DNA of 64,000 nt from Muriicola soli (lineage in GTDB: Bacteria > Bacteroidota > Bacteroidia > Flavobacteriales > Flavobacteriaceae). This document shows, piece after piece, positions 1-64,000 of the stretch (the first letter of the stretch is position 1; each line of letters opens with the position of its first letter). The notes beneath the pieces are model-generated. The model searched no databases. It worked only from the letters and a program-made list of their open reading frames with translations, and was not told where the DNA came from. The position numbers and the translations under genes are program-made. The stretch covers positions 2,046,001-2,110,000 of the forward strand of contig NZ_CP035544.1 of NCBI RefSeq assembly GCF_004139715.1, in the 5' to 3' direction.

Positions 1-128
1 TTGGACGCAGAAACTCCTCTTTGATGGTAGCGTTTACTTACGGGCACGATGAGTAGATCTTGGTTTAGCGCAAAAATAGGGGAATGATATCATTTGTGCG
101 CAAAGCTTCTTACTTATTGTCTCTTTTT
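1..128. other. Intergenic leader, no gene assigned
   Basis: No reading frame can be supported in this stretch downstream of the minus-strand glutamine synthetase. It holds a perfect 12-bp palindrome AATGATATCATT at 83-94, flanked by GCGCAAA (68-74) and TTTGTGCGC (94-102) as loose inverted arms, which could be an operator or part of a terminator. A plus-strand gene could end here, but too little sequence is present to tell. Confidence 0.3.
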
Positions 129-2354
129 CTATCGGATAAATAGCAATTCCCTGTATTTCGCAAGAGGCCAGCTCTGATCCTCCACGAGCTGTTCCAATTT
201 GTCGCAATGATATCTGATGTCATCAAAATAGGGTCTCACATCATGACAATAAGCCATTGCCTTTTTGTAAACATCTGGTTCTGCATTCGCCTTCTTCCGG
301 GCTTCAGTCATTGCATCCGATTTTTTACGTGTCGCCTCTAAATGGCCTGATATATCTTCCAAAATAGCGAGTTGAGCAACTGCTTGCTTTTTAAATCCCG
401 CCCCGTATACTTCTTTGATTCCCTTGATATTTTCAATCACAGCATTTTGATACTTAATAGCAGCTGGAATTATATGAGTATTCACAAGCTCGTTAAAAAC
501 CCGTCCTTCAATCTGAGTCTGTAAAATATAAGTCTCGAGCTCAACTTCCTGTCGGGCCCTGACCTCTGTTTCGCTCATTACTTGCATCTCCTGAAACAGT
601 TCCAGGGTATGCTTTGAAGTAAGGACCTGAAGGGCCTCCGGGGTGTTTTTATTATTACTCAATTTACGTTTTGCCGCCTCTTTCCACCAGGATTCACTAT
701 AACCATCACCGTCAAAACGGATACGCTTTGAGGACTTAATATATTCCCTGAGGACATTAAAGATAGCTTCATCTTTTTTAAGGCTCTTTTTTGCGATCAG
801 CGCATCTACCTCAATCTTAAAATTGATTAACTGTTTTGCCACAATGGTGTTGAGCACGGTCATGGGCTTGGCGCAATTGGATTTTGATCCTACGCCCCTC
901 ATTTCAAATTTGTTGCCGGTAAAGGCAAAGGGGGAGGTGCGGTTTCTGTCTGTGTTGTCGAGAAGAATTTCAGGGATTTTCCCAACCACGTTGAGTTTTA
1001 ATTCGGTTTTTTCCTCCGGGGATAATTTTCCTTGAGATACTCCTTCGAGTTCATCGAGAACTTCACTGAGTTGTTTCCCTATAAAAATGGAAAATATTGC
1101 CGGTGGAGCCTCGTTTGCCCCAAGGCGATGGTCATTACTCGCTGAAGCTATTGATGCCCTGAGAAGTTCCTCATAAGAATCGACTGCCTTGATCGTATTG
1201 ACAAAGAAGGTCAGAAACTGCAGGTTCTTCATCGGGGTAGAACCCGGACTGAGAAGATTCACCCCGGTATCGGTTGCCAGAGACCAATTATTGTGTTTCC
1301 CTGAACCATTGATGCCTGCAAATGGTTTTTCGTGAAAAAGAACTTTAAGGTCGTGTTTGTCTGCTACTTTCTCCATCACATCCATCAGCAGCAGATTGTG
1401 ATCCACAGCCAGGTTCGCCTCTTCAAAAACGGGAGCCAGTTCAAATTGATTCGGAGCTACTTCATTATGCCTGGTTTTCACAGGAATACCGAGCTTGGTA
1501 CATTCCACTTCCAGGTCCTTCATGTAATTTATTGCTCGCAAGGGGATCACTCCAAAATAGTGATCATCTAGTTGTTGACCTTTGGCAGCAGCCTGCCCTA
1601 CCAAAGTTCGCCCTGAAAGTACAAGATCAGGTCTGGAATTGGCGAGGGACTTGTCTATTAGAAAGTATTCCTGTTCCCATCCCAGGGTGGCGTTTACCTT
1701 ATTAACGGTCTTGTCAAAATACCGGGCAACTTTGGTAGCGGCTTCATCAACTGCATGTAAGGCACGTAATAATGGGACTTTATTATCTAAAGCTTCTCCG
1801 GTATAGGATACAAAGACAGTGGGAATACACAAGGTTGCTCCGTAAATAAAGGCCGGTGAAGTAGGATCCCATGCTGTATATCCACGGGCCTCAAATGTAT
1901 TTCGGATTCCTCCGCTGGGAAAGCTGGAGGCGTCAGGTTCTTGTTGTACCAGTTGGCTGCCACCGAACTTCTCAATAGCCCTGCCATTTGGAAGGAGGTC
2001 GAAAAAGGCGTCGTGTTTTTCGGCAGTGGCCCCTGTTAAGGGCTGAAACCAGTGAGTGTAGTGGGTAGCACCCATAGATAACGCCCATGATTTCATGGAT
2101 TCGGCGATTTGATCAGCCATCTTTCTGTTGATTTTTGAACCTGTGAAAATGGCATTTTTCACACTCTCCAGGGCATCCCTGGTTAAGTATTGAGTCATTC
2201 GGTCTTCGTTAAAAACCTGCGATCCGAAGAGTTCTGACCTTCTGATTTCTTCAACCGTAATAGAAGGTTTTCGCTGAGAACTTTGGCTGATGGCGTTTAA
2301 TCTTTGAGTAGACATATCTGGAAAGGTTTTTATTCCGGGAGCTAAATTAAACAT
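129..2354 (-). CDS. glnN: Glutamine synthetase type III (GSIII)
   Basis: ATP-dependent ligation of ammonia to glutamate in the cytosol, the main nitrogen-assimilation step. The 741-residue length is right for GSIII (about 700-740) and far above GSI/GSII. Visible active-site motifs are GWEQEYFLID, KTRHNEVAPNQFE, the glutamate/ATP-flap motif NGSGKHNNWS and NRTSPFAFTGNKFEMR. The long C-terminal part from about residue 590, with a charged helical stretch, is typical of the family. The gene is divergent from the GSII-type synthetase, and the 173-bp shared promoter region carries three ACCCC-type motifs. Presence of both GSIII and GSII isozymes is common in Flavobacteriia; which one dominates cannot be told from sequence. 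Confidence 0.95.
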   Translation of the reverse strand: MFNLAPGIKTFPDMSTQRLNAISQSSQRKPSITVEEIRRSELFGSQVFNEDRMTQYLTRDALESVKNAIFTGSKINRKMADQIAESMKSWALSMGATHYTHWFQPLTGATAEKHDAFFDLLPNGRAIEKFGGSQLVQQEPDASSFPSGGIRNTFEARGYTAWDPTSPAFIYGATLCIPTVFVSYTGEALDNKVPLLRALHAVDEAATKVARYFDKTVNKVNATLGWEQEYFLIDKSLANSRPDLVLSGRTLVGQAAAKGQQLDDHYFGVIPLRAINYMKDLEVECTKLGIPVKTRHNEVAPNQFELAPVFEEANLAVDHNLLLMDVMEKVADKHDLKVLFHEKPFAGINGSGKHNNWSLATDTGVNLLSPGSTPMKNLQFLTFFVNTIKAVDSYEELLRASIASASNDHRLGANEAPPAIFSIFIGKQLSEVLDELEGVSQGKLSPEEKTELKLNVVGKIPEILLDNTDRNRTSPFAFTGNKFEMRGVGSKSNCAKPMTVLNTIVAKQLINFKIEVDALIAKKSLKKDEAIFNVLREYIKSSKRIRFDGDGYSESWWKEAAKRKLSNNKNTPEALQVLTSKHTLELFQEMQVMSETEVRARQEVELETYILQTQIEGRVFNELVNTHIIPAAIKYQNAVIENIKGIKEVYGAGFKKQAVAQLAILEDISGHLEATRKKSDAMTEARKKANAEPDVYKKAMAYCHDVRPYFDDIRYHCDKLEQLVEDQSWPLAKYRELLFIR

Positions 2355-2365
2355 TTCGCAGATAT

Positions 2366-2460
2366 ACCCCTATAATTAATAATTATTTACAATGAACCCC
2401 TATTAAATCAGGGGTGTTGATAATTATGTCGAAATTATTAATAATTACCCCCTATAATTT
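2366..2460. promoter_or_regulatory. Candidate shared operator of divergent glutamine synthetases
   Basis: The divergent intergenic region has three copies of a related motif: ACCCCTATAATTA (2366-2378), ACCCCTATTAAATCAGGGGT (2396-2415, arms ACCCCT and AGGGGT form an inverted repeat) and ACCCCCTATAATTT (2447-2460). Spacing between motif starts is about 30 and 51 bp. Two genes of the same pathway fire away from this region, so a nitrogen-responsive regulator site is a reasonable inference, but the cognate regulator is unknown. Confidence 0.45.
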
Positions 2461-2527
2461 TATGGATCTATGGAAAATCTTTTATTTTTGGTGATCTTAA
2501 AAATTTGAAAATTTAACTCGCAAGATT

Positions 2528-3550
2528 ATGAGCAAAGCAAAATTAGAATACATCTGGCTGGATGGATATCATCCCACCCAGAACATGCGTAGCAAGACGA
2601 AGATCGAGGACGATTTCAGTGGAAAGCTGGAAGACTGCCCAGTTTGGTCATTTGACGGAAGTTCAACGCAGCAGGCCGAAGGAGGATCTTCTGATTGCCT
2701 TCTGAAACCAGTAGCTATTTTTCCGGATCCTACCCGAATTAATGGGTACCTAGTGATGACAGAAGTAATGAATGCTGATGGAACACCTCATGTTTCCAAT
2801 CACAGGGCCAAAATTGATGACGATGACAACGACTTTTGGTTCGGCTTTGAGCAGGAATACTTTATTATGGACAGGAAAACGCAACTGCCTTTGGGCTTCC
2901 CATTGGGAGGTTACCCGGGACCACAGGGAATGTACTACTGTTCCGTAGGAGGACTCAATACTCATGGCCGTGATTTTGTTGAAGAGCACGCAGACATTTG
3001 TCTTGAAGCTGGGATTAATTTTGAAGGGATCAACCAAGAGGTTGCTTCAGGACAATGGGAATTTCAGATTTTTGCCAAAGGAGCCAAGAATGCAGGTGAC
3101 CAGGTATGGGTAGCTCGCTATATCTTAGATCGACTAACTGAATCTTACGGATATTATATAGAATATCATCCAAAACCTGTAAAAGGAGATTGGAACGGTT
3201 CCGGAATGCATGCTAATTTCTCAAACAGTCTGTTGAGAAATGCAGGTAGCAAGGATGTATACGAAGCAGTCTGTGAGGCATTCAGGCCTGTGGCTAAAGA
3301 ACATATCGCTGTATATGGTGAATTCAACGACCAGCGACTCACCGGACTTCATGAAACAGCTTCCATTAATGACTTCAGCTATGGAGTTTCAGACAGAGGA
3401 GCTTCCATCAGGATTCCAATTGCTACCGTTGAGCGCGGATGGAAAGGATGGTTGGAAGACAGACGTCCTGCTTCAAACGGTGATCCGTACAAAATTGCAG
3501 GAAGAATTGTTCAGACCGTAAAATCGGCCAAGATCGAAGTTTCTGCTTGA
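2528..3550 (+). CDS. glnA: Glutamine synthetase, GSII (eukaryote-like) type
   Basis: Glutamine synthetase of the short beta-Grasp type. At 340 residues it matches the GSII length (about 340-370) rather than GSI (about 470). Visible are the N-terminal beta-Grasp region with CPVWSFDGSSTQQAEG, the metal/ATP motif FGFEQEYFI, the glutamate-binding NGSGMHANFS and the C-terminal GVSDRGASIRIP with the substrate-binding arginine. It lies head-to-head with the GSIII gene and ends in a strong intrinsic terminator, so it is probably monocistronic. No adenylylation loop of the GSI-beta kind is evident. Confidence 0.95.
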   Translation: MSKAKLEYIWLDGYHPTQNMRSKTKIEDDFSGKLEDCPVWSFDGSSTQQAEGGSSDCLLKPVAIFPDPTRINGYLVMTEVMNADGTPHVSNHRAKIDDDDNDFWFGFEQEYFIMDRKTQLPLGFPLGGYPGPQGMYYCSVGGLNTHGRDFVEEHADICLEAGINFEGINQEVASGQWEFQIFAKGAKNAGDQVWVARYILDRLTESYGYYIEYHPKPVKGDWNGSGMHANFSNSLLRNAGSKDVYEAVCEAFRPVAKEHIAVYGEFNDQRLTGLHETASINDFSYGVSDRGASIRIPIATVERGWKGWLEDRRPASNGDPYKIAGRIVQTVKSAKIEVSA

Positions 3551-3572
3551 GGAAATCAACTAACGTAAATTC

Positions 3573-3608
3573 AAACCGTTTTCAGAAGTATTTGAAAACG
3601 GTTTTTTT
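3573..3608 (+). terminator. Intrinsic terminator after the GSII-type synthetase
   Basis: Perfect 12-bp stem AAACCGTTTTCA / TGAAAACGGTTT with an 8-nt loop, followed by a T run. It lies 22 bp past the stop codon and separates this gene from the convergent antiporter gene. Confidence 0.9.
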
Positions 3609-3624
3609 ATGCCGTAATTTTTGG

Positions 3625-4563
3625 TTATCCCAGGGTTAAATATAAAAAAGCCCCGTAGCCCAGTAGCAGTATAATTCCGTCATGCCATCCCAACCTGAGT
3701 CCTTTGGGAAAAAATACAAGGGGAAGGACTAAAAAGGCAAAGCCCAGCATCCAGAAAATATCATTGTTCAATAACCCCTGATCTATCACATGAATTGGGC
3801 TTACCATTGACGTAATGCCCAGTACAGCCAACAGATTGAAAATATTGGATCCAATTAGGTTTCCCAGACCAATAGCTTTTTCTTTTTTGAGGATGGCAAT
3901 CACCGAAGCGGCTAATTCAGGGATACTAGTACCCACAGATACTACCGTAATCCCAATTATTCGCTCGCTTACCTCATAAAAAGTGGCAAGACCAACTGCT
4001 CCGGTAATCAGGAATTCCGATCCGGCCCAGAGGCCAAATCCGCCTATACCAAGGAAAAATACCGCTTTGTAAAGTGGTAAAGGGATGATGCTTTTATCCA
4101 AATTCTCCACTACGGCGGGTTTCTGAAATTTCAAAAGAAAAACGAGAAAGAGGAAGAGACAGCCCAGCATGATACATCCTTCCAATGCGCTTATCACGCC
4201 ATCGAAATAGATTAAAAAAAAGAATAGCAGTGAGGCTGCCATCATCACGGGCCAGTCCGTTTTATAAAAGCTTTTTCGAACCTCTATTGGCCCTAAAACC
4301 AGGATGATCCCCAGTACCAGGCCCAAATTGGCAATATTTGATCCAACGACGTTCCCCAAGGCCAGGTCGGGAAAACCTTCCAGGGCCGCATTTACACTTA
4401 CAATGAGTTCCGGAGTGGAGGTTGCAAAGGAAACAATAGTCATCCCTATGATGATCCTAGGGATATTCAGCCTAAGGGAAAGAGCTACGGATGCCTTCAG
4501 GAGCCAATTCCCACCGATAATCAGCAGAGTCAGGCCCAGGACTATAAATATAAAATGCTGCAA
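3625..4563 (-). CDS. Calcium/sodium antiporter (CaCA family, YrbG-like)
   Basis: A 312-residue inner-membrane antiporter with about ten hydrophobic segments. The two inverted alpha-repeats that define the CaCA superfamily are clear: N-terminal SFATSTPELIVSVNAAL with GNVVGSNIANLGLVLG, and C-terminal SVGTSIPELAASVIAIL with GNLIGSNIFNLLAVLG. The TS-PEL glutamates and GSN asparagines are the ion-binding residues of the family. Length fits bacterial YrbG-type proteins. Ion specificity (Ca2+/Na+ versus Ca2+/H+) cannot be told. It appears monocistronic and convergent to the glutamine synthetase gene. Confidence 0.92.
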   Translation of the reverse strand: MQHFIFIVLGLTLLIIGGNWLLKASVALSLRLNIPRIIIGMTIVSFATSTPELIVSVNAALEGFPDLALGNVVGSNIANLGLVLGIILVLGPIEVRKSFYKTDWPVMMAASLLFFFLIYFDGVISALEGCIMLGCLFLFLVFLLKFQKPAVVENLDKSIIPLPLYKAVFFLGIGGFGLWAGSEFLITGAVGLATFYEVSERIIGITVVSVGTSIPELAASVIAILKKEKAIGLGNLIGSNIFNLLAVLGITSMVSPIHVIDQGLLNNDIFWMLGFAFLVLPLVFFPKGLRLGWHDGIILLLGYGAFLYLTLG

Positions 4564-4694
4564 ATGTCAGATTTAAAAAATATAACGCAATCCTGAAGAG
4601 AACGATTATACCTTACGCGATTTCCATATATAGAATGTCAAATGTAAAAAATAGAAAGGATATAGTTTATTAAAAATGTTAAATAACTACAAAT

Positions 4695-4729
4695 ATAGTT
4701 GTATAACTATTTTTTTAGTAGTAGGTTTG
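4695..4729 (+). promoter_or_regulatory. Promoter with overlapping BlaI-type operator
   Basis: ATAGTTGTATAACTAT (4695-4710) is an inverted repeat with 6-bp arms, and TACAA...TTGTA (4689-4703) overlaps it, resembling the TACA/TGTA dyads bound by BlaI/MecI repressors. A TTG at 4699-4701 lies 20 bp upstream of TAGGTTTG (4722-4729), which matches the Bacteroidota -7 element TAnnTTTG. The dyad therefore covers the -33 element, as expected for autorepression by the BlaI homologue at 5063. Assignment is by inspection, not measured. Confidence 0.55.
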
Positions 4730-4780
4730 ATTTGCGCATTTGAGATGTAAAATCAGGTTAGATGACCTAAAATTAAAGGA

Positions 4781-5048
4781 ATGAGAAAAAGTTTTGGTAG
4801 TGCATCGATTATTTTATTGTTGATGACAGGATGTGCTCAAAATACGTCATCCGAGCAATCTGCCTTTAAAAGTGAGGAGCAGAAATCAGAATTTATCTCC
4901 GGAAGTGGCCAATTGCCGGGATAATTATGGTGAGGCCTTAAGGGCAAAGGGGACGAAAAACGAAGCAATTTCAGCATAAGAAAAAGCCCTGGAAATAAGG
5001 CCCGATTTGGAATCTGCTCAGAGGGCACTTGAAGAACTAAAACAATAA
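4781..5048 (+). pseudogene. Decayed lipoprotein with C-terminal TPR motif
   Basis: ATG at 4781 opens a 47-codon frame with a lipoprotein signal (MRKSFGSASIILLL..TGC) that stops at 4922. A second frame, shifted by one base, then reads DNYGEALRAKG, TKNEAISA, stop, EKALEIRPDLESA and RALEELKQ, ending at 5046-5048. This is a recognisable TPR helix pair in which the tyrosine usually found between A and E has become TAA. Removing one G from the CCGGG at 4916-4920 would join the two frames, but the internal TAA would remain. The segment sits under the BlaI-type operator at the position of a target gene, so it may be the remnant of a longer regulated lipoprotein. Confidence 0.6.
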
Positions 5049-5062
5049 TCAGAATACAGCTT

Positions 5063-5422
5063 ATGAAAAAACTGACGAACAAAGAGGAAGAGGTGATGAA
5101 GATTCTCTGGAAGCTGAAAAAGGCTTTTGTAAAAGAGATCCTGGCCGAAATAAAAGAAGATAAACCCCACTACAATACCCTATCTACTATTGTACGTAAC
5201 CTAGAAGACAAGGAATACGTGGGTCATGAGGCCTTTGGAAATACACATCGGTACTTCCCTTTAATATCGATGGAAGCTTACCGAAAGCGATTTGTAAATG
5301 CCACAATTGCCGACTTTTACGACAATTCTTATAAAAGTCTGGTTTCTTTCTTTGCCAAGGAAGAAAAAATATCGGTGGAAGAATTAAAGGAAATTATTGA
5401 GCTCATTGAAAAAAATAAATGA
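5063..5422 (+). CDS. BlaI/MecI/CopY family transcriptional repressor
   Basis: A 119-residue winged-helix repressor. The opening LTNKEEEVMKILWKLKKAF and the recognition segment HYNTLSTIVRNLEDKEYV are the classical BlaI/MecI DNA-binding domain, and the C-terminal third is helical for dimerisation and proteolytic control. It overlaps the M56 peptidase gene by 4 bp (ATGA), so the two are translationally coupled. In this family the membrane peptidase relieves repression by cleavage of the repressor. The dyad at 4695 is its likely operator. No beta-lactamase is nearby, so the controlled stress or substrate is unknown. Confidence 0.92.
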   Translation: MKKLTNKEEEVMKILWKLKKAFVKEILAEIKEDKPHYNTLSTIVRNLEDKEYVGHEAFGNTHRYFPLISMEAYRKRFVNATIADFYDNSYKSLVSFFAKEEKISVEELKEIIELIEKNK

Positions 5423-7254
5423 TGGAAGCATTTTTTGAATATTTATTGAAATCCTCAGGAATACTGCTAATATTTTATATAGTCTACCTCCTTTTGCTTC
5501 AAAAGGAAACCCTGTTTAAGGAGAATCGAAGATTTCTCCTGCTAGGATTACTGTGTGCTTTGTTATGTCCCTGGATCAGTATTCCGGTTTACATAGAAAT
5601 GGTTCCTGTGTCTATAAGTTCTGCAAATACGGGCACATTGGTAAACACAGCGTCTAATTCGGGCTCCAGGATTGATCCCTGGGTAATCGGTTTTATTATA
5701 TATCTGGCCGGATTGGTTTTTTGGTTGACCAAATTCGGACTCCAACTTTGGTCACTTCGCGCTACCCTGAGCAGGGCAGTACTTAAAAGGAAGGAACAAA
5801 AGATTCGATATTTGGAAACTGATCAGCAAATTGCCCCGTTTTCATTCTTTAACTACATCGTCTACAATCCTGGTTTTTACAACCGTACAGAACTCGATTC
5901 TATTCTGGCTCATGAAAAAGCCCACTGTGAACAAAAGCACTCCTTGGATATTTTGATCAGTCAACTTTTTACAATCATTTTATGGATTAATCCGATGAGT
6001 TTTATGTACCACAATAAAATTCGACAGAATCTTGAATTCCTGGCCGATGCGAGTGCCATGAACCGTATCCCGTCAAAGAAGGGTTATCAGTATACCATGC
6101 TTAAAGTATCGGGGCAGGAGCTTCCGATAAGTATCATAAATCATTTTTATAATTCATTAATCAAAAAACGAATCGTCATGTTACAAAAATCGCAATCAAA
6201 AAAGGCACGGATAATCAAAGCGGCACTGGTTGTCCCGGCTTTGGCCCTATTCCTGTTTAGCTTCAACACCAAAGAAATTTACATCCCATCAAACAAGGGA
6301 TCTGATGTTAGTTGGGAGGAGATGAAATTAACCAAGGAGATTAAAATTCAGATCAACAAGGATACCACCGATGAAGAATTGGCAGAAATGAAGGAAATGA
6401 TGGCAGAGGAAGGAGCCGACTTTTCCTATACTGTGGTTCGGAATGAGGAAAAAGAAATCATTGAACTGTCGATTAACGTACAGGGAACATCGGAAGATGG
6501 TAAAGAATTTAACGGCACCTCAGATTTTAATAATGACGGTGAACCTATTGACCCTGTTACCATTGTCTTTGATCCCGAAGGAAAAATGATGTTCATGGGA
6601 GGAGAAGGTGAAATGGAATTTGGAAAAAGCCTTGAGAAAAGTAAAATGACATGGATTATGGAAGAGGATACCGAAATTTCTGAGAAAGAGATTGAAAAAA
6701 TGAAAGAAGACGGAATCGTAGTTATACGCGTTACCGAAGATGAAAATGAATGGACCGATGACAAGGGAAATATCACCAAAAGGATTAAGGTAATTAATGG
6801 TGGTGACGACAAAGAAGGAGAAAAGATCATTATTAAAGGAGTTGATGGGGACATACATTCTGACGAGGAAATGAGGATCATTAAAAAGAAAATTATTAAA
6901 AGTAAGGATGGAGAAATAGAAATTCATGAAGGGCATGAAGATTCAGAAATAGAACACATCGAGGTCATCAAATCAAAAGGTGGGAAAGGCAAGAATGTTT
7001 TTATAATCAAGGATTCAGATGATGAAGAAGATATCGAAGTCATGGAAGGGAATGCGTTCTTCTTTGTGGACACAGAGAAGGGAGAAAAACCATTGTATGT
7101 AATCGATGGGAAAGTGGTTAAAGAAAAAGCTTTTAGCTCTCTCTCGCCAAAGGATATCGCTACGGTTAATGTCTACAAGGGAGAGAAAGCCATTGAAAAG
7201 TACGGAAAGAAAGCAAAGGACGGAGTTGTAGAAGTGATCACCAAGAAGGACTGA
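5419..7254 (+). CDS. BlaR1-like M56 membrane peptidase with acidic C-terminal region and TonB-plug-like tail
   Basis: A 611-residue signal-transducing membrane metallopeptidase. Hydrophobic segments lie near residues 8-25, 38-56 and 88-108, and another near 265-282. The zinc site HEKAH is at residues 165-169 with downstream QNLEFLADA supplying the third ligand. There is no penicillin-binding sensor domain. Residues about 290-545 are a highly charged Glu/Lys/Asp-rich region with short repeated strands such as GDDKEGEKIIIKGVDG. The end (about 545-611, PLYVIDGKVVKEKAF then VNVYKGEKAIEKYG and DGVVEVITKK) resembles a TonB-dependent-receptor plug motif, as seen in many Bacteroidota M56 proteins. 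It is coupled to the BlaI gene and followed by a terminator. Ligand unknown. Confidence 0.88.
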   Translation: MMEAFFEYLLKSSGILLIFYIVYLLLLQKETLFKENRRFLLLGLLCALLCPWISIPVYIEMVPVSISSANTGTLVNTASNSGSRIDPWVIGFIIYLAGLVFWLTKFGLQLWSLRATLSRAVLKRKEQKIRYLETDQQIAPFSFFNYIVYNPGFYNRTELDSILAHEKAHCEQKHSLDILISQLFTIILWINPMSFMYHNKIRQNLEFLADASAMNRIPSKKGYQYTMLKVSGQELPISIINHFYNSLIKKRIVMLQKSQSKKARIIKAALVVPALALFLFSFNTKEIYIPSNKGSDVSWEEMKLTKEIKIQINKDTTDEELAEMKEMMAEEGADFSYTVVRNEEKEIIELSINVQGTSEDGKEFNGTSDFNNDGEPIDPVTIVFDPEGKMMFMGGEGEMEFGKSLEKSKMTWIMEEDTEISEKEIEKMKEDGIVVIRVTEDENEWTDDKGNITKRIKVINGGDDKEGEKIIIKGVDGDIHSDEEMRIIKKKIIKSKDGEIEIHEGHEDSEIEHIEVIKSKGGKGKNVFIIKDSDDEEDIEVMEGNAFFFVDTEKGEKPLYVIDGKVVKEKAFSSLSPKDIATVNVYKGEKAIEKYGKKAKDGVVEVITKKD

Positions 7255-7293
7255 TCTATAGGTCTTTCAAAACGAATTTCTTGTCAATAGTAA

Positions 7294-7320
7294 AGCCGAC
7301 CTGAAACAGGTCGGTTTTTA
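7294..7320 (+). terminator. Intrinsic terminator after the M56 peptidase gene
   Basis: Perfect 8-bp stem CCGACCTG / CAGGTCGG (7296-7303, 7307-7314) with an AAA loop, followed by a T-rich tail. Confidence 0.88.
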
Positions 7321-7412
7321 TTTGAAAAAAGATGAAACTGCCAAATAAGGTGCAATTTGATTGATTTTTACTCTACGTTTTTCAAATTCAGCAGTAAACA
7401 GCCCTACAATTA

Positions 7413-7637
7413 TTACATATTATCATCATAAAACTCCTTTACTATAACCATTTGTAAATTTTTTGTAGACTTACTATTGTAATTAGCAATAGTTTTTATT
7501 TTTTCTCTTACATTTCTGTACGCACTTTTATTAGTTTTCTTTCTTTTCCTTGGCCGCATTAGGTCACTTATATATCTTCCTGAAAAATTAAGAAAATGAG
7601 GATCTTTTCCTCTTAAAAACTCAATACATGATTGCAT
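7413..7637 (-). CDS. Hypothetical 74-residue basic protein
   Basis: An isolated reading frame in an AT-rich stretch between a terminator and the small conserved protein. The product is rich in Lys/Arg (RPRKRKKTNKSAYRNVREKI) and has no signal peptide or recognisable domain. Composition is visibly more AT-rich than flanking genes, which fits either foreign DNA or chance. The remainder of 7321-7769 contains no other frame that I can support. Confidence 0.25.
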   Translation of the reverse strand: MQSCIEFLRGKDPHFLNFSGRYISDLMRPRKRKKTNKSAYRNVREKIKTIANYNSKSTKNLQMVIVKEFYDDNM

Positions 7638-7769
7638 TAGTAAAATTGGTTTTACAATTCTTTATTCTGCTTGTTGGGCTGTTATTGTAGATTGCAACGC
7701 AGGGATAAAGAAATAGGAATTGAGGTGGTGAGCCAAGCAGTATAAAGAGAGAATTGCTACATTTGGTGC

Positions 7770-7922
7770 ATGAAAAAGTCTTTTTTCAAAGTGCTGGCTG
7801 CCATCAATAGGATATTTCTACCCTCCTACTCAAAAAAAGATTTCGATCTTTCAAAGGCCAGTAAACTACAATTAGCCATAATAGGCTGGAGGTATTTTGT
7901 TACCACCAGGGCAATAGATTAG
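7770..7922 (+). CDS. Conserved small flavobacterial protein, 50 aa
   Basis: ATG at 7770 opens a 50-codon frame with start MKKSFFKVLAAINRIFLPSY and end LAIIGWRYFVTTRAID. From memory, very similar short proteins (a Phe/Leu-rich N-terminus, a PSYSKK segment and an AIxxWRYFVTT end) occur widely in Flavobacteriia; function is unknown. The N-terminal part is an amphipathic, basic helix and no membrane span is evident. Its stop codon overlaps the last codon of the convergent apt gene by 3 bp (7920-7921), so the two transcripts must overlap at their 3' ends. Confidence 0.7.
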   Translation: MKKSFFKVLAAINRIFLPSYSKKDFDLSKASKLQLAIIGWRYFVTTRAID

Positions 7923-8430
7923 AACCGCATTAAGGAATTTACCTTATAACCAACCAACTTTGAAGCTCCGTGTAATGCAGTTAATTCCAGTAGGAAATTA
8001 CACTGTATCACAACCCCACCCAGGGCTTCAATAAGCTTACAGGTAGCCTTTGCGGTTCCCCCGGTGGCAAGAACATCATCGTGTACCACTACTCTGTCTC
8101 CAGGGTTAATGGCATCGGCGTGTATCTCTAAAGTATCCGACCCGTATTCAAGGTCGTAAGTATGACTGATTTTCTGATGGGGTAATTTCCCTACTTTTCT
8201 TACGGGGACAAATCCGGCCCCAATTCCAGTGCCAGAACAGGGCCATAAAAAAACCCCCGGCTTTCCATACCCACCACTACATCCACCTTTTCATTTCCTA
8301 TGAATTCTAAAAGTGCCTTTGAAGCGGCAGCAAAGGCCTCAGCATCTTTCAGCAAGGGAGTAATATCCTTAAAACCAATTCCTTGCTTTGGAAAATTATC
8401 GATATCCCGCACATACTGTTTAAAATCCAT
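7919..8430 (-). pseudogene. apt: Adenine phosphoribosyltransferase, broken by one frameshift
   Basis: Purine salvage enzyme converting adenine and PRPP to AMP. The first frame (8430 down to 8200) gives DFKQYVRDIDNFPKQGIGFK and GMESRGFFYGPVLALELG. The sense then continues one base out of frame as AGFVPVRKVGKLPHQKISHT, YDLEYGSDTLEIHADAI and the PRPP loop VVVHDDVLATGGTAKA, and ends at 7919. Restoring one G to the GGGG run (8218-8221 on this strand) gives a normal 170-residue apt. All motifs are otherwise intact, so a base-calling error or a very recent mutation is more likely than old decay. Confidence 0.88.
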
Positions 8431-8447
8431 ATTTGGTTTTTCTTTAT

Positions 8448-8479
8448 TTTGCCCATAAATGTAAAAAGAAATATATTTG
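8448..8479 (+). promoter_or_regulatory. Promoter of tRNA-Arg
   Basis: TTTG at 8448-8451, 20 bp spacer, TATATTTG at 8472-8479. This matches the Bacteroidota sigma consensus TTTG-N19-TAnnTTTG with one extra spacer base. The tRNA begins 30 bp downstream of the -7 element. Confidence 0.65.
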
Positions 8480-8508
8480 CAGGCCCTTTCACAAGGGAAT
8501 TCACTTTA

Positions 8509-8582
8509 GGCCACGTGGCGCAACTGAATAGCGCATCTGATTACGGCTCAGAAGGTTCCAGGTTTGAATCCTGGCGTGGTCA
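8509..8582 (+). tRNA. tRNA-Arg (anticodon ACG)
   Basis: Full cloverleaf: acceptor GGCCACG / CGTGGTC with one G-U pair, anticodon stem TCTGA / TCAGA around the loop TTACGGC (anticodon ACG), T arm CCAGG-TTTGAAT-CCTGG, discriminator A at 8582. ACG is read as ICG after deamination and decodes CGN arginine codons. CCA is not encoded. A hairpin terminator follows. Confidence 0.93.
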
Positions 8583-8605
8583 CGAATAAATAGTTCAATA
8601 AGAAA

Positions 8606-8635
8606 AAACGCCAAGTTCGCTTGAGCGTTTTTTTG
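8606..8635 (+). terminator. Terminator after tRNA-Arg
   Basis: Stem ACGCCAAG / CTTG(A)GCGT closed by a TTCG tetraloop with one bulged A, followed by seven T. Confidence 0.7.
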
Positions 8636-8688
8636 TTTGGACTATTTTCAAAGCGGAGCTTTGGAGGATGTTCGAGCGAAGCGAAGAA

Positions 8689-8785
8689 AATCCTGGTGTG
8701 GTCACATCAAGCAGGAATCCCCGCTCCGAGGAGTGGGGTTATTTTTTTGGATCCGGCGTCAAAAGCTTGATTTTGTAAGGCGGGA
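8689..8785 (+). repeat. 97-bp repeat R1 starting with tRNA-Arg 3' end
   Basis: Begins AATCCTGGTGTGGTCAC, the 3' end of the upstream tRNA-Arg with one C-to-T change, then continues through a terminator-like hairpin (CCCCGCT / AGTGGGG, seven T) to TTTTGTAAGGCGGGA. It matches R2 at 8868 with only about three substitutions. Open frames crossing this region are translations of repeat and terminator sequence and are not credible genes. Confidence 0.85.
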
Positions 8786-8867
8786 ACGAAAAAAGAATTG
8801 CAAAGCCGCTTGGCTTTGCAGGGTTTCCTATTTGCAGGAGCGACAACTCTCGGGATGTGCGCCTGCA

Positions 8868-8964
8868 AATCCTGGCGTGGTCACATCAAGCAGGAAACCC
8901 CGCTCCGAGGAGCGGGGTTATTTTTTTGGATCCGGCGTCAAAAGCTTGATTTTGTAAGGCGGGA
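8868..8964 (+). repeat. 97-bp repeat R2 starting with tRNA-Arg 3' end
   Basis: Begins AATCCTGGCGTGGTCAC, identical over 17 nt to the tRNA-Arg 3' end (8567-8583), then the same tail as R1 including a perfect terminator stem AACCCCGCT / AGCGGGGTT (8896-8904, 8911-8919) and seven T. Between R1 and R2 lies an inverted repeat TTTGCAGG / CCTGCAAA (near 8831-8838 and 8862-8869). The layout resembles duplicated attachment-site or tRNA-terminator units, but no integrase is present. Confidence 0.85.
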
Positions 8965-9037
8965 TCAGGAGTCCCGATAGTCCTTGGGACGAGTATTCCT
9001 GAATTTTAATTAAATACTTAATCTTGAACTTATACTC

Positions 9038-9904
9038 TTAATTAAACCCAATCTCCTTGAGGGCATCATGACTAATTCGGATGGCATCAAGTGGTTCCAT
9101 TCCGTCAAAGGTCATATCCTGCTCTACCATATAGTATTTCATCCCTGAAAGCTGCTTGTGTTCCAATATGGTTTTAAAATCTATAGACCCCCTCCCAACC
9201 GGGGCAAAACGACCTTTTTCGTCCATGTCCTTTACATGCCAGATCTTAAAACGTCCCGGGTACTTTTCAAAGTAGGCTAACGGATCTGCTCCGGCTCTGG
9301 TCACCCAATACAAATCCATTTGGAAATTAACGTATTTCGGATCTGTATTTTCCAGCATATAGTCAATAGGCACTAGTCCTTCCTCATCTTCCATAAATTC
9401 AAAATCGTGATTGTGATAGAGTAATTTGAGTCCGGCATTATGGGCCTTTTCACCCAGCTGATTAATAATTTCGGTTAAATGGGCTGCACCCCCGGTCATG
9501 CCCAGGGTCAAGGTAGCTTCATCATACGTAAATAATCCCATTGGAGGTACGGGAACCACAAAATATTCGAATCCCGCAGCTTTAACATCAGCCATCATCT
9601 GTTCTGCATTTTCCAATGTCACCGATCCCTGGTGCGTACTTACAGGATTTAGCCCTAATTCTGCCAGTAGGGTTTTAAATTCTTCCGGGGACATCCCGTA
9701 GAATTTACCCCCGTCATAGCCAGCGGCTTCAACATTTACATATCCTGCATCGGCCACAGCCTGGAGGGTTTGCTTTGCATCGGTATTCATGTCATCCCTC
9801 ACTGTGTAGAGGGCGAGACCACCAAAGGGTTGCTGCTCATGCTCAGTACAGGATAACAAGAAAAGGGTAAGAAGTAAGACTGGGTTTAAGTTTCTTAATT
9901 TCAT
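9038..9904 (-). CDS. Sugar phosphate isomerase/epimerase-like lipoprotein
   Basis: A 288-residue TIM-barrel protein of the xylose isomerase-like (AP endonuclease family 2) fold with a lipoprotein signal peptide (MKLRNLNPVLLLTLFLLSC). Typical motifs are GGLALYTVRDDM at the start, KLLYHNHDFEF and FQMDLYWVTRAGADPLAYF in the middle, and WHVKDMD with GRGSIDF near the end. Exported family members are common in Bacteroidota and often act on sugars or glycosides; the substrate here is unknown. The gene stands alone between the tRNA-Arg repeats and an orphan membrane protein. Confidence 0.85.
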   Translation of the reverse strand: MKLRNLNPVLLLTLFLLSCTEHEQQPFGGLALYTVRDDMNTDAKQTLQAVADAGYVNVEAAGYDGGKFYGMSPEEFKTLLAELGLNPVSTHQGSVTLENAEQMMADVKAAGFEYFVVPVPPMGLFTYDEATLTLGMTGGAAHLTEIINQLGEKAHNAGLKLLYHNHDFEFMEDEEGLVPIDYMLENTDPKYVNFQMDLYWVTRAGADPLAYFEKYPGRFKIWHVKDMDEKGRFAPVGRGSIDFKTILEHKQLSGMKYYMVEQDMTFDGMEPLDAIRISHDALKEIGFN

Positions 9905-10015
9905 GGATTCTAAAGATTACATAGTTCAGGTCTTTGCTATACAGAATACTCTAGTTGCTTTTTCTTTCCTTATTTGGATCGCATTAGGGCAACCTTAATT
10001 GCTTTTTGAAAAATC

Positions 10016-10705
10016 TCATGAATCTTCTTTATTTGAAACTTTTATTCCCAAATATCCATATTTAGTCGATATATAATCCAAAAGCGTGTAGATAAACAAA
10101 GCAATGCCGATCATTTCAAAAGATTCTTCTAACGTCATTATAATATGATAACTGAAGTCCTTTTTAGACATTTTTGTGGCAATTATTTCAAAACCTATAG
10201 CCCCAAAGACAAAAATTAATCCCGAAATCACAAAATACTTCCTTGTTCTTCTAGGTAATCTAGATAAAAATTTAAAATAGAGAATAAATAACACTAATAC
10301 AGCTATTCCGTATGGAACAATCCATGCAGTTTCTAAATACCCGGTTAGATTCATTCTATTCCTAAAATAATCCCCCACTTTTTCATGAATAGACGCAAAT
10401 TCATCTATGCCCAAGAATATAAATAATATCCCTAAAATAATCCACAATATAAAGTCTCTTCTCAGTATCTTTTTCCTTGTTGCAATCATAAAAATCAAAA
10501 ATGCCGAAATCATTAAAGTACTCGATGAATAAAATGTTGGAACATTTCTCTCAGAGTCTAGACTGAACAGTCGACGTAATAAATTTGTATAATTGTTTCC
10601 ATATAATGAATGTAATAATAGGAACAAAGAACTCAATATAATCAAAACTGAAATTAAGATAATTAAAGTCTTTAATGCCTGCCTAGGTGAGAATGAGATA
10701 TTCAT
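10016..10705 (-). CDS. Hypothetical polytopic membrane protein
   Basis: A 229-residue protein with about six hydrophobic segments (roughly residues 10-32, 60-76, 84-100, 128-145, 155-175, 195-212). Between segments it carries acidic/His pairs such as GIDEFASIHEKVGDYF and MTLEESFEMIGIALF, the kind of intramembrane Glu/His pattern seen in some unassigned bacterial membrane families. No family is recognised and no enzyme function is claimed. The gene is more AT-rich than its neighbours and appears to stand alone. Confidence 0.65.
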   Translation of the reverse strand: MNISFSPRQALKTLIILISVLIILSSLFLLLHSLYGNNYTNLLRRLFSLDSERNVPTFYSSSTLMISAFLIFMIATRKKILRRDFILWIILGILFIFLGIDEFASIHEKVGDYFRNRMNLTGYLETAWIVPYGIAVLVLFILYFKFLSRLPRRTRKYFVISGLIFVFGAIGFEIIATKMSKKDFSYHIIMTLEESFEMIGIALFIYTLLDYISTKYGYLGIKVSNKEDS

Positions 10706-10926
10706 ACAGTTCCGATAATTGAATCTGAGTAAAAATGTATTTCTTAATCTCTCAGATATTTTATTCTGATAGTTAAAATTAATGGTTTAATGCATACCTA
10801 CTCAAAATTTAAATGAAAATCTATAAAATCACAATATTTTACGAGCAGCAATTATTGTATCGCACACTCCAAGAGAATTGGATGTAAAACAGGATAAATA
10901 GTATCTTCGCTGTAAATTCATTTGCT

Positions 10927-11400
10927 ATGAAGATCAAATTGTTTTTCGCGGTATTTTTTTTAGTAATTATTACCTCCTGTTCCAAGGATTCTTCCCCTTC
11001 TGAGCCGAAAATTTCACAGGATCTACTCGATGCCATTACCGGACTCTATAACCTCTCAGAATATATTGTAAGTCCGCCCCAGGACCTCAACAACGATGAT
11101 GTCCTTTCGCAAGACCTTATGGAAGAACTCGATTGCCTAAGTGCGAGTATCATACTGCGCGAAGACCTCAGTTACAGTAAATTTGCCATGCAATTGAATA
11201 TCAGCCTTATTACCAACGACCTATACGCCATTTCCTGTAACTTTAATCAATCTACCACTGGAACCTGGGATCTGGTTAACGGACAGATCGTCCTTTCTGA
11301 GGAATCAGAGAACTCCTATGCCCTGGATGGTTCGGTCCTGACCCTTACCCTAGGGGAAATGCTACCGGATTTTCAGTCTCAGGTATTCGTAAAACAGTAA
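10927..11400 (+). CDS. Small lipoprotein, lipocalin-like
   Basis: A 157-residue protein with a clear lipoprotein signal (MKIKLFFAVFFLVIITSC). The mature part has alternating beta strands with the pattern ITGLYNLSEYIV, a paired-Cys segment (ELDCLSASIIL and LYAISCNF), TGTWDLVNGQIVLS and a VLTLTL strand. This is typical of lipocalin-like domains in Bacteroidota lipoproteins. The ligand is unknown. A weak -7 element TATCTTCG lies at 10902-10909. Confidence 0.7.
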   Translation: MKIKLFFAVFFLVIITSCSKDSSPSEPKISQDLLDAITGLYNLSEYIVSPPQDLNNDDVLSQDLMEELDCLSASIILREDLSYSKFAMQLNISLITNDLYAISCNFNQSTTGTWDLVNGQIVLSEESENSYALDGSVLTLTLGEMLPDFQSQVFVKQ

Positions 11401-11474
11401 GCTGTATCCTGCCGGGAAATATGGCTAAACCAGTTCGTCCTTTTTTATATTAGAGATCTGTAACCAGGATTACA

Positions 11475-11502
11475 TTGAAAGGGAGTCATTCACCTATCTT
11501 TG
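11475..11502 (+). promoter_or_regulatory. Promoter of the YeeE/YedE-type pair
   Basis: TTG at 11475-11477 and TATCTTTG at 11495-11502 with a 17-bp spacer match the Bacteroidota promoter form. The last three bases, TTG, coincide with a possible alternative start codon at 11500, which argues for the ATG at 11518 as the real start. Confidence 0.5.
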
Positions 11503-11517
11503 CATAAAATTTTATAC

Positions 11518-12081
11518 ATGGAATTACTACTTCAACCCTGGCCGTGGTATGTCTCCGGACCCTTGATAGCCCTGGTCATGGTCTTGCTGATCTATTTTGG
11601 CAAGACCTTTGGCATGTCTAGTAATCTGCGTACCCTGTGTACCATGGGAGGCGCAGATAATTTTGCTTCCTTCTTTAAATTTGATTGGAAGTCACAGATA
11701 TGGAACCTGACCGTGGTATTGGGAGCTGTAATAGGCGGATTTATCGCAGTAAACTTCCTCTCAGATGGGTCTACAATCGCTCTGAACCCTGAAACAGTAT
11801 CCGATCTCAGTTCCCTGGGATTTGAAAATGCCGGTGCCTCTCTGCTGCCTCCTGAAATATACGACTGGAATGCAGCTTTAACCTTAAAAGGGTTACTCAT
11901 CCTGATAGGCGGTGGATTTCTTGTGGGCTTCGGTACCCGATACGCAGGAGGATGTACCTCAGGACACGCGATCAGCGGATTGAGTAATCTGCAGTGGCCC
12001 TCCCTGGTTGCCGTAATAGGCTTTTTTATTGGCGGACTCGTCATGGTTCATTTCTTGTACCCCTTAATCTTTAGCGCATGA
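11518..12081 (+). CDS. YeeE/YedE-type transporter, N-terminal half protein
   Basis: A 187-residue polytopic membrane protein of the YeeE/YedE (DUF395, sulfur transport) family. The hallmark YAGGCTSGHAISGL, with the conserved cysteine, lies in the last third; an early GKTFGMSSNLRTLC segment also fits. In the studied YeeE proteins the conserved cysteines relay thiosulfate through the membrane. Start chosen at ATG 11518 because the upstream TTG at 11500 belongs to the -7 promoter element. It overlaps the next gene by 4 bp, so the two half proteins are coupled and probably form one transporter. Confidence 0.88.
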   Translation: MELLLQPWPWYVSGPLIALVMVLLIYFGKTFGMSSNLRTLCTMGGADNFASFFKFDWKSQIWNLTVVLGAVIGGFIAVNFLSDGSTIALNPETVSDLSSLGFENAGASLLPPEIYDWNAALTLKGLLILIGGGFLVGFGTRYAGGCTSGHAISGLSNLQWPSLVAVIGFFIGGLVMVHFLYPLIFSA

Positions 12082-12491
12082 AATTATTGAAGTATTTAAT
12101 GGTCGGAGTATTCTTCGGTATTGTTTTAGTAAAATCTGAAGCCGTCTCCTGGTACAGGATCTTCGAGATGTTTCAATTTCAATCCTTCCATATGTATGGA
12201 ATAATAGGATCAGCCGTGGTAGTTGGAATCGCTGCAATATGGCTCATCAAAAAGTCCAGACTCAACAGCATTGAAGGTCAACCCATAGAAATTCCTTCAA
12301 AAGACAAAAGTATTGCCAGATACATCATCGGAGGATCTGTATTCGGACTTGGCTGGGGCCTTGCCGGAGCTTGTCCCGGTCCCATGTATATTTTGGTTGG
12401 TACAGGAGTCCTGAGTATGTTCCTGGTCATCGGAGGTGCCATTCTCGGTACGTTTATGTACGGAGTATTGCGCGACAAACTACCGCATTAA
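12078..12491 (+). CDS. DUF6691/YeeE-type transporter, C-terminal half protein
   Basis: A 137-residue partner of the upstream protein, with four hydrophobic segments and the second family motif GLAGACPGPMYILVGTG, again with a conserved cysteine. Many bacteria carry this split arrangement instead of the single-chain YeeE. No rhodanese or persulfide dioxygenase gene is adjacent, so the sulfur compound handled is inferred only from the family. The gene ends 22 bp from the convergent phosphorylase gene. Confidence 0.87.
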   Translation: MKLLKYLMVGVFFGIVLVKSEAVSWYRIFEMFQFQSFHMYGIIGSAVVVGIAAIWLIKKSRLNSIEGQPIEIPSKDKSIARYIIGGSVFGLGWGLAGACPGPMYILVGTGVLSMFLVIGGAILGTFMYGVLRDKLPH

Positions 12492-12513
12492 GTCTATTTA
12501 ACCCCGACCTCAT

Positions 12514-15500
12514 CTACATAGGCACTTGATCTGTCCGAAGGCCGACTTCAATCCTTTTGATCTCACCTGTTCGCTCAAAGATGCGATTACTAGTCTCTGA
12601 ATTGAGTTTTAAGCCATCGATCTTTTCAGATTTTCCACTCTCATAGATGAGTTCAACCTTTTCTTGGGTGCCAAAGCTATACACCACAGGGATCTGGCAA
12701 TAGGTAAACGCAATACTGCCGGGTGCTAGTGTCAGAGTTTGCTGCTCCCCCTTTAAATCAATAAAATCAAACTGGGCTTCTTCTTTCAGGATCTCCTCCT
12801 TCTGAATCAAGCCTGTTCCAAATGACAATTTCCCATTTTGAACCTGTACTCCTAATTCGGCTAAACGACTAAGGATATCCTCCTTTACCTGCCCCGTCAT
12901 ACCCGGCTGCTGTGCCCCTTTGGTGGCAGGAGTATGGGAGTACGGATCTGTTGGAAAAGCACCGTATACCTCAGGTGATTTGTGAGCTCCTATTCCCTCA
13001 TTGATCTCGTGGTAATGCTCCATCAGGGCTTTGATAGTTGATTCGGAAGCTCCTTCCGAAACAGCACGTCTGCTGCATTCCATTACGGCCAATAACAATT
13101 TAGAGACCATATGCCAGTAGATAGAGCCCAATCCTTCGTATCCGAAAAAGGTACCGGATCTGCCGGTGAAGGATTTGTGATCAAAAACCTCTTCAAAAAT
13201 GTCAAGTACCAGGCTTTTTTCGGCTTTAACCAAGGAGGCGTACTTGCTATCCTTAAGCTCCTCTAACACTTTATTGAGATCATTTGCGTTGTGAAAATTA
13301 CCATTAAAATGGTATTTCCCACTGACGTCTTTTTCAACTATCTGACTATTTCCTGTCTCTAGGAGCTCTGTTAATAGTTTAGAGTCTTTTACCCTTTCGG
13401 CGGGGATGACATTTTTAACCATGAATCCCGGTAACTGCTTATCAGGATAAAGGATATAACTGTTTTGATCCTTTCGGTAGAGAGCGCTCTTCCTCAGGCT
13501 ATTGAGAAGCTTAAGTACTTCATCAGCTTTGAGGTAACCGGCACTGAGTACTGCAACCTGTCCTTCGAGCATTACACTCAAGTAGTCTACAGCAGTACCT
13601 TTTCCTGGTCTGATGCTGATCAGATTGTAGGAGTGATATAAATCGTCTTCTCTTTTGTTTGCGTCAATGGAATGCTCAAGGAATGGCAAAATAGTATCTG
13701 CAAATCGAATCAGTTCTGCTTTAGAAAGACTTACTTTCTTCCCACTAAAACCTGAATTATAGATCTGTTCGCGGTATTTACTACCAGAAGTTCCCAAACT
13801 TTCCATAATCTGTAATCGCTCTCCATCGGTGAAGGTCCTTTTAAGTCCGGCTTTGTGAGCTTCCAGTGTCTGAACCACAGACTTCATAAATTCTGAGATC
13901 TCTGAGGAAACTTTCACCTCATCCGCATCATTCGTTTCGACAATCTCTCTGAACTTCACTAAAAATCGTCTCAAGTAATAGAGTGTCACCATGGATACCC
14001 CGTTTCCTACCAACGCATTGTTGGCATCATTCCATTCGGGGCGTTGCGTATTTAGCCATATACCGGCCTCCGGGATAAAGTTCGAGCACTTGGCAAGGAC
14101 TGTTGCCAAGAGTTTTTCTGCCAGATTAACGTGGATGATTTGATGATCCTGCCCGGTTAAGAGAGCGCCATCGGCCCCGATTTTATCCCTGGCTTCATTG
14201 ATTATATGGTCTAATTCATTATCGAAATCTATGGTGTCCTTTGGGTTAGCTACAATCTCCTGATACCCCTTTATTTTGTAGGGTACATTGGCGTAAACAA
14301 AAAGATCTCTGTCCCAATAGTCACTGAGCCTAGAAGGATAGTAGTCTTCAATAAATTCGAGGAATTTTAAAAGGTAAATGATCTGATGGTCTCCCCAGTA
14401 ACCAATGTACGACCAGGGGTCATCAGGCTCAATAGTTTCCCAGTCGAACCCGCTCTTGGTTACCCTGTAAGGATTATAGCCGTCAAAGGTAGAGGCGTTG
14501 AGAAATTTGTGGATCATCCCGTCGATAAAATCGGGATATGAATGTGCAAGTGCCTCCCAGTTCTGGAAAATATCCCGCCAATTTCCCTCATAATCCAGGA
14601 TCTTCGACCCATCTATTTCACTGCGTGTATTGATCGAAAATCTATTCCACGGTCTACTTGGGTCTCCATGCCTCCTGCTGAATTTTAGTGGAAGATACTC
14701 AAGGCAGAGACGCTGAAAATCGGCATCTCCACTTTTATGAGCCAGCTTCCGTAAGTTTTTTACATCAAAAATCTCAGGCAGTTGCTGTAATTCCACGGAA
14801 AAAGAATCAAAGACCTCTTTGTTCGCCTTTTGCAGGTAAGTGTTAAAATCTTTTCGCTCAACCCGGTAATCAGAGTCGAAAATACCGCCTCTCATGATAT
14901 TGTAGAGTACGTTTGCGTAATGTCTTGAGGTTTGCAGAATATCCCGACTGCACTGAAAACCATCTGCAGCCCCGGCTAATTGCTTGAGCTTTTTCGTTCC
15001 GGCTTCTATATCTTTCAATACTTCTTCTTTCAGAGCTTTCTGATTCTCCAATTTTTTGTTTAGCGCTGCCACATCACTGGCGTTTTGGTTGACATTGGCA
15101 ACGATCATCCATTCCAGTTTTTCATTGGGTTTGATGGTAGTTTGACAGCCGGTAAAATACGCTCCTTTTTCTGCTTTGATATCAGTTTCTTGATTGGGAT
15201 CCTTGCCCTTTCTGAATGCCTCTAACTGCAGAGAAGACAGTAGATAAGTAGCCTTTGACATACCCAAAGACCAGGCGACATTTGCCTTGAGGGCTTCACT
15301 GGGTTCAGCCTTATCCACGATTATTGCGCTTAGGGCATAAATACCAAGACCGGTCTTTGAAATTAATTCGCTTCTTTTATAGGCATCAACGAGGTTGCTA
15401 CGCGTATTTTGCATTTCCGTAGTTACGCCATGGGGTACAATATTTTGAATTCCATCGAGTAGTGCAACATCCACTTCAGAATCCTTGGTGTTTTCCAGGC

Positions 15501-15987
15501 TAGCCCTTTTAACAAATCCGTATACGTTACTGGAGTTCCACTGATACCGGAAAATAAGGCTGAGATCTTCGTTGATCTCTTCAAAAACAACCTTATTACC
15601 AAAGGTATTCTTATAGAGGTTCCTCGTGATCTTATATACGTCCTTATAACGATCGGAAAAAGGCTCCCATAGCAGATCTCCTTTTTCGGTTTTTATCCTC
15701 AGCAGGGTCTTGCTACCTGTAACCTCAATCGACTCAGTGATCTTATCATCAGTGTAATAAGGAAACAAGGCAAATTCACTGTTCTTCCTCCCTGCAGTAA
15801 GACCGCCATTGCTAGAAAGGAACATCCAGTGGTTTGAATCGCTTACAATACTCATAAAAAAGGGGCGCATGGCATCACTGTTGCTGATCTTGTAAAAGGT
15901 TTCATTCTCAATGACAAGCTGGCTGCCGTTTACTTTTTTATCTCCCTGATGTAAGACGTTATTTCCTACTCTAATCCCTTGATTCAT
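12514..15987 (-). CDS. GH94-like beta-glucan phosphorylase (GH149/GH161 type)
   Basis: A 1157-residue protein without signal peptide. The central (alpha/alpha)6-barrel carries RPEWNDANNALVGNG; Asp654 of this segment corresponds to the general acid in the DWND motif of GH94 phosphorylases. Near the C-terminus, HTPATKGAQQPGMTGQVKE resembles the phosphate-binding His/Thr-Gly loop. The length is far above GH94 (about 800) and fits the beta-1,3-glucan phosphorylase families GH149 and GH161 (about 1100-1200). It would phosphorolyse beta-1,3-gluco-oligosaccharides in the cytosol to glucose-1-phosphate. It is the last gene of the glucan locus. Family choice between GH149 and GH161 is not settled by eye. 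Confidence 0.8.
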   Translation of the reverse strand: MNQGIRVGNNVLHQGDKKVNGSQLVIENETFYKISNSDAMRPFFMSIVSDSNHWMFLSSNGGLTAGRKNSEFALFPYYTDDKITESIEVTGSKTLLRIKTEKGDLLWEPFSDRYKDVYKITRNLYKNTFGNKVVFEEINEDLSLIFRYQWNSSNVYGFVKRASLENTKDSEVDVALLDGIQNIVPHGVTTEMQNTRSNLVDAYKRSELISKTGLGIYALSAIIVDKAEPSEALKANVAWSLGMSKATYLLSSLQLEAFRKGKDPNQETDIKAEKGAYFTGCQTTIKPNEKLEWMIVANVNQNASDVAALNKKLENQKALKEEVLKDIEAGTKKLKQLAGAADGFQCSRDILQTSRHYANVLYNIMRGGIFDSDYRVERKDFNTYLQKANKEVFDSFSVELQQLPEIFDVKNLRKLAHKSGDADFQRLCLEYLPLKFSRRHGDPSRPWNRFSINTRSEIDGSKILDYEGNWRDIFQNWEALAHSYPDFIDGMIHKFLNASTFDGYNPYRVTKSGFDWETIEPDDPWSYIGYWGDHQIIYLLKFLEFIEDYYPSRLSDYWDRDLFVYANVPYKIKGYQEIVANPKDTIDFDNELDHIINEARDKIGADGALLTGQDHQIIHVNLAEKLLATVLAKCSNFIPEAGIWLNTQRPEWNDANNALVGNGVSMVTLYYLRRFLVKFREIVETNDADEVKVSSEISEFMKSVVQTLEAHKAGLKRTFTDGERLQIMESLGTSGSKYREQIYNSGFSGKKVSLSKAELIRFADTILPFLEHSIDANKREDDLYHSYNLISIRPGKGTAVDYLSVMLEGQVAVLSAGYLKADEVLKLLNSLRKSALYRKDQNSYILYPDKQLPGFMVKNVIPAERVKDSKLLTELLETGNSQIVEKDVSGKYHFNGNFHNANDLNKVLEELKDSKYASLVKAEKSLVLDIFEEVFDHKSFTGRSGTFFGYEGLGSIYWHMVSKLLLAVMECSRRAVSEGASESTIKALMEHYHEINEGIGAHKSPEVYGAFPTDPYSHTPATKGAQQPGMTGQVKEDILSRLAELGVQVQNGKLSFGTGLIQKEEILKEEAQFDFIDLKGEQQTLTLAPGSIAFTYCQIPVVYSFGTQEKVELIYESGKSEKIDGLKLNSETSNRIFERTGEIKRIEVGLRTDQVPM

Positions 15988-16042
15988 GATATTATAATTT
16001 TATTCAATCTATTTTGATCTCGTTATCAACTTTTCCAAGCCT

Positions 16043-17302
16043 TTAAGTTACAATAAAAGGTATATTGGCAGTTGCTGCCTTGTTATCACCATCCACGGCG
16101 TAAACAAATAACCGAAAGTGTCCTGCATCGGGCACACTAAGTACTACTTCATTGTCTCCTAGCTCCTTTATGGCTCCCTTGATCAGCTCTGGCTTTTCCT
16201 CGGGATCTCCGCCCTCTTTCAGATCTGTACTTTCCGGTAAAACTTCCCAGCGAAAATCTATTGATTTATTGGCTACTACCGCCAGCATTATTTTTGAATT
16301 ATAGGACTTATTTCTCTTCAGTCTGATATCTTCTTCCGCAGATTTTCCGTCAAGTACAAAGGAAATAATCCTTGGCGCCCTGTTTTCGGGCCATTCGCCA
16401 TTCCACAAAAAGTGCATCACATCCACTACCTCAGTCTCTTCTCCACTTTCCAGGTGCATTCCGTACCAGGTTGGTGTACGTTCCTGTTTATCACCCCATA
16501 AAAAGACAAAGGACCCGACACATTGTTCAGGATCTGATGCTATGGCAGTTTTATATCGCTCGAGATATTTCCCTGCTTTTTCTGTGCTATTCTCCTCAAT
16601 AGGTGCACCCCATGAAGTTTGAGGCACTTCCCAATGTCCTGTGGCTCCCCATTCAGAAACTACATAGGCCCCGGTATAACCGAACTTCTTTACCAGTCTT
16701 GGCAAAATAGGAAGATTTCCATAAAGTTGGAAGGAGAGTAAATCCAGATCCGGACATCGCTCTTTGATATGCTTTAATTCCTTTTTAAATATACCCGATA
16801 AACTGGTAGTTGTGAGATGATTAGGGTCTGTCTTGTGTATCATTTCCGAAATTTCATTTACCGCATCCCAAACTTTGGGGTTGGTATACTTCAGATTCAA
16901 TTCATTTCCAATTCCCCACATCAAAAGAGCCGGATGATCTTTTAACTCCTCTACCTCCTTCATTACACGCTCTAATTGCTGCTGCACCTGTGCACTATCG
17001 TCGTAGTCGAAACCATGACGTTCCCTTCCGATCTCTATCCCCATACATACCATGAGACCGTATTTATGAGCCTCGTCAAGAATTTCTATAGCTGATCGCT
17101 GCCCATTATCGGTGCGCCATGTACGAAATGAATTTCCTCCGTGTTCTGCCAGCGATCTGATATTCCCAAATTCTAAGCCTGCCCCGCGAATAAAAAAGGG
17201 GTGTTTATTCACCATGAGTTGAAAAGAACCTTGGGATTCTACAAGTTCAACCTTTGCCGGACTTACTTCACTAAAGGTATGTAATGCTTTAATTGATTTC
17301 AT
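16043..17302 (-). CDS. GH2-like (clan GH-A) glycosidase, cytosolic
   Basis: A 419-residue TIM-barrel glycosidase lacking a signal peptide. The opening VNKHPFFIRGAGLEFGN and the following WRTDNG segment are of the GH2 barrel kind. WGIGNELNLKY contains the likely acid/base Glu134, and VVSEWGATGHW the likely nucleophile Glu217. From about residue 310 a beta-rich C-terminal domain follows. The N-terminal sugar-binding and Ig domains of full GH2 enzymes are missing, so it is not a classical beta-galactosidase or mannosidase. Assignment to another GH-A family is possible (GH158 should be tested). Its position next to the phosphorylase suggests intracellular action on beta-glucan oligosaccharides. 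Confidence 0.75.
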   Translation of the reverse strand: MKSIKALHTFSEVSPAKVELVESQGSFQLMVNKHPFFIRGAGLEFGNIRSLAEHGGNSFRTWRTDNGQRSAIEILDEAHKYGLMVCMGIEIGRERHGFDYDDSAQVQQQLERVMKEVEELKDHPALLMWGIGNELNLKYTNPKVWDAVNEISEMIHKTDPNHLTTTSLSGIFKKELKHIKERCPDLDLLSFQLYGNLPILPRLVKKFGYTGAYVVSEWGATGHWEVPQTSWGAPIEENSTEKAGKYLERYKTAIASDPEQCVGSFVFLWGDKQERTPTWYGMHLESGEETEVVDVMHFLWNGEWPENRAPRIISFVLDGKSAEEDIRLKRNKSYNSKIMLAVVANKSIDFRWEVLPESTDLKEGGDPEEKPELIKGAIKELGDNEVVLSVPDAGHFRLFVYAVDGDNKAATANIPFIVT

Positions 17303-17347
17303 TGAATCGCTGAGTTGAATTTTATATTTCGGATTCTCAAATGAGAT

Positions 17348-18898
17348 CTAATTTCTAATCAGCAACTCTTCTACTTCTTCCAGTGTTCTGCCCTTAGTTT
17401 CAATTACAAATCTATAGACAAAGAGAATCGCACAAAAAGATAGAAGGGCATAGATCGCAAAGGTAGTCGTAGGTCCGAGATTGGACAATTCCCAGGGAAA
17501 GACCTGTGTTACCGTGAAACTAACCAGGGAGTTAAAAAATCCTACTACAGAAATTGCAATCCCTTTAATCTTACTCGGAAATATCTCCGAGATCAGTGTC
17601 CACATGACCGGACCCAGGGAAATGGCAAAGGAGGCCACATAGAGCAATATCGCTATGAGGACCAAAGTTGCATTGATCTGTATGAAATTCGTGATCTCAT
17701 TCCTTTTAAAAACCAGGAATTTGTCTTCTTCCAGTCGTTGCTGTACCGCTTCAAAGAGTGCAGCCTGACTATCGTAACTACTTCCTTCCAAATCAGCCAA
17801 AGCAGATTTAACATCCTGATCACTAACTTTATTCAGCGTAGTTTCGTTAAAATCGTAAGTGGCACTATTGAAGGCATAGGTTGCCATCAAGAGGGCAATG
17901 GTCATACAAGTGGTTCCGATAAGCAACAAGGGTTTTCTTCCCAGTTTATCAATAAGCCATATGGCCACCAGAGTGAAAACCAAATTGGTGAGCCCAACCA
18001 CGATTGCCTGTAAAAAAGAAGAATCGGTACTCCCACCTGCTTGCTCAAATATCGTAGGGGCGTAGTAGAAAATAGCGTTGATTCCTGTGATCTGCTGGAA
18101 AAATGCTATTCCGAGAGCAATGATCATGATCGTTGCGTACTTGCTGCTGAGAATATCCGCGAGCTTTCCTTTTTCTTCTTTCTTATCAACGCCTCGTTGA
18201 ATCTCCTGAATAGTTAATTCTGCGTATTCCTCTCCTCCAATCTTAGCTAATATCTTTCGGGCCAATTCAATCTTATTCAACTTCTGTATAAGCCATCTGG
18301 GGCTTTTTGGAACGGTCCATAAACTGATAAAATAGATAAGTGCCGGAATTGCCTCAACTCCCAACATCCATCTCCAGCTTTCCCCTTCGATATTGATAAG
18401 AAAGTAATTGGAGAAATAGGCCACTGAGATCCCAATGACAATATTCAGTTGATTAAAAGAAACCAGGCTGCCCCTTAATTTGGGAGGGGCGATCTCGGCG
18501 ATATAGATAGGCGCAATCAGGATAGCACCGCCAATCCCGATTCCACCAATTATTCTTGCGATTATAAACTCTGTATATCCCGTAGCGAGTGCAGACCAGC
18601 TCGCAGAAATGGTAAATAGAGCTGCTACGACTATCAGCGTGTTTTTCCTACCGAACTTGTCAGCCACCGGCCCGGCCATCAGGTTTCCGGCCATTGCCCC
18701 AAAAACCACACAGCCTACAGAGAACCCTAGCATCCATTCAGTCATCTCAAAATAAAGGGTAATTCCCTTTACTGCCCCAGAGATCACTGCGCTGTCAAAT
18801 CCCAGAAGAAAACCGCCCAAAGCAACAATTAAGCTGATTAGGATAGTATAGGATTTATTCATCTTAACTACTGCGCTCGGCTGCTCCATGGTCTTCAA
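17348..18898 (-). CDS. Sugar porter family MFS transporter
   Basis: A 516-residue 12-helix transporter of the sugar porter family (XylE/GLUT-like). Visible are GGFLLGFDSAVISG in helix 1, the DKFGRK loop, PKSPRWLIQKL after helix 6, QQITGINAIFYYAPTIF in helix 7, and the C-terminal ETKGRTLEEVEELL. A roughly 65-residue hydrophilic insertion sits between helices 9 and 10 (residues about 345-410), longer than in enteric members. It would import a hexose or small oligosaccharide by proton symport. It lies between the cytosolic GH17 and the GH2-like gene. Confidence 0.9.
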   Translation of the reverse strand: MKTMEQPSAVVKMNKSYTILISLIVALGGFLLGFDSAVISGAVKGITLYFEMTEWMLGFSVGCVVFGAMAGNLMAGPVADKFGRKNTLIVVAALFTISASWSALATGYTEFIIARIIGGIGIGGAILIAPIYIAEIAPPKLRGSLVSFNQLNIVIGISVAYFSNYFLINIEGESWRWMLGVEAIPALIYFISLWTVPKSPRWLIQKLNKIELARKILAKIGGEEYAELTIQEIQRGVDKKEEKGKLADILSSKYATIMIIALGIAFFQQITGINAIFYYAPTIFEQAGGSTDSSFLQAIVVGLTNLVFTLVAIWLIDKLGRKPLLLIGTTCMTIALLMATYAFNSATYDFNETTLNKVSDQDVKSALADLEGSSYDSQAALFEAVQQRLEEDKFLVFKRNEITNFIQINATLVLIAILLYVASFAISLGPVMWTLISEIFPSKIKGIAISVVGFFNSLVSFTVTQVFPWELSNLGPTTTFAIYALLSFCAILFVYRFVIETKGRTLEEVEELLIRN

Positions 18899-19037
18899 TT
18901 ATTGGTTAGTTTTTTGAAATGGCATTTCTAGGCGTTATTTTCAAATGATAGATAAATCGGATCAAATAATCCGTAGCAATCCCCATCTTTCTTGCAATGA
19001 AGGTCAGACTCTTGAGGTTATAGAGTTGCCAATGAAC

Positions 19038-19928
19038 TCAGAATTTAAGTTTCTCATCTTTGTCCCAAAGACCCCAGAAGGCACCCACATCTCCTTCGGC
19101 TCCTACTTTCCAGGATTCATCAAAAGAGGAGAAATAAAAGACCTCAATATTATCTTCCTCAGCCCATTTCTGAGTATTCATAAAATACTTTAGGGCATTT
19201 TCGTAAGAGGGATATGCCCCTTCCAGATTCGTGCCCTGAAATGGCCATCCCGTTTCAGAAATGATGACCTTTTTTCCGTTCGCTGCTCTCAGAGCCCTCT
19301 GGTACATGTCTTTCATATACAACAAGGAATAATCAAGGTCACATCCCTCCCAGAACGGGTAGCAATTGGCGAGAACTATATCACATGCCTCGGTTATTCT
19401 CGGGCGTTCTGCAAATTCGTAGTAGGCGTCTACGTAACCCACCGGAATATCCTTAGGAATGGACTTCTTAACATGGTCCAGTTTTTCGAGCAACTCGTCT
19501 TCGGTAAGATCTCCCCTTAACATTACTTCATTTCCTACCGCTGCAATATCAACATATCCTTCATTGGCAAGTGTAATAAGGTTTTCTACTTCCTGGGCAT
19601 TGATCTCAGGATCGTCTCCCAGCCAGGCGCCCACCATGGATTTAATCCCAAACTCGCGTGCAATCTTCGGAATGAGCTCATTGCCTTCCGTACAAGAGAA
19701 TGATCTTATCCATTTCGTGTACGGCTGAATAATTTCCATCCTCCTTCTGATCTGATCTTCTCCGATCTGATCGCCCGGGTTTTGTCCTTCCATGTAAGGG
19801 CTAAAGCAAAGACCATGCATACCTGCATCCAGGACCTTTTTACAGAGTTTTTGAAGTTGCTTGGTAGTTTTTCCGTTATAATCAAGGGCAGCCAGTGCCA
19901 AATATTTCTCTTTTCTACTCGATGACAT
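19038..19928 (-). CDS. Glycoside hydrolase family 17, no signal peptide
   Basis: A 296-residue GH17 TIM barrel, the family of beta-1,3-glucanases. The acid/base Glu134 lies in AAVGNEVMLRG and the nucleophile Glu225 in VIISETGWPFQG. There is no signal peptide (MSSSRKEKYLALAALDYNG), so it works in the cytosol, unlike the paralogue at 23101. It probably trims imported laminari-oligosaccharides, or transglycosylates them, before phosphorolysis. Gene order places it between two MFS transporters. Confidence 0.88.
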   Translation of the reverse strand: MSSSRKEKYLALAALDYNGKTTKQLQKLCKKVLDAGMHGLCFSPYMEGQNPGDQIGEDQIRRRMEIIQPYTKWIRSFSCTEGNELIPKIAREFGIKSMVGAWLGDDPEINAQEVENLITLANEGYVDIAAVGNEVMLRGDLTEDELLEKLDHVKKSIPKDIPVGYVDAYYEFAERPRITEACDIVLANCYPFWEGCDLDYSLLYMKDMYQRALRAANGKKVIISETGWPFQGTNLEGAYPSYENALKYFMNTQKWAEEDNIEVFYFSSFDESWKVGAEGDVGAFWGLWDKDEKLKF

Positions 19929-19970
19929 ATCTTTTAATTCTTAAAAATCTATTTGTTTCTAATTAACCTG

Positions 19971-21536
19971 TTAAAGTTCTCCTCTGCGTTCTTCTAATTC
20001 AGCTTTAATTTCCCGTGCTTTTTGCTCTGTGAGATCATATTTCCACATTACCCATACAGCAAGGGCTGCAGTAAGTGAGGGAATTATTATATCAGCGATC
20101 CTGAGCCTGTTCATAGTTTCAAGGCTTTGTTCTGTAATATTGGGATCGAAGCCGACGATCTTTAAAATTAGTCCGCCCAAAACAAGTGCAATTGCCTGTC
20201 CCAGTTTTACCATCCACCAGTAGATGGCACCAAAGGTCCCTTCTTTCCGTGGCATCCCGTTCTCCAATTCATCCAAATCGCAAACATCTGCTGTCATCGA
20301 CATCATAAGGGTAAATAGACCTCCCATACCAAAAGCAAAAAGTGGAATTGGCACAAAGATCAACCAAGGGATTTCACTCCCTGGATCAATACTAAACCAG
20401 GACATCCCAATGCTGTCTAAAAATGGATTCAAAGACTCGAAGATAGAACCTACCCCGGAAGTCATGCTACTACCCAACCATGTATCGTTAAACTTTTGGT
20501 TCAGTTCGATATCAAAACCCCACCATTTTAGCAAATAACCTACAATGGAGAGAATGGTGGATATGATAAAGGCCTTTTTCTTTCCCCATCTGTCAGACAT
20601 TTTTGAAATAATAGGGATCACCAAAAAGGCGGTTATCATGGCATTTATGGTATTAAACCATGCAGGCCATGTACCTGCCAGCTCATAACTGCCGCTGTAA
20701 ATATAAAACACAATAATGAACACCCCAAAGGCGGCTACAAGTTGAAATCCGTTAAAGACCAGGAACGTTGCTCCACATAACTTCATAAAGGGTTTGTTTT
20801 TGGAGACCTGTACTATTCCTGCGAACAGATCTTTCATATTTGAAGCAAGTGTTTTAAAATTTATTTCTTTTCTGTTCTTCATATTTGAGGAATCAATACC
20901 CCGGCAAAACAAGGCGGGCAGAATTCCAAAAACCACGCACATCACCCCCACAATCAGGGCCATGGTTCGGACACCCTCCGTTTGCGTATTAAAGGTGTCT
21001 GAATCAGGGATGATTACATATAACCACGGAACAATCATCCATGCAATCTGCCCCATACTATTGGCGAAACTCATCAATCTGGTCCTCTCATTATAGTCGG
21101 ATGTCATTTCATATCCCAATCCAACCAGGGGAGTTGCGAACATTGTATTTCCCACAAGGAAAAGGATTTGCAGGACCATCACATGCCAGATAATATAAGA
21201 TTGCGAAGCATTGTCGTCGAGCTGCCACATTAAAAAGAACAACACCCCACTGATTAAGGCACCCAGAAAAATATAGGGTCTTCTACGTCCCCATCTGGAT
21301 TTGGTATTGTCTGATATGAAACCCATTATAGGGTCCGTAATGGCATCGAATATTCTGGGTAAACCTCCCAATAGTCCGGCCCATAGAGGATCAACTCCCC
21401 AAGCCGTCAGGAGAAAGAATTGAATAAAAACACCAAGGGTGCCCGGCAGGATATTTAAAATAAAATGACCGGCCCCGAAGGCGGCCTTTTGTCCAACAGG
21501 AACCCTGTCCTTCGCGGCAGTTTTTATAGTCGACAT
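19971..21536 (-). CDS. GPH-type sugar:cation symporter (MFS)
   Basis: A 521-residue transporter of the glycoside-pentoside-hexuronide family (MelB-like). FDAITDPIMGFISDNTKSRW, GRRRPYIFLGALISG and NERTRLMSFANSMGQ are diagnostic. A hydrophilic loop of about 50 residues (near 355-410) separates two helices in the second half. GPH carriers move glycosides across the inner membrane with Na+ or H+. In this locus the natural cargo is a short beta-glucan oligosaccharide released by the GH16, GH17 and GH30 lipoproteins. Confidence 0.9.
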   Translation of the reverse strand: MSTIKTAAKDRVPVGQKAAFGAGHFILNILPGTLGVFIQFFLLTAWGVDPLWAGLLGGLPRIFDAITDPIMGFISDNTKSRWGRRRPYIFLGALISGVLFFLMWQLDDNASQSYIIWHVMVLQILFLVGNTMFATPLVGLGYEMTSDYNERTRLMSFANSMGQIAWMIVPWLYVIIPDSDTFNTQTEGVRTMALIVGVMCVVFGILPALFCRGIDSSNMKNRKEINFKTLASNMKDLFAGIVQVSKNKPFMKLCGATFLVFNGFQLVAAFGVFIIVFYIYSGSYELAGTWPAWFNTINAMITAFLVIPIISKMSDRWGKKKAFIISTILSIVGYLLKWWGFDIELNQKFNDTWLGSSMTSGVGSIFESLNPFLDSIGMSWFSIDPGSEIPWLIFVPIPLFAFGMGGLFTLMMSMTADVCDLDELENGMPRKEGTFGAIYWWMVKLGQAIALVLGGLILKIVGFDPNITEQSLETMNRLRIADIIIPSLTAALAVWVMWKYDLTEQKAREIKAELEERRGEL

Positions 21537-21559
21537 ATGAATTGGTTTTAGTTAGTTTA

Positions 21560-23042
21560 TTATTTTATAATAATCGTCTGTATCGCCTGAGCATCAATGC
21601 TAAGCATTTGAGTACTCTCCCCCAAGGAAAGTCCAAAATTCTTCGCTTCCATTCCCTGGTTTAATGCAACAACAACGATTGATCCGTCAGGATTCTTTGC
21701 AGCTGTGACCAAGAGGGTATCATCAGGATTTTCAAATCCAATGCGCATTGCTCCGGGCCTGATATATTTGCTGAAATGCTTAAGCGTATAATAGATGGGT
21801 GTAAAATAGACCTCATCTTTTTCCGGATCTACGATCACAGGAGCCACACACCAGTTCTCAAACCAGTTGGGACCGCCCTGAGTATCGAGCACCATATTCC
21901 AATCAATCCATCCGTCAACCCAATTGTTCATGCAACCAATGATATCACGTGCATAGCGATACACCGGGGCATATTTGGATGCAGGGGTTTGTCCTTTTCC
22001 GGAGCCCAATCCCACCCCCAGTCTGTAGCTTCCTTTGACCAATACCATTTATCGTCGCGCCATTTAGGCACTTCAGCATCTACGCAAGCCTCTGATTGTA
22101 TCAGGTATTTATCAGGAGCTTTATTATGCGCATACTGCAGGGCTTTTGGAAAAACCTCATAAGTACTGGCATACCAATGTATAGCAGTCCCATCAAAATA
22201 TTTAGAAGTCTCTTTATCCCTGAACATTTCGTCTACCCATTCTTCCAGATGTTCACGATTCTGATCGTAACCTAAGATCTTTACCTCATGGCCATCTTTC
22301 TCCAACTGCGGACCGAGGTGATCCTTTACAAACTGGGTCATCTCCTCGGGTGTAAAATGCATACTCTCCCAGTTGCTATCGTTTCCAAGAGGCTCGTTTT
22401 CAACAGTAAACCCCAGATATCTATTCCTTCTGCTTTGTAAGCCTCCAGGTATTTGGAGAAAAACAAGGCCCATGTGTCTTTGTATTCAGGTAATAATTTC
22501 CCGCCCCGCCAGTCGTTGTTGTCTTTCATCCACGGCGGTGCTGTCCAGGGTGATGCCAAAATTTTAAAACCATCCGTTGAGACGGCCATCGCCTCTTTGA
22601 TAAATGGAATGATATCATCCCTGTCTTCCGCTATGGAAAAACTTTCAAGTTCCATATCTCCTTCTACAGGGGCATAGGAATAATTACTCAGGGAGAAGTC
22701 GCAGCTGTTCATATGAGTACGGGTAAGGGAGTATCTCGCTCCGTCATCTCCAAAATAAGCTTCGATAATTTTTTCTTTATTTTCCGGACTAAGAGCATTG
22801 AGTAGTGAAGCAGAAGCTTCTGTAAAAGAGCCGCCAAATCCGGTTATCTTCTGGAATTGTTGTTCTGGCAACAACTTGATCACCGAAGCTTCTTTTTCCA
22901 CATTAAATTCGGTCACAGAACTCCAGTTTTTACCTGCAGCGGATGTTTCGTATACTTCAAGGTCTAACTTCTGTTCTACGGAACAAGAACTGATTAGCAA
23001 GCTAATGATCAAAATGTATTGTATTTGGTTAATCTGTTTCAT
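21560..23042 (-). pseudogene. GH30 beta-glucanase lipoprotein, broken by two frameshifts
   Basis: Three overlapping frames together give one GH30 enzyme. Frame 1 (from 23042) has the lipoprotein signal ending LLISSC, then QKITGFGGSFTEAS and ILASPWTAPPWMKDN. Sense jumps by one base at the GGGG run 22411-22414 into TVENEPLGNDSNWES (acid/base Glu) and LIQSEACVDAE (nucleophile Glu). It jumps again near 21974-21987 into KYAPVYRYARDIIG and WVDGWIDWNMVLD, ending in the beta-sandwich. Adding two bases restores 494 residues, normal for GH30. Marine homologues act on beta-1,3/1,6-glucan. Intact catalytic motifs and homopolymer positions point to sequencing error more than true loss. Confidence 0.87.
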
Positions 23043-23100
23043 TTAAATAGTGTTCAAATACTCAGAGAATCAGGCTGATTTTATGGCCTGTGCTTTATTT

Positions 23101-24375
23101 CTAATCTGCGGGAGGAGGAACTAAAACTTCCTCCATCATTTCCGATTCATTACCGTCAAATGTTTTGGTAATGGGATTACCATTTCTTGTTAGACCTTCA
23201 AAAACTCCCTGGTCCACTAAATCCCATAAAGCGTATTTCGCTTGTCCATCGACCTTTATCAGGCCAAAATGATTTTCTGATCCTTTTGAATTGTGTGCAT
23301 CTTTCCAGGGCTCATCGAAGGCCTCAAAATAAAAACATGATATTCCCTCTGCATTAGTCCACTCTCTCATTTGTTGATAATATGCAGCTTCCTTGTATTC
23401 ATCCGTGGCCATTGAACCTTTCGGGCCGTAATGTCCATCCGAAATAGTAGCCCAACCGGTTTCTCCGATATGAACGGGCTTATTTACCCCCAGGCTTTTC
23501 ATGTAATCAGTTACTGCCTTGTACTGATTTTTTGCAAAGTCTACAGCACGAGCCATGGCAGCATCAATTTTATCCATATCGGATAGTTCAGCCTCTTCGG
23601 CCGGTACCCTCCAGAATTCAGGGTTGTAGTGGGTATTGTGATAAGGATAGGTATGCATAGAGATGTAATCCACGGCTTTGATCAGTTTTTCCAGATCCTC
23701 AGTATGATAGCTATCTTCCCCTCCGCCCCAGGAAGCAAAATCGTCAGAACTAGTGATCCAGAGATCCTTGGATAATTTACCTGACTTTTTTAAGTCCTGC
23801 AGGTGATTTACCCACTTTAGGATGACCGAGGGTTGAACATAATAACTTGTAGCCCATCTGATCATAGCCTCATTACCCACCGCCAGAACCTTGACGATTT
23901 CAGGATATTGATTGGCCAATTTGACCGCAGTTTCAATTTCCTTTGTATTTCTTTCGCTTTCTGCATTGTGATCCGGTTCCAATTCAGTGAAAGCATTCTT
24001 GCAATCGATCCACGCCCCGAGCATTACATACATTTCGAATTCAGGATCTTCTTTCTTCATATCCTCAATCGCCCTTAACAGGTTAGAAGCCTGAGCCAGA
24101 TGCACATTATAAGTTCGAACAATCCTGACACCCATGGCATGCAAAATCTTCATGTCATCTTTAAGTTCATCCAGAGTGGGTTGATTGTCACGAGTATTGG
24201 TTCTGTATCCGCCATATGAGATGGCCAAATAATCCGGGTTTCCTAAAATTTCTTTAGCAGTCACGTTGTCTACGGTTTGGGGTTGTTCTGATTCTGTATT
24301 ATTTTTTGTTTCCTTACAGGCCACACCCATCGCCAGGACAAGAATAGCAAGTGTATATTTTATTAAGGACCTCAT
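23101..24375 (-). CDS. Glycoside hydrolase family 17 lipoprotein
   Basis: A 424-residue GH17 protein with a lipoprotein signal (MRSLIKYTLAILVLAMGVAC). The acid/base Glu169 is in LAVGNEAMIRW and the nucleophile Glu305 in HIGETGWATIS. It starts with the barrel strand YLAISYGGYR and an ARG-like MGVRIVRTYNVH segment, and ends in an acidic tail. An endo- or exo-acting beta-1,3-glucanase anchored in the outer or inner membrane is expected. It is a divergent paralogue of the signal-less GH17 at 19038, with 58 bp to the GH30 gene. Confidence 0.9.
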   Translation of the reverse strand: MRSLIKYTLAILVLAMGVACKETKNNTESEQPQTVDNVTAKEILGNPDYLAISYGGYRTNTRDNQPTLDELKDDMKILHAMGVRIVRTYNVHLAQASNLLRAIEDMKKEDPEFEMYVMLGAWIDCKNAFTELEPDHNAESERNTKEIETAVKLANQYPEIVKVLAVGNEAMIRWATSYYVQPSVILKWVNHLQDLKKSGKLSKDLWITSSDDFASWGGGEDSYHTEDLEKLIKAVDYISMHTYPYHNTHYNPEFWRVPAEEAELSDMDKIDAAMARAVDFAKNQYKAVTDYMKSLGVNKPVHIGETGWATISDGHYGPKGSMATDEYKEAAYYQQMREWTNAEGISCFYFEAFDEPWKDAHNSKGSENHFGLIKVDGQAKYALWDLVDQGVFEGLTRNGNPITKTFDGNESEMMEEVLVPPPAD

Positions 24376-24437
24376 GATATTAAATTAAGTTTTTATTCTG
24401 TCTGCTTTACTCTTGCTCATCGCCCACCAAATATCAT

Positions 24438-26165
24438 TTAGTATTCCAGACCATGTCCAAAGGGAAAAAGAGGTGTAATGGAATCATCCCAAAAATTGGG
24501 GCCGTATTTTCCCCTGTAATCTTCCACAGCTGCAGGCCATGAATGGGGCAATTTACCTTTAAAATTATAATCTCCAAAAAGAACCTCAGCTATCCCATCT
24601 CCTTCAGAACCCGGCAACCAGGCAGCGACATAGGCATCAGCTTGTTCTATTTCCCCTGAAACGACCAATGGACGTCCCGAAATTAGCAATACTACGGTCT
24701 TTATTCCCTTTTTCGCATAAGTATTCAGATAACTTTTATGTTGTTCAGAAAGATATAACTGATAGGCATCAATTTCTCCTCCTATATCCCCGAACAATTC
24801 CGCATAAGGAGTTTCTCCTATCACAACTATGGCAACATCGGCATCATCGTGATTAGCTGTAGCATCAATATCATAAACCACTTCTCCCTTTGCCATCTTC
24901 TTGATTCCTTCCAAAATGGTGGTTGATCCCGTATAGTTTTCTGATGAACCCTGCCAGTGAATAGTCCAGCCTCCGGATTGTAATCCGGCATTGTTTGCAT
25001 GTTCTCCAACAACCACGATCTTATTCAAAGATTTATCTAATGGTAGGGTATTGTCTTTGTTCTTTAGTAATACCAAGGATTCTCTCACCGCCTGTCTTGC
25101 CACATCCCTGTATTCAGAGCAACCAATTTTACCAATTAAAGTTGCATCTGGAAAAGGATTTTCAAACACCCCAAGGCGCAGTTTCTGACGCAATATTCTG
25201 CGAACTGCATCATCAATTCGCGTCTGCGATACCTGTCCGTTTTCCACGCCTGCTTTAAGACCTTCCCTAAACAAGTCGTAGTCACCATCTACTGCCATTA
25301 CCATGTCTATCCCGGCATTGATGATCTCGTTTTCTCCAAAACGCGAATATCCTTTCCAGTCTGAAACAACGATACCATCGAATCCCATGGATTCTTTCAG
25401 AACTTCAGTTATCCAATATTTGTGGGCATGCATTGGTAATCCGGACATACTATTAAAAGAAGCCATTACGGCACCTACGCCTTCATCTACGGCTACCTTG
25501 TAGGGAGGCAAAAGACGGTCTTTAACTTCTTGAATACTCAATGAACAATCTCCACCTTCCACCCCATTATCAGTAGCACCATCTCCAATAAAGTGTTTGG
25601 CAGTTGCCATGATCGAATTTTTATTTAACTCGCTTCCCTGATGCCCTTTAACAGAAGCCCTTGTCAAAATTTCAGTTAATTCAGTACTTTCTGAAAACGC
25701 TTCATAGACCCTCCCCCACTTTTCATTGCATGGTATGGCTACACAAGGTGAAAACACCCAATTGAATCCTGTCGCTTTGGATTCAAGGGCGGTAATCTTA
25801 GCTGCTTTTTCTACAAGTTCTTTATTTTGAGTTGCGCCCAAACCAATATTATGAGGGAAAATTGTGGCTCCCTCATAGGTGTTCTGACCGTGTACCGCAT
25901 CTACTCCAAAAAGCAGGGGGATACCCAGCCTTGATGACAAAGCTTTTTCTTGTAAGGATGTAAAAGCAGCCTGCCATTCTTTGGCGTCATTTCCTGGCAA
26001 AGGCCCTTCGGTGTGAATAATTGAGCCAATGGCTCCGCTAGAAATGGCATCTTCGGGGATCTCCTCAAAATGCCGGACCTGAGTCATCTGACCAATTTTC
26101 TCATCCAGGGTCATTTGATTTAACAGAGAATCAACCCTTTTTTCAATTTCTTGATCGGCAATCAT
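24438..26165 (-). CDS. Glycoside hydrolase family 3 beta-glucosidase, no signal peptide
   Basis: A 575-residue two-domain GH3 enzyme like barley ExoI and Bacteroidota exo-beta-glucosidases. The opening LLNQMTLDEKIGQMTQ, LFGVDAVHGQNTY and TAKHFIGDGATDNG are typical; nucleophile Asp269 is in GIVVSDWKGYS. The second domain includes VVIGETPYAELFGD with a likely acid/base Glu. No signal peptide is present and a TAA stands directly before the ATG, so no longer start exists unless a frameshift hides one. It would hydrolyse laminaribiose or gentiobiose to glucose in the cytosol. Confidence 0.9.
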   Translation of the reverse strand: MIADQEIEKRVDSLLNQMTLDEKIGQMTQVRHFEEIPEDAISSGAIGSIIHTEGPLPGNDAKEWQAAFTSLQEKALSSRLGIPLLFGVDAVHGQNTYEGATIFPHNIGLGATQNKELVEKAAKITALESKATGFNWVFSPCVAIPCNEKWGRVYEAFSESTELTEILTRASVKGHQGSELNKNSIMATAKHFIGDGATDNGVEGGDCSLSIQEVKDRLLPPYKVAVDEGVGAVMASFNSMSGLPMHAHKYWITEVLKESMGFDGIVVSDWKGYSRFGENEIINAGIDMVMAVDGDYDLFREGLKAGVENGQVSQTRIDDAVRRILRQKLRLGVFENPFPDATLIGKIGCSEYRDVARQAVRESLVLLKNKDNTLPLDKSLNKIVVVGEHANNAGLQSGGWTIHWQGSSENYTGSTTILEGIKKMAKGEVVYDIDATANHDDADVAIVVIGETPYAELFGDIGGEIDAYQLYLSEQHKSYLNTYAKKGIKTVVLLISGRPLVVSGEIEQADAYVAAWLPGSEGDGIAEVLFGDYNFKGKLPHSWPAAVEDYRGKYGPNFWDDSITPLFPFGHGLEY

Positions 26166-26252
26166 TTAGTATTCCCTTAGTTGGTTTGTTGCGATTAAAA
26201 GGCGCAAAAACTTATGATCGAAAGAGCGACCTTTTGTAAATGGGGTGAAAAT

Positions 26253-26293
26253 TAACCGGCCAACAGCAGAACATATATCTGCTGTTGACTGGT
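26253..26293 (-). terminator. Intra-operon hairpin between the PKD/CBM lipoprotein and GH3 genes
   Basis: Inverted repeat with a 9-bp perfect core AACAGCAGA / TCTGCTGTT (26262-26270, 26278-26286) extended by imperfect pairs to 26253 and 26293. No strong T run follows on the minus strand. It sits in a 139-bp gap, so it may be an attenuator or an mRNA-stabilising 3' end that lets the upstream lipoprotein genes be expressed more than the enzymes downstream. Confidence 0.45.
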
Positions 26294-26304
26294 TTACTCC
26301 TTTT

Positions 26305-29300
26305 TTATGGATTAAGTGTTACACTAACATTATCAATGTTCGCTGATACGCTACATCCGGCATCTCCCCCACACACTGCTTCAATCAGGAAGGAGATTCC
26401 TTCCGATACATCTGTCCCACCGGGGATGGTAAAAGTACCGGTAAAAGTTGTCCAACTACCTGAAAGGGTTGGTGCTGGACTAAATACGTGTGTAAACGAC
26501 GCTCCTGACGCTCCTTCTCCGAAGAGAATGACGTTGAAAACTGCTCCAGGCTGTACTACAGAACCTATATGGTCAAATTGTACCTGAACAACATCCGTAG
26601 CCGCAACAGTACCGGCACCTATTCTTTCCTGTTTTAGGGCTGGATTACTGGGTCCGCCTGTGGCAAGTCTTCCAGACCAGGTTCCTCCGTTGTTAATGGT
26701 ATTATCGAAGGCAGCAGTACCCCCATTCTGAAATAGTAACCAGGGATTTGCAACTCCGGATTCAAAATCACCATCAGCAGCCAGATTACCACCTGCACCA
26801 CCGCCGGTGGTTTCATTGCTGCACAACCTTACGTTGTCGAACTGTATCGTCCAGTCAGCGCTTCCGTCACCTGCTGTACCATTATCCATGATCAGGGTGA
26901 TGGCCGTAACTGAGCCTATATTTCCGGCTACAGCACTGAAGTCATAGGTGATCGTCTCCCAGCCTGTTCCTGAGGTTGGAATGATCTGCTCTATATTCAG
27001 CCCTTCCAACTTGAACAATAACTGTCTTACCGCTTGGGAGGACACGTCAATGGAGAATACCCCGGCGTTGAAATCAATATCGGGATCCACTTCCATGGTA
27101 ATACCTGCAAATACCTCGCCGGCATTCTTCACGTACTGGGCTACCTTCGCACTCGTGTTTACTGAAGTGTCGGGGTTGTCAATAATAGTACCAACACCAC
27201 CTCCGAAGTTATTGAAGATGCTGTCATCAGCAGTCTCAAAATCGTTGACCAGATCGCCTCCGCAGTCTTCTAAGGAACCACCGCCGGTGGTTTCATTGCT
27301 GCACAACCTTACGTTGTCGAACTGTATCGTCCAGTCAGCGCTTCCGTCACCTGCTGTACCATTATCCATGATCAGGGTGATGGCCGTAACTGAGCCTATA
27401 TTTCCGGCTACAGCACTGAAGTCATAGGTGATCGTCTCCCAGCCTGTTCCTGAGGTTGGAATGATCTGCTCTATATTCAGCCCTTCCAACTTGAACAATA
27501 ACTGTCTTACCGCTTGGGAGGACACGTCAATGGAGAACACCCCGGCGTTGAAATCAATATCGGGATCCACTTCCATGGTAATACCTGCAAATACCTCGCC
27601 GGCATTCTTCACGTACTGGGCTACCTTCGCACTCGTGTTTACTGAAGTGTCGGGGTTGTCAATAATAGTACCAACACCACCTCCGAAGTTATTGAAGATG
27701 CTGTCATCAGCAGTCTCAAAATCGTTGACCAGATCGCCTCCGCAATCTTCTAAGGAACCACCGCCGGTGGTTTCATTGCTACACAACCTTACGTTGTCGA
27801 ACTGTATCGTCCAGTCAGCGCTTCCGTCACCTGCTGTACCATTATCCATGATCAGCGTGATGGCCGTAACTGAGCCTATATTTCCGGCTACAGCACTGAA
27901 GTCATAGGTGATCGTCTCCCAGCCTGTTCCTGAGGTTGGAATGATCTGCTCTATATTCAGCCCTTCCAACTTGAACAATAACTGTCTTACCGCTTGGGAG
28001 GACACGTCAATGGAGAATACCCCGGCGTTGAAATCAATATCGGGATCCACTTCCATGGTAATACCTGCAAATACCTCGCCGGCATTCTTCACGTACTGGG
28101 CTACCTTCGCACTCGTGTTTACTGAAGTGTCGGGGTTGTCAATAATAGTACCAACACCACCTCCGAAGTTATTGAAGATGCTGTCATCAGCAGTCTCAAA
28201 ATCGTTGACCAGATCGCCTCCGCAGTCTTCTAAGGAACCACCGCCGGTGGTTTCATTGCTGCACAACCTTACGTTGTCGAACTGTATCGTCCAGTCAGCG
28301 CTTCCGTCACCTGCTGTACCATTATCCATGATCAGGGTGATGGCCGTAACTGAGCCTATATTTCCGGCTACAGCACTGAAGTCATAGGTGATCGTCTCCC
28401 AGCCTGTTCCTGAGGTTGGAATGATCTGCTCTATATTCAGCCCTTCCAACTTGAACAATAACTGTCTTACCGCTTGGGAGGACACGTCAATGGAGAACAC
28501 CCCGGCGTTGAAATCAATATCGGGATCCACTTCCATGGTAATACCTGCAAATACCTCGCCGGCATTCTTCACGTACTGGGCTACCTTCGCACTCGTGTTT
28601 ACTGAAGTGTCGGGGTTGTCAATAATAGTACCAACACCACCTCCGAAGTTATTGAAGATGCTGTCATCAGCAGTCTCAAAATCGTTGACCAGATCGCCTC
28701 CGCAATCTTCTATGGAACCGCCGCCTCCGGAAGGTGCGTTTAAAGTTAGGTCATCAAAGTAATAGGTAGCTCCATTGTCAATGGGACTATCTGACTGATC
28801 ATTATCCGGTTTTATAACCAATTGGTTGTAGGCCGTTGGAGCCGCCGGTAGGTTAGTAAATATGAATTCTACCTCTGTCCATTCATTGGCATTCGGCACG
28901 GTTGCATAAACCGGGGATGGATTTCCTATACTCCCGTCATTGGGATCGGCTAAAAGTTCAAATCTGAAAATCGCGTTGGCCTTAGTGGAATAAATTTTAA
29001 TCTTGAAAACATTGTCGGTAGTCAAATCAAAATTACTCGCAAAGGTATTTTGTATTCCGGCAAAAAAGCTTGATCCTGTGGGCTTATCAACCTGCAGAAC
29101 AAAGTCTGAAGTATTTATGCCCGTTTTAGATGGATTTTCTGTAAGCTCTGAGGTAATTCCATCTCCAAAATTCGCGGAAGACAAGAATGTTTCACAGCCT
29201 TCGAAATCTACAGGCAGAGCCGTAGCCGCAATAAGCGTTTCACTACAACCGTTAGTCCCTCCAGTATCTCCCCCACTATTGAGGGCGAAATCATCAATGT

Positions 29301-30618
29301 AATAAGTTGCACCGCTATCGGTGGTTATATCAAAGAACAATACGATTTTATCGTATTTACCACTTTCGGTGTCCGGGAAATCAAATGTAAGTTCTTCCCA
29401 GGCATTTCCTGTAGCCGTTACCGCACCAACTTCAGTGTTGATTCCGGCATCAGTTTTATCTTCCAACTTTAACAACACATTTGTGCCTGCTGCAGGTGCC
29501 CAGACTTTTAGTTTGAAACCATCATTTGTAGTGAAATCAAATTTGGAATCAAATTCTATCTGATTATTTGCAAAAGGAAGGGAGGCATCTCTTACGATCT
29601 CACCTACTTTACAGGACGGATTCACAGCGTTATCCGTATCCGGGTTGTCGATATATGAATACGCAGCTCCATCTTCAATAATAGCACTGCCCGGATCTGT
29701 CAGGAATGTCAGATTGAAATCTGATGCGTCGAGAGATTGTGCAGTTTCAGCAGTACAATCTCCGCCACCTCCGGCACCTTCTCCGTATATGGCAAAGTCG
29801 TCGATATAATAAGTAGCTCCGCTATCCGTGTTGATATCAAAGAACAATACAATTTTATCATACTTACCACTTTCAGTGTCCGGGAAATCAAATGTTAATT
29901 CTTCCCAGGCATTACCAGAAGCCGTAACTGCAGCTACTTCGGTGTTGATTCCCGAATCAGTCTTATCTTCCAGTTTCAATAGTACATTCGTTCCTGCAAC
30001 AGGGGCCCAAACCTTGAGTTTGAAGCCAGAATTGGTTGTAAAATCGAATTTAGAATCAAACTCGATCTGGTTATTGGCAAAAGGCAGAGATGCATCTCTT
30101 ACGATCTCACCTATTTTACAGGATTCATTTATAGCGTTGTCTGTGTCAGGGTTGTCAATTACTGAAAAAGCAGCACCATCCTCGACAATTGCACTTCCCG
30201 GATCGGTCTGGAAAGTAAGATTAAAATCTGCTGCATCCAGGGACTGACTGGTTTCTTCAGTACAATCACCGCCGCCGCCGCCAACTTGAGTAATGGTCAC
30301 ACTAACTTGATCCTGAGAACTATCTGATGCTCCGGCTAAATTAACGGCTCGTAGTGTAACCGTGTAAGTGCCAGATTCTGCGTAGGTCTTAATAGGATTA
30401 ATTTCCGTGGATGTAGAACCATCCCCAAAATCCCATTGATAACTGTCAGCTTCTTCTGAAATATTTAGAAAAGTAACCGTTCCAGTATCCTCGTTAATTG
30501 TGTAGGTAAAGGCCGATGTCACATCAGGAAAGATATTGGTGACATCTTCGCATCCTAAATAGATTATTGCAAGGACAAAAGCCGCAATAACCCTGGTTTT
30601 GTTGAGTACGTGTTTCAT
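26305..30618 (-). CDS. Large multi-module PKD/carbohydrate-binding lipoprotein
   Basis: A 1437-residue surface lipoprotein (MKHVLNKTRVIAAFVLAIIYLGC). In order: a PKD domain (about 33-112, with YQWDFGDGSTST), two similar 160-residue beta-sandwich modules starting DCTEETSQSLDA and DCTAETAQSLDA, one divergent module starting NGCSETLIAATA, four near-identical 160-residue modules starting DCGGDLVNDFETADDS and ending FDNVRLCSNET, and a final CBM4/9-like module (NLAADGDFESGVANPW). Gly-rich linkers join the modules. No catalytic motif is visible. The likely role is multivalent binding of beta-glucan at the cell surface, in the place of SusE/F-type proteins. It lies 14 bp downstream of the GH16 gene. 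Confidence 0.85.
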   Translation of the reverse strand: MKHVLNKTRVIAAFVLAIIYLGCEDVTNIFPDVTSAFTYTINEDTGTVTFLNISEEADSYQWDFGDGSTSTEINPIKTYAESGTYTVTLRAVNLAGASDSSQDQVSVTITQVGGGGGDCTEETSQSLDAADFNLTFQTDPGSAIVEDGAAFSVIDNPDTDNAINESCKIGEIVRDASLPFANNQIEFDSKFDFTTNSGFKLKVWAPVAGTNVLLKLEDKTDSGINTEVAAVTASGNAWEELTFDFPDTESGKYDKIVLFFDINTDSGATYYIDDFAIYGEGAGGGGDCTAETAQSLDASDFNLTFLTDPGSAIIEDGAAYSYIDNPDTDNAVNPSCKVGEIVRDASLPFANNQIEFDSKFDFTTNDGFKLKVWAPAAGTNVLLKLEDKTDAGINTEVGAVTATGNAWEELTFDFPDTESGKYDKIVLFFDITTDSGATYYIDDFALNSGGDTGGTNGCSETLIAATALPVDFEGCETFLSSANFGDGITSELTENPSKTGINTSDFVLQVDKPTGSSFFAGIQNTFASNFDLTTDNVFKIKIYSTKANAIFRFELLADPNDGSIGNPSPVYATVPNANEWTEVEFIFTNLPAAPTAYNQLVIKPDNDQSDSPIDNGATYYFDDLTLNAPSGGGGSIEDCGGDLVNDFETADDSIFNNFGGGVGTIIDNPDTSVNTSAKVAQYVKNAGEVFAGITMEVDPDIDFNAGVFSIDVSSQAVRQLLFKLEGLNIEQIIPTSGTGWETITYDFSAVAGNIGSVTAITLIMDNGTAGDGSADWTIQFDNVRLCSNETTGGGSLEDCGGDLVNDFETADDSIFNNFGGGVGTIIDNPDTSVNTSAKVAQYVKNAGEVFAGITMEVDPDIDFNAGVFSIDVSSQAVRQLLFKLEGLNIEQIIPTSGTGWETITYDFSAVAGNIGSVTAITLIMDNGTAGDGSADWTIQFDNVRLCSNETTGGGSLEDCGGDLVNDFETADDSIFNNFGGGVGTIIDNPDTSVNTSAKVAQYVKNAGEVFAGITMEVDPDIDFNAGVFSIDVSSQAVRQLLFKLEGLNIEQIIPTSGTGWETITYDFSAVAGNIGSVTAITLIMDNGTAGDGSADWTIQFDNVRLCSNETTGGGSLEDCGGDLVNDFETADDSIFNNFGGGVGTIIDNPDTSVNTSAKVAQYVKNAGEVFAGITMEVDPDIDFNAGVFSIDVSSQAVRQLLFKLEGLNIEQIIPTSGTGWETITYDFSAVAGNIGSVTAITLIMDNGTAGDGSADWTIQFDNVRLCSNETTGGGAGGNLAADGDFESGVANPWLLFQNGGTAAFDNTINNGGTWSGRLATGGPSNPALKQERIGAGTVAATDVVQVQFDHIGSVVQPGAVFNVILFGEGASGASFTHVFSPAPTLSGSWTTFTGTFTIPGGTDVSEGISFLIEAVCGGDAGCSVSANIDNVSVTLNP
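26797..28716. repeat. Four tandem 480-bp repeats inside the lipoprotein gene
   Basis: Four head-to-tail units start at about 26797, 27277, 27757 and 28237, each exactly 480 bp (160 codons) and differing at only a few sites. At two sites the units alternate: GAGAATAC with CGCAGTC in units 1 and 3, GAGAACAC with CGCAATC in units 2 and 4. Unit 3 has two further private changes (ACACAACC, ATCAGCG). The pattern A-B-A-B points to duplication of a two-unit block. Edges are set where identity with neighbouring modules stops. Confidence 0.95.
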
Positions 30619-30632
30619 AGTTCTTTTTTTAA

Positions 30633-31532
30633 TTAGTTTAGTCCGTTATATTCATAAACCCTCACATAGTCTACCAGCATGGTTTGAGGGAATACTGTTT
30701 CCGCATCTGGTGATCCGACGAAAGTACCACCTACGGCTACGTTCATCAGGATGTAAAAATCGTTATCAAAGACCCAGTCTGAACCTTCGGGAAGGTCTTC
30801 CGGTGTAATCTGATTATACAATACATCATCGACGTAAAAATTCACATAATCCGGACCCCATTCTATCCCGTAAATATGGAAGCCCGTATCAAGCCGATCG
30901 TTTTCAAAAATATATTCTTTAGAAATCGCCTCCCCTGCTGAATAACCGGGACCGTGAAGACTTCCTATCAATTTTGTGGGTTCCTGCCCCCTCATTTCCA
31001 TTATGTCTATCTCACCTATAAAAGGCCATATCTCAGAAGGTGTTTCTTCAACACCCAACATCCAGAATGCCGGCCAGATACCCTTACCATAGGGAGTTCT
31101 TATTCGGGCTTCGAAACGACCATATGTCTGTTCAAACCTACCTTTGGTTATAAGCCTGGCCGAAGTGTAGTTAGAACCCTCAAAAGATTCCTGCCTTGCG
31201 GTAATGACTAAAACACCATTGTTGATGGTTACGTTTTCAGGCCGGTCTGTATAGTATTGCAATTCATTATTTCCCCAACCGTTTTGTCCTGTTCCTATAT
31301 CGTATCCCCATATTGAACTGTCCGGTGCTCCATCTACGTCAAATTCGTCCTGCATAGTCAGCTGATCAAAATTGACCACAGTCTGGGTATCGTCTGTTGC
31401 ACAACCAGTGCCCACAAGGAGCAGACCGGATAGCATAAGACCGAAAAACGAACAGAATTTATTTCCGGAGTTTCGTAAATACCTATTTGGTATTATTTTA
31501 TTTCTCATTTCTAATAGATTTATCTTATTCAT
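30633..31532 (-). CDS. Glycoside hydrolase family 16 lipoprotein (laminarinase-type)
   Basis: A 299-residue jelly-roll endo-beta-1,3-glucanase. Catalytic motif GEIDIMEMRG gives nucleophile Glu174 and acid/base Glu179 (ExDxxE, the beta-bulge form common in laminarinases). GIWPAFWMLG and the C-terminal YILMNVAVGGTF and MLVDYVRVYEY are diagnostic. The N-terminus has a signal with lipobox LVGTGC; translation could start at the first ATG or at Met9 (MRNKIIPNRYLR). It would make the first cuts in laminarin at the surface. It is tightly packed with the binding-protein genes on both sides. Confidence 0.92.
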   Translation of the reverse strand: MNKINLLEMRNKIIPNRYLRNSGNKFCSFFGLMLSGLLLVGTGCATDDTQTVVNFDQLTMQDEFDVDGAPDSSIWGYDIGTGQNGWGNNELQYYTDRPENVTINNGVLVITARQESFEGSNYTSARLITKGRFEQTYGRFEARIRTPYGKGIWPAFWMLGVEETPSEIWPFIGEIDIMEMRGQEPTKLIGSLHGPGYSAGEAISKEYIFENDRLDTGFHIYGIEWGPDYVNFYVDDVLYNQITPEDLPEGSDWVFDNDFYILMNVAVGGTFVGSPDAETVFPQTMLVDYVRVYEYNGLN

Positions 31533-31553
31533 TCTTTTTTCTTTTTTTTCAGA

Positions 31554-32963
31554 TTACTCCGTGTAGAAATACATGTTGTCTACCAGCAATACGGAAATGG
31601 TCGCGTCTGAGATAAAAAATATCTGTGCGAGGTTGCTTCGGCTGGTCAAAGTGGTAAAATCGGATAAGGGAATATCCAGGCTGATCCACTCGCCACTAAC
31701 CAGGTCAGAACTGTCTAAAGTAATCCTTGAACTGGAGTCATCACCACCGCCAAAGGCATCATTGGGGCCAAAATCACCTAGTTCAATGGCAATGAAATCG
31801 GCCGAATCTATAGCTTCGTCTATCCTGATATCGACATGAAAATGAGTCATGGCAGAAGCATCAACGGTTGGGTTTTTGAACTCAGTAGCCACAAAATTTA
31901 ATTCTGTGTATTCTATGATGTTATTTCCATTTACGTCAATAGCTCCACCAAGGGTAGTCTGAAATGGTGCAAAGAATCCGTTGTAGAAATCTACCGGTAC
32001 GTTGGCATAGGCATCGCTAAAAATAGAGATGACATTTGCGGGATCTCTGGCCGGCGGTGTTGGGGCAAAAACGAAGCCACCTGCAACGTCAAGAGACAAG
32101 GAGCCTTCAGCCCTCACACCTCCCAGAATAGCAGTAATTTCGGCTGTCCCTGTGCCTACCGGTGAAACAACACCCAATTCACTTACTCTGGCAACATCAT
32201 TATCTGAAGATTGAAAATCAAAATAGGACGGTGCAACACTAACTGTTTGATTGATCCCTGAGGCCAAATTGAAGGTTTGAGTAAGGCCTGTTAAAGGGAT
32301 ATCAATATCCACAAATGCTGACTGATCCACATCTTGTCCGCCTAGAATAGCGGGTTGTGGCTGAGCAATGGTCCCCAGATTTTCAAAACGCAGCTCGTCT
32401 ATCCAGAAGGTATACCCATCGCCATCTTCAGGCCCTTCTGCATACCAAAACAGGCCTTTTTCCCTCATCAATTTACTCGGGTCAGGAATTGGGATAATGT
32501 ATTTGGTCCATCCGGTGCTAATTCGCAAATTTTGTTTGGTTACCAGGTATTTGTTTTCTCCGAAATCCTGCCCGAAGCCTATTTCATTAATGGTAGCTGC
32601 TTTTGTGGCTTTTGCCCAGAAAGTGAGGGCATCATAGCCAGAAAGGTCCCTGCCTCCCATATCCGGGAAGATGGCACCGGCAAAGGAGCCATCGGGATCC
32701 CCAACATTGGGAACATCAAATCTCATAGAAGATTCTCCCTTATACCTCGTTTCAGTATCCACACTAAAGGCATTGAGTTTGGAACCTGCGAAAGGCAGGT
32801 ACTCCAAACCACCACTGAAGCCGTCTATAAAGATGTCCGAATTATTATTAAATGTCGCAAAATCTACCTCATTGGAAAACTCTCTTTCACATCCAGCTAA
32901 TGCGAGGAAAAGGAAGCCGAGAAGCAGCGTACTAAATTGATATGTAAGATTTCTATTTTTCAT
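31554..32963 (-). CDS. Glycan-binding surface lipoprotein with Ig-like middle domain
   Basis: A 469-residue lipoprotein if started at the ATG at 32963 (MKNRNLTYQFSTLLLG..ALAGC). The frame is open 18 codons further upstream, but those codons overlap the preceding gene's end and do not look like a signal peptide. Residues about 30-210 form a CBM11-like galactose-binding fold (YKGESSMRFDVPN, SGYDALTFWAKA, FWIDELRFEN), about 215-300 a BIG-like Ig domain (NDVARVSELGVVSPVGTG), and the rest a second carbohydrate-binding-like sandwich ending in SVLLVDNMYFYTE. No catalytic pair is seen, so a glucan-binding role is inferred from position. Confidence 0.8.
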   Translation of the reverse strand: MKNRNLTYQFSTLLLGFLFLALAGCEREFSNEVDFATFNNNSDIFIDGFSGGLEYLPFAGSKLNAFSVDTETRYKGESSMRFDVPNVGDPDGSFAGAIFPDMGGRDLSGYDALTFWAKATKAATINEIGFGQDFGENKYLVTKQNLRISTGWTKYIIPIPDPSKLMREKGLFWYAEGPEDGDGYTFWIDELRFENLGTIAQPQPAILGGQDVDQSAFVDIDIPLTGLTQTFNLASGINQTVSVAPSYFDFQSSDNDVARVSELGVVSPVGTGTAEITAILGGVRAEGSLSLDVAGGFVFAPTPPARDPANVISIFSDAYANVPVDFYNGFFAPFQTTLGGAIDVNGNNIIEYTELNFVATEFKNPTVDASAMTHFHVDIRIDEAIDSADFIAIELGDFGPNDAFGGGDDSSSRITLDSSDLVSGEWISLDIPLSDFTTLTSRSNLAQIFFISDATISVLLVDNMYFYTE

Positions 32964-32974
32964 ATTCCTTTTTT

Positions 32975-35900
32975 TTACTGACCAATATTGATGTGTATAT
33001 ATGTTCTGATCTCCCATTCGTTTCCATTGCCAAAGCCAACCGGACTAATAAATGAATCGTCAGCAAATTCTGCGGCGTCATTAGGAGCATAACGGTTTGA
33101 AAACTCATTTAAACTTCGCCATGTACCCCTGATCCCTATTTGCGTGCTTGGCAGAATAAACCAGTCTGGTTTTCCCAGCGTCGTAGAAATATCAAGCATC
33201 AGCTGAACGGGAAATGTAAGGTTGAAATCACGATGGTAATCGAAAGGTCCCCAATCGTTGATCTTCCACATATGCTGTACCTTAACATTCTTGTAAATTA
33301 ATCGGATATCACCACCAATTCGTTCAATAAGTCTTTCATCACTACCTCTGGCCTGATCGTTACCAAAATAAATATTTGCGATCATTCCTAAATCCGGATT
33401 TATCTTTGAAACTATTCGGGCGTGTGTCTCCCACAGATCCTGTGCAGGAACTGAATTCGGGAAGGCAAAGAGCGTCCTGTTTCCGAGGAAACCAATGGCC
33501 GCATCCATGGTTGTTGGAAGGTGCCTGAAGACGAAGCCAAAACTCGCTGCGAGTTTAGCATCCTCAGCTCTGTCGTTGTCCCACTGATACATCCATGTAC
33601 CGGGCGTTGGATCTATAGTAAAAAGGATCTCACCTGCCACGGTCTCCCTGTTCGCCCGCACCACAAATGGATCATCGAGGATGTTTCTCAACCTTCCGGG
33701 GCCCTGAACATCATTGGGCATTGGTCCTACTATAGGTTTTTGCCACATGAAATTCGGAGCTATCTGAACATTACCGATGTTATAAGTGAATCCGGTTAAG
33801 AAGTTGGTCTGGTTACCACTACCGGTGTCCTTGAGTCTCCAGCCCGTAAATGTTTGTGTTTGATCGGCTCCACCTCCGGCGACAAGCCCTTGAACTGCTC
33901 CCTGGGCGTACCAGTTAAATTTACCTTTAGATAAGGTGATTTTTGCCTTAGCCCCCCAATTGTCCTCCTCGTTAACCTGGTCGGTATACACGATGTATTT
34001 TGAAGCTGCATCAGGGTTAGCAGGATCGTAATCCGGATTGTCCTCCGTAAATTGAAATTCTCTTCCGTTGAGCGGTTGCCCACCCCAGATCCCTCCAAGT
34101 TCCACTTCGAGATCACCAAATTCTCTGGCGAGATATAAGGTAGCCCTTCGTGTTCTCGGCATAGGTACTGCCAGGGAAGAAACAATCGTTCCGAAATTAT
34201 CAACGTCCTCGTGGAAAACTCCGGTAACGTCAAATTTCCCTATTTTTTTACTATATTTCAAAAGGATAGCAGGGTTTGCTCCCCACCATAGTTGCGGGCC
34301 AAATGCGGCCTTGAATCCGTCGAGAAATCGCTTCCCATCTACTTCAAAACCACTGATCTCTCCATTATAGATGTCTAGATTTGGGCCGTAATTGGCTTCC
34401 GGATATAATCCAAAGAAATCACCCTCGTATCCCCAGTGATAGTGTCCTGTTCTATAGAATCCCTTGATATCAAAGTGTTTGGCTTTCCATTCGTATGAGG
34501 CGTTGTAGATCTGGACCCGATTGACATCAGAAAGAACGACATCTCCCTCATCAGTATTGACTACGACAGGACGTCCCCTGTTTTCATAAAAGATTTCATC
34601 TATCGGATTCCGCGCCACGTTCCCCAATATGTTCACATTTACATTAGCTTTCATGTTGGGCGCCGGATTTCCTTCTACTCCAACGAAATACGACTGCATA
34701 AAGTCGTATCCCAGTTCATTGGGATACACAGTTTCGTCCGGATCTGCATTTTGAGGTGTGGTTATCAAACTTCCCCCGGTATTAAAGGTGGTAAAACGTG
34801 CCTCCATTTTACTTACCCTGAGCATATTGGCTCTCTCTCCTACCAGGGCAGCTTTATCACCGCGTGCTTTGAGTACAGCGTCCATTAGGTTGATGTTATC
34901 AAAGTAATTCTCAATAAAATCAAGGGTCACGCCTTCTTCATAGGGGTTTAATTTATGTGCCTCCTGTAAAGCGTAATAGGCTGCACGGGGGTAAAGATCG
35001 TAGAGGCCTCGTGGATTGGTCTGTCCTTTGGCACAGATCCCGAACCACTCCTCATTCATATTATTTTCTCCCGGAGCGAGGTCGATAGCGTATCCCCCAT
35101 TAGCCCAGGAAGCGTTATTGTCGTGAACATCGGCATTTTCCCTATCGTCAAAACCGTATTTCCACCAGCCATCACTGAACTGGAAGGTAAAACCTCCAAT
35201 AGAATTTCCGGCCTTGCCCAAACCGGCGGCATTCTCATAGATTTCTTCCCAGTTGCCTACCATATAATAAGCCTGTGATTTTTGATCCTCGGCATTTTCA
35301 ATAGCGTTGAAAGCATCAGCACCAAATTCTGTAAACATCAGTGGCATATTGAGCTTTTCCTTAACCACTTCGAACATATCTCCGAATGAAACTCCCCGGT
35401 AGGTATTAGTTCCGTAAATGTCCACATCTTTACACTCCTCTGCGATAATGTCTATAAAAAGGACGTCTCCATTACAGATGGCCACGGGATGGGAAGAATC
35501 CATTGACTTCATCAGCACTGCTGCTTCATTCATCAGTTTGTACATCGGACGCCCTCTGGATTCGCCAATAAATTGCTTTTCTTCTTCGTCATCCGGAAAA
35601 TCTTCGGTTTCCGCTCCCTGCCAGAACAACCCGTAGTTATTTTCATTACCTAACAAGTACATCAGTAGTCCCGGGGTGTTTTTGTATTCCCGTACGAGAT
35701 TCTCTACTTCAGTCATTAGAAATTCCTGAGTTCGCGGTTCAGAATAAATGGTTACCGGTGTCCATACCCCATCCAATGTTAAGCCGTACCTTCCGAAGGA
35801 GTGATTTAGCATGGTATAGATTCCGTAGTTTTCGTAGATATATTTTATCCATCTTGCAGGCACACCGGTATACTGACGAATGACATTGACCCCCATATTC

Positions 35901-36148
35901 CTTAAAAGGGACATCTCGGTGTCTAGTCCGGCTTTGATCACATCATCAGGCTTTTTCCAGAATTCGGCATCCACAGTATTCTTTCCAATTGGTATGTAAT
36001 CCCAATTCATCCCGTTGATCATGAAGTCTTCTCCGTTGACAACTAATTTTGCGCCTTCCTGATTCTGAACAACTGTTACCTGATCAGCCTGGGCAAATAT
36101 GCCTAAGGTGAATAAGAAAAGTAGTGCTCTCAATACAATGTTCTTCAT
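32975..36148 (-). CDS. GH-A glycosidase fused to a predicted outer-membrane beta-barrel
   Basis: A 1057-residue exported protein (MKNIVLRALLFLFTLGIFAQ). Start taken at 36148; the frame is open to 36304, but the extra 52 codons are non-signal-like. Residues about 25-420 form a clan GH-A TIM barrel: MNWDYIPIG, LLRNMGVNVIRQY, YLLGNENNYG (acid/base Glu169) and MFTEFGADAF (nucleophile Glu274). From about residue 480 to the end the chain is a long series of amphipathic strands with aromatic girdles (AKHFDIKGFYRTGHYHWGY, GKFNWYAQGAVQGLVAGGG, EWEIRTYIHINIGQ), as in outer-membrane barrels. This would hold the enzyme at the outer membrane and perhaps form a pore. It is first in the enzyme operon. Confidence 0.75.
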   Translation of the reverse strand: MKNIVLRALLFLFTLGIFAQADQVTVVQNQEGAKLVVNGEDFMINGMNWDYIPIGKNTVDAEFWKKPDDVIKAGLDTEMSLLRNMGVNVIRQYTGVPARWIKYIYENYGIYTMLNHSFGRYGLTLDGVWTPVTIYSEPRTQEFLMTEVENLVREYKNTPGLLMYLLGNENNYGLFWQGAETEDFPDDEEEKQFIGESRGRPMYKLMNEAAVLMKSMDSSHPVAICNGDVLFIDIIAEECKDVDIYGTNTYRGVSFGDMFEVVKEKLNMPLMFTEFGADAFNAIENAEDQKSQAYYMVGNWEEIYENAAGLGKAGNSIGGFTFQFSDGWWKYGFDDRENADVHDNNASWANGGYAIDLAPGENNMNEEWFGICAKGQTNPRGLYDLYPRAAYYALQEAHKLNPYEEGVTLDFIENYFDNINLMDAVLKARGDKAALVGERANMLRVSKMEARFTTFNTGGSLITTPQNADPDETVYPNELGYDFMQSYFVGVEGNPAPNMKANVNVNILGNVARNPIDEIFYENRGRPVVVNTDEGDVVLSDVNRVQIYNASYEWKAKHFDIKGFYRTGHYHWGYEGDFFGLYPEANYGPNLDIYNGEISGFEVDGKRFLDGFKAAFGPQLWWGANPAILLKYSKKIGKFDVTGVFHEDVDNFGTIVSSLAVPMPRTRRATLYLAREFGDLEVELGGIWGGQPLNGREFQFTEDNPDYDPANPDAASKYIVYTDQVNEEDNWGAKAKITLSKGKFNWYAQGAVQGLVAGGGADQTQTFTGWRLKDTGSGNQTNFLTGFTYNIGNVQIAPNFMWQKPIVGPMPNDVQGPGRLRNILDDPFVVRANRETVAGEILFTIDPTPGTWMYQWDNDRAEDAKLAASFGFVFRHLPTTMDAAIGFLGNRTLFAFPNSVPAQDLWETHARIVSKINPDLGMIANIYFGNDQARGSDERLIERIGGDIRLIYKNVKVQHMWKINDWGPFDYHRDFNLTFPVQLMLDISTTLGKPDWFILPSTQIGIRGTWRSLNEFSNRYAPNDAAEFADDSFISPVGFGNGNEWEIRTYIHINIGQ

Positions 36149-36514
36149 AGTGCTATTTTGTTTAAGTTGAGCTATCGGTAAAAAAAGTCCTCCGATTGAG
36201 AATGGAGTCCCTGTATTTTTTGAGTTTTTAATTCTCGATGTTGAAAACAAAGTCAGTGGAATTCTGTTATTCCTCCCGGGATCAATAATCCTCACTTTGG
36301 TCAACCGTTAAACTTATCCCAATATATTGTCAAAGCCTTAAGATTTACCCCTACAATTAGTATACATCATAATTTAAGGGGGAGTAAAATATCAATTTGA
36401 TAATGAATACCAAAAACATTAGGCTTAAAATCCTTTGATTTTAGTTAAAAAGACTGCCTAAATAGGGTATTGTATAGGTAATGTTGAGTTATGGAAAAGA
36501 AAATGTAGTGCTTA
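36149..36514 (-). promoter_or_regulatory. Control region between regulator and glucan operon
   Basis: The 366-bp gap between the regulator and the barrel-fusion gene contains an imperfect dyad: TTTACCCCT (36344-36352) and AGGGGGAGTAAA (36377-36388), separated by an AT-rich 24-bp stretch. It is the most obvious operator candidate for the LuxR-type regulator. No clear TAnnTTTG promoter was found by eye. The 5' part of the gap (36149-36300) holds only the unlikely upstream extension of the fusion gene. Confidence 0.4.
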
Positions 36515-39325
36515 CTACAGCGTAAGAATGTAATCGGTAAGGTTAGAATCGTGAGATAAATTCATTTTTTTGCGTAATCTATAACGTTTGATTTCTACAC
36601 TTCTGGGTGAAATGTTAAGAAGAGGTGCTATTTCTTTGGATGATAAATTAAGTCGCAAATAAGCACATAATTTAATATCGTTCGGGGTGAGGTTAGGGTG
36701 GACTTTCTTCAATTTCTTAAGAAATTTTCTATCTGCTTGGTTAAACGCTTTCATAAACATTTCCCAGTCATCGTTTCTGGTGATACTTTTATCGATGATT
36801 TTCACAATCTGATGTACCGAAGTAAGCTGTTCTTCCTCAGTGCTAAGCAATTGTTCCTTTACTCTGGATAGAAGTTCATTCTTTCTTATTATACTCAATG
36901 TTGATGCAGCTAATTCATTATTCTTGTTTTTAAATTTTTTCTTCAGTTGCTTGTTCTTCAGCCTTATGATCTCTTTTTCATTCTGGGCCTTAGCCAAGGC
37001 CAGTTCTCTTTTGTTTTCGGCAATGATCGCCTGTTGATGCCCCCTGTAATATCGCCTGTAGGTTCTGTGGATGGCAATGGACGCTAGTATGGCCAGCAGG
37101 AAATATGAAATAAAAGCCAGTTTTGTGAGGTACCAGGGCCTTGCAATGGTAAACGAATAACTCACCGTATTCGCCGAACTTGAGTTTCCTGCCCTTCCCC
37201 TGACCTCAAAGGTGTATGAGCCATGGGGCAAATTAGAGAACTCAACAGAAGTATTTTCTGACCAGGTACTCCACTCCTCATAGAGTCCTGATAAACGGTA
37301 TTGAAATCTGGGTTTTACCAGTGCTGTGTATTCAGGAGAATAAAACCATATCTGCAAATTGTTTTCCTTATTCCTGAATTCCCCTTCAATCTGGGGGGCA
37401 ATCAAAGTATAATCTGATGAACTGCCGCCCATTACAGATAAGGCTATTTTACTCAATCTCACTTCAAATTTCCGATCTGATACCGTCTCGGTATTAAGCT
37501 TCAAAAAGCCGTTGCTGCTGCCCAAATAGTAAGTTCCTTTATCTCCGGGACCATAAATACTTTCATAACCCCTGATCCCCCGCCTTTCAGTTTCCGTAAG
37601 TGGGATGGATTGAATGATTGTACTATTATCCAGATTATCCTGTGTGATATAGCTGATATTCTCCTGTGTAAATGCCCAAAGATTTTCAGAGGTATCATCG
37701 GTAATTAACTTACCTGAGATATACTTTCCCTCTTCGAAAACACGACTCAATACAGAGTCTTTTACAAACTGATCTTTTTCGGGATTAAATTTGAAGATCC
37801 CAGCTTTGTTTGCCAACAGCAATTCTTCCCGAAATTTAACCAAGCCAGAGTTAACCCCCCTATGCACCGTATCTACCTCTGTTGAAATAGCTGCTCTAAA
37901 ATCATTATCGGCCTTTATTCGAAACAGTCCTTTGTACTCGTGATTTACGAAAATATCATTCTCCTGAATTTCAAAATACCTGGATGAATGTTTAAAATTT
38001 TGTAGTTTATTCCTCAAGCGCCATTTGCCCTGATTAAATTCCAGGATACTTAAACCCTCATAATTTCCCTGCATCAACAAATCTGGATTTCCGGGGATAG
38101 AACTGATCTTCCATGTACCGGGAATATTAGCAATTTGGGTTGCCTTTTTACCCTCGATCAGGAATGTCCCGTTGTGATGGCCACAAAATAAGGCGTTGTT
38201 TCTCACAGCAAGAGACCAAACCTGCCCTTCTGTACCCGGAATCATTTCAAAGCCCGAAACAGAAGCCTCATTTTGATAAAACAGTCCCTGATTCGTCCCT
38301 AAATAAAGAATCTCATTAAAACGCTGTACCGCATAAACACTGCCGGTTAGTCCGCTTAAATTCTGGTAGATCCTGTAGGGGGAATTCAGGTTGAGAAAAC
38401 TGATGCCGTTATCAAGACCAAGCCAGAGTGTCCCTTCCAAATCCTCATAAATAGATAAAACGGTGTTATTCCTCAGTCCGCTTGACTGATCTGCCTGAAA
38501 CTGTAGTGTGCCTTCTTCGTTGAGCAGGATTATTCCGTTCGAAATAGTACCCAGTGCAAGGTTCTTGTTTTTGAGCCTTATCGCCGTGTAAATACTCATT
38601 TGTGAGATCAGGCGATTCGCAGGGGTAACCCATGGTTTTAATCCTCCTTCCCTGAGGGTAAAAAATCCATTATGCCTTGTGAGAAGAAGCAGGTCATTTT
38701 CCCTTTCAAAGATATTGACTACCTCATCCTTTTTTAGGATATCGAAGTCGTACGCCAAAACCGCCCTTGTATTCTCTATTTTATAGAGGCCCTCGCCCCA
38801 CTTCTGGAAAAAAAGTGTCTGTCCGACATTGAATATCTTAGGAGTGGTGGTATTTGTTTCAACCCATGTAATTGAGTTGTCCCTGATATTGTACAAATAA
38901 ATACGGTCCAGGGATTGAAATACGATGTACCGATCTAATCTCAGGATATTCCAGAATTCCTCATCAGCGAGAAGGTCATCCTTAATTGTAGAAGATAAGG
39001 AAGAGTATTGCAAAATTCCCAGGTCGTCTTTCTCCCAGTATCCAAATTCCATATAACCTCCGGTGTACACTTTACCATCGAGGGCATTAACCGATCTTAC
39101 AATACTCTCATTAGGTAAGGGATAATGTTCCCAGGAAGCGCCATTGAATCCCAATAAACCCTTGCTGTTGGCAATATAGATATGCCTGTCCTGAGCTTGT
39201 GAGATAGCCCAGTTCTGGTTTTCAGCAGCATAGTCTGAAGGAGCGTAATTTTGTATGGGAGGTAGTTCCTGTGTGAAACACATCACACTGAAACAAAGGG
39301 TGAGTACTGTAAATCCTACTCTCAA
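36515..39325 (-). CDS. Sensor/LuxR-type regulator with beta-propeller and triple-tyrosine domain
   Basis: A 936-residue one-protein signalling regulator. It has a signal peptide (MRVGFTVLTLCFSVMCFTQ), two-component-regulator propeller repeats (for example VLSIYEDLEGTLWLGLDNGI), a triple-tyrosine domain near 660-725 (FQYRLSGLYEEWSTW, GSYTFEVRGRAG), one membrane span near 733-752, a charged coiled coil to about 830, and a C-terminal LuxR/GerE helix-turn-helix (LTPNDIKLCAYLRLNLSSKE, NISPRSVEIKRYRLRKKM). There is no histidine kinase, so the DNA-binding domain is tethered to the inner membrane and would respond to periplasmic oligosaccharide. It lies directly upstream of the glucan genes on the same strand. 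Confidence 0.9.
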   Translation of the reverse strand: MRVGFTVLTLCFSVMCFTQELPPIQNYAPSDYAAENQNWAISQAQDRHIYIANSKGLLGFNGASWEHYPLPNESIVRSVNALDGKVYTGGYMEFGYWEKDDLGILQYSSLSSTIKDDLLADEEFWNILRLDRYIVFQSLDRIYLYNIRDNSITWVETNTTTPKIFNVGQTLFFQKWGEGLYKIENTRAVLAYDFDILKKDEVVNIFERENDLLLLTRHNGFFTLREGGLKPWVTPANRLISQMSIYTAIRLKNKNLALGTISNGIILLNEEGTLQFQADQSSGLRNNTVLSIYEDLEGTLWLGLDNGISFLNLNSPYRIYQNLSGLTGSVYAVQRFNEILYLGTNQGLFYQNEASVSGFEMIPGTEGQVWSLAVRNNALFCGHHNGTFLIEGKKATQIANIPGTWKISSIPGNPDLLMQGNYEGLSILEFNQGKWRLRNKLQNFKHSSRYFEIQENDIFVNHEYKGLFRIKADNDFRAAISTEVDTVHRGVNSGLVKFREELLLANKAGIFKFNPEKDQFVKDSVLSRVFEEGKYISGKLITDDTSENLWAFTQENISYITQDNLDNSTIIQSIPLTETERRGIRGYESIYGPGDKGTYYLGSSNGFLKLNTETVSDRKFEVRLSKIALSVMGGSSSDYTLIAPQIEGEFRNKENNLQIWFYSPEYTALVKPRFQYRLSGLYEEWSTWSENTSVEFSNLPHGSYTFEVRGRAGNSSSANTVSYSFTIARPWYLTKLAFISYFLLAILASIAIHRTYRRYYRGHQQAIIAENKRELALAKAQNEKEIIRLKNKQLKKKFKNKNNELAASTLSIIRKNELLSRVKEQLLSTEEEQLTSVHQIVKIIDKSITRNDDWEMFMKAFNQADRKFLKKLKKVHPNLTPNDIKLCAYLRLNLSSKEIAPLLNISPRSVEIKRYRLRKKMNLSHDSNLTDYILTL

Positions 39326-39396
39326 TGAAGTATAAAATTAAAGGGTTGATCCGGATTTAGGAGTAATTGAAAGGGGATGCTTGCCCATCTGTACAA

Positions 39397-39672
39397 TTAG
39401 ACCAACTCAGCACTTAGACCAGCCTGGAGCAATCTGCTACAGCGCGGTTTTAGATCGTCGTATTCACCTGTTTTTACGGTACATTTTCCATTGTAATGAA
39501 CAATAAGAGAACATTGCTCTGCCTGCTCAGGGGTGTGATCGCAAACACCAATCAGTGTTTCAATTACGTGGTCAAAAGTATTCACGTCATCATTGAACAG
39601 GACGATCTCGTGTTGTTTTACCGTAACTTCCTCTAGAAGCAGCTCTTCTGAATATTTTTCTTTTTGTCCCAT
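39397..39672 (-). CDS. clpS: ATP-dependent Clp protease adaptor ClpS
   Basis: A 91-residue adaptor that hands N-degron substrates to ClpAP-type proteases. HEIVLFNDDVNTFDHVIETL is the family signature with the NDD residues that bind the N-terminal amine, followed by CDHTPEQAEQCSLIVHYNGK. Length is normal. It heads a minus-strand housekeeping group but is 111 bp from prmA. Confidence 0.93.
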   Translation of the reverse strand: MGQKEKYSEELLLEEVTVKQHEIVLFNDDVNTFDHVIETLIGVCDHTPEQAEQCSLIVHYNGKCTVKTGEYDDLKPRCSRLLQAGLSAELV

Positions 39673-39783
39673 AGCGAAGAATTTTTACTAATATAGTAAT
39701 TTTTCCGACTTAGCTTTCCTTAGGGTATTTTACTTAAGCCTGTTGAAACCCGCCTATTTACTTCTTTCCACGTCTTAAATCTC

Positions 39784-40620
39784 TCAGCTTTTCTGATACA
39801 AAACAGCCGTCCATGAATTTTTTTGAAGTTTTGTTTTATAGTCCAATCCCGCTTCCTTACATACCCCGTCTATAACAGCTGAATCTGCTTCATAAAAACC
39901 GCTGAGCAGTAACTTTCCCCTATCCCGCAGGTGCTCGGCATATGCGGGAATATCAGCCAAGAGTATATTTCTGTTGATATTGGCCAGAACAACATCGTAC
40001 TGTTTATTTGGAATAGCCGATACATCCCCTTCGAATACTTCTATTTGTTCCTGCCCGTTCCGCTTAATATTTTCCAGGGAGTTTAGAAAGCTCCAATGAT
40101 CAATGTCAATAGCATCCACCTCTTCGGCTCCTTTCATGGCAGCCAAAATAGCCAAAACTGCTGTGCCGCAGCCCATATCGAGTACGCTTTGGCCTTCCAG
40201 TGGGATGTCTAAAAGAAATTGGAGCATCATATAAGTAGTTTCGTGATGCCCGGTACCAAAACTCATCTTAGGTTCGATGACGATATCATAAGTAACATCC
40301 TTTTCCTCGTGAAAGGGTGCCCTTACCCTGCAACGGTTGTCTAGCTCGATAGGATCAAAATGCGTCTCCCATTTCTTATTCCAGTTTTCCGGTGGGATTT
40401 CGTGAAACTGGTATCCAACTTCAAACGCAGGAGAGTCTAATATAGCGACCTCGGCCAGCAGGTCTTCCTGCCATTCCGATTTACGGATATAGGCCTTAAG
40501 GCCATCCTCCGTTTCTTCAAAACTCTCAAATGGTAGTTCCGCTAATTCGGCCAACAGGATTTCCGTACCCGGATCTCTGGGTTTAATCTCAAAATTGTAT
40601 TCGATATAGGTGTAACTCAT
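39784..40620 (-). CDS. prmA: Ribosomal protein L11 methyltransferase
   Basis: SAM-dependent methyltransferase that modifies ribosomal protein L11. Start set at ATG 40620 (MSYTYIEYNFEIKP), giving 278 residues; the frame is open 19 codons further but those overlap tpiA. The SAM motif VLDMGCGTAVLAILAA, the preceding MSFGTGHHETTYMML, and VVLANINRNIL (NPP-like loop) identify the enzyme. One base separates it from tpiA, so they are co-transcribed. Confidence 0.93.
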   Translation of the reverse strand: MSYTYIEYNFEIKPRDPGTEILLAELAELPFESFEETEDGLKAYIRKSEWQEDLLAEVAILDSPAFEVGYQFHEIPPENWNKKWETHFDPIELDNRCRVRAPFHEEKDVTYDIVIEPKMSFGTGHHETTYMMLQFLLDIPLEGQSVLDMGCGTAVLAILAAMKGAEEVDAIDIDHWSFLNSLENIKRNGQEQIEVFEGDVSAIPNKQYDVVLANINRNILLADIPAYAEHLRDRGKLLLSGFYEADSAVIDGVCKEAGLDYKTKLQKNSWTAVLYQKS

Positions 40621-40621
40621 T

Positions 40622-41374
40622 TTATTGAGCTGCAGCAACGATAGCGGCAAAATCAGCCGCAACCAGGGAGGCTCCACCTATGAGTCCGCCATCTACGTCT
40701 TCCTTGGAAAAGATCTCTTTTGCGTTTCCGGGTTTTACACTTCCTCCGTAAAGGATGGTTACTTTCTGGGATACCGACTCGTCATAGGCAGTCGCAATGG
40801 TTTTACGGATAAATGCGTGCATTTCCTGGGCTTGCTCTGGAGAAGCTGTTTCTCCCGTGCCTATGGCCCAAACAGGTTCGTAGGCCAATACAATTTGGCC
40901 CCAAGAACTCGCATTGAGATGGAAGAGGCCATTTTTCAACTGACGCTCTACTACGTTAAAATGATCACCAGCTTTTCGCTCCTGCAATTCCTCCCCGAAA
41001 CAAAAGATGATCCTCATCCCTACTTTGAGTGCTGCATCCACTTTCTTCGCCAGGAGGGCATCGTCTTCGCCAAAATAAGCCCTGCGCTCCGAATGGCCCA
41101 GGATCACAGTTTGGATCCCAATGGACCGTAACATATCCCCGGAGATTTCCCCCGTAAAAGCCCCGCTTTCCGCAAAGTGCATATTTTGAGCTACTACTTC
41201 TATAGACGAACCATCGAGCTTGTTTACGGCCGCAGCCAGGTTTACAAAAGTGGGTGCAATCATAACTTCTGCAGAAGCTGGCTTAACTGTCGATATTAAG
41301 TCATCGATCAGCTCAGCGGTTTCTGCGCTGTTTTTATTCATTTTCCAGTTTCCGGCGACAATTTTATTTCTCAT
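40622..41374 (-). CDS. tpiA: Triose-phosphate isomerase
   Basis: Interconverts dihydroxyacetone phosphate and glyceraldehyde-3-phosphate. 250 residues, normal. Motifs: GNWKMNKN (catalytic Lys), VILGHSERR (catalytic His), AYEPVWAIGTG (catalytic Glu), ILYGGSVKPGN and GGLIGGASL (phosphate loop). Confidence 0.97.
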   Translation of the reverse strand: MRNKIVAGNWKMNKNSAETAELIDDLISTVKPASAEVMIAPTFVNLAAAVNKLDGSSIEVVAQNMHFAESGAFTGEISGDMLRSIGIQTVILGHSERRAYFGEDDALLAKKVDAALKVGMRIIFCFGEELQERKAGDHFNVVERQLKNGLFHLNASSWGQIVLAYEPVWAIGTGETASPEQAQEMHAFIRKTIATAYDESVSQKVTILYGGSVKPGNAKEIFSKEDVDGGLIGGASLVAADFAAIVAAAQ

Positions 41375-41388
41375 AATTTCTATGTTGA

Positions 41389-42489
41389 TCAGTTTGCGAA
41401 TGGAAGTTCATCCAGATCGTTGTAATGAACTTTATATTTTATGGTGCCTTCTTCCAGTACTAAAACGCCCGGATTAGAGCGAACGATGGTCTTGAGGGTG
41501 GTCTCATCAGTAAAGTAGAAAGGGAAATCCAATGAATATTCGTCAATGACCTTGTTACTCCATTGTTCATTGGAAGCAGACATCCCTATCACCTTGTATC
41601 CTTTCGCAAGGGCTTTATCTGTCACCTGCTTCAGTTCCGGATATACCTCAAAATTACTTTTGGCAAGATCGTATGCGATGACCATCACAAGATTCTGTTC
41701 CGACAGGAACTCGTCAGCCCTGTCAACACCATTTTGTTCAATAGTAAAATCGTGAATCGGTGGTTCATAGCCCTTTTGTATCTCCTCCGTCTCCACTCCA
41801 ATAAATTCTCCGTCTACAGTAGGATATTCTCCATTAGTTACGATGGTAGTCTCCGTTCCATTTTTATCGAAAGTCCAGGCGTATTCAAAAATAGCCTTCG
41901 GAGCGCCTTCGGGAACCGTCATCCCATCAGGAATACTCGCCCCAATTTTATAAGGTCTGAAATCGATGGAGGGCAAATGGTTGTTCACCTGGTTGACAAA
42001 TAGGATACATGCCAGCAGAGATACCATCAATACAGACACGGAGGTCTTTGGTTTAAAGATCGGTTTTATGAATTTCTGGCCCAGGAATAAAACAATGATC
42101 AAAACCAAAAGGATCACATCCTTTGTAAAGGATTCCCAGGGTGTAAGCTTTACTGCATCCCCAAAACATCCGCAGTCTGTTACTTTATTAAAGTAAGCCG
42201 AATAGAAAGTAAGGAAGGTAAAGAAGACAATCATGCCCATCAGACTCCACAAGGTGATCTTCTTCTGATAGCCCAGCAACAGTAAAACACCCAGTACCAC
42301 TTCTAAAATGACCAGAAAGATCGCCAGGGCCAGGGCATAGGGGGTAAAGAATGGCAGATCGAGTACAGCCGGACTAAAATACTCTTCCAGCTTAAAGGAA
42401 AAACCCACCGGATCGTTGAGTTTGATCAGGCCGGAAATAATAAAAAGTACTCCGACGAAAATTCTTGAGATGGTAACAATAACCTTCAT
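41389..42489 (-). CDS. DoxX/BT_3928-type membrane protein with thioredoxin-like C-terminus
   Basis: A 366-residue protein with a four-helix DoxX domain (residues about 1-125, ISGLIKLNDPVGFSFKLEEY, TDCGCFGDAVKLT) and a periplasmic C-terminal part resembling a thioredoxin/peroxiredoxin fold (VMVIAYDLAKSNFEVYPELK, GYKVIGMSASNEQW, VRSNPGVLVLEEGTI). No CxxC motif is present in the thioredoxin-like part, so it is not a standard oxidoreductase; the CGC in the DoxX domain may be the redox pair. It sits 14 bp from tpiA and 14 bp from the DUF1599 gene, in an order commonly kept in Flavobacteriia. Function unknown. Confidence 0.88.
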   Translation of the reverse strand: MKVIVTISRIFVGVLFIISGLIKLNDPVGFSFKLEEYFSPAVLDLPFFTPYALALAIFLVILEVVLGVLLLLGYQKKITLWSLMGMIVFFTFLTFYSAYFNKVTDCGCFGDAVKLTPWESFTKDVILLVLIIVLFLGQKFIKPIFKPKTSVSVLMVSLLACILFVNQVNNHLPSIDFRPYKIGASIPDGMTVPEGAPKAIFEYAWTFDKNGTETTIVTNGEYPTVDGEFIGVETEEIQKGYEPPIHDFTIEQNGVDRADEFLSEQNLVMVIAYDLAKSNFEVYPELKQVTDKALAKGYKVIGMSASNEQWSNKVIDEYSLDFPFYFTDETTLKTIVRSNPGVLVLEEGTIKYKVHYNDLDELPFAN

Positions 42490-42503
42490 AGTAAATCTTT
42501 AAA

Positions 42504-43049
42504 TCAGGCAGCTTCTTCCTCCAGGTGAATCATGGCAAAGACCGCATAATTGATGATATCCTGATAATTCGCCCCAATGCCCTCGCTTACCAGGGTCACT
42601 CCTTGGTTGTCTTCAATTTGCTTAACCCTCAGCAATTTCTGAAGGATCAGATCGGTTAGCGAGCTCACTCGCATCTCCCGCCATGCTTCTCCGTAATCGT
42701 GATTTTTATCCTCCATAAGCTTTTTAGTCGCGCCGGCATACTTATCGTACAGGTCAGAGGCTTCAGAAGGACTGAGGTCGGGTTGTTCCACAACACCTTT
42801 CTCGATTTGGATCAAGGCCATGATGGAATAATTTACAATCCCGATAAATTCGGATCGCTCATCTTCATCAATCTTTCGCTCTTCTTTTTCCTGCAGGCTT
42901 CTGATACGTTGTGCTTTGATAAATATCTGATCGGTCAGGGAAGGTAGTCTTAGGATTCTCCAGGCAGAACCGTAATCCTTCATTTTTTTTACGAACAATT
43001 CTCTACACCGTCCAACAATGGCATCGTATTGTTCAGAAGTATGCTGCAT
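42504..43049 (-). CDS. DUF1599 domain-containing protein
   Basis: A 181-residue soluble protein made of two similar halves: DYGSAWRILRLPSLTDQIF in the first and DYGEAWREMRVSSLTDLIL in the second, each followed by a basic KxxRxxxLQE/QIED stretch and an INYxxxALIxxE helix. This internal duplication is typical of DUF1599. The domain has been linked by others to nucleotide modification, but no function is established. It is transcribed away from folP across a 107-bp gap. Confidence 0.88.
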   Translation of the reverse strand: MQHTSEQYDAIVGRCRELFVKKMKDYGSAWRILRLPSLTDQIFIKAQRIRSLQEKEERKIDEDERSEFIGIVNYSIMALIQIEKGVVEQPDLSPSEASDLYDKYAGATKKLMEDKNHDYGEAWREMRVSSLTDLILQKLLRVKQIEDNQGVTLVSEGIGANYQDIINYAVFAMIHLEEEAA

Positions 43050-43156
43050 ATCCTTCTATTTTACGTAAATTTCGATCGAAATACTGTCGGCCTCAAAGGT
43101 CGTAGTTTAATCTAAATCAGCAAAATGAATTCTCGCAGATCAACGGCTGCCTCCCA

Positions 43157-43993
43157 ATGATGACATTAAACTGCAAAGGAACCTTAATCGATCTCAATGA
43201 ACCCAGGGTAATGGGCGTATTAAACCTTACTCCTGATTCTTTTTACGACGGCGGGAAGTACAAAAGCGAAAAAAACATCCTCTCACAAACCGAAAAAATG
43301 CTGAATGAGGGGGCCACTTTTATCGATGTTGGCGCTTATAGTTCGCGCCCCGGCGCAGATCATATCCCTGTAGAAGAAGAGCTAAATCGGATCCTTCCGG
43401 TAGTGAAGCTGCTGCTTCAAAATTTTCCGGATATCCTGCTCAGTATTGATACGTTCAGGAGTCGAGTTGCACAGGGATGTCTTGAAGAAGGTGCAGCTCT
43501 TATCAATGACATTTCAGCGGGGAAGTTAGACCCTTTGATGATGGAAACGGTAAGCCGGGCCAGAGTACCTTATATAATGATGCATATGCAGGGGACGCCA
43601 CAGAATATGAAGCAAATGAATACCTACAGGGATCTGATTGAGGACATACGCTATTATTTTTCGGAGCGAATCGCGGCGGCCAGAGCATTGAAAATCCACG
43701 ACCTGGTTATAGATCCGGGCTTCGGCTTTGCCAAAAACATCAGCCAGAATTACGAATTGCTCAACAATTTACCCCTCTTTAAAACTTTTGGCATTCCTGT
43801 GCTGGCCGGACTCAGCAGAAAGTCGATGATCTATAAAGTTTTGGGAATTACTGCTGCTGAAGCCCTCAATGGGACTACAGCTCTTAATATGGTCGCTTTG
43901 CAGGGAGGCGCGAATTTGTTGAGAGTTCACGATGTAAGAGAAGCAGTGGAGTGTATAAATCTCTTTAATCGACTGAACACCCAATCCGGATAG
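43157..43993 (+). CDS. folP: Dihydropteroate synthase
   Basis: Condenses p-aminobenzoate with 6-hydroxymethyl-dihydropterin diphosphate in folate synthesis. 278 residues. Motifs: VMGVLNLTPDSFYDGG, DVGAYSSRPGA, LSIDTFRSRVA, VIDPGFGFAKN (pterin site), LAGLSRKSMIYKVLG and LLRVHDVREAVE. It is the sulfonamide target. An alternative start at the second Met is equally possible. It is followed after 43 bp by cdaA. Confidence 0.96.
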   Translation: MMTLNCKGTLIDLNEPRVMGVLNLTPDSFYDGGKYKSEKNILSQTEKMLNEGATFIDVGAYSSRPGADHIPVEEELNRILPVVKLLLQNFPDILLSIDTFRSRVAQGCLEEGAALINDISAGKLDPLMMETVSRARVPYIMMHMQGTPQNMKQMNTYRDLIEDIRYYFSERIAAARALKIHDLVIDPGFGFAKNISQNYELLNNLPLFKTFGIPVLAGLSRKSMIYKVLGITAAEALNGTTALNMVALQGGANLLRVHDVREAVECINLFNRLNTQSG

Positions 43994-44036
43994 GATTGAA
44001 TTGACAATTTTTTCTACTTTTACAAAAACGACCCGC

Positions 44037-44822
44037 TTGGACTTTCTAAATTTTCTGGATTTTAAGATTACAGACCTCTTAGACATCCTTCTTGTCGCCA
44101 TCCTTCTCTATTACATCTATAAACTTGTCCGCGGCACGGCAGCGGTCAATATCTTTTTGGGGATCGTTTTTGTCTGGGCCTTTTGGAAATTCACCCAATT
44201 ACTGGGGATGAAAATGATAAGCAGTGTCGTAGGCGGTTTTATGCAAGTGGGACTTATAGCGCTTATCGTAGTTTTCCAGCAGGAGATCAGGAAATTCCTT
44301 CTGATGATTGGCTCCACCAACCTGGCCAACAAACGCAGTTTCGGGAAACGCTTTAGTTTCTTAAAACAGGAAGGGATCATCCCTGACCTCAAAATAGGGG
44401 TGGTCCTTGAGGCTTGTGAAAAAATGGCCAAAAACAGGACAGGGGCAATACTCGTTATCGAACGCAACAATTCCCTTGATTTTGTGCGGTCATCAGGGGA
44501 TAAAATGAATGCAGAAGTAAACCTGCCTATCATTGAAAGTATATTCTTTAAGAACAGTCCCCTTCATGACGGTGCGGCCATTTTAAGAGGGAATCGCATT
44601 ATTGCTACCCGGGTGATACTTCCCTTGTCTCAGGAGCGAAACATTCCCCTTAGATTCGGACTCAGACACAGGGCCGCTATTGGAATCACCGAAAAAACCG
44701 ATGCGCTTGCCCTGGTGATCAGCGAGGAAACAGGGAATATCTCTTATATAAAGAATGGTGAATTCATCATGTACAAAGACATAAAAGAATTGGAATCCCT
44801 CCTGAAAAAAGACCTGCAGTAA
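44037..44822 (+). CDS. cdaA: Diadenylate cyclase CdaA
   Basis: Makes the second messenger c-di-AMP from two ATP at the inner membrane. Three hydrophobic segments (residues about 10-80) precede the DAC domain with SPLHDGAAILRGNRI (DGA motif) and LRFGLRHRAAIGIT (RHR motif). The start is taken as TTG 44037, giving MDFLNFLDFKITDLLDILLV, which fits homologues better than the TTG at 44001. The folP-cdaA neighbourhood is common in Bacteroidota. 261 residues. Confidence 0.92.
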   Translation: MDFLNFLDFKITDLLDILLVAILLYYIYKLVRGTAAVNIFLGIVFVWAFWKFTQLLGMKMISSVVGGFMQVGLIALIVVFQQEIRKFLLMIGSTNLANKRSFGKRFSFLKQEGIIPDLKIGVVLEACEKMAKNRTGAILVIERNNSLDFVRSSGDKMNAEVNLPIIESIFFKNSPLHDGAAILRGNRIIATRVILPLSQERNIPLRFGLRHRAAIGITEKTDALALVISEETGNISYIKNGEFIMYKDIKELESLLKKDLQ

Positions 44823-44823
44823 A

Positions 44824-45603
44824 ATGAATTGCAAGAATTGTAATACTCCCCAAAGAACAGATTTTAACTATTGCCCCAGTTGTGGTGCTAAAGCTGTTAA
44901 ACACAGACTCACCTTTAGAAATCTGACCTATGATATCACTGAGCGATATTTTAACCTGGACAATACCTTTATAAGAACCATAGTACAATTGTGCATACGA
45001 CCTGAAGTGGTCATTGATGCTTATATCAATGGAGTGAGGCGAAAATACCTGAATCCTATAAGTCATTTGGGGATTGCCTTAACGCTATCGGGACTCCTTA
45101 TATTTATTATGCAGAAGGTTTTAACGCCCGATATATTTGTGGAATACGGTGGTCAAGGCATGTCTGAAGAACTATCCAAAAAGCTCTTTGATGCCATATT
45201 TGATTATCAGACCCTGCTGTTTATTCTTTACATCCCTGTCTTTGCGATTGCTGGATATTTGACCTTTAACCGAAAAGGGTACTTTCTTTCCGAATACATG
45301 ATCGCCTATATTTATATTATGGCGCAATGGAGTATCGTGATATTTCCTATTTCGCTCATCACTTTGCTTGTCGATCCTTCAGCTTACATGAACCTGGCAA
45401 TTCCAATGACTTTTCTAATGGTTTTTTATAGTTTATTTGTGATGCAACGAATCCATAGATTCCCAGTTGGGGCCACGATTCTAAGATCATTTGTCTTTTT
45501 CCTATTAACGCTTATTGGCTATTTCGCTATTATAATACTTTTTTACGCGTTTATGTTTCTCACCGGAATAGTGACCCTAGAGGATTTTCTTCCAAAGCAA
45601 TAA
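44824..45603 (+). CDS. DUF3667 domain-containing membrane protein
   Basis: A 259-residue protein starting with a zinc ribbon (CKNCNTPQRTDFNYCPSCGA) followed by a short amphipathic domain (ERYFNLDNTFIRTIVQL) and five hydrophobic segments. The zinc ribbon plus membrane region is diagnostic of DUF3667. One base separates it from cdaA, so co-transcription is likely, although no link to c-di-AMP is known. Function unknown. Confidence 0.88.
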   Translation: MNCKNCNTPQRTDFNYCPSCGAKAVKHRLTFRNLTYDITERYFNLDNTFIRTIVQLCIRPEVVIDAYINGVRRKYLNPISHLGIALTLSGLLIFIMQKVLTPDIFVEYGGQGMSEELSKKLFDAIFDYQTLLFILYIPVFAIAGYLTFNRKGYFLSEYMIAYIYIMAQWSIVIFPISLITLLVDPSAYMNLAIPMTFLMVFYSLFVMQRIHRFPVGATILRSFVFFLLTLIGYFAIIILFYAFMFLTGIVTLEDFLPKQ

Positions 45604-45622
45604 GTATTAAACGAAATAGTTG

Positions 45623-47392
45623 TCAGGCTACTTCTTCTTCAGCCAGGAATTGGGCTTCATAGAGTTTGCTGTAGTAACCGTCCTTTTTAAGGAGTTCTTT
45701 ATGGTTGCCCGTTTCTACGATCATTCCGGCATCCATCACAATAATTTTGTCGGCTTTCTTAACGGTAGCCAGGCGATGTGCGATGATGATAGATGTTCGT
45801 CCCTCTGTGATCTTGTCGGTAGCTTTCTGGATCAGTTTTTCGGTATAGGTGTCCACCGAAGACGTGGCCTCATCAAGTACGAGGATACTCGGATTAATGA
45901 CATAGGCCCTGAGGAATGCTATGAGCTGTCGCTGCCCGCTGGACAGCATGGTACCCCTTTCCTTCACATTGTATTCGTATCCCCCGGGGAGTGAAGTGAT
46001 AAATTCGTGAACGCCTATTTGCCTTGCTGCTTCTTCAATAGTAGCCGTAGTGATCGTTTCATCCTTCAGCGTAATGTTGTTGGCGATGGTATCGGCAAAG
46101 AGAAAAACGTCCTGAAGTACAATGGCAATATTTTTTCGCAATGATGCCAGGGTATATTTTTTAATATCAACGCCATCCACACTGATACAACCCCCGTCTA
46201 TCTCATAAAATCTGTTGAGCAGGTTGATGATGGTGGATTTTCCCGCTCCTGTAGACCCCACTATAGCGACGGTCTCACCGGCCTTGACATCAAAAGAGAT
46301 CCCGTGCAAAACTTCCTCATCTTCCAGGTATCCAAAGCGAACTTCTTTAAACTGAATAGCTCCTTCTACGTGGCTTTTCTCAAAGGTGCCATCATCCTGT
46401 ATTCTGCTGTCTGTATCCAAAATTTTAAACACGCGGTTGGCAGCAACCATTCCCATCTGCAGCGTATTAAATTTATCTGCGATCTGCCTCAGGGGTCTGA
46501 AGAGCATTTCAATATACAGGATAAAAGCAAAGATGGTCCCCGCTATGTCTACTTCAATATTCGCAATATTCTGAAGTCCGCCATACCAAACTACCAGTCC
46601 TATGGCAATGGAGGTAACGATCTCGGCAACGGGGAAGAAGAAGGAGTTGTACCAGACCGTCTTGAGCCAGGCATTCTGGTGCTTTTCATTGATCTCCCTG
46701 AACTTGGCACTTTCAATTTTTTCACGTGTGAACAGCTGTACGATCTTCATACCGGTGAGGCGTTCCTGAACAAAAGAATTTAAATTGGAGACCTGTGCCC
46801 GTACTTCGATAAAGGCAACTTTCATCGCCTTTTGAAAGAGGCGAGTTGCGTAAAGGATAATTGGTAGAATAGCAAAAACGAGCAGGGCCAGCCTCCAGTT
46901 CATCCAGAGCATCATACTGGCGGCGGCGATCATTTTCAGCAAATCAGATACTATAGTGAAAAAGCCCTGACTAAAGATCTCCCCTATGCGCTGCATATCG
47001 GCAACTGCCCTTGTTACCAAAACCCCTATCGAGGAATTGTCGAAATATTTCATCCTGAAGCCAAGCATCCTTTTAAACAAAAGGATCCTGATATCCTTGA
47101 TGACCGACTGCCCCAACCAGTTGGCGTAATAGTTAAAGAGGAGTTGAAAAATCACCTGTCCCAAAAGAACACCGAGCATCGCAAATGATAACCACAGTAA
47201 TAGGTCCATGTCGCGAGCATTAATGGCGTCGTCTATAATATTCCTTAAGATATAGGGTGTGAGGACGGCAAAAAATGTAAGGAGGATCCCCGCTAAAGCA
47301 ACACCGTAAAATGTGAGTCGGTAAGGTCGCGTTTGAGCGAGTAATCGTTTAAAAAGGTGGTAATCAAAGGCTTTGCCTGTTTCCTTATCCAT
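45623..47392 (-). CDS. ABC transporter, fused permease and ATPase (MsbA/MdlB-like)
   Basis: A 589-residue half-transporter with six membrane helices (residues about 20-320) and a C-terminal ATPase: Walker A VGSTGAGKSTIINLL, Q loop IVLQDVFLF, signature LSSGQRQLIAFLRA, Walker B ILVLDEATSSVD and H loop IIIAHRLATVK. It functions as a dimer in export of lipids or hydrophobic compounds; cargo unknown. It overlaps truA by 8 bp. Confidence 0.93.
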   Translation of the reverse strand: MDKETGKAFDYHLFKRLLAQTRPYRLTFYGVALAGILLTFFAVLTPYILRNIIDDAINARDMDLLLWLSFAMLGVLLGQVIFQLLFNYYANWLGQSVIKDIRILLFKRMLGFRMKYFDNSSIGVLVTRAVADMQRIGEIFSQGFFTIVSDLLKMIAAASMMLWMNWRLALLVFAILPIILYATRLFQKAMKVAFIEVRAQVSNLNSFVQERLTGMKIVQLFTREKIESAKFREINEKHQNAWLKTVWYNSFFFPVAEIVTSIAIGLVVWYGGLQNIANIEVDIAGTIFAFILYIEMLFRPLRQIADKFNTLQMGMVAANRVFKILDTDSRIQDDGTFEKSHVEGAIQFKEVRFGYLEDEEVLHGISFDVKAGETVAIVGSTGAGKSTIINLLNRFYEIDGGCISVDGVDIKKYTLASLRKNIAIVLQDVFLFADTIANNITLKDETITTATIEEAARQIGVHEFITSLPGGYEYNVKERGTMLSSGQRQLIAFLRAYVINPSILVLDEATSSVDTYTEKLIQKATDKITEGRTSIIIAHRLATVKKADKIIVMDAGMIVETGNHKELLKKDGYYSKLYEAQFLAEEEVA

Positions 47393-48137
47393 GTAGCTTA
47401 AATAGGGTCTCGGGATATGTAATCTTCATCAAATATAACCCTTTTGCAGGCACTGAAACGCCAGCTTCTCCCCTGTCTTTGCTTTTTATAATACTATTAA
47501 CATTATCTACGGATGATTTGTGAAGTCCAACATCTAACAAGGTCCCTACAATGGCCCTGACCATATTCCTCAAAAACCGGTCGGCGGTTATGGTAAAGAT
47601 CAGGGTATTTCCTTCCCTTCGCCATTTGGCCTCTTTTAGGCGACAGACATATGTTTTTACATCCGTGTTGGACTTGGAAAAGCACTCGAAATCGGTATGG
47701 TTCAACAGCTCGGCGGCCGCGAGATTCATCGCTCCCATATCAAGGGGGAGGTGAACATAATGGGCCCAATCTGTAGCAAATGGATCTTTTTCCTGAACAA
47801 CCCGGTATTCATAGGTACGCTCCAGGGCATCGAAACGCGCATGGGCCTTCGGCGATACCTCAGTGATATTCTTAATGGCAATATCCTCTGGTAGAAAGGC
47901 ATTCAGCCGTTGTACCACTTCAGCCTTTTCGAGTTTACTATCAAAGTCGAAATGAGCAAAGAGTTGTCTGGCATGAACCCCCGCATCCGTCCTGCCGGCT
48001 CCCACTAACTGTATCTTATCCCTCAACAGGGTAGACATGGCATCTTCCAGGGTTTGCTGAATACTACTGGCCTTTGGCTGTCTTTGCCAGCCGTGGTATG
48101 CTTTGCCATTATATGAGAATTCAATAAAATATCTCAA
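47385..48137 (-). CDS. truA: tRNA pseudouridine(38-40) synthase
   Basis: Modifies positions 38-40 of tRNA anticodon stems. 250 residues. The catalytic aspartate is in LVGAGRTDAGVHARQ; opening YFIEFSYNGKAYHGWQRQP and the C-terminal RFLRNMVRAIVGTLLDVG are family marks. It is upstream of and overlaps the ABC transporter gene. Confidence 0.96.
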   Translation of the reverse strand: MRYFIEFSYNGKAYHGWQRQPKASSIQQTLEDAMSTLLRDKIQLVGAGRTDAGVHARQLFAHFDFDSKLEKAEVVQRLNAFLPEDIAIKNITEVSPKAHARFDALERTYEYRVVQEKDPFATDWAHYVHLPLDMGAMNLAAAELLNHTDFECFSKSNTDVKTYVCRLKEAKWRREGNTLIFTITADRFLRNMVRAIVGTLLDVGLHKSSVDNVNSIIKSKDRGEAGVSVPAKGLYLMKITYPETLFKLHG

Positions 48138-48147
48138 AGTGAAATCT

Positions 48148-48170
48148 TATTTTTGTCCGTCACAAATATA
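48148..48170. promoter_or_regulatory. Back-to-back -7 elements between truA and phosphoesterase gene
   Basis: TATTTTTG (48148-48155, plus strand) and TATATTTG (48163-48170 read on the minus strand) both match TAnnTTTG and point to the divergent genes. No convincing -33 boxes at the right spacing were found. Confidence 0.35.
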
Positions 48171-48178
48171 CCCCTTTC

Positions 48179-48673
48179 ATGACCAAAATCTTGTTGCTTT
48201 CAGACACCCATGGATATTTGGATGACGCCATTCTCAAATACGCCAGGCAAGCAGATGAAATTTGGCACGCCGGGGATATAGGCACCATTGAGGTAGCCGA
48301 CCAACTCGCTGCGATCAAACCCATCAGGGCGGTACATGGAAATATTGACAACGCCCTGATTAATGGAGAATATCCCTTAAATCAACGCTTTTTTTGTGAA
48401 GATGTCGATGTCTGGATCACCCACATAGGGGGTTATCCCAATCGCTATAGTCCCAGGGTGAAACAAGAGATCACCCAAAACCCTCCTAAACTCTTTATCA
48501 GCGGCCATTCCCATATACTCAAAGTGATGTGGGACAAAAAACTCAACTTACTTCATATGAATCCTGGTGCCTGTGGAAAACAGGGATTCCATCAAATGAG
48601 AACCATGCTCCGCTTCGAGATCAACAAAACGGATATTCAGAAACTGGAAGTTATAGAACTGGGGAAACGTTGA
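48179..48673 (+). CDS. YfcE/MJ0936-type metallophosphoesterase
   Basis: A 164-residue calcineurin-like phosphoesterase. Metal-binding motifs are in order: LLSDTHGYLDD, HAGDIGTIEV, AVHGNIDNALI, WITHIGGYPN and FISGHSHILK. Such enzymes hydrolyse phosphodiesters with Mn2+ or Ni2+ in vitro; the cellular substrate is unknown. Single gene, divergent from truA. Confidence 0.93.
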   Translation: MTKILLLSDTHGYLDDAILKYARQADEIWHAGDIGTIEVADQLAAIKPIRAVHGNIDNALINGEYPLNQRFFCEDVDVWITHIGGYPNRYSPRVKQEITQNPPKLFISGHSHILKVMWDKKLNLLHMNPGACGKQGFHQMRTMLRFEINKTDIQKLEVIELGKR

Positions 48674-48740
48674 TCTCGACAAAAACCATCTTAGGTAAGC
48701 TGCAAAGCGTATAAGTACAATTTACAGGAATGAGCAACAA

Positions 48741-48767
48741 AAAACCCCGGTATGGCAACCGGGGTTT
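48741..48767 (-). terminator. Terminator of the DUF4293 gene
   Basis: Perfect 9-bp stem AAACCCCGG / CCGGGGTTT (48742-48750, 48759-48767) with an 8-nt loop; on the minus strand it is followed by TTT. It may also stop transcription from the convergent phosphoesterase gene. Confidence 0.85.
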
Positions 48768-48796
48768 CACGCACTAATACTACTAAGATGTTAGGT

Positions 48797-49207
48797 TTAA
48801 CGTAAGCGGTCAACAGATTTTACAAGATCTTCATCCTTTTTGATAGCCCTGTTGGCCAGGACCAAAAAAACGATAGAAAACACAGGAATCAGCATCCCAA
48901 TACCCTTCTCCGAAACCAAGGTCTCTCCGGATAAATTTAGCGACCGGTAAACGAAAAATCCCAGTAAAAAAAGATTAAGTATCATATTTAGTCGGTTTAG
49001 TACAAACTGGCTTTTTCTATCCTTGTACCTGAATATGGCCAGCGCTGCTAAAACAGCCGACCCGTAGATAGCCAATGAAACCGCAATTTCGTTCTTAGCA
49101 AAAACTTCAATTCCCTGAGCGTCAGTCCACAATGCAACCCAAAATGGCAGTACTGCTCCTAAGAGAACAACGGCTACCATATAAATCGTCTGTATGCGTT
49201 GGATCAT
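48797..49207 (-). CDS. DUF4293 family membrane protein
   Basis: A 136-residue protein with four membrane helices, starting MIQRIQTIYMVAVVLLGAVL, the consensus start of DUF4293, and ending in a charged tail. Frame is open upstream to 49336 but those 43 codons do not match the family and are ignored. A Bacteroidota-specific family of unknown function, often next to rho as here. Confidence 0.9.
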   Translation of the reverse strand: MIQRIQTIYMVAVVLLGAVLPFWVALWTDAQGIEVFAKNEIAVSLAIYGSAVLAALAIFRYKDRKSQFVLNRLNMILNLFLLGFFVYRSLNLSGETLVSEKGIGMLIPVFSIVFLVLANRAIKKDEDLVKSVDRLR

Positions 49208-49398
49208 TGCTAAATTGTAGGTTCGCGCTGCAAAAATAAAGGTCTTTTTAAAAATTAAGGTCGAATTATTGAAAATATTTTGTAATTTTACCTCGTTATT
49301 CTTGATAGTACTTACCCACTGGGATCTCATTCCCAAGTAAATCCAAGTAACAATTACTTCAAAAATTTTATAACCACGTATAATTTATTCAAAACTCA

Positions 49399-51018
49399 AT
49401 GTTTGAGATTTCCGATTTAAAGGCAATGAAGCTACCTGAGCTTCAGAAGATTGCCGAAACCCTAAAAGTTCCCAAATACAAGAGCCTTAAAAAATTAGAT
49501 CTTGTTTATCAGATTCTGGATCTTCAGGCCAGTAATCCTAAGATTGTAAAGGAGACTGCAGAAGTAGTTGAGATCGCCTCGACACAGGCTCGCTCCAGAG
49601 AACAAAGTCCAAAACCCAGACCGAGAAAGAGTCGCAATGAGGGTTCACCGGAAAGTAAGGACTCCAGACCTGCTCCTAAGACAAGAGAACCTAAAAGCAT
49701 CGACAAGAAGGAAGAAACAGCTAAACAAGATCAATCCAGAAAGGAACATCCCAAAAAGGATCATCCTAAAAAAGATCATTCTTCAAACAATCCTAAAGGT
49801 CAGAATGCTAACAAGCAACACCATAAGAGTAATGGTCAGGATAAAAAGTCGAGCAATTACGACAAAGACTTGAAAAACAAATACAAACAACCCGAGTACG
49901 AATTTGACAGTATCATAGAGAGTGAAGGGGTATTAGACATCATGCAGGATGGTTACGGATTCCTGAGATCTTCGGATTACAACTACCTTTCATCTCCGGA
50001 TGATATCTATGTTTCTCAGTCGCAGATACGACTTTTTGGCCTGAAAACAGGAGATACAGTACTGGGTAATGTTAGGCCTCCCAAGGAAGGTGAAAAATAC
50101 TTTCCTTTAATTAAGGTCAATAAAATTAATGGACAGGATCCTCAGGTAGTGAGAGACAGGGTTGCCTTTGAGCACCTTACCCCTCTCTTTCCAAGAGAAA
50201 AATTTAAACTCGCAGAGCGACAAAGCAATATTTCAACACGAATCATAGACCTGTTCTCCCCAATTGGAAAGGGACAACGTGGTATGATTGTTTCCCAGCC
50301 CAAGACCGGGAAAACTATGTTATTAAAAGATATTGCAAATGCTATTGCTGCTAACCATCCTGAAGTTTATCAGATCATCCTTTTGATCGATGAACGGCCT
50401 GAGGAGGTGACGGATATGCAGCGTAATGTACGCGGTGAAGTTGTGGCCTCAACATTCGACAAGGAAGCCACCGAACATGTGAGAGTGGCCAACATTGTTC
50501 TCGAAAAGGCCAAAAGATTAGTTGAATGCGGGCATGACGTAGTGATCCTGCTCGATTCAATAACGCGACTTGCGAGAGCTTACAATACGGTTCAACCCGC
50601 CTCAGGAAAGGTTCTTAGTGGAGGTGTTGACGCCAATGCACTGCACAAACCAAAAAGATTCTTTGGAGCTGCAAGGAATATCGAAAACGGAGGTTCGCTG
50701 ACGATCATAGCAACAGCCCTGACCGAAACCGGTTCCAAGATGGACGAGGTGATCTTTGAGGAATTCAAAGGAACAGGTAATATGGAGTTGCAACTAGACA
50801 GACGTATCAGCAACAGGAGAATTTTCCCTGCTATCGATCTTATTTCTTCATCCACACGAAGAGATGATCTCTTACTGGACGAAAATACCATCCAGCGAAT
50901 GTGGATCATGAGAAAGTATCTGGCAGATATGAATCCTATCGAAGCGATGGAGTTTATGGAACAACGCATCAAGCAGACCAAAAACAACGAAGAATTCCTA
51001 ATGACCATGAGTCAGTAA
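49399..51018 (+). CDS. rho: Transcription termination factor Rho
   Basis: Hexameric RNA helicase that ends transcription. 539 residues, against about 420 in E. coli. The N-terminal helical domain ([20 protein letters not shown]) is separated from the RNA-binding cold-shock fold ([20 protein letters not shown]) by about 110 residues of Lys/Asn/Ser/His-rich low-complexity sequence with near-repeats such as [14 protein letters not shown]. Walker A is QPKTGKT at residues 300-306; [15 protein letters not shown] and the R loop follow. Long basic insertions are typical for Bacteroidota Rho. A terminator follows. Confidence 0.97.
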
Positions 51019-51036
51019 GAGAATTAAACTTCACAG

Positions 51037-51076
51037 AAAATCCCGAAGCATTTCAGATGTTTCGGGATTTTTTTTG
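51037..51076 (+). terminator. Terminator after rho
   Basis: 11-bp stem AAAATCCCGAA / TTCGGGATTTT (51037-51047, 51061-51071) with a T run. Confidence 0.87.
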
Positions 51077-51101
51077 AATCCAACACTTAAAAGTTGAAAA
51101 T

Positions 51102-51125
51102 AAAAAACCCGGCATTGGCCGGGTT
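51102..51125 (-). terminator. Terminator of rpsT
   Basis: Stem AACCCGGC / GCCGGGTT (51106-51113, 51118-51125) with a 4-nt loop, followed on the minus strand by a run of T. Confidence 0.87.
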
Positions 51126-51147
51126 AAAAGAGTTTTTCTTTGCGTTT

Positions 51148-51399
51148 TTAGAGAGCAGCAACTGATTTCGTGAGCTTGCTCTTAAGATTGGCCGCTTTGT
51201 TATCGTGTATGATATTGCGTTTAGCCAATTTATCGATCATACTGATCACAGAAGGCAATAAGGCATTTGCCTTTTTCTTATCTGTTTCACTTCGCAACTT
51301 TTTGATTGCGTTACGAGTGGTTTTGTGCTGATACCTGTTTCGCAGGCGCACTGCTTCGTTCCTTCTGATTCTCTTTAATGCCGACTTGTGATTTGCCAT
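51148..51399 (-). CDS. rpsT: 30S ribosomal protein S20
   Basis: 83-residue, very basic, helical protein that binds 16S rRNA. Start [20 protein letters not shown] is the family consensus. It ends in its own terminator. Confidence 0.97.
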
Positions 51400-51447
51400 C
51401 TTTCTATTAATTATATTTTTTATCTGCCTCTCACGGCAGTCTACCTG

Positions 51448-51519
51448 TAGCCCGTAGGGGAATCGAACCCCTGTTACCAGGATGAAAACCTGGCGTCCTA
51501 ACCCCTAGACGAACGGGCC
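51448..51519 (-). tRNA. tRNA-Glu (anticodon TTC), copy 2 of the pair
   Basis: 72-nt cloverleaf. Anticodon stem CCAGG / CCTGG with loop TTTTCAT (anticodon TTC), T arm AGGGG-TTCGATT-CCCCT, acceptor GGCCCGT / ACGGGCT with a terminal G-U. Identical to the copy at 51569, 49 bp away. Both are transcribed from the promoter at 51664-51693. Confidence 0.95.
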
Positions 51520-51568
51520 AAAATTTAGACCTCAACCCCGCTTTGTACAAAACGCGATTAGAGTCTTG

Positions 51569-51640
51569 TAGCCCGTAGGGGAATCGAACCCCTGTTACCA
51601 GGATGAAAACCTGGCGTCCTAACCCCTAGACGAACGGGCC
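51569..51640 (-). tRNA. tRNA-Glu (anticodon TTC), copy 1 of the pair
   Basis: Identical 72-nt sequence to the copy at 51448. The promoter-proximal copy, 24 bp below the -7 element. Confidence 0.95.
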
Positions 51641-51663
51641 AAAGGTCGGTGTAATTGCGGATG

Positions 51664-51693
51664 CAAAAATACAATTATTTTTTACTACCGCAA
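51664..51693 (-). promoter_or_regulatory. Promoter of tandem tRNA-Glu genes
   Basis: Read on the minus strand: TTG at 51693-51691, a 19-bp spacer, TATTTTTG at 51671-51664. This is an exact fit to the Bacteroidota TTG-N19-TAnnTTTG promoter. Confidence 0.75.
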
Positions 51694-51722
51694 CCCTCGC
51701 ACATAATTTTTTAAAAGGCTGT

Positions 51723-53198
51723 TTAATAGGCCTTAGCGAAGAGCACTCTCTGGCGGCTTGGCTTACCGGTAACCATGCAACTGCCTGCTTCCTGCTCATC
51801 TCCCAAAGGGATACAGCGAATGGTGGCTTTAGTCTCTTCCTTGATCTTGTCTTCTGTTGCTGCCGTACCATCCCAATGGGCCAGAAAAAATCCTCCTTTG
51901 GTATCCAGAAGCTGCTTAAACTCTTCATAGTTGTCTACCGTAGTGATATGGTCCTCTCTGAAATCCAATGCCTTTTTGTATATATTTTCCTGAATATCAC
52001 CAAGCAACTTTTCAATATGAGATACTACGTCTGATGCATCTATGGTTTGTTTCTCCAGGGTATCACGTCTGGCAACTTCATAGGTGTTGTTTTGCAGATC
52101 ACGCTGACCTATGGCCAGTCGAACCGGGACACCCTTTAATTCGTATTCGTTGAATTTAAACCCGGGTTTATGTGTATCCCTGTCATCGTATTTAACGGTG
52201 ATCCCTTTACTTCTCAGTTCTTTAACCAGGGGCAAAACCTTTTCAGAGATAGCGTCTAGTTGCTCCAACCCTTTGTAAATAGGCACGATAGCGACCTGGA
52301 TAGGAGCCAGTTTTGGCGGTAGTACCAGTCCGTTATCATCGCTGTGCGTCATGATCAATGCTCCCATTAGTCGGGTAGAAACCCCCCAGGAAGTAGCCCA
52401 GACATAATCTTGTTGCCCTTCTTTATTCGCAAACTTAACGTCAAATGCTTTGGCAAAATTCTGTCCTAGAAAGTGAGAGGTTCCAGCCTGCAGGGCTTTT
52501 CCGTCCTGCATAAGGGCTTCTATACAATAGGTTTCCACAGCCCCGGCGAATCGCTCTCCTTCTGATTTAGTCCCTTTGATCACAGGAACGGCCATGTGTT
52601 CTTCTGCAAATTCAGAATAAATATCAAGGATGGTTTCGGCCTCTTCAATGGCTTCCTTTTTGGTTGCATGAGCTGTATGTCCTTCCTGCCAGAGAAATTC
52701 AGCCGTCCTTAAAAAAAGGCGTGTACGCATTTCCCAGCGCACTACATTGGCCCATTGATTTATCAAGAGGGGAAGATCCCTGTAAGATTGAATCCAGCGC
52801 CTGTATGTATCCCAAATTATGGTTTCAGAAGTGGGCCTAACAATAAGTTCTTCTTCGAGCTTGGCCTCCGGATCAACAATAATGCCACTCCCGTCTTCGG
52901 CGTTCTTAAGTCTGTAATGCGTAACTACCGCACATTCTTTCGCAAACCCCTCTACATGACTGGCTTCTTTACTGAGATAGGACTTCGGTATAAAGATGGG
53001 GAAATACGCATTTTCATGACCTGTTTCCTTAAACATCCTATCTAATTCTGCCTGCATCTTCTCCCATATCGCATAACCGTATGGTTTGATCACCATACAA
53101 CCCCTGACTCCGGAATTTTCAGCCAGATCTGCTTTTACTACGAGTTCATTATACCACTTGGAATAATCCTCAGCTCGCGTCGTCAATTTTTTTCCCAT
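51723..53198 (-). CDS. proS: Prolyl-tRNA synthetase (archaeal/eukaryotic type)
   Basis: Class II synthetase charging tRNA-Pro. 491 residues, the short archaeal/eukaryote-like form without the bacterial editing insertion. Motifs: [18 protein letters not shown] (motif 1 area), [16 protein letters not shown] (motif 2) and [18 protein letters not shown] (motif 3 and start of anticodon-binding domain); the end [21 protein letters not shown] fits the type. This form is usual in Bacteroidota. Confidence 0.96.
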
Positions 53199-53293
53199 CT
53201 ACTGTACTTTGGCACAAAACTTGTAACTAATCTTAAGAATAGTTGGGCAAAACTAACTATTTTTAATATGTTCAACAATATAAATTTATACTC

Positions 53294-54697
53294 ATGATAG
53301 TTTCCTTACCCCATCCAAAATTCATCAAAATGGTTGTCCTGGGTCTCATCGGCTTCGGGATGGTCTCATGTGGATCGTATCAGCAGGCATCGTACTATGA
53401 TAATGACGGAATATACGCTTCAGGAGTTGAAGAACCATCAGTCTATAATACTCCGAGAAATACTGTCTACAATGCGCCCAGAACCAGGGTTCAGAAGCAG
53501 CAAAATCAGGAAGATGGCATTTATGGCGATTACTTTGGCCGCAAAGCCGAGGAAATCGATGAGTTTATGGACAATGAGATCTTTACTGATGTAGATGACT
53601 ATTACAGTGGGGTGGAAAATGATAGTTTAGATTTTGTAGAAAACGAGAACTATTTTGACAATAACAATTCCTATGCGGGCAATCCCGGTTGGGGAGACAA
53701 TCCTACCAATGTCACCATTAATTTTAATGACAATTGGGGATGGAACCCAATCTGGGCGGATCCTTTCTGGGGTAACGGCGGTTGGTACTGGGGTGGACTG
53801 TACAGTCCATGGAGATGGAGAAATCCCTGGGGCTGGGGCTGGAACTACGGCTGGGGTGGCGGCTGGAACAACTGGGGCTGGGGAGGCTTTGGCTGGAATA
53901 ACTGGGGCTGGGGAGGCTTCGGCTGGAACACTTGGGGCTGGGGCGGTGCCTTTGCCTGGAATAACGGTTGGGGGTGGAATCGCTGGGGCGGATATTACGG
54001 AAATGGATTTAACCGTTTCGGTAGAGGCTATACTCGATATGGATTCAACAATTCCAGAAGAGGATATTACAATAGGAACGGACTTGCCTCAAATTCACTC
54101 AGAGGAAGGTCTAACCTGAATACACGAAGCGGAAGTACTCGTTTGCGAAATAATAGTGGCAGGTCTAACCTGAGTTCAAGAAGTAACGTAAGGAGTTCAA
54201 CTTATCGCAGAGGAACCACCGCAAGGCGATCTGTAAGTGCAGATGCTATCAGCCGTAACAGAAGTTACAGAACCAGCAGGAGTTCAAGGGTATCACCCGG
54301 CTACAATCGCAGTTCGGCTCAGAATCGATACAGGGGCAATACAAGCTCAAGAAGCAATATCTACCGACGCAGTAATGGCAATGTCACAAGACCTTCTTCA
54401 CGCTCGTACGGATCATCTGGTACCCAGAGATCTTCAGGATACAGGTCTTCCGGTATTCGAAGTTCCAGGAGCAGTGGTACTTACAGAAGTTCAGGAAATC
54501 GCAGTAGCAGCAGAAGCTCAGGATTTAGAAGTTCAGGGAGTCGTAGCAGCAGCAGAAGCTCAGGAAGTTTCAGAAGTTCCAGCGGCGGACGTTCGTCTAG
54601 TGGTAGTGTGAGAAGTTCAGGCGGCAGTAGCCGTTCATCAGGAGGACGGTCTTCAGGTGGAAGATCCTCCGGAGGCAGAGGTGGCAGAAGTCAATAA
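53294..54697 (+). CDS. Low-complexity lipoprotein, Trp/Gly/Asn-rich then Ser/Arg-rich
   Basis: 467 residues. Signal peptide with lipobox (LGLIGFGMVSC, Cys at about 27; a start at Met13 would also give it). Residues about 30-140 are acidic with Tyr/Asp repeats. About 150-240 is dominated by WGWGG and WNNWGWGGFG repeats. The last 190 residues are Arg/Ser/Gly-rich (RSSGGRSSGGRSSGGRGG). No catalytic domain. Such proteins recur in Flavobacteriia, often misnamed vitellogenin-like; a surface or matrix role is a guess. The shadow frames over this gene are caused by its repeats. It lies 33 bp before the porin gene. Confidence 0.8.
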   Translation: MIVSLPHPKFIKMVVLGLIGFGMVSCGSYQQASYYDNDGIYASGVEEPSVYNTPRNTVYNAPRTRVQKQQNQEDGIYGDYFGRKAEEIDEFMDNEIFTDVDDYYSGVENDSLDFVENENYFDNNNSYAGNPGWGDNPTNVTINFNDNWGWNPIWADPFWGNGGWYWGGLYSPWRWRNPWGWGWNYGWGGGWNNWGWGGFGWNNWGWGGFGWNTWGWGGAFAWNNGWGWNRWGGYYGNGFNRFGRGYTRYGFNNSRRGYYNRNGLASNSLRGRSNLNTRSGSTRLRNNSGRSNLSSRSNVRSSTYRRGTTARRSVSADAISRNRSYRTSRSSRVSPGYNRSSAQNRYRGNTSSRSNIYRRSNGNVTRPSSRSYGSSGTQRSSGYRSSGIRSSRSSGTYRSSGNRSSSRSSGFRSSGSRSSSRSSGSFRSSSGGRSSSGSVRSSGGSSRSSGGRSSGGRSSGGRGGRSQ

Positions 54698-54730
54698 TCC
54701 TTTTACATTCAATAAATAAAAGTCAGGACA

Positions 54731-56239
54731 ATGAAAAGATTTTTAACGTTCATTACGGGTTTGTTATGCCTAAGCGCAAGCGCCCAGAACATTGATGACG
54801 TACTCAGGTACAGTACAGAAAATTTACAGGGCACAGCCCGATTTCAGGCAATGGGCGGAGCTTTTGGAGCCCTGGGTGGAGATATGTCTGCCCTCAATAT
54901 CAACCCTGCAGGATCGGCTGTTTTTGCCAACAGTCTTTTTACGATCACAGGAACCAATTACCATCAGAATAACGAATCCGTTTATTTTGGCAGCCTCAAT
55001 TCGGAGGTACGGAATTCCACTGATATCAATCAATTGGGTGGCGTATTTGTATTCAAAAGTAGAAATCCAAATTCTCCCTGGCAAAAATTGGCTTTGGCCT
55101 TTAATTACGATATGGCCAGAAATTTTGACAATGAAGTGTTTACCGCGGGTAACAGTAACAGCAGTATAGACAACTACTTTCTCAATTTTGCCCAGGGCGT
55201 GCCCTTTGGTCCGTTACTTGTTCAGGATGGTGAGTTCATTGAAGAAGCCTATCTCGATATTGGTGCCAACCTGGGATTCAGGGAGCAACAAGCATTTTTA
55301 GGCTACTACGGAGGGGTTATTGATCCTGTGGACGAATCGGATAACAACAATACCGCTTATGTTTCCAATGCCCTTTACAATACTGTAAATCAGGAGCTTT
55401 TTAGAAGGACCAACGGGTATAACAGCAAGCTCACCATGAATTTTTCAGGACAGTACCAACAAAACCTCTTTATCGGAGCTTCCCTGAACTTCCATACCGT
55501 TCTTTACGATCAGTACACAGAATTCACGGAAACAGGCTACGATGCTGCTTCCGAGATACAGTTCATTAATTTCGACAACTACCTTCGCACAGAAGGTTCG
55601 GGCTTCTCCTTTAGTCTGGGAGCAATTGCCAAGTTAAACGAAAATGTAAGGCTGGGCGGAAGTTATCAATCTCCTACCTGGTACCGACTGTTGGATGATA
55701 CCTCTCAAAGGATCAATTCTGACCTGGCGGATTCTGAGATCGGGTTTATCGATTTCAATGTAGTTAACCTTTTTGATGAATACACCGTCAGGACCCCGGC
55801 AAAAGTTACAGGTAGCCTTGCTATCATTTTCGGCCCTCAGGGGTTGTTGAGTTTTGATTACGGATACCAGGATATGGCTGGAGCCGAATTAAGGCCTGGA
55901 ACAGATCCTAGATTCAATGATGAAAATACTTTTATTGCCTCCCAATTAGGTGGTGTCAATACCATAAGGATAGGCGGGGAATACAGAATAGAGAATATCA
56001 GCTTGCGTGGGGGTTATCGATTTGAAAGCAGCCCTTATGTAGATGGGGTTACCATTGGGGATCTCGAAGCTATTTCCTTAGGAATCGGATTCAATTTCGG
56101 TGGTAGCAGGCTAGACCTTGCCTTTAGCAGGTCCGAACAAAGTTCGCTACAACAGTTGTTCTCTTCAGGCTTCCCAAACTTATCTTTGGTGGACAATATC
56201 AATACAAACATCCTGCTGGGCTATACGCTCAACTTGTGA
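54731..56239 (+). CDS. OmpP1/FadL-family outer-membrane transporter
   Basis: 502 residues with signal peptide (MKRFLTFITGLLCLSASAQ). The start of the mature part, RYSTENLQGTARFQAMGGAF, GALGGDMSALNINPAGSAVF, is the conserved N-terminal plug segment of FadL-type channels (NPA motif). The rest alternates strands, ending NINTNILLGYTLNL. Imports hydrophobic molecules such as fatty acids across the outer membrane; substrate unknown. A terminator follows. Confidence 0.9.
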   Translation: MKRFLTFITGLLCLSASAQNIDDVLRYSTENLQGTARFQAMGGAFGALGGDMSALNINPAGSAVFANSLFTITGTNYHQNNESVYFGSLNSEVRNSTDINQLGGVFVFKSRNPNSPWQKLALAFNYDMARNFDNEVFTAGNSNSSIDNYFLNFAQGVPFGPLLVQDGEFIEEAYLDIGANLGFREQQAFLGYYGGVIDPVDESDNNNTAYVSNALYNTVNQELFRRTNGYNSKLTMNFSGQYQQNLFIGASLNFHTVLYDQYTEFTETGYDAASEIQFINFDNYLRTEGSGFSFSLGAIAKLNENVRLGGSYQSPTWYRLLDDTSQRINSDLADSEIGFIDFNVVNLFDEYTVRTPAKVTGSLAIIFGPQGLLSFDYGYQDMAGAELRPGTDPRFNDENTFIASQLGGVNTIRIGGEYRIENISLRGGYRFESSPYVDGVTIGDLEAISLGIGFNFGGSRLDLAFSRSEQSSLQQLFSSGFPNLSLVDNINTNILLGYTLNL

Positions 56240-56262
56240 GATCTTATAAAAATTAATGTTAT

Positions 56263-56289
56263 AAAGCCGGTGAAAGCCGGCTTTTTTTA
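56263..56289 (+). terminator. Terminator after the FadL-type gene
   Basis: 8-bp stem AAAGCCGG / CCGGCTTT (56263-56270, 56277-56284) with a 6-nt loop and T run; overlaps the last codon of the convergent gene. Confidence 0.87.
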
Positions 56290-57699
56290 TCGCACCAAAG
56301 AGAAGTGTGTTCTGATGGTATTTGCGACCACTATTCCCTGTTCGTCCCTTGAATAATCAAGTCTGAACCAATAATCAGAAGAAGGCATAGGGCGGCCGTT
56401 AAACGTCCCATCCCATCCAATGGTAGTTTCATCCAGTTGCTTGAGTAATTTGCCGTAGCGGTCGAAAATAAAGACCACAGGGTCTGTAAGCGTCTCTATC
56501 CCGAGAATATTCCAGGCATCGTGGATACCATCCCCGTTTGGCGTAAAGAATTTAGGATAACCCACAACTAAAAATGGAATTGGATTGGTAGTTCCGCACC
56601 CATTCTTGTCATTAATTACAACTGTATTCTCACCCGGAGGGACATCGAAAAATATCGCTTCATCCTGATATTCACCACCGTTGATAGCGTATTCGTAGCT
56701 TCCATTACCATCTACCACGATTTCTATATTATTGCTGTCAGACAGGTCATCGAGGATGATCACCTCTTGTAAAACAGGGGTACCGTAAAAGGTAATTAAA
56801 ATGTCATCGGTTATGGTGGTGGCCAAATTGGTAATGATCTCAACAAAATAGCGCCCTGAATTGGGGCTGGTAACAGTATATTGGGTTTCTGCCGGTCCGG
56901 AAGCCAATACCTGATCAATAACACCGTCATCTTCATAATCTACACTCCAGGTTACATTGGCAATGTCAGGCCCGGCCGGGGAGTTCAATGCGCTTAAAAC
57001 TATATCAGGATCTCCTTCACAGGCGACGATATCAAGACCCAGGAATTCATCTCTCAGGGTACAATCGAGGGCCGTGTTCTGATCCTGATCTACGGAGAAG
57101 CCGGTAAAAGTGAGTTCAAAGGGTTCCGGGTCACCGTCAAAATTGGTATTAAAATTATTGATAAGAAGGTAGTAGATCTCCCCTTCTTCAACGATTAGCC
57201 ATTCGTCATATGTATTCTGACTCCCTGTAAGGTTAGGGGCGCCTTGTTGTCCGTTTTCGGGATTCACTCCAATTCCGGTAAAATTGGTGTCGTTTACTTC
57301 GTAATTACATCGTATAGGCTGTGCAGTTCCATTGCTGATACTCCCGCAATCGGTGTCTGGGCCGTACAGGGCGAAGTCCCATTCGGCTGTTACCGTACCG
57401 CTGGTTCCAGGTAGAGCTTCGATATCAAAACCGATCTGCCCGCGCGTTCCTGCCCTAAAGACATACCATGAGGTGTTATTTTCAATATTAGCAGAAGCTA
57501 CACTCCCTTTTTCAAGACAACCGCTCTGGGTGATCACATCCGGGTCAAAATCATCGATATCTCCTGCCCCGTCAGCAAAGGAGGTGATGGGTGCGTCGGC
57601 ACAAACGGGAATCGCACTTCTACAATCCGGAGAATTCTGAGCAAGCAGGCCCACGGTCCAGAAGAAGACAACAGCAGTATACCAAAGATGCTTTTGCAT
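56287..57699 (-). CDS. T9SS type B sorting-domain protein 1
   Basis: 470 residues with signal peptide (MQKHLWYTAVVFFWTVGLLA). The N-terminal half (about 25-200) is a beta-rich domain (SWYVFRAGTRGQIGFDIEAL, WDFALYGPDTDC, YYLLINNFNTNFDG). A C-terminal gliding-motility-associated region starts at FFTPNGDGIHDAWNI and ends VFIFDRYGKLLKQL, WDGTFNGRPMPSSDYW. Type B domains direct export through the type IX system. It is a paralogue of the next gene (same domain order, 130 bp apart), so the pair likely arose by duplication. Substrate unknown. Confidence 0.9.
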   Translation of the reverse strand: MQKHLWYTAVVFFWTVGLLAQNSPDCRSAIPVCADAPITSFADGAGDIDDFDPDVITQSGCLEKGSVASANIENNTSWYVFRAGTRGQIGFDIEALPGTSGTVTAEWDFALYGPDTDCGSISNGTAQPIRCNYEVNDTNFTGIGVNPENGQQGAPNLTGSQNTYDEWLIVEEGEIYYLLINNFNTNFDGDPEPFELTFTGFSVDQDQNTALDCTLRDEFLGLDIVACEGDPDIVLSALNSPAGPDIANVTWSVDYEDDGVIDQVLASGPAETQYTVTSPNSGRYFVEIITNLATTITDDILITFYGTPVLQEVIILDDLSDSNNIEIVVDGNGSYEYAINGGEYQDEAIFFDVPPGENTVVINDKNGCGTTNPIPFLVVGYPKFFTPNGDGIHDAWNILGIETLTDPVVFIFDRYGKLLKQLDETTIGWDGTFNGRPMPSSDYWFRLDYSRDEQGIVVANTIRTHFSLVR

Positions 57700-57828
57700 A
57701 GAAATTGGGGCTATTTAACGCGTGTTAAACAGTATGTATAACTGGGAGGGGCGAGATTTAGTATAATTTTCGCGCACTTTTTTGACACTTTATCGACAAA
57801 CGGAAGATCTCGGCTAATCAGGAGTGGA

Positions 57829-59634
57829 TTATCGCCTTAGAGAGAAGTGATTGTTGATATATCTGGCTTCTACCCGCTGGTTGTTATCGTCGAGAAAAGA
57901 AACCTTAAACCAATAATCGGTCGAAGGTACAGGGGCGCCGTTGTAGGTACCGTCCCAGCCCAGGTAATCCTCCTCCATGACCGTTAGTAATTTACCGTAC
58001 CGATCAAAAATTTGAACGACGGGTTCTCTCAAGGTTTCTATGCCGATGATTTGCCAGAAATCATTAGATCCATCCCCATTTGGAGTGAAAAACGTTGCAA
58101 AGCCCACTACGATAATATTGTCTGTTACAGTACCACATCCATTGAGGTCGTTTATGGTAACGGTATGCATTCCCGGACTTACTTCGGTAAAAACAGGAGA
58201 AGATTGAAAGGGTCCGGTATCCAGCTGGTACTCAAAATTACCGGGAACATTATTAACAATTTCCACGGTATTTACAGTCTGAAGATCATCGATAAGGACT
58301 TCCGAAATTACAGGAGGTTGTGATACCGTCACACTTACTGTCCTGCTGGCAGAACAATTTAAGCCTGCTGTAGTGTTAGTTACCGTTAAGGTGTAATTGC
58401 CTGGCTGAGTCACAGTAATTTCGGGTGTTGTCTCACCGCTATCCCAATTGTAAGTGTACTGGGCATTGGGGAACATTTCACCGATAAGCTCGCCGGTTGT
58501 ATTTTCACAAATAAAGATTTCGTCCGCAAAGGTGAGCTCCGGAGTTACAACGCCTTGCAGGTTAAATTGTTCAGTAGCATCATAACATCTTGGGTTTTCC
58601 AGGCTTGAGATCCTTACGTAAATAGTTTCATTACCCGAACTAAGAGTATATAATTTTGGCAGGGGATTAATACCGTTGTTTGCGTCAGAAAATGAAGAAT
58701 GATAACTTACCAGGTGCGTTGCCGGATCTTGCGGTCCCAATGCCTCTGCATCCTTGATCTCAAGGTCAAAAGTCCCGTTTTCAACACATAATGCTTCATC
58801 GGCAACCGGATGTGAAACAGGCGCTACGGAAAATGCAACTTGCACATCACTGATGATGTCCGGAGGAGCAGGCATACTCACTTGTACTCTGTACATAGCC
58901 GAAGTGGTCACAGATAGGGTTGCGGCTGTTTCGCCAGCTATAATTTGATAGCCACTTCCAGTATCGTTGTACCAGGTATAAGCTAAGGCATTTGTAGTTG
59001 TAGCGTCGAGCGTGATCGTTTCATTATCACAGGCTGCAATCGGGGCTCCCAATAGATTATTGATAATGGAACAATCTAAGGCATCGTTGGGATTAGTTTC
59101 AAATATCTGACCTGAAAACTGTATAGAGAAGCCCGAATTACTGTTACTGAAATTGTTGATCAACAAATAATAGTCCTCTCCTGGTGCCACCTGAATCCAG
59201 TCTTCATACTGTAAATTTGCTGTATTCCCTGTGGGGTCTTCCCCTACTCCCATATAGGCGTCTTCATCTCCGTTATCAAAAAAATTACACCGTATCGGGT
59301 CGCCCAGCGCTGAGCAGTCTGAAGTCCTGTACAGAGCAAAATCCCAATCTTCGGAGGTATCAAAGCTGATATTAAATCCTAGCTGTCCCGTTGCCCCGGT
59401 TCTGAATCTGTACCAGGCCGAGTTGGATTCAATAAATCCTGTTACAGTCGGCTCAAGACAGCCACTATTAGGGGCATTGTTGAAATCATCAGTACCGTAG
59501 CCGGAGGTACCACCGTTCACCGGAGTATTGTTGCAGATGGGTATCGCATTGAGGCAATCGTCTGCTACCTGAGCAGACATGCCGTTCAGCATAAGAACAA
59601 AGAAAATACAAAGAAGACCCTGAGGTATTCTCAT
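57829..59634 (-). CDS. T9SS type B sorting-domain protein 2
   Basis: 601 residues, signal peptide (MRIPQGLLCIFFVLMLNGMSA). Same N-terminal domain as the neighbour (SAWYRFRTGATGQLGFNISF, WDFALYRTSDCSALG, YYLLINNFSNSNSG), then two Ig/PKD-like segments (YTYNWDSGETTPEITVTQPG) and the type B sorting end FFTPNGDGSNDFWQIIGIET, WDGTYNGAPVPSTDYWF. It is longer than its paralogue by the inserted Ig-like region. A secreted or surface-attached adhesin-like role is inferred. Confidence 0.9.
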   Translation of the reverse strand: MRIPQGLLCIFFVLMLNGMSAQVADDCLNAIPICNNTPVNGGTSGYGTDDFNNAPNSGCLEPTVTGFIESNSAWYRFRTGATGQLGFNISFDTSEDWDFALYRTSDCSALGDPIRCNFFDNGDEDAYMGVGEDPTGNTANLQYEDWIQVAPGEDYYLLINNFSNSNSGFSIQFSGQIFETNPNDALDCSIINNLLGAPIAACDNETITLDATTTNALAYTWYNDTGSGYQIIAGETAATLSVTTSAMYRVQVSMPAPPDIISDVQVAFSVAPVSHPVADEALCVENGTFDLEIKDAEALGPQDPATHLVSYHSSFSDANNGINPLPKLYTLSSGNETIYVRISSLENPRCYDATEQFNLQGVVTPELTFADEIFICENTTGELIGEMFPNAQYTYNWDSGETTPEITVTQPGNYTLTVTNTTAGLNCSASRTVSVTVSQPPVISEVLIDDLQTVNTVEIVNNVPGNFEYQLDTGPFQSSPVFTEVSPGMHTVTINDLNGCGTVTDNIIVVGFATFFTPNGDGSNDFWQIIGIETLREPVVQIFDRYGKLLTVMEEDYLGWDGTYNGAPVPSTDYWFKVSFLDDNNQRVEARYINNHFSLRR

Positions 59635-59742
59635 AGATGGTAAAGGTTTACATGTAAATCTCTAAAATACGGGTGTGGTTACCTTAACACTAATTTATGT
59701 TGTGTATAGGCCATAAGGCCGCATAAAGTGCCATTTTATGTA

Positions 59743-59750
59743 TATCTTTG
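59743..59750 (+). promoter_or_regulatory. -7 element of folE
   Basis: TATCTTTG matches TAnnTTTG 24 bp before the ATG at 59774. It lies inside the frame that would start at ATG 59738, which makes that upstream start unlikely. No clear -33 box. Confidence 0.4.
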
Positions 59751-59773
59751 CCCTTTGTTTAAGACCTGATTTA

Positions 59774-60454
59774 ATGAAAATAAAGAGTTCTTTGGAAGAT
59801 CATTTTGAGTCGGTTGGTGAAGACCATATTTCATCGGCTGAAGACACCCCTATAAGACCAGATGCCTTTGTTCTCTCTGACGAAGAGAAAATTGAACGGA
59901 TTGAGGACAGTGTTAGAGACATAATGTTAACTCTGGGACTCGATTTAGACGATGACAGCCTTAACGGAACCCCCCGCCGGGTGGCTAAAATGTATGTTCA
60001 GGAGGTTTTCAGCGGATTACATCCCAAGAGAAAACCAAAAGCGTCTACTTTCAAAAACAAGTATAAGTACGGGGAAATGCTTGTTGAAAAAAATATCACG
60101 GTTTATTCCACCTGCGAACACCATATGCTTCCTATCGTTGGGAAAGCCCATATTGCCTATATCTCTGCCGGAACCGTAGTAGGTCTTTCCAAAATGAATC
60201 GCATTGTTGATTACTTCGCAAAACGACCTCAGGTACAGGAGCGGATGAACATTCAGATTGTGCGCGAACTTCAGAAAGTATTGGGAACGGAAGATGTAGC
60301 CTGTGTCATTGATGCCAAGCACTTATGCGTAAATTCCAGAGGTATACGCGATGTAGATAGCAGTACGGTCACAGCCGAATACGGCGGTCGGTTTAAAGAC
60401 GAGGCCGTGCGCAAGGAATTTTTGGAATACATCAATCTGGATACGACCTTTTAA
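59774..60454 (+). CDS. folE: GTP cyclohydrolase I
   Basis: First step of tetrahydrofolate/pterin synthesis from GTP. Start taken at ATG 59774 (MKIKSSLEDHFESVG), 226 residues; the ATG at 59738 lies before the -7 element. Zinc and catalytic motifs: STCEHHMLPIVGKAHIAY (Cys/His ligands) and DAKHLCVNSRGIRD (second Cys); GLSKMNRIVDYFAKRPQVQE is diagnostic. Followed by cysS after 15 bp. Confidence 0.95.
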   Translation: MKIKSSLEDHFESVGEDHISSAEDTPIRPDAFVLSDEEKIERIEDSVRDIMLTLGLDLDDDSLNGTPRRVAKMYVQEVFSGLHPKRKPKASTFKNKYKYGEMLVEKNITVYSTCEHHMLPIVGKAHIAYISAGTVVGLSKMNRIVDYFAKRPQVQERMNIQIVRELQKVLGTEDVACVIDAKHLCVNSRGIRDVDSSTVTAEYGGRFKDEAVRKEFLEYINLDTTF

Positions 60455-60469
60455 CCACCCTGAAACCTA

Positions 60470-61950
60470 ATGACCAAGTATCAGGAACAACAGCTTAAAA
60501 TTCATAATTCCCTAACGGGAAAAAAGGAGAAATTCATTCCTATCAATGATGGTCATGTGGGGATGTACGTCTGTGGACCAACAGTTTACAGCAATGTGCA
60601 TCTGGGCAACTGCCGAACCTTCATGTCTTTTGATATGATCTTTCGATACCTGAAACACCTCGATTTTAAAGTTCGCTACGTACGAAATATCACTGATGCA
60701 GGACATCTGGAAGACGATGCGGATGAAGGCGAAGACAAGATTGCTAAAAAGGCCCGACTCGAGCAAATAGAGCCCATGGAAGTGGTTCAGAGGTATACGG
60801 TGGACTTCCATACTATTCTTCAAAAATTTAATTTTCTGCCTCCTAGTATAGAGCCTACGGCCACCGGGCATATTATTGAACAGATCGAGATCATCAAGGA
60901 AATCCTGGAAAACGGCTTTGCTTACGAGATCAACGGTTCTGTTTATTTCGATGTCGTAAAATTTAATAAAACCCATCAATACGGCAAGCTGAGCGGACGC
61001 AAGCTGGAAGACATGATCAGCAACACCCGTGAGCTCACCGCTCAGGACGAAAAGCGAAATCCTCAGGATTTTGCCCTCTGGAAAAAGGCAGAACCTCAGC
61101 ATATCATGAGATGGCCCTCACCCTGGGGCGATGGTTTTCCAGGATGGCACCTGGAGTGTACGGCGATGAGTACAAAGTATTTAGGGGAAACTTTTGATAT
61201 TCACGGAGGGGGATGGACTTGAAATTTCCTCATCACGAATGCGAGATTGCCCAATCAGAAGCCTCCCATGGTAACTCTCCGGTTAAGTACTGGATGCATG
61301 CGAATATGCTGACCATGAATGGGAAAAAGATGGCGAAATCTACCGGTAATAATATTTTACCCAATGAGATATTTTCGGGAGAAAACGATATTCTCAGCAA
61401 ACCATTTGCCCCATCCGTAGTCCGTTTTTTTATGATGCAGGCGCATTACACCAGCATACTCGATCTCAGTAATGAAGCCTTACTGGCTTCCGAGAAAGGC
61501 TACCACAGGCTTATGGATGCCTTAAAACTGATCGATGGATTAACCGCTTCGAAAACTTCAAGCATAGACCTGGCTCCCTGGAAACAGCGTTGCTACGATG
61601 CCATGAATGATGATTTTAATACTCCGGTATTGATCGCGGTCTTATTTGAGGGGGTGAAATTTATCAATCAGATCAGGGAAGGGAAAGAACAAATTTCTGA
61701 GGCCGATCTCAAGCTCCTTTCAGAAACGATGAATGATTTTGTCTTTGAGGTCCTTGGACTTGAATCTCCTGCTCAGCTCAACGCATCTTCTGACAAAATT
61801 GGCGGGGTAGTTTCCCTGCTTATCCAATTGCGAAACGAGGCCAGAGCCAATAAAGACTTTGCCACCTCTGACAAGATAAGGGACGAACTAGCGGCCCTGG
61901 GGATACAACTCATGGATGGGAAGGAAGGAACTACCTTCAGTATCGTATGA
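60470..61950 (+). pseudogene. cysS: Cysteinyl-tRNA synthetase, frameshifted in this sequence
   Basis: Class I synthetase for Cys-tRNA. Frame 1 runs through the HIGH-type VHLGN motif ([15 protein letters not shown]), Zn ligand Cys of WHLECTAMS and FDIHGGG, then stops. Sense resumes one base later as [18 protein letters not shown] (remaining Zn ligands) and KMAKSTGNN (KMSKS motif), and ends at 61950. One G added to the run at 61208-61212 gives a normal 493-residue enzyme. Since cysS is essential and no second copy is in view, this is most likely a sequencing error in a G run rather than a real loss. Confidence 0.92.
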
Positions 61951-62168
61951 AAAAAATCCTGATAGCCCCTTTTGTATTCCTGGTACGAGGGTACCAACTA
62001 TTGATCTCACCCTATTTGCCTTCTACTTGCAGATACTCCCCTACCTGTTCGCAGTATACGCTTGAAGCCCTGAAGAAGCACGGTTTATTTAAAGGAGGTT
62101 GGTTATCCGTAAAGCGAATCTTTAGTTGTAACCCTTGGGGGGGAAGCGGCTACGACCCGGTGCCATAA
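61947..62168 (+). CDS. yidD: Membrane protein insertion efficiency factor YidD
   Basis: 73-residue protein that assists YidC/Sec insertion. Characteristic [20 protein letters not shown] with the three-Cys pattern and the C-terminal [13 protein letters not shown]. Overlaps the cysS stop by 4 bp. Confidence 0.95.
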
Positions 62169-62273
62169 ATTGATTTAACCTTGTTTACTTAGTGTTATTT
62201 TTCTTTTAGAAGCAGGATAAATCTGATCTGCTCTCTGTGTATTTGCTTATCTTAGTCGCTTAAAAAATATCCC

Positions 62274-63230
62274 ATGTATTTCTTAGGATTTATCTGGAAT
62301 CCGGCTGACACCCTCTTTAAGATCGGATTTCTTCAGATCAAATATTACAACTTGTTGTGGATCATAGCCTTCGCCCTTGGGTGGTATATTATGAAAAGGA
62401 TCTTCCTCAACGAGAAAAAAACGGTACAGGAGCTCGATTCCCTTTTTATCTACACGGTTATCGCCACCATGTTGGGAGCACGCCTGGGTCACGTCTTCTT
62501 CTACGACTGGGCGTATTACTCCAACCACCTCCTCGAGATCCTACTTCCCATACGGGAGCGGGCCGGGAGCAGTTTGTTCGGTATTTTCAACGGCTATGAA
62601 TTTACGGGCTTTACCGGTCTGGCAAGTCATGGCGCTGCCATAGGAATTATCATAGGGATGTATCTGTATACCCGAAAACACAAGGGCTTTAAGATGCTCT
62701 GGATCCTTGACCGAGTGGTGATCCCTGTTGCCATAGGCGCCTTTTGTGTTCGCCTTGGTAATTTCTTTAATTCTGAGATCAATGGTAAAATTGTAGAAAA
62801 GTCATTTCTTTTCGCAACTAAATTTGTTCGGGACAGCGACGATATGCCTGCATCAGCAGCAATGCGGATCACCAAGGAAAAAACGGTTAATGCAGCTTAT
62901 AAGGCCCTGGAAAACAACCCTCAGTTTACGGAATACCTCGAAGCCATCCCCTACAGACATCCCGCTCAGCTCTACGAAGGTATATTCTATATTTTTGTCT
63001 TTTTGATCCTGTATTTCCTCTATTGGAAAACAGAAAAAAAGAATTCTCCCGGTTATCTTTTTGGGCTGTTTCTGGTATTGCTCTGGACCATCCGCTTTTT
63101 TGTGGAGTACGTAAAGAAAAGTCAGGGCGGATTTGAAGAATCCCTCGGCCTTCTTTCCACAGGTCAATGGTTGAGTATTCCATTTATCGCAATCGGACTC
63201 TACTTTATGTTTAAACCCAAAAAAGCATAA
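62274..63230 (+). CDS. lgt: Prolipoprotein diacylglyceryl transferase
   Basis: Adds diacylglycerol to the lipobox cysteine of prolipoproteins, first step of lipoprotein maturation for the many lipoproteins in this window. 318 residues, seven membrane helices. TGLASHGAAIGIIIG (HGGL-type signature), FCVRLGNFFNSEINGK and PYRHPAQLYE are family motifs. Next to a DUF192 lipoprotein gene. Confidence 0.94.
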   Translation: MYFLGFIWNPADTLFKIGFLQIKYYNLLWIIAFALGWYIMKRIFLNEKKTVQELDSLFIYTVIATMLGARLGHVFFYDWAYYSNHLLEILLPIRERAGSSLFGIFNGYEFTGFTGLASHGAAIGIIIGMYLYTRKHKGFKMLWILDRVVIPVAIGAFCVRLGNFFNSEINGKIVEKSFLFATKFVRDSDDMPASAAMRITKEKTVNAAYKALENNPQFTEYLEAIPYRHPAQLYEGIFYIFVFLILYFLYWKTEKKNSPGYLFGLFLVLLWTIRFFVEYVKKSQGGFEESLGLLSTGQWLSIPFIAIGLYFMFKPKKA

Positions 63231-63241
63231 AAATATCTTCC

Positions 63242-63733
63242 ATGAAAAGACTGACATGCTTGATCACAGCGGTTGTCTTTGCACTGCTCTTTTCCACGGC
63301 ATGCAAGGACGTACCTAAAAAAGTTGTCAATACTGCCCCCGTAACTTTTACCAGGGAAGGAACACTTTCCATTTTCAGGGCAGAAACTGATTCCCTTTTG
63401 GCGCAGGTCGACATTGAGATTGCGGAAACTGATTACGAGACCCAGACCGGGCTCATGTACAGGGAGAGTATGGAAAAGGATCAGGGGATGTTGTTTATCT
63501 TCCCTGAAGAGGCCTACCACAGTTTCTATATGAAGAACACCCGATTCCCGCTGGATATCATTTATATTAATAAGGATCTGAAAGTGAGTAGCATCATAGC
63601 AAATGCACAACCTCTGGATGAAGAAAGCCTGCCCTCTGAAAATCCAGTGATGTATGTGCTTGAAGTAAATGCGGGATTGGTCGGTATCTGGGAACTCAAA
63701 CCCGGGGATTACATCGAGTTCGAAAGGCTGTAA
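63242..63733 (+). CDS. DUF192 domain lipoprotein
   Basis: 163 residues with signal and lipobox (VVFALLFSTAC). Domain DUF192 is clear: RAETDSLLAQVDIEIAET, QTGLMYRESMEKDQGMLFIF, HSFYMKNTRFPLDIIYI, VLEVNAGLVGIWELKPGD. Function unknown; common as a periplasmic protein. Follows lgt by 11 bp and ends in a bidirectional terminator. Confidence 0.92.
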   Translation: MKRLTCLITAVVFALLFSTACKDVPKKVVNTAPVTFTREGTLSIFRAETDSLLAQVDIEIAETDYETQTGLMYRESMEKDQGMLFIFPEEAYHSFYMKNTRFPLDIIYINKDLKVSSIIANAQPLDEESLPSENPVMYVLEVNAGLVGIWELKPGDYIEFERL

Positions 63734-63750
63734 GGAGTACATCAAATACA

Positions 63751-63782
63751 AAAAAAGCCCTGCACTTGGTGAGGGCTTTTTT
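63751..63782. terminator. Bidirectional terminator
   Basis: Stem AAAAAAGCCCT / AGGGCTTTTTT with a 10-nt loop; A run on one side and T run on the other, so it can stop both the DUF192 gene and the convergent gene. Confidence 0.85.
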
Positions 63783-63799
63783 CTTGTACGCTTTGATCA

Positions 63800-64000
63800 C
63801 TAGTTGTCTATGATATCTGCGGTGGCCTTGATATTTTCTTTCAGGCTATCAGCTATATCCTGGTTGCCATCCTCGTCATTAGGAAAGATTTCGATGAGTC
63901 CGTCTTGGTTGTCGTCAGTGGCCAGACTGAGGTCGATCACATTGAAAGAGCTGAGAAACTGGTCGATATCAAAAGTCACTGTAAAATTCACGAGACCGTC
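63800..64000 (-). CDS. C-terminal part of an unidentified protein (gene continues past the window)
   Basis: Only the last 66 or so codons are present; the frame stays open to the window edge (the GTG at 63991 is preceded by further sense codons), so no start is assigned. The sequence has VTFDIDQFLSSFNVIDLSLA, DNQDGLIEIFPNDEDGNQDI and a helical Ala/Asp end. It resembles the end of small secreted Bacteroidota lipoproteins with a beta-sandwich, but no family is claimed. Confidence 0.55.
   Translation of the reverse strand, partial: DGLVNFTVTFDIDQFLSSFNVIDLSLATDDNQDGLIEIFPNDEDGNQDIADSLKENIKATADIIDN

Follow-up and report, generated by a model that had tools for sequence, protein, structure and literature searches.

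How a bacterium takes up beta-1,3-glucan when its gene cluster encodes no SusC/SusD transporter pair is the question raised by a locus of the flavobacterium Muriicola soli, which lies in a 64,000-nucleotide stretch of contig NZ_CP035544.1 (the window; coordinates below are its own, and the locus genes described all lie on the minus strand). The cluster is devoted to beta-1,3-glucan, has no SusC/D and encodes a 1057-residue protein (32975..36148) in which a signal sequence and a GH-A domain are followed by a predicted 24-stranded outer-membrane barrel.

An exported glycoside hydrolase fused to a predicted barrel

The open reading frame of the fusion protein starts with ATG and encodes a hydrophobic signal sequence at the N-terminus; a longer alternative frame opens with TTG at 36304, and relatives start at the ATG. 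A Pfam GH2_C match and the barrel model fall on this one frame, confirming that a GH-A enzyme and a predicted outer-membrane barrel share an exported polypeptide, as a sequence-only reading had held. The enzyme domain, a TIM barrel at residues 22-435 (34844..36085), matched Pfam Glyco_hydro_2_C (PF02836) at residues 34-283 with 28.4 bits, above the cut-off of 21, as for a GH2 TIM barrel. GH2 enzymes carry jelly-roll and Ig-like domains N-terminal to the TIM barrel; both are absent from the fusion, whose GH fold begins around residue 22, straight after the signal. The DQVTVV motif behind the signal, which we take to resemble a TonB box, was dismissed as such, since these residues (24-29) are strand 1 of the GH domain. 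Best matches of the domain in Foldseek and VIA were GH157, GH158 and GH2, with GH158/GH157 and GH2 tied in fold matching.

The two catalytic glutamates named in the same reading, E169 (codon 35642-35644) and E274 (codon 35327-35329), were recovered by profile alignment and conservation. Both are invariant in all 99 sequences of the conservation alignment, from which three loci lacking a frame that passed the filter were left out. The domain profile aligned the E169 stretch with LGNE of 1yq2 (E 2.6e-4) and the E274 stretch with TEFG of the GH158 structure 9oro (E 0.0018), both weak matches. The domain thus resembles GH158/GH157 endo-beta-1,3-glucanases (BuGH158, 6pal; GH158(Pro), 9oro; LaGH157, 9fz9) in its TIM-barrel fold, catalytic positions and beta-1,3-glucan context, although identity is only about 12-20% and the solved chains (404-528 residues) lack an outer-membrane barrel. 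Most GH fold matches stop near residue 402-418, and most GH158 rows reach residue 435; in the model, residues 421-440 form a helix preceding the first barrel strand. A PHROGs search gave a single match, at E 0.071.

Fold and predicted topology of the barrel domain

Residues 443-1057 (32978..34822) are predicted to form the 24-stranded barrel from AlphaFold2, Foldseek, VIA and the strand pattern. About 550 amphipathic residues ending like a barrel had been noted from the sequence; the membrane barrel stands, while its length is corrected to about 615 residues, starting near residue 443. AlphaFold2 gave middling confidence for the barrel alone (pLDDT 73.0, pTM 0.69) and for the full-length fusion (pLDDT 70.1, pTM 0.49), the alignments behind both models holding members 67-87% identical to the query. 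Structure prediction of the C-terminal part, proposed in that reading as a check, thus returned a membrane barrel at this middling confidence, and the strand pattern and the membrane-barrel fold matches led us to reject a soluble beta-sandwich array as the fold of residues 450-1057. All top 50 Foldseek matches were outer-membrane barrels, although their TM-scores were low (0.24-0.37, normalised to query length), with rmsd of 12.8-19.2. TonB receptors came first in Foldseek and ushers first in VIA, where the best match to the isolated barrel was the usher PapC (7lhh; Z 14.2, 369 residues, rmsd 5.0). This match extends from strand one through the final strand (model 4-623), consistent with a closed barrel; non-usher barrels followed from Z 12.5, and PelBC and AlgE were present among the VIA rows.

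PapC/FimD ushers have 24 strands, whereas SusC and other TonB-dependent transporter barrels have 22. The likeness to ushers is one of fold only: identity is 6-10%, ushers serve another function, and no usher Pfam family was found in the fusion or in 65 barrel relatives. No credible Pfam match for the barrel was obtained in the 65 members. The fusion showed neither a TonB plug domain (PF07715) nor the NCBIfam SusC model in Pfam and NCBIfam searches up to E 0.1, and had no autotransporter Pfam match. The barrel profile, run against PDB sequences, returned just an antibody light chain (E 0.49).

Hydrophobicity alternation in the strands was 3.48, compared with 2.33 ± 0.23 after shuffling, and exceeded all 500 shuffles. 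In the model, 24 strands were counted after broken strands had been merged, a number that depends on the merging. Their connections alternate between 12 long (7-36 residues) and 11 short ones (2-6 residues, except for two of 20 and 10), and nearly all length variation falls in the long connections. An even 24 strands with this alternation would place both termini, and hence the enzyme, in the periplasm. The proposal of a self-anchoring enzyme that passes its products inward, which implies an enzyme on the surface, does not agree with this topology, as far as the middling model can be followed. Three predicted surface loops (5, 7 and 21) have conservation of 0.945-0.969, against 0.748 for the enzyme, while all outer loops averaged together reach 0.726, not above the enzyme; aromatic residues are not enriched in the outer loops (0.128 versus 0.143 in the GH domain). 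The conservation of the three loops exceeds what a passive anchor would need, and the loops may block the lumen.

The lipoprotein partner, the cluster and SusC/D

The gene that starts 11 nt past the end of the fusion (31554..32963) encodes a lipoprotein with CERE at the lipid site and Ig-like and weak CBM-like domains; it gave Big_2 and weak CBM matches and no SusD match. The sequence-only reading covered the fusion and did not mention this companion. The lipoprotein gene lies directly downstream of the fusion in 98 of 99 loci, and a full-length copy was present in each of the 16 barrel genomes that were tested, out of 46 known, compared with none of 10 genomes without an intact barrel. The trio is completed by a probable GH16 endo-beta-1,3-glucanase with a lipoprotein-like N-terminus (30633..31532; Pfam E 1.6e-25), the second gene after the fusion in 88/94 loci. 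A Y_Y_Y/LuxR-type regulator (36515..39325) is located on the other side; of the 92 loci in which a gene before the fusion is visible, 50 have such a regulator there, immediately adjacent and in the same orientation.

Further along are a 1437-residue lipoprotein-like protein with PKD and CBM_4_9 domains (26305..30618), a GH3 protein (24438..26165), a GH17 with a lipoprotein-like signal (23101..24375) and a GH30 broken into pieces over three frames (21560..23042). These are followed by an MFS_2 inner-membrane sugar transporter (19971..21536), a GH17 without an evident signal peptide (19038..19928), a Sugar_tr inner-membrane transporter (17348..18898) and a second GH2_C-type protein of 419 residues (16043..17302), which has no evident signal and no barrel and matched the fusion GH domain only marginally (E 0.003). 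The last is a beta-1,3-oligoglucan phosphorylase (12514..15987) that matched 6hq6 over residues 14-1150 (phmmer, E 0) and that we take to belong to family GH149, as named in published work. No glucan synthase was present among the locus proteins scanned.

The absence of a SusC/SusD pair from the locus, also read from the sequence, was borne out by tblastn of the window with SusC/D queries, whose sole result was a stretch of 54-77 residues at 7066-7248, beyond the locus. Of 100 related loci, 10 have a SusD gene next to the fusion. A laminarin-type SusD is encoded in 9 of 46 barrel genomes; the other 37 have no SusD at least 48% identical to the query, although a diverged SusD may hide in distant families. 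Neither SusD Pfam family had a match in five barrel genomes (G050, G109, G124, G201 and G311), which are near-complete and were picked for few SusD candidates. The link of the fusion to SusC/D-less loci thus has exceptions, and the fusion is no strict SusC/D replacement.

Other SusC/D pairs occur in the window genome, as do 31 TonB plug matches. The comparison took in four of its SusC and five of its SusD proteins (the split SusC of region L104 was excluded); their full-length identity to fusion-adjacent SusC/D elsewhere was at most about 32%, while the latter share 43-96% among themselves. A laminarin SusC/D elsewhere in the genome, which would have spoken against the earlier reading, was thus rejected for the compared proteins, which fall below orthologue level; the genome has no orthologue of the laminarin-locus SusD. 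All five SusD regions were inspected, with a scan of ten proteins taken from two of them: L107 holds alpha-amylases and GH65, and L105 a GMC oxidoreductase and GH130; L104, L106 and L108 were assessed visually. No SusD match lies within 40 kb of the two further GH16 genes of the genome. In Maribacter, according to excerpts of one report, laminarin genes including SusC/D function from scattered genomic positions (PMC11345257), so the window genome may likewise hold a distant importer.

A search for the domain pair in other genomes, also suggested beforehand, found 33 of 36 barrel matches fused to the enzyme among 395 genomes of the phylum. The three unfused ones are contig-edge or broken fragments, leaving no barrel homologue without the enzyme in these 36 rows. 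The fusion occurs across at least 13 families. In the enzyme tree, which left out L170 (pattern filter), stand-alone enzymes nest among fused ones, with at least four state changes.

A candidate route for beta-glucan uptake

On balance, we favour the view that the fusion acts as a channel for beta-glucan in the outer membrane, working with a lipoprotein on the cell surface and bearing an integral periplasmic glucanase; the two proteins probably import beta-glucan without the usual SusC/D transporter pair. The C-terminal barrel would be seated in the outer membrane and the adjacent lipoprotein would bind glucan on the cell surface, in the role that SusD has for SusC. Laminarin would be trimmed outside the cell by the neighbouring GH16, its chains would pass into the barrel lumen, and the N-terminal GH157/158/GH2-like domain at the periplasmic mouth would cut them as they emerge and thereby retain the sugar in the cell. 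Breakdown would then be completed by GH17, GH30, GH3, the MFS transporters and GH149.

Autotransporters have an N-terminal passenger and a C-terminal barrel, the passenger lying outside and the barrel of types Va/Vd having 12 or 16 strands. The fusion shares this order, and the barrel might merely anchor a surface glucanase, or let it through the pore in an autotransporter-like manner, with uptake by a SusC/D or TonB receptor elsewhere. The helix at 421-440 and the GH matches ending at 402-418 would leave a stretch of 25-40 residues that could cross the pore, and SusC/D adjoins the fusion in some loci. We consider this unlikely: the predicted strand number is that of ushers, the GH158 rows reaching residue 435 would assign the helix to the enzyme, with about 8 residues left as linker, three barrel loops are nearly invariant, and five barrel genomes have no SusD match.

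The laminarin-type SusD in a minority of loci and genomes and the other TonB plug proteins of the window genome would also suit a side channel for short oligosaccharides or overflow, operating beside SusC/D or a TonB receptor that is the main importer. This, too, we doubt, and rather strongly, given the 37 barrel genomes without a close SusD and the absence of the lipoprotein where the barrel is absent. Exopolysaccharide exporters pair barrels with periplasmic enzymes, and PelBC and AlgE appear among the VIA rows; secretion of a cell-made glucan trimmed by the GH domain is nevertheless highly improbable, as the scanned locus proteins include no glucan synthase and the neighbours (GH149 phosphorylase, GH3, GH16, GH17, MFS) are catabolic.

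Like the SusC/SusD glycan importer (for outer-membrane utilisomes, see PMC7618045), the proposed channel pairs an outer-membrane barrel with a lipoprotein and is encoded among the glycoside hydrolases of a polysaccharide cluster. The fusion differs in lacking a plug match and a SusD, in having 24 predicted strands instead of 22, and in a GH domain that is covalently attached and, by topology, periplasmic. In Formosa, a GH17-MFS fusion likewise joins enzyme and transporter in a laminarin cluster, but the transporter is of inner-membrane type rather than an outer-membrane barrel (PMC6246565, in part). More tentatively, and with somewhat less than even confidence, we suggest a separate class of Bacteroidota outer-membrane glycan importers, in which a 24-stranded barrel is covalently joined to a periplasmic glucanase and has its own surface lipoprotein. 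Hydrolysis at the exit, and not TonB, would make uptake one-way, and some genomes would thereby use laminarin without any SusD.

The fusion is widespread in bacteria that feed on algal sugars, yet has been overlooked. A 'GH2 beta-glycosidase' of a Muricauda laminarin cluster, probably the same gene by position and neighbours, is treated as a GH2 enzyme, and 'outer membrane' is never mentioned in the available part of that paper (PMC13188888). The 'GH0' of GH149-GH0-GH16_3 clusters, ranked within the top 10% by expression in one Aurantivirga bin, is another possible instance of the fusion gene (PMC10108472, excerpts). In the literature covered, chiefly open texts judged by title, abstract and excerpt, no such locus was described as encoding an enzyme joined to an outer-membrane barrel. 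Few sugars in the sea are as abundant as laminarin, and SusC/D have been put forward as markers for which organisms consume it and at what times (PMC6298971, in part); if the fusion is an importer, such markers miss or misread some laminarin users. Beta-glucan clusters described, in the text available, as lacking susCD (PMC5827456) would then have an uptake route after all. The fusion also offers a clean way to test whether an enzyme by itself can drive sugar uptake through a large outer-membrane channel.

Domain architecture of the fusion

The fusion gene (32975-36148, minus strand) has an ATG start and encodes 1057 residues beginning with a hydrophobic signal sequence. Its sole Pfam domain is a GH2 TIM barrel (residues 34-283); GH2 enzymes are its only NCBIfam matches, all far below the cut-off, and a PHROGs search gave one match with an E value of 0.071. 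An AlphaFold2 model of the full-length protein, built from 45 sequences (pLDDT 70.1, pTM 0.49), matched GH158 and GH157 endo-beta-1,3-glucanases and GH2 glucuronidases, with 9p26 as the best Foldseek match (E = 1.1e-14). A second structural look at Foldseek's match list aligned the enzyme with 9g4n over 309 residues (Z 27.3, rmsd 2.9), tied with GH2, GH158 and GH5 rows at Z of about 26-27. The enzyme-domain profile aligned the catalytic regions weakly with both 1yq2 (E = 2.6e-4) and GH158 (E = 0.0018). Glu-169 and Glu-274, which the sequence-only reading had taken as catalytic, were invariant in all 99 sequences of the conservation alignment (the window protein and those from 98 of 101 loci; identity to the window protein down to 54%). 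In most GH158 rows the match extended to residue 435, 8 residues short of strand 1 of the barrel; in most other rows it stopped near 402-418, an end that would imply a longer linker with a helix before strand 1.

Residues 435-1057 showed no Pfam match, nor was a credible one found in any of 65 relatives or among PDB sequences. A barrel-only model (65 sequences; pLDDT 73.0, pTM 0.69) contained 24 strands after merging, a count that depends on joining two long kinked strands and omitting short loop hairpins. The in-out hydrophobicity alternation of the strands exceeded that of all 500 shuffles. The top 50 Foldseek matches were all outer-membrane barrels, with low TM-scores. In the second look, eight rows of PapC and FimD ushers led the list (Z 14.2-13.1, 338-369 residues aligned, rmsd 4.3-6.7), covering the barrel model from residue 4-10 to 623, and non-usher barrels came next, from Z 12.5. 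Ushers have 24 strands, and our count, made before the usher matches came, agrees with this number; the usher alignment suggests that strands 1 and 24 are paired. Strand connections alternate between 12 long (7-36 residues) and 11 short ones (2-6 residues, except for two of 20 and 10), and nearly all length variation falls within the long ones. Outer-membrane barrels have long loops outside and short turns inside; strand 1 would thus rise from the periplasm, which would place the preceding enzyme on the periplasmic side.

Distribution and probable loss of the barrel

Scanning of named genomes confirmed at least 560 of 586 pattern matches to the barrel, and the best 80 were kept for analysis. 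These best 80 of at least 560 were all Bacteroidetes by title, mainly Flavobacteriaceae; in all 80 the barrel continued the reading frame of the enzyme, or of whatever part of it the contig contained, and 75 were complete fusion frames of 1037-1110 residues. Across 395 genomes of the phylum, 35 matched the barrel in 36 rows, 33 in frames of 1028-1110 residues (one clipped by a contig end) and three as fragments or broken copies; no enzyme-less barrel or distant barrel relative was seen in the 395. Among 60 near relatives, the window genome included, 19 gave matches, 14 with the whole fusion or nearly so and five with weak matches to the enzyme part only.

A close stand-alone enzyme without barrel match was present in eight of the 395 genomes (frames of 364-472 residues, one contig-clipped; 556-713 bits), and two further genomes, G176 and G291, had a broken barrel. 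GH149 or GH30 directly follows the stand-alone enzyme in six loci (L169-L174), with no lipoprotein between. SusC-SusD, the usual Bacteroidota glycan importer pair, lies upstream in L169 and L170; L173 and L174 have a SusC-like gene and no SusD within the stretch examined. On a tree of 39 enzyme domains, 31 of them fused and 8 stand-alone, at least four state changes were required, and 3 of 500 shuffles gave a number as low. The L169 copy and the stand-alone copies in families f36 and f38 branch within the fused enzymes, most simply as barrel losses; L175/L176 sit near the midpoint root, compatible with either direction of change. Broken barrel copies with stop codons in the matches adjoin the enzyme in L177 and L178, perhaps barrel loss in progress. 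The last ORF of L177 (783 residues) is MFS_2-type, about 300 residues longer than others, and may represent an MFS-GH17 fusion of the kind known from Formosa.

The locus and the lipoprotein partner

The fusion is accompanied by a lipoprotein, GH16, a PKD/CBM protein, GH3, two GH17, GH30, two sugar transporters, a second GH2_C protein and GH149, the last backed by a match to 6hq6 across its whole length; a Y_Y_Y/LuxR regulator lies upstream. The locus belongs to the type of beta-1,3-glucan cluster reported from Muricauda (PMC13188888) and Formosa (PMC6246565). The Muricauda paper names the gene probably at the fusion's position a GH2 beta-glycosidase (PMC13188888). The second GH2_C-type protein (16043-17302), without evident signal peptide, bears very little relation to the enzyme of the fusion (E = 0.003). 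GH30 (21560-23042) occupies three successive reading frames with two frame breaks, so that either the gene is broken or the assembly is wrong here; several related loci retain an intact GH30 of about 500 residues. The PKD/CBM protein (1437 residues) contains four 480-bp tandem copies (26797-28725; 99% matches), a recent expansion of 160-residue units.

The lipoprotein gene (31554-32963, minus strand) directly followed the fusion in 98 of 99 loci, and GH16 (30633-31532) was second in 88 of 94, in a survey of 100 loci (sets of 80 and 20, whose species may overlap). The 17 listed fusion-lipoprotein gaps were mostly 9-18 nt, often 14; three negative gaps arise from over-long ORF starts. Acidic residues at the lipid site mark surface lipoproteins in Bacteroidota; all 14 aligned lipoproteins carried C-E-R there, and the L089 protein, outside the alignment, C-K-R. 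Pfam found Big_2 in 10 of the 14, CBM_11 in one and CBM30 in one. Genome-wide, all 16 barrel genomes tested had the full-length lipoprotein, versus none of 10 without an intact barrel, counts less independent than they look given the relatedness of the genomes. Two of the 10 (G161 and G180) had partial C-terminal matches, and G201 carries its full-length lipoprotein some 10 kb away from the fusion. Like the fusion, its fold class and the gene trio, the joint absence of barrel and lipoprotein is a computed result, and its recurrence on several branches argues that the two work together. The lipoprotein's C-terminal domain is repeated several times near the fusion in three of five SusD-free genomes (G311:C34, G124:C83 and G109:C16).

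SusC/SusD and the proposed role of the fusion

As the sequence-only reading had stated, the fusion locus contains no SusC/SusD. The window genome has five SusD regions; the two scanned are an alpha-glucan locus and a GH130/GMC locus, and the other three were assessed by visual inspection. Comparison of four SusC and five SusD proteins of this genome with the SusC/D adjoining the fusion elsewhere gave full-length identities of about 32% at most, whereas the latter share 43-96% identity among themselves. A SusD query from such a locus found matches of at least 48% in nine of 46 barrel genomes and in a single genome lacking the barrel; the window genome gave none at E 1e-30. Two SusD Pfam families were tested on nine barrel genomes, eight of them chosen for lacking a SusD-query match and having few candidates; neither family was found in five (G050, G109, G124, G201 and G311; 98-100% complete). 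SusD was upstream of the fusion in 10 of 100 loci, which argues against a strict SusC/D replacement. Elsewhere in the window genome (L104, 7920-10927; G000:C1 near 970000), a SusC-like gene is split over two frames; beside it lie a SusD that is intact and three proteins, similar to one another, each about 745 residues long. Within the window, some 60 residues (7066-7248) at the C-terminal end of a 611-residue ORF (5419-7254) resemble SusC proteins, with E values as low as 1e-9; the ORF itself is not SusC, and the stretch is perhaps a shared small domain.

We moderately favor a channel with a surface partner: the barrel would conduct glucan across the outer membrane, probably independently of TonB, the lipoprotein would be its partner on the cell surface, and the enzyme, at the inner mouth, would cut incoming glucan and so make uptake one-way. 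A surface enzyme on a barrel anchor seems rather unlikely. Weighted conservation was 0.748 in the enzyme, 0.734 in the strands, 0.726 in all outer loops and 0.755 in the inner turns, and the outer loops as a whole showed no aromatic enrichment (fraction 0.128 versus 0.143 in the enzyme). Outer loop 11 scored 0.168; loops 5, 7 and 21 were nearly invariant (0.945, 0.968 and 0.969), which argues against a mere anchor. These three loops may bind glucan or the partner, or fold into the lumen. A side channel operating alongside another importer is somewhat less probable still, and export very improbable. In the open-licence literature searched, no description of a fusion between an enzyme and an outer-membrane barrel came up; beta-glucan clusters without susCD (PMC5827456) and a GH17-MFS fusion (PMC6246565) are already known.
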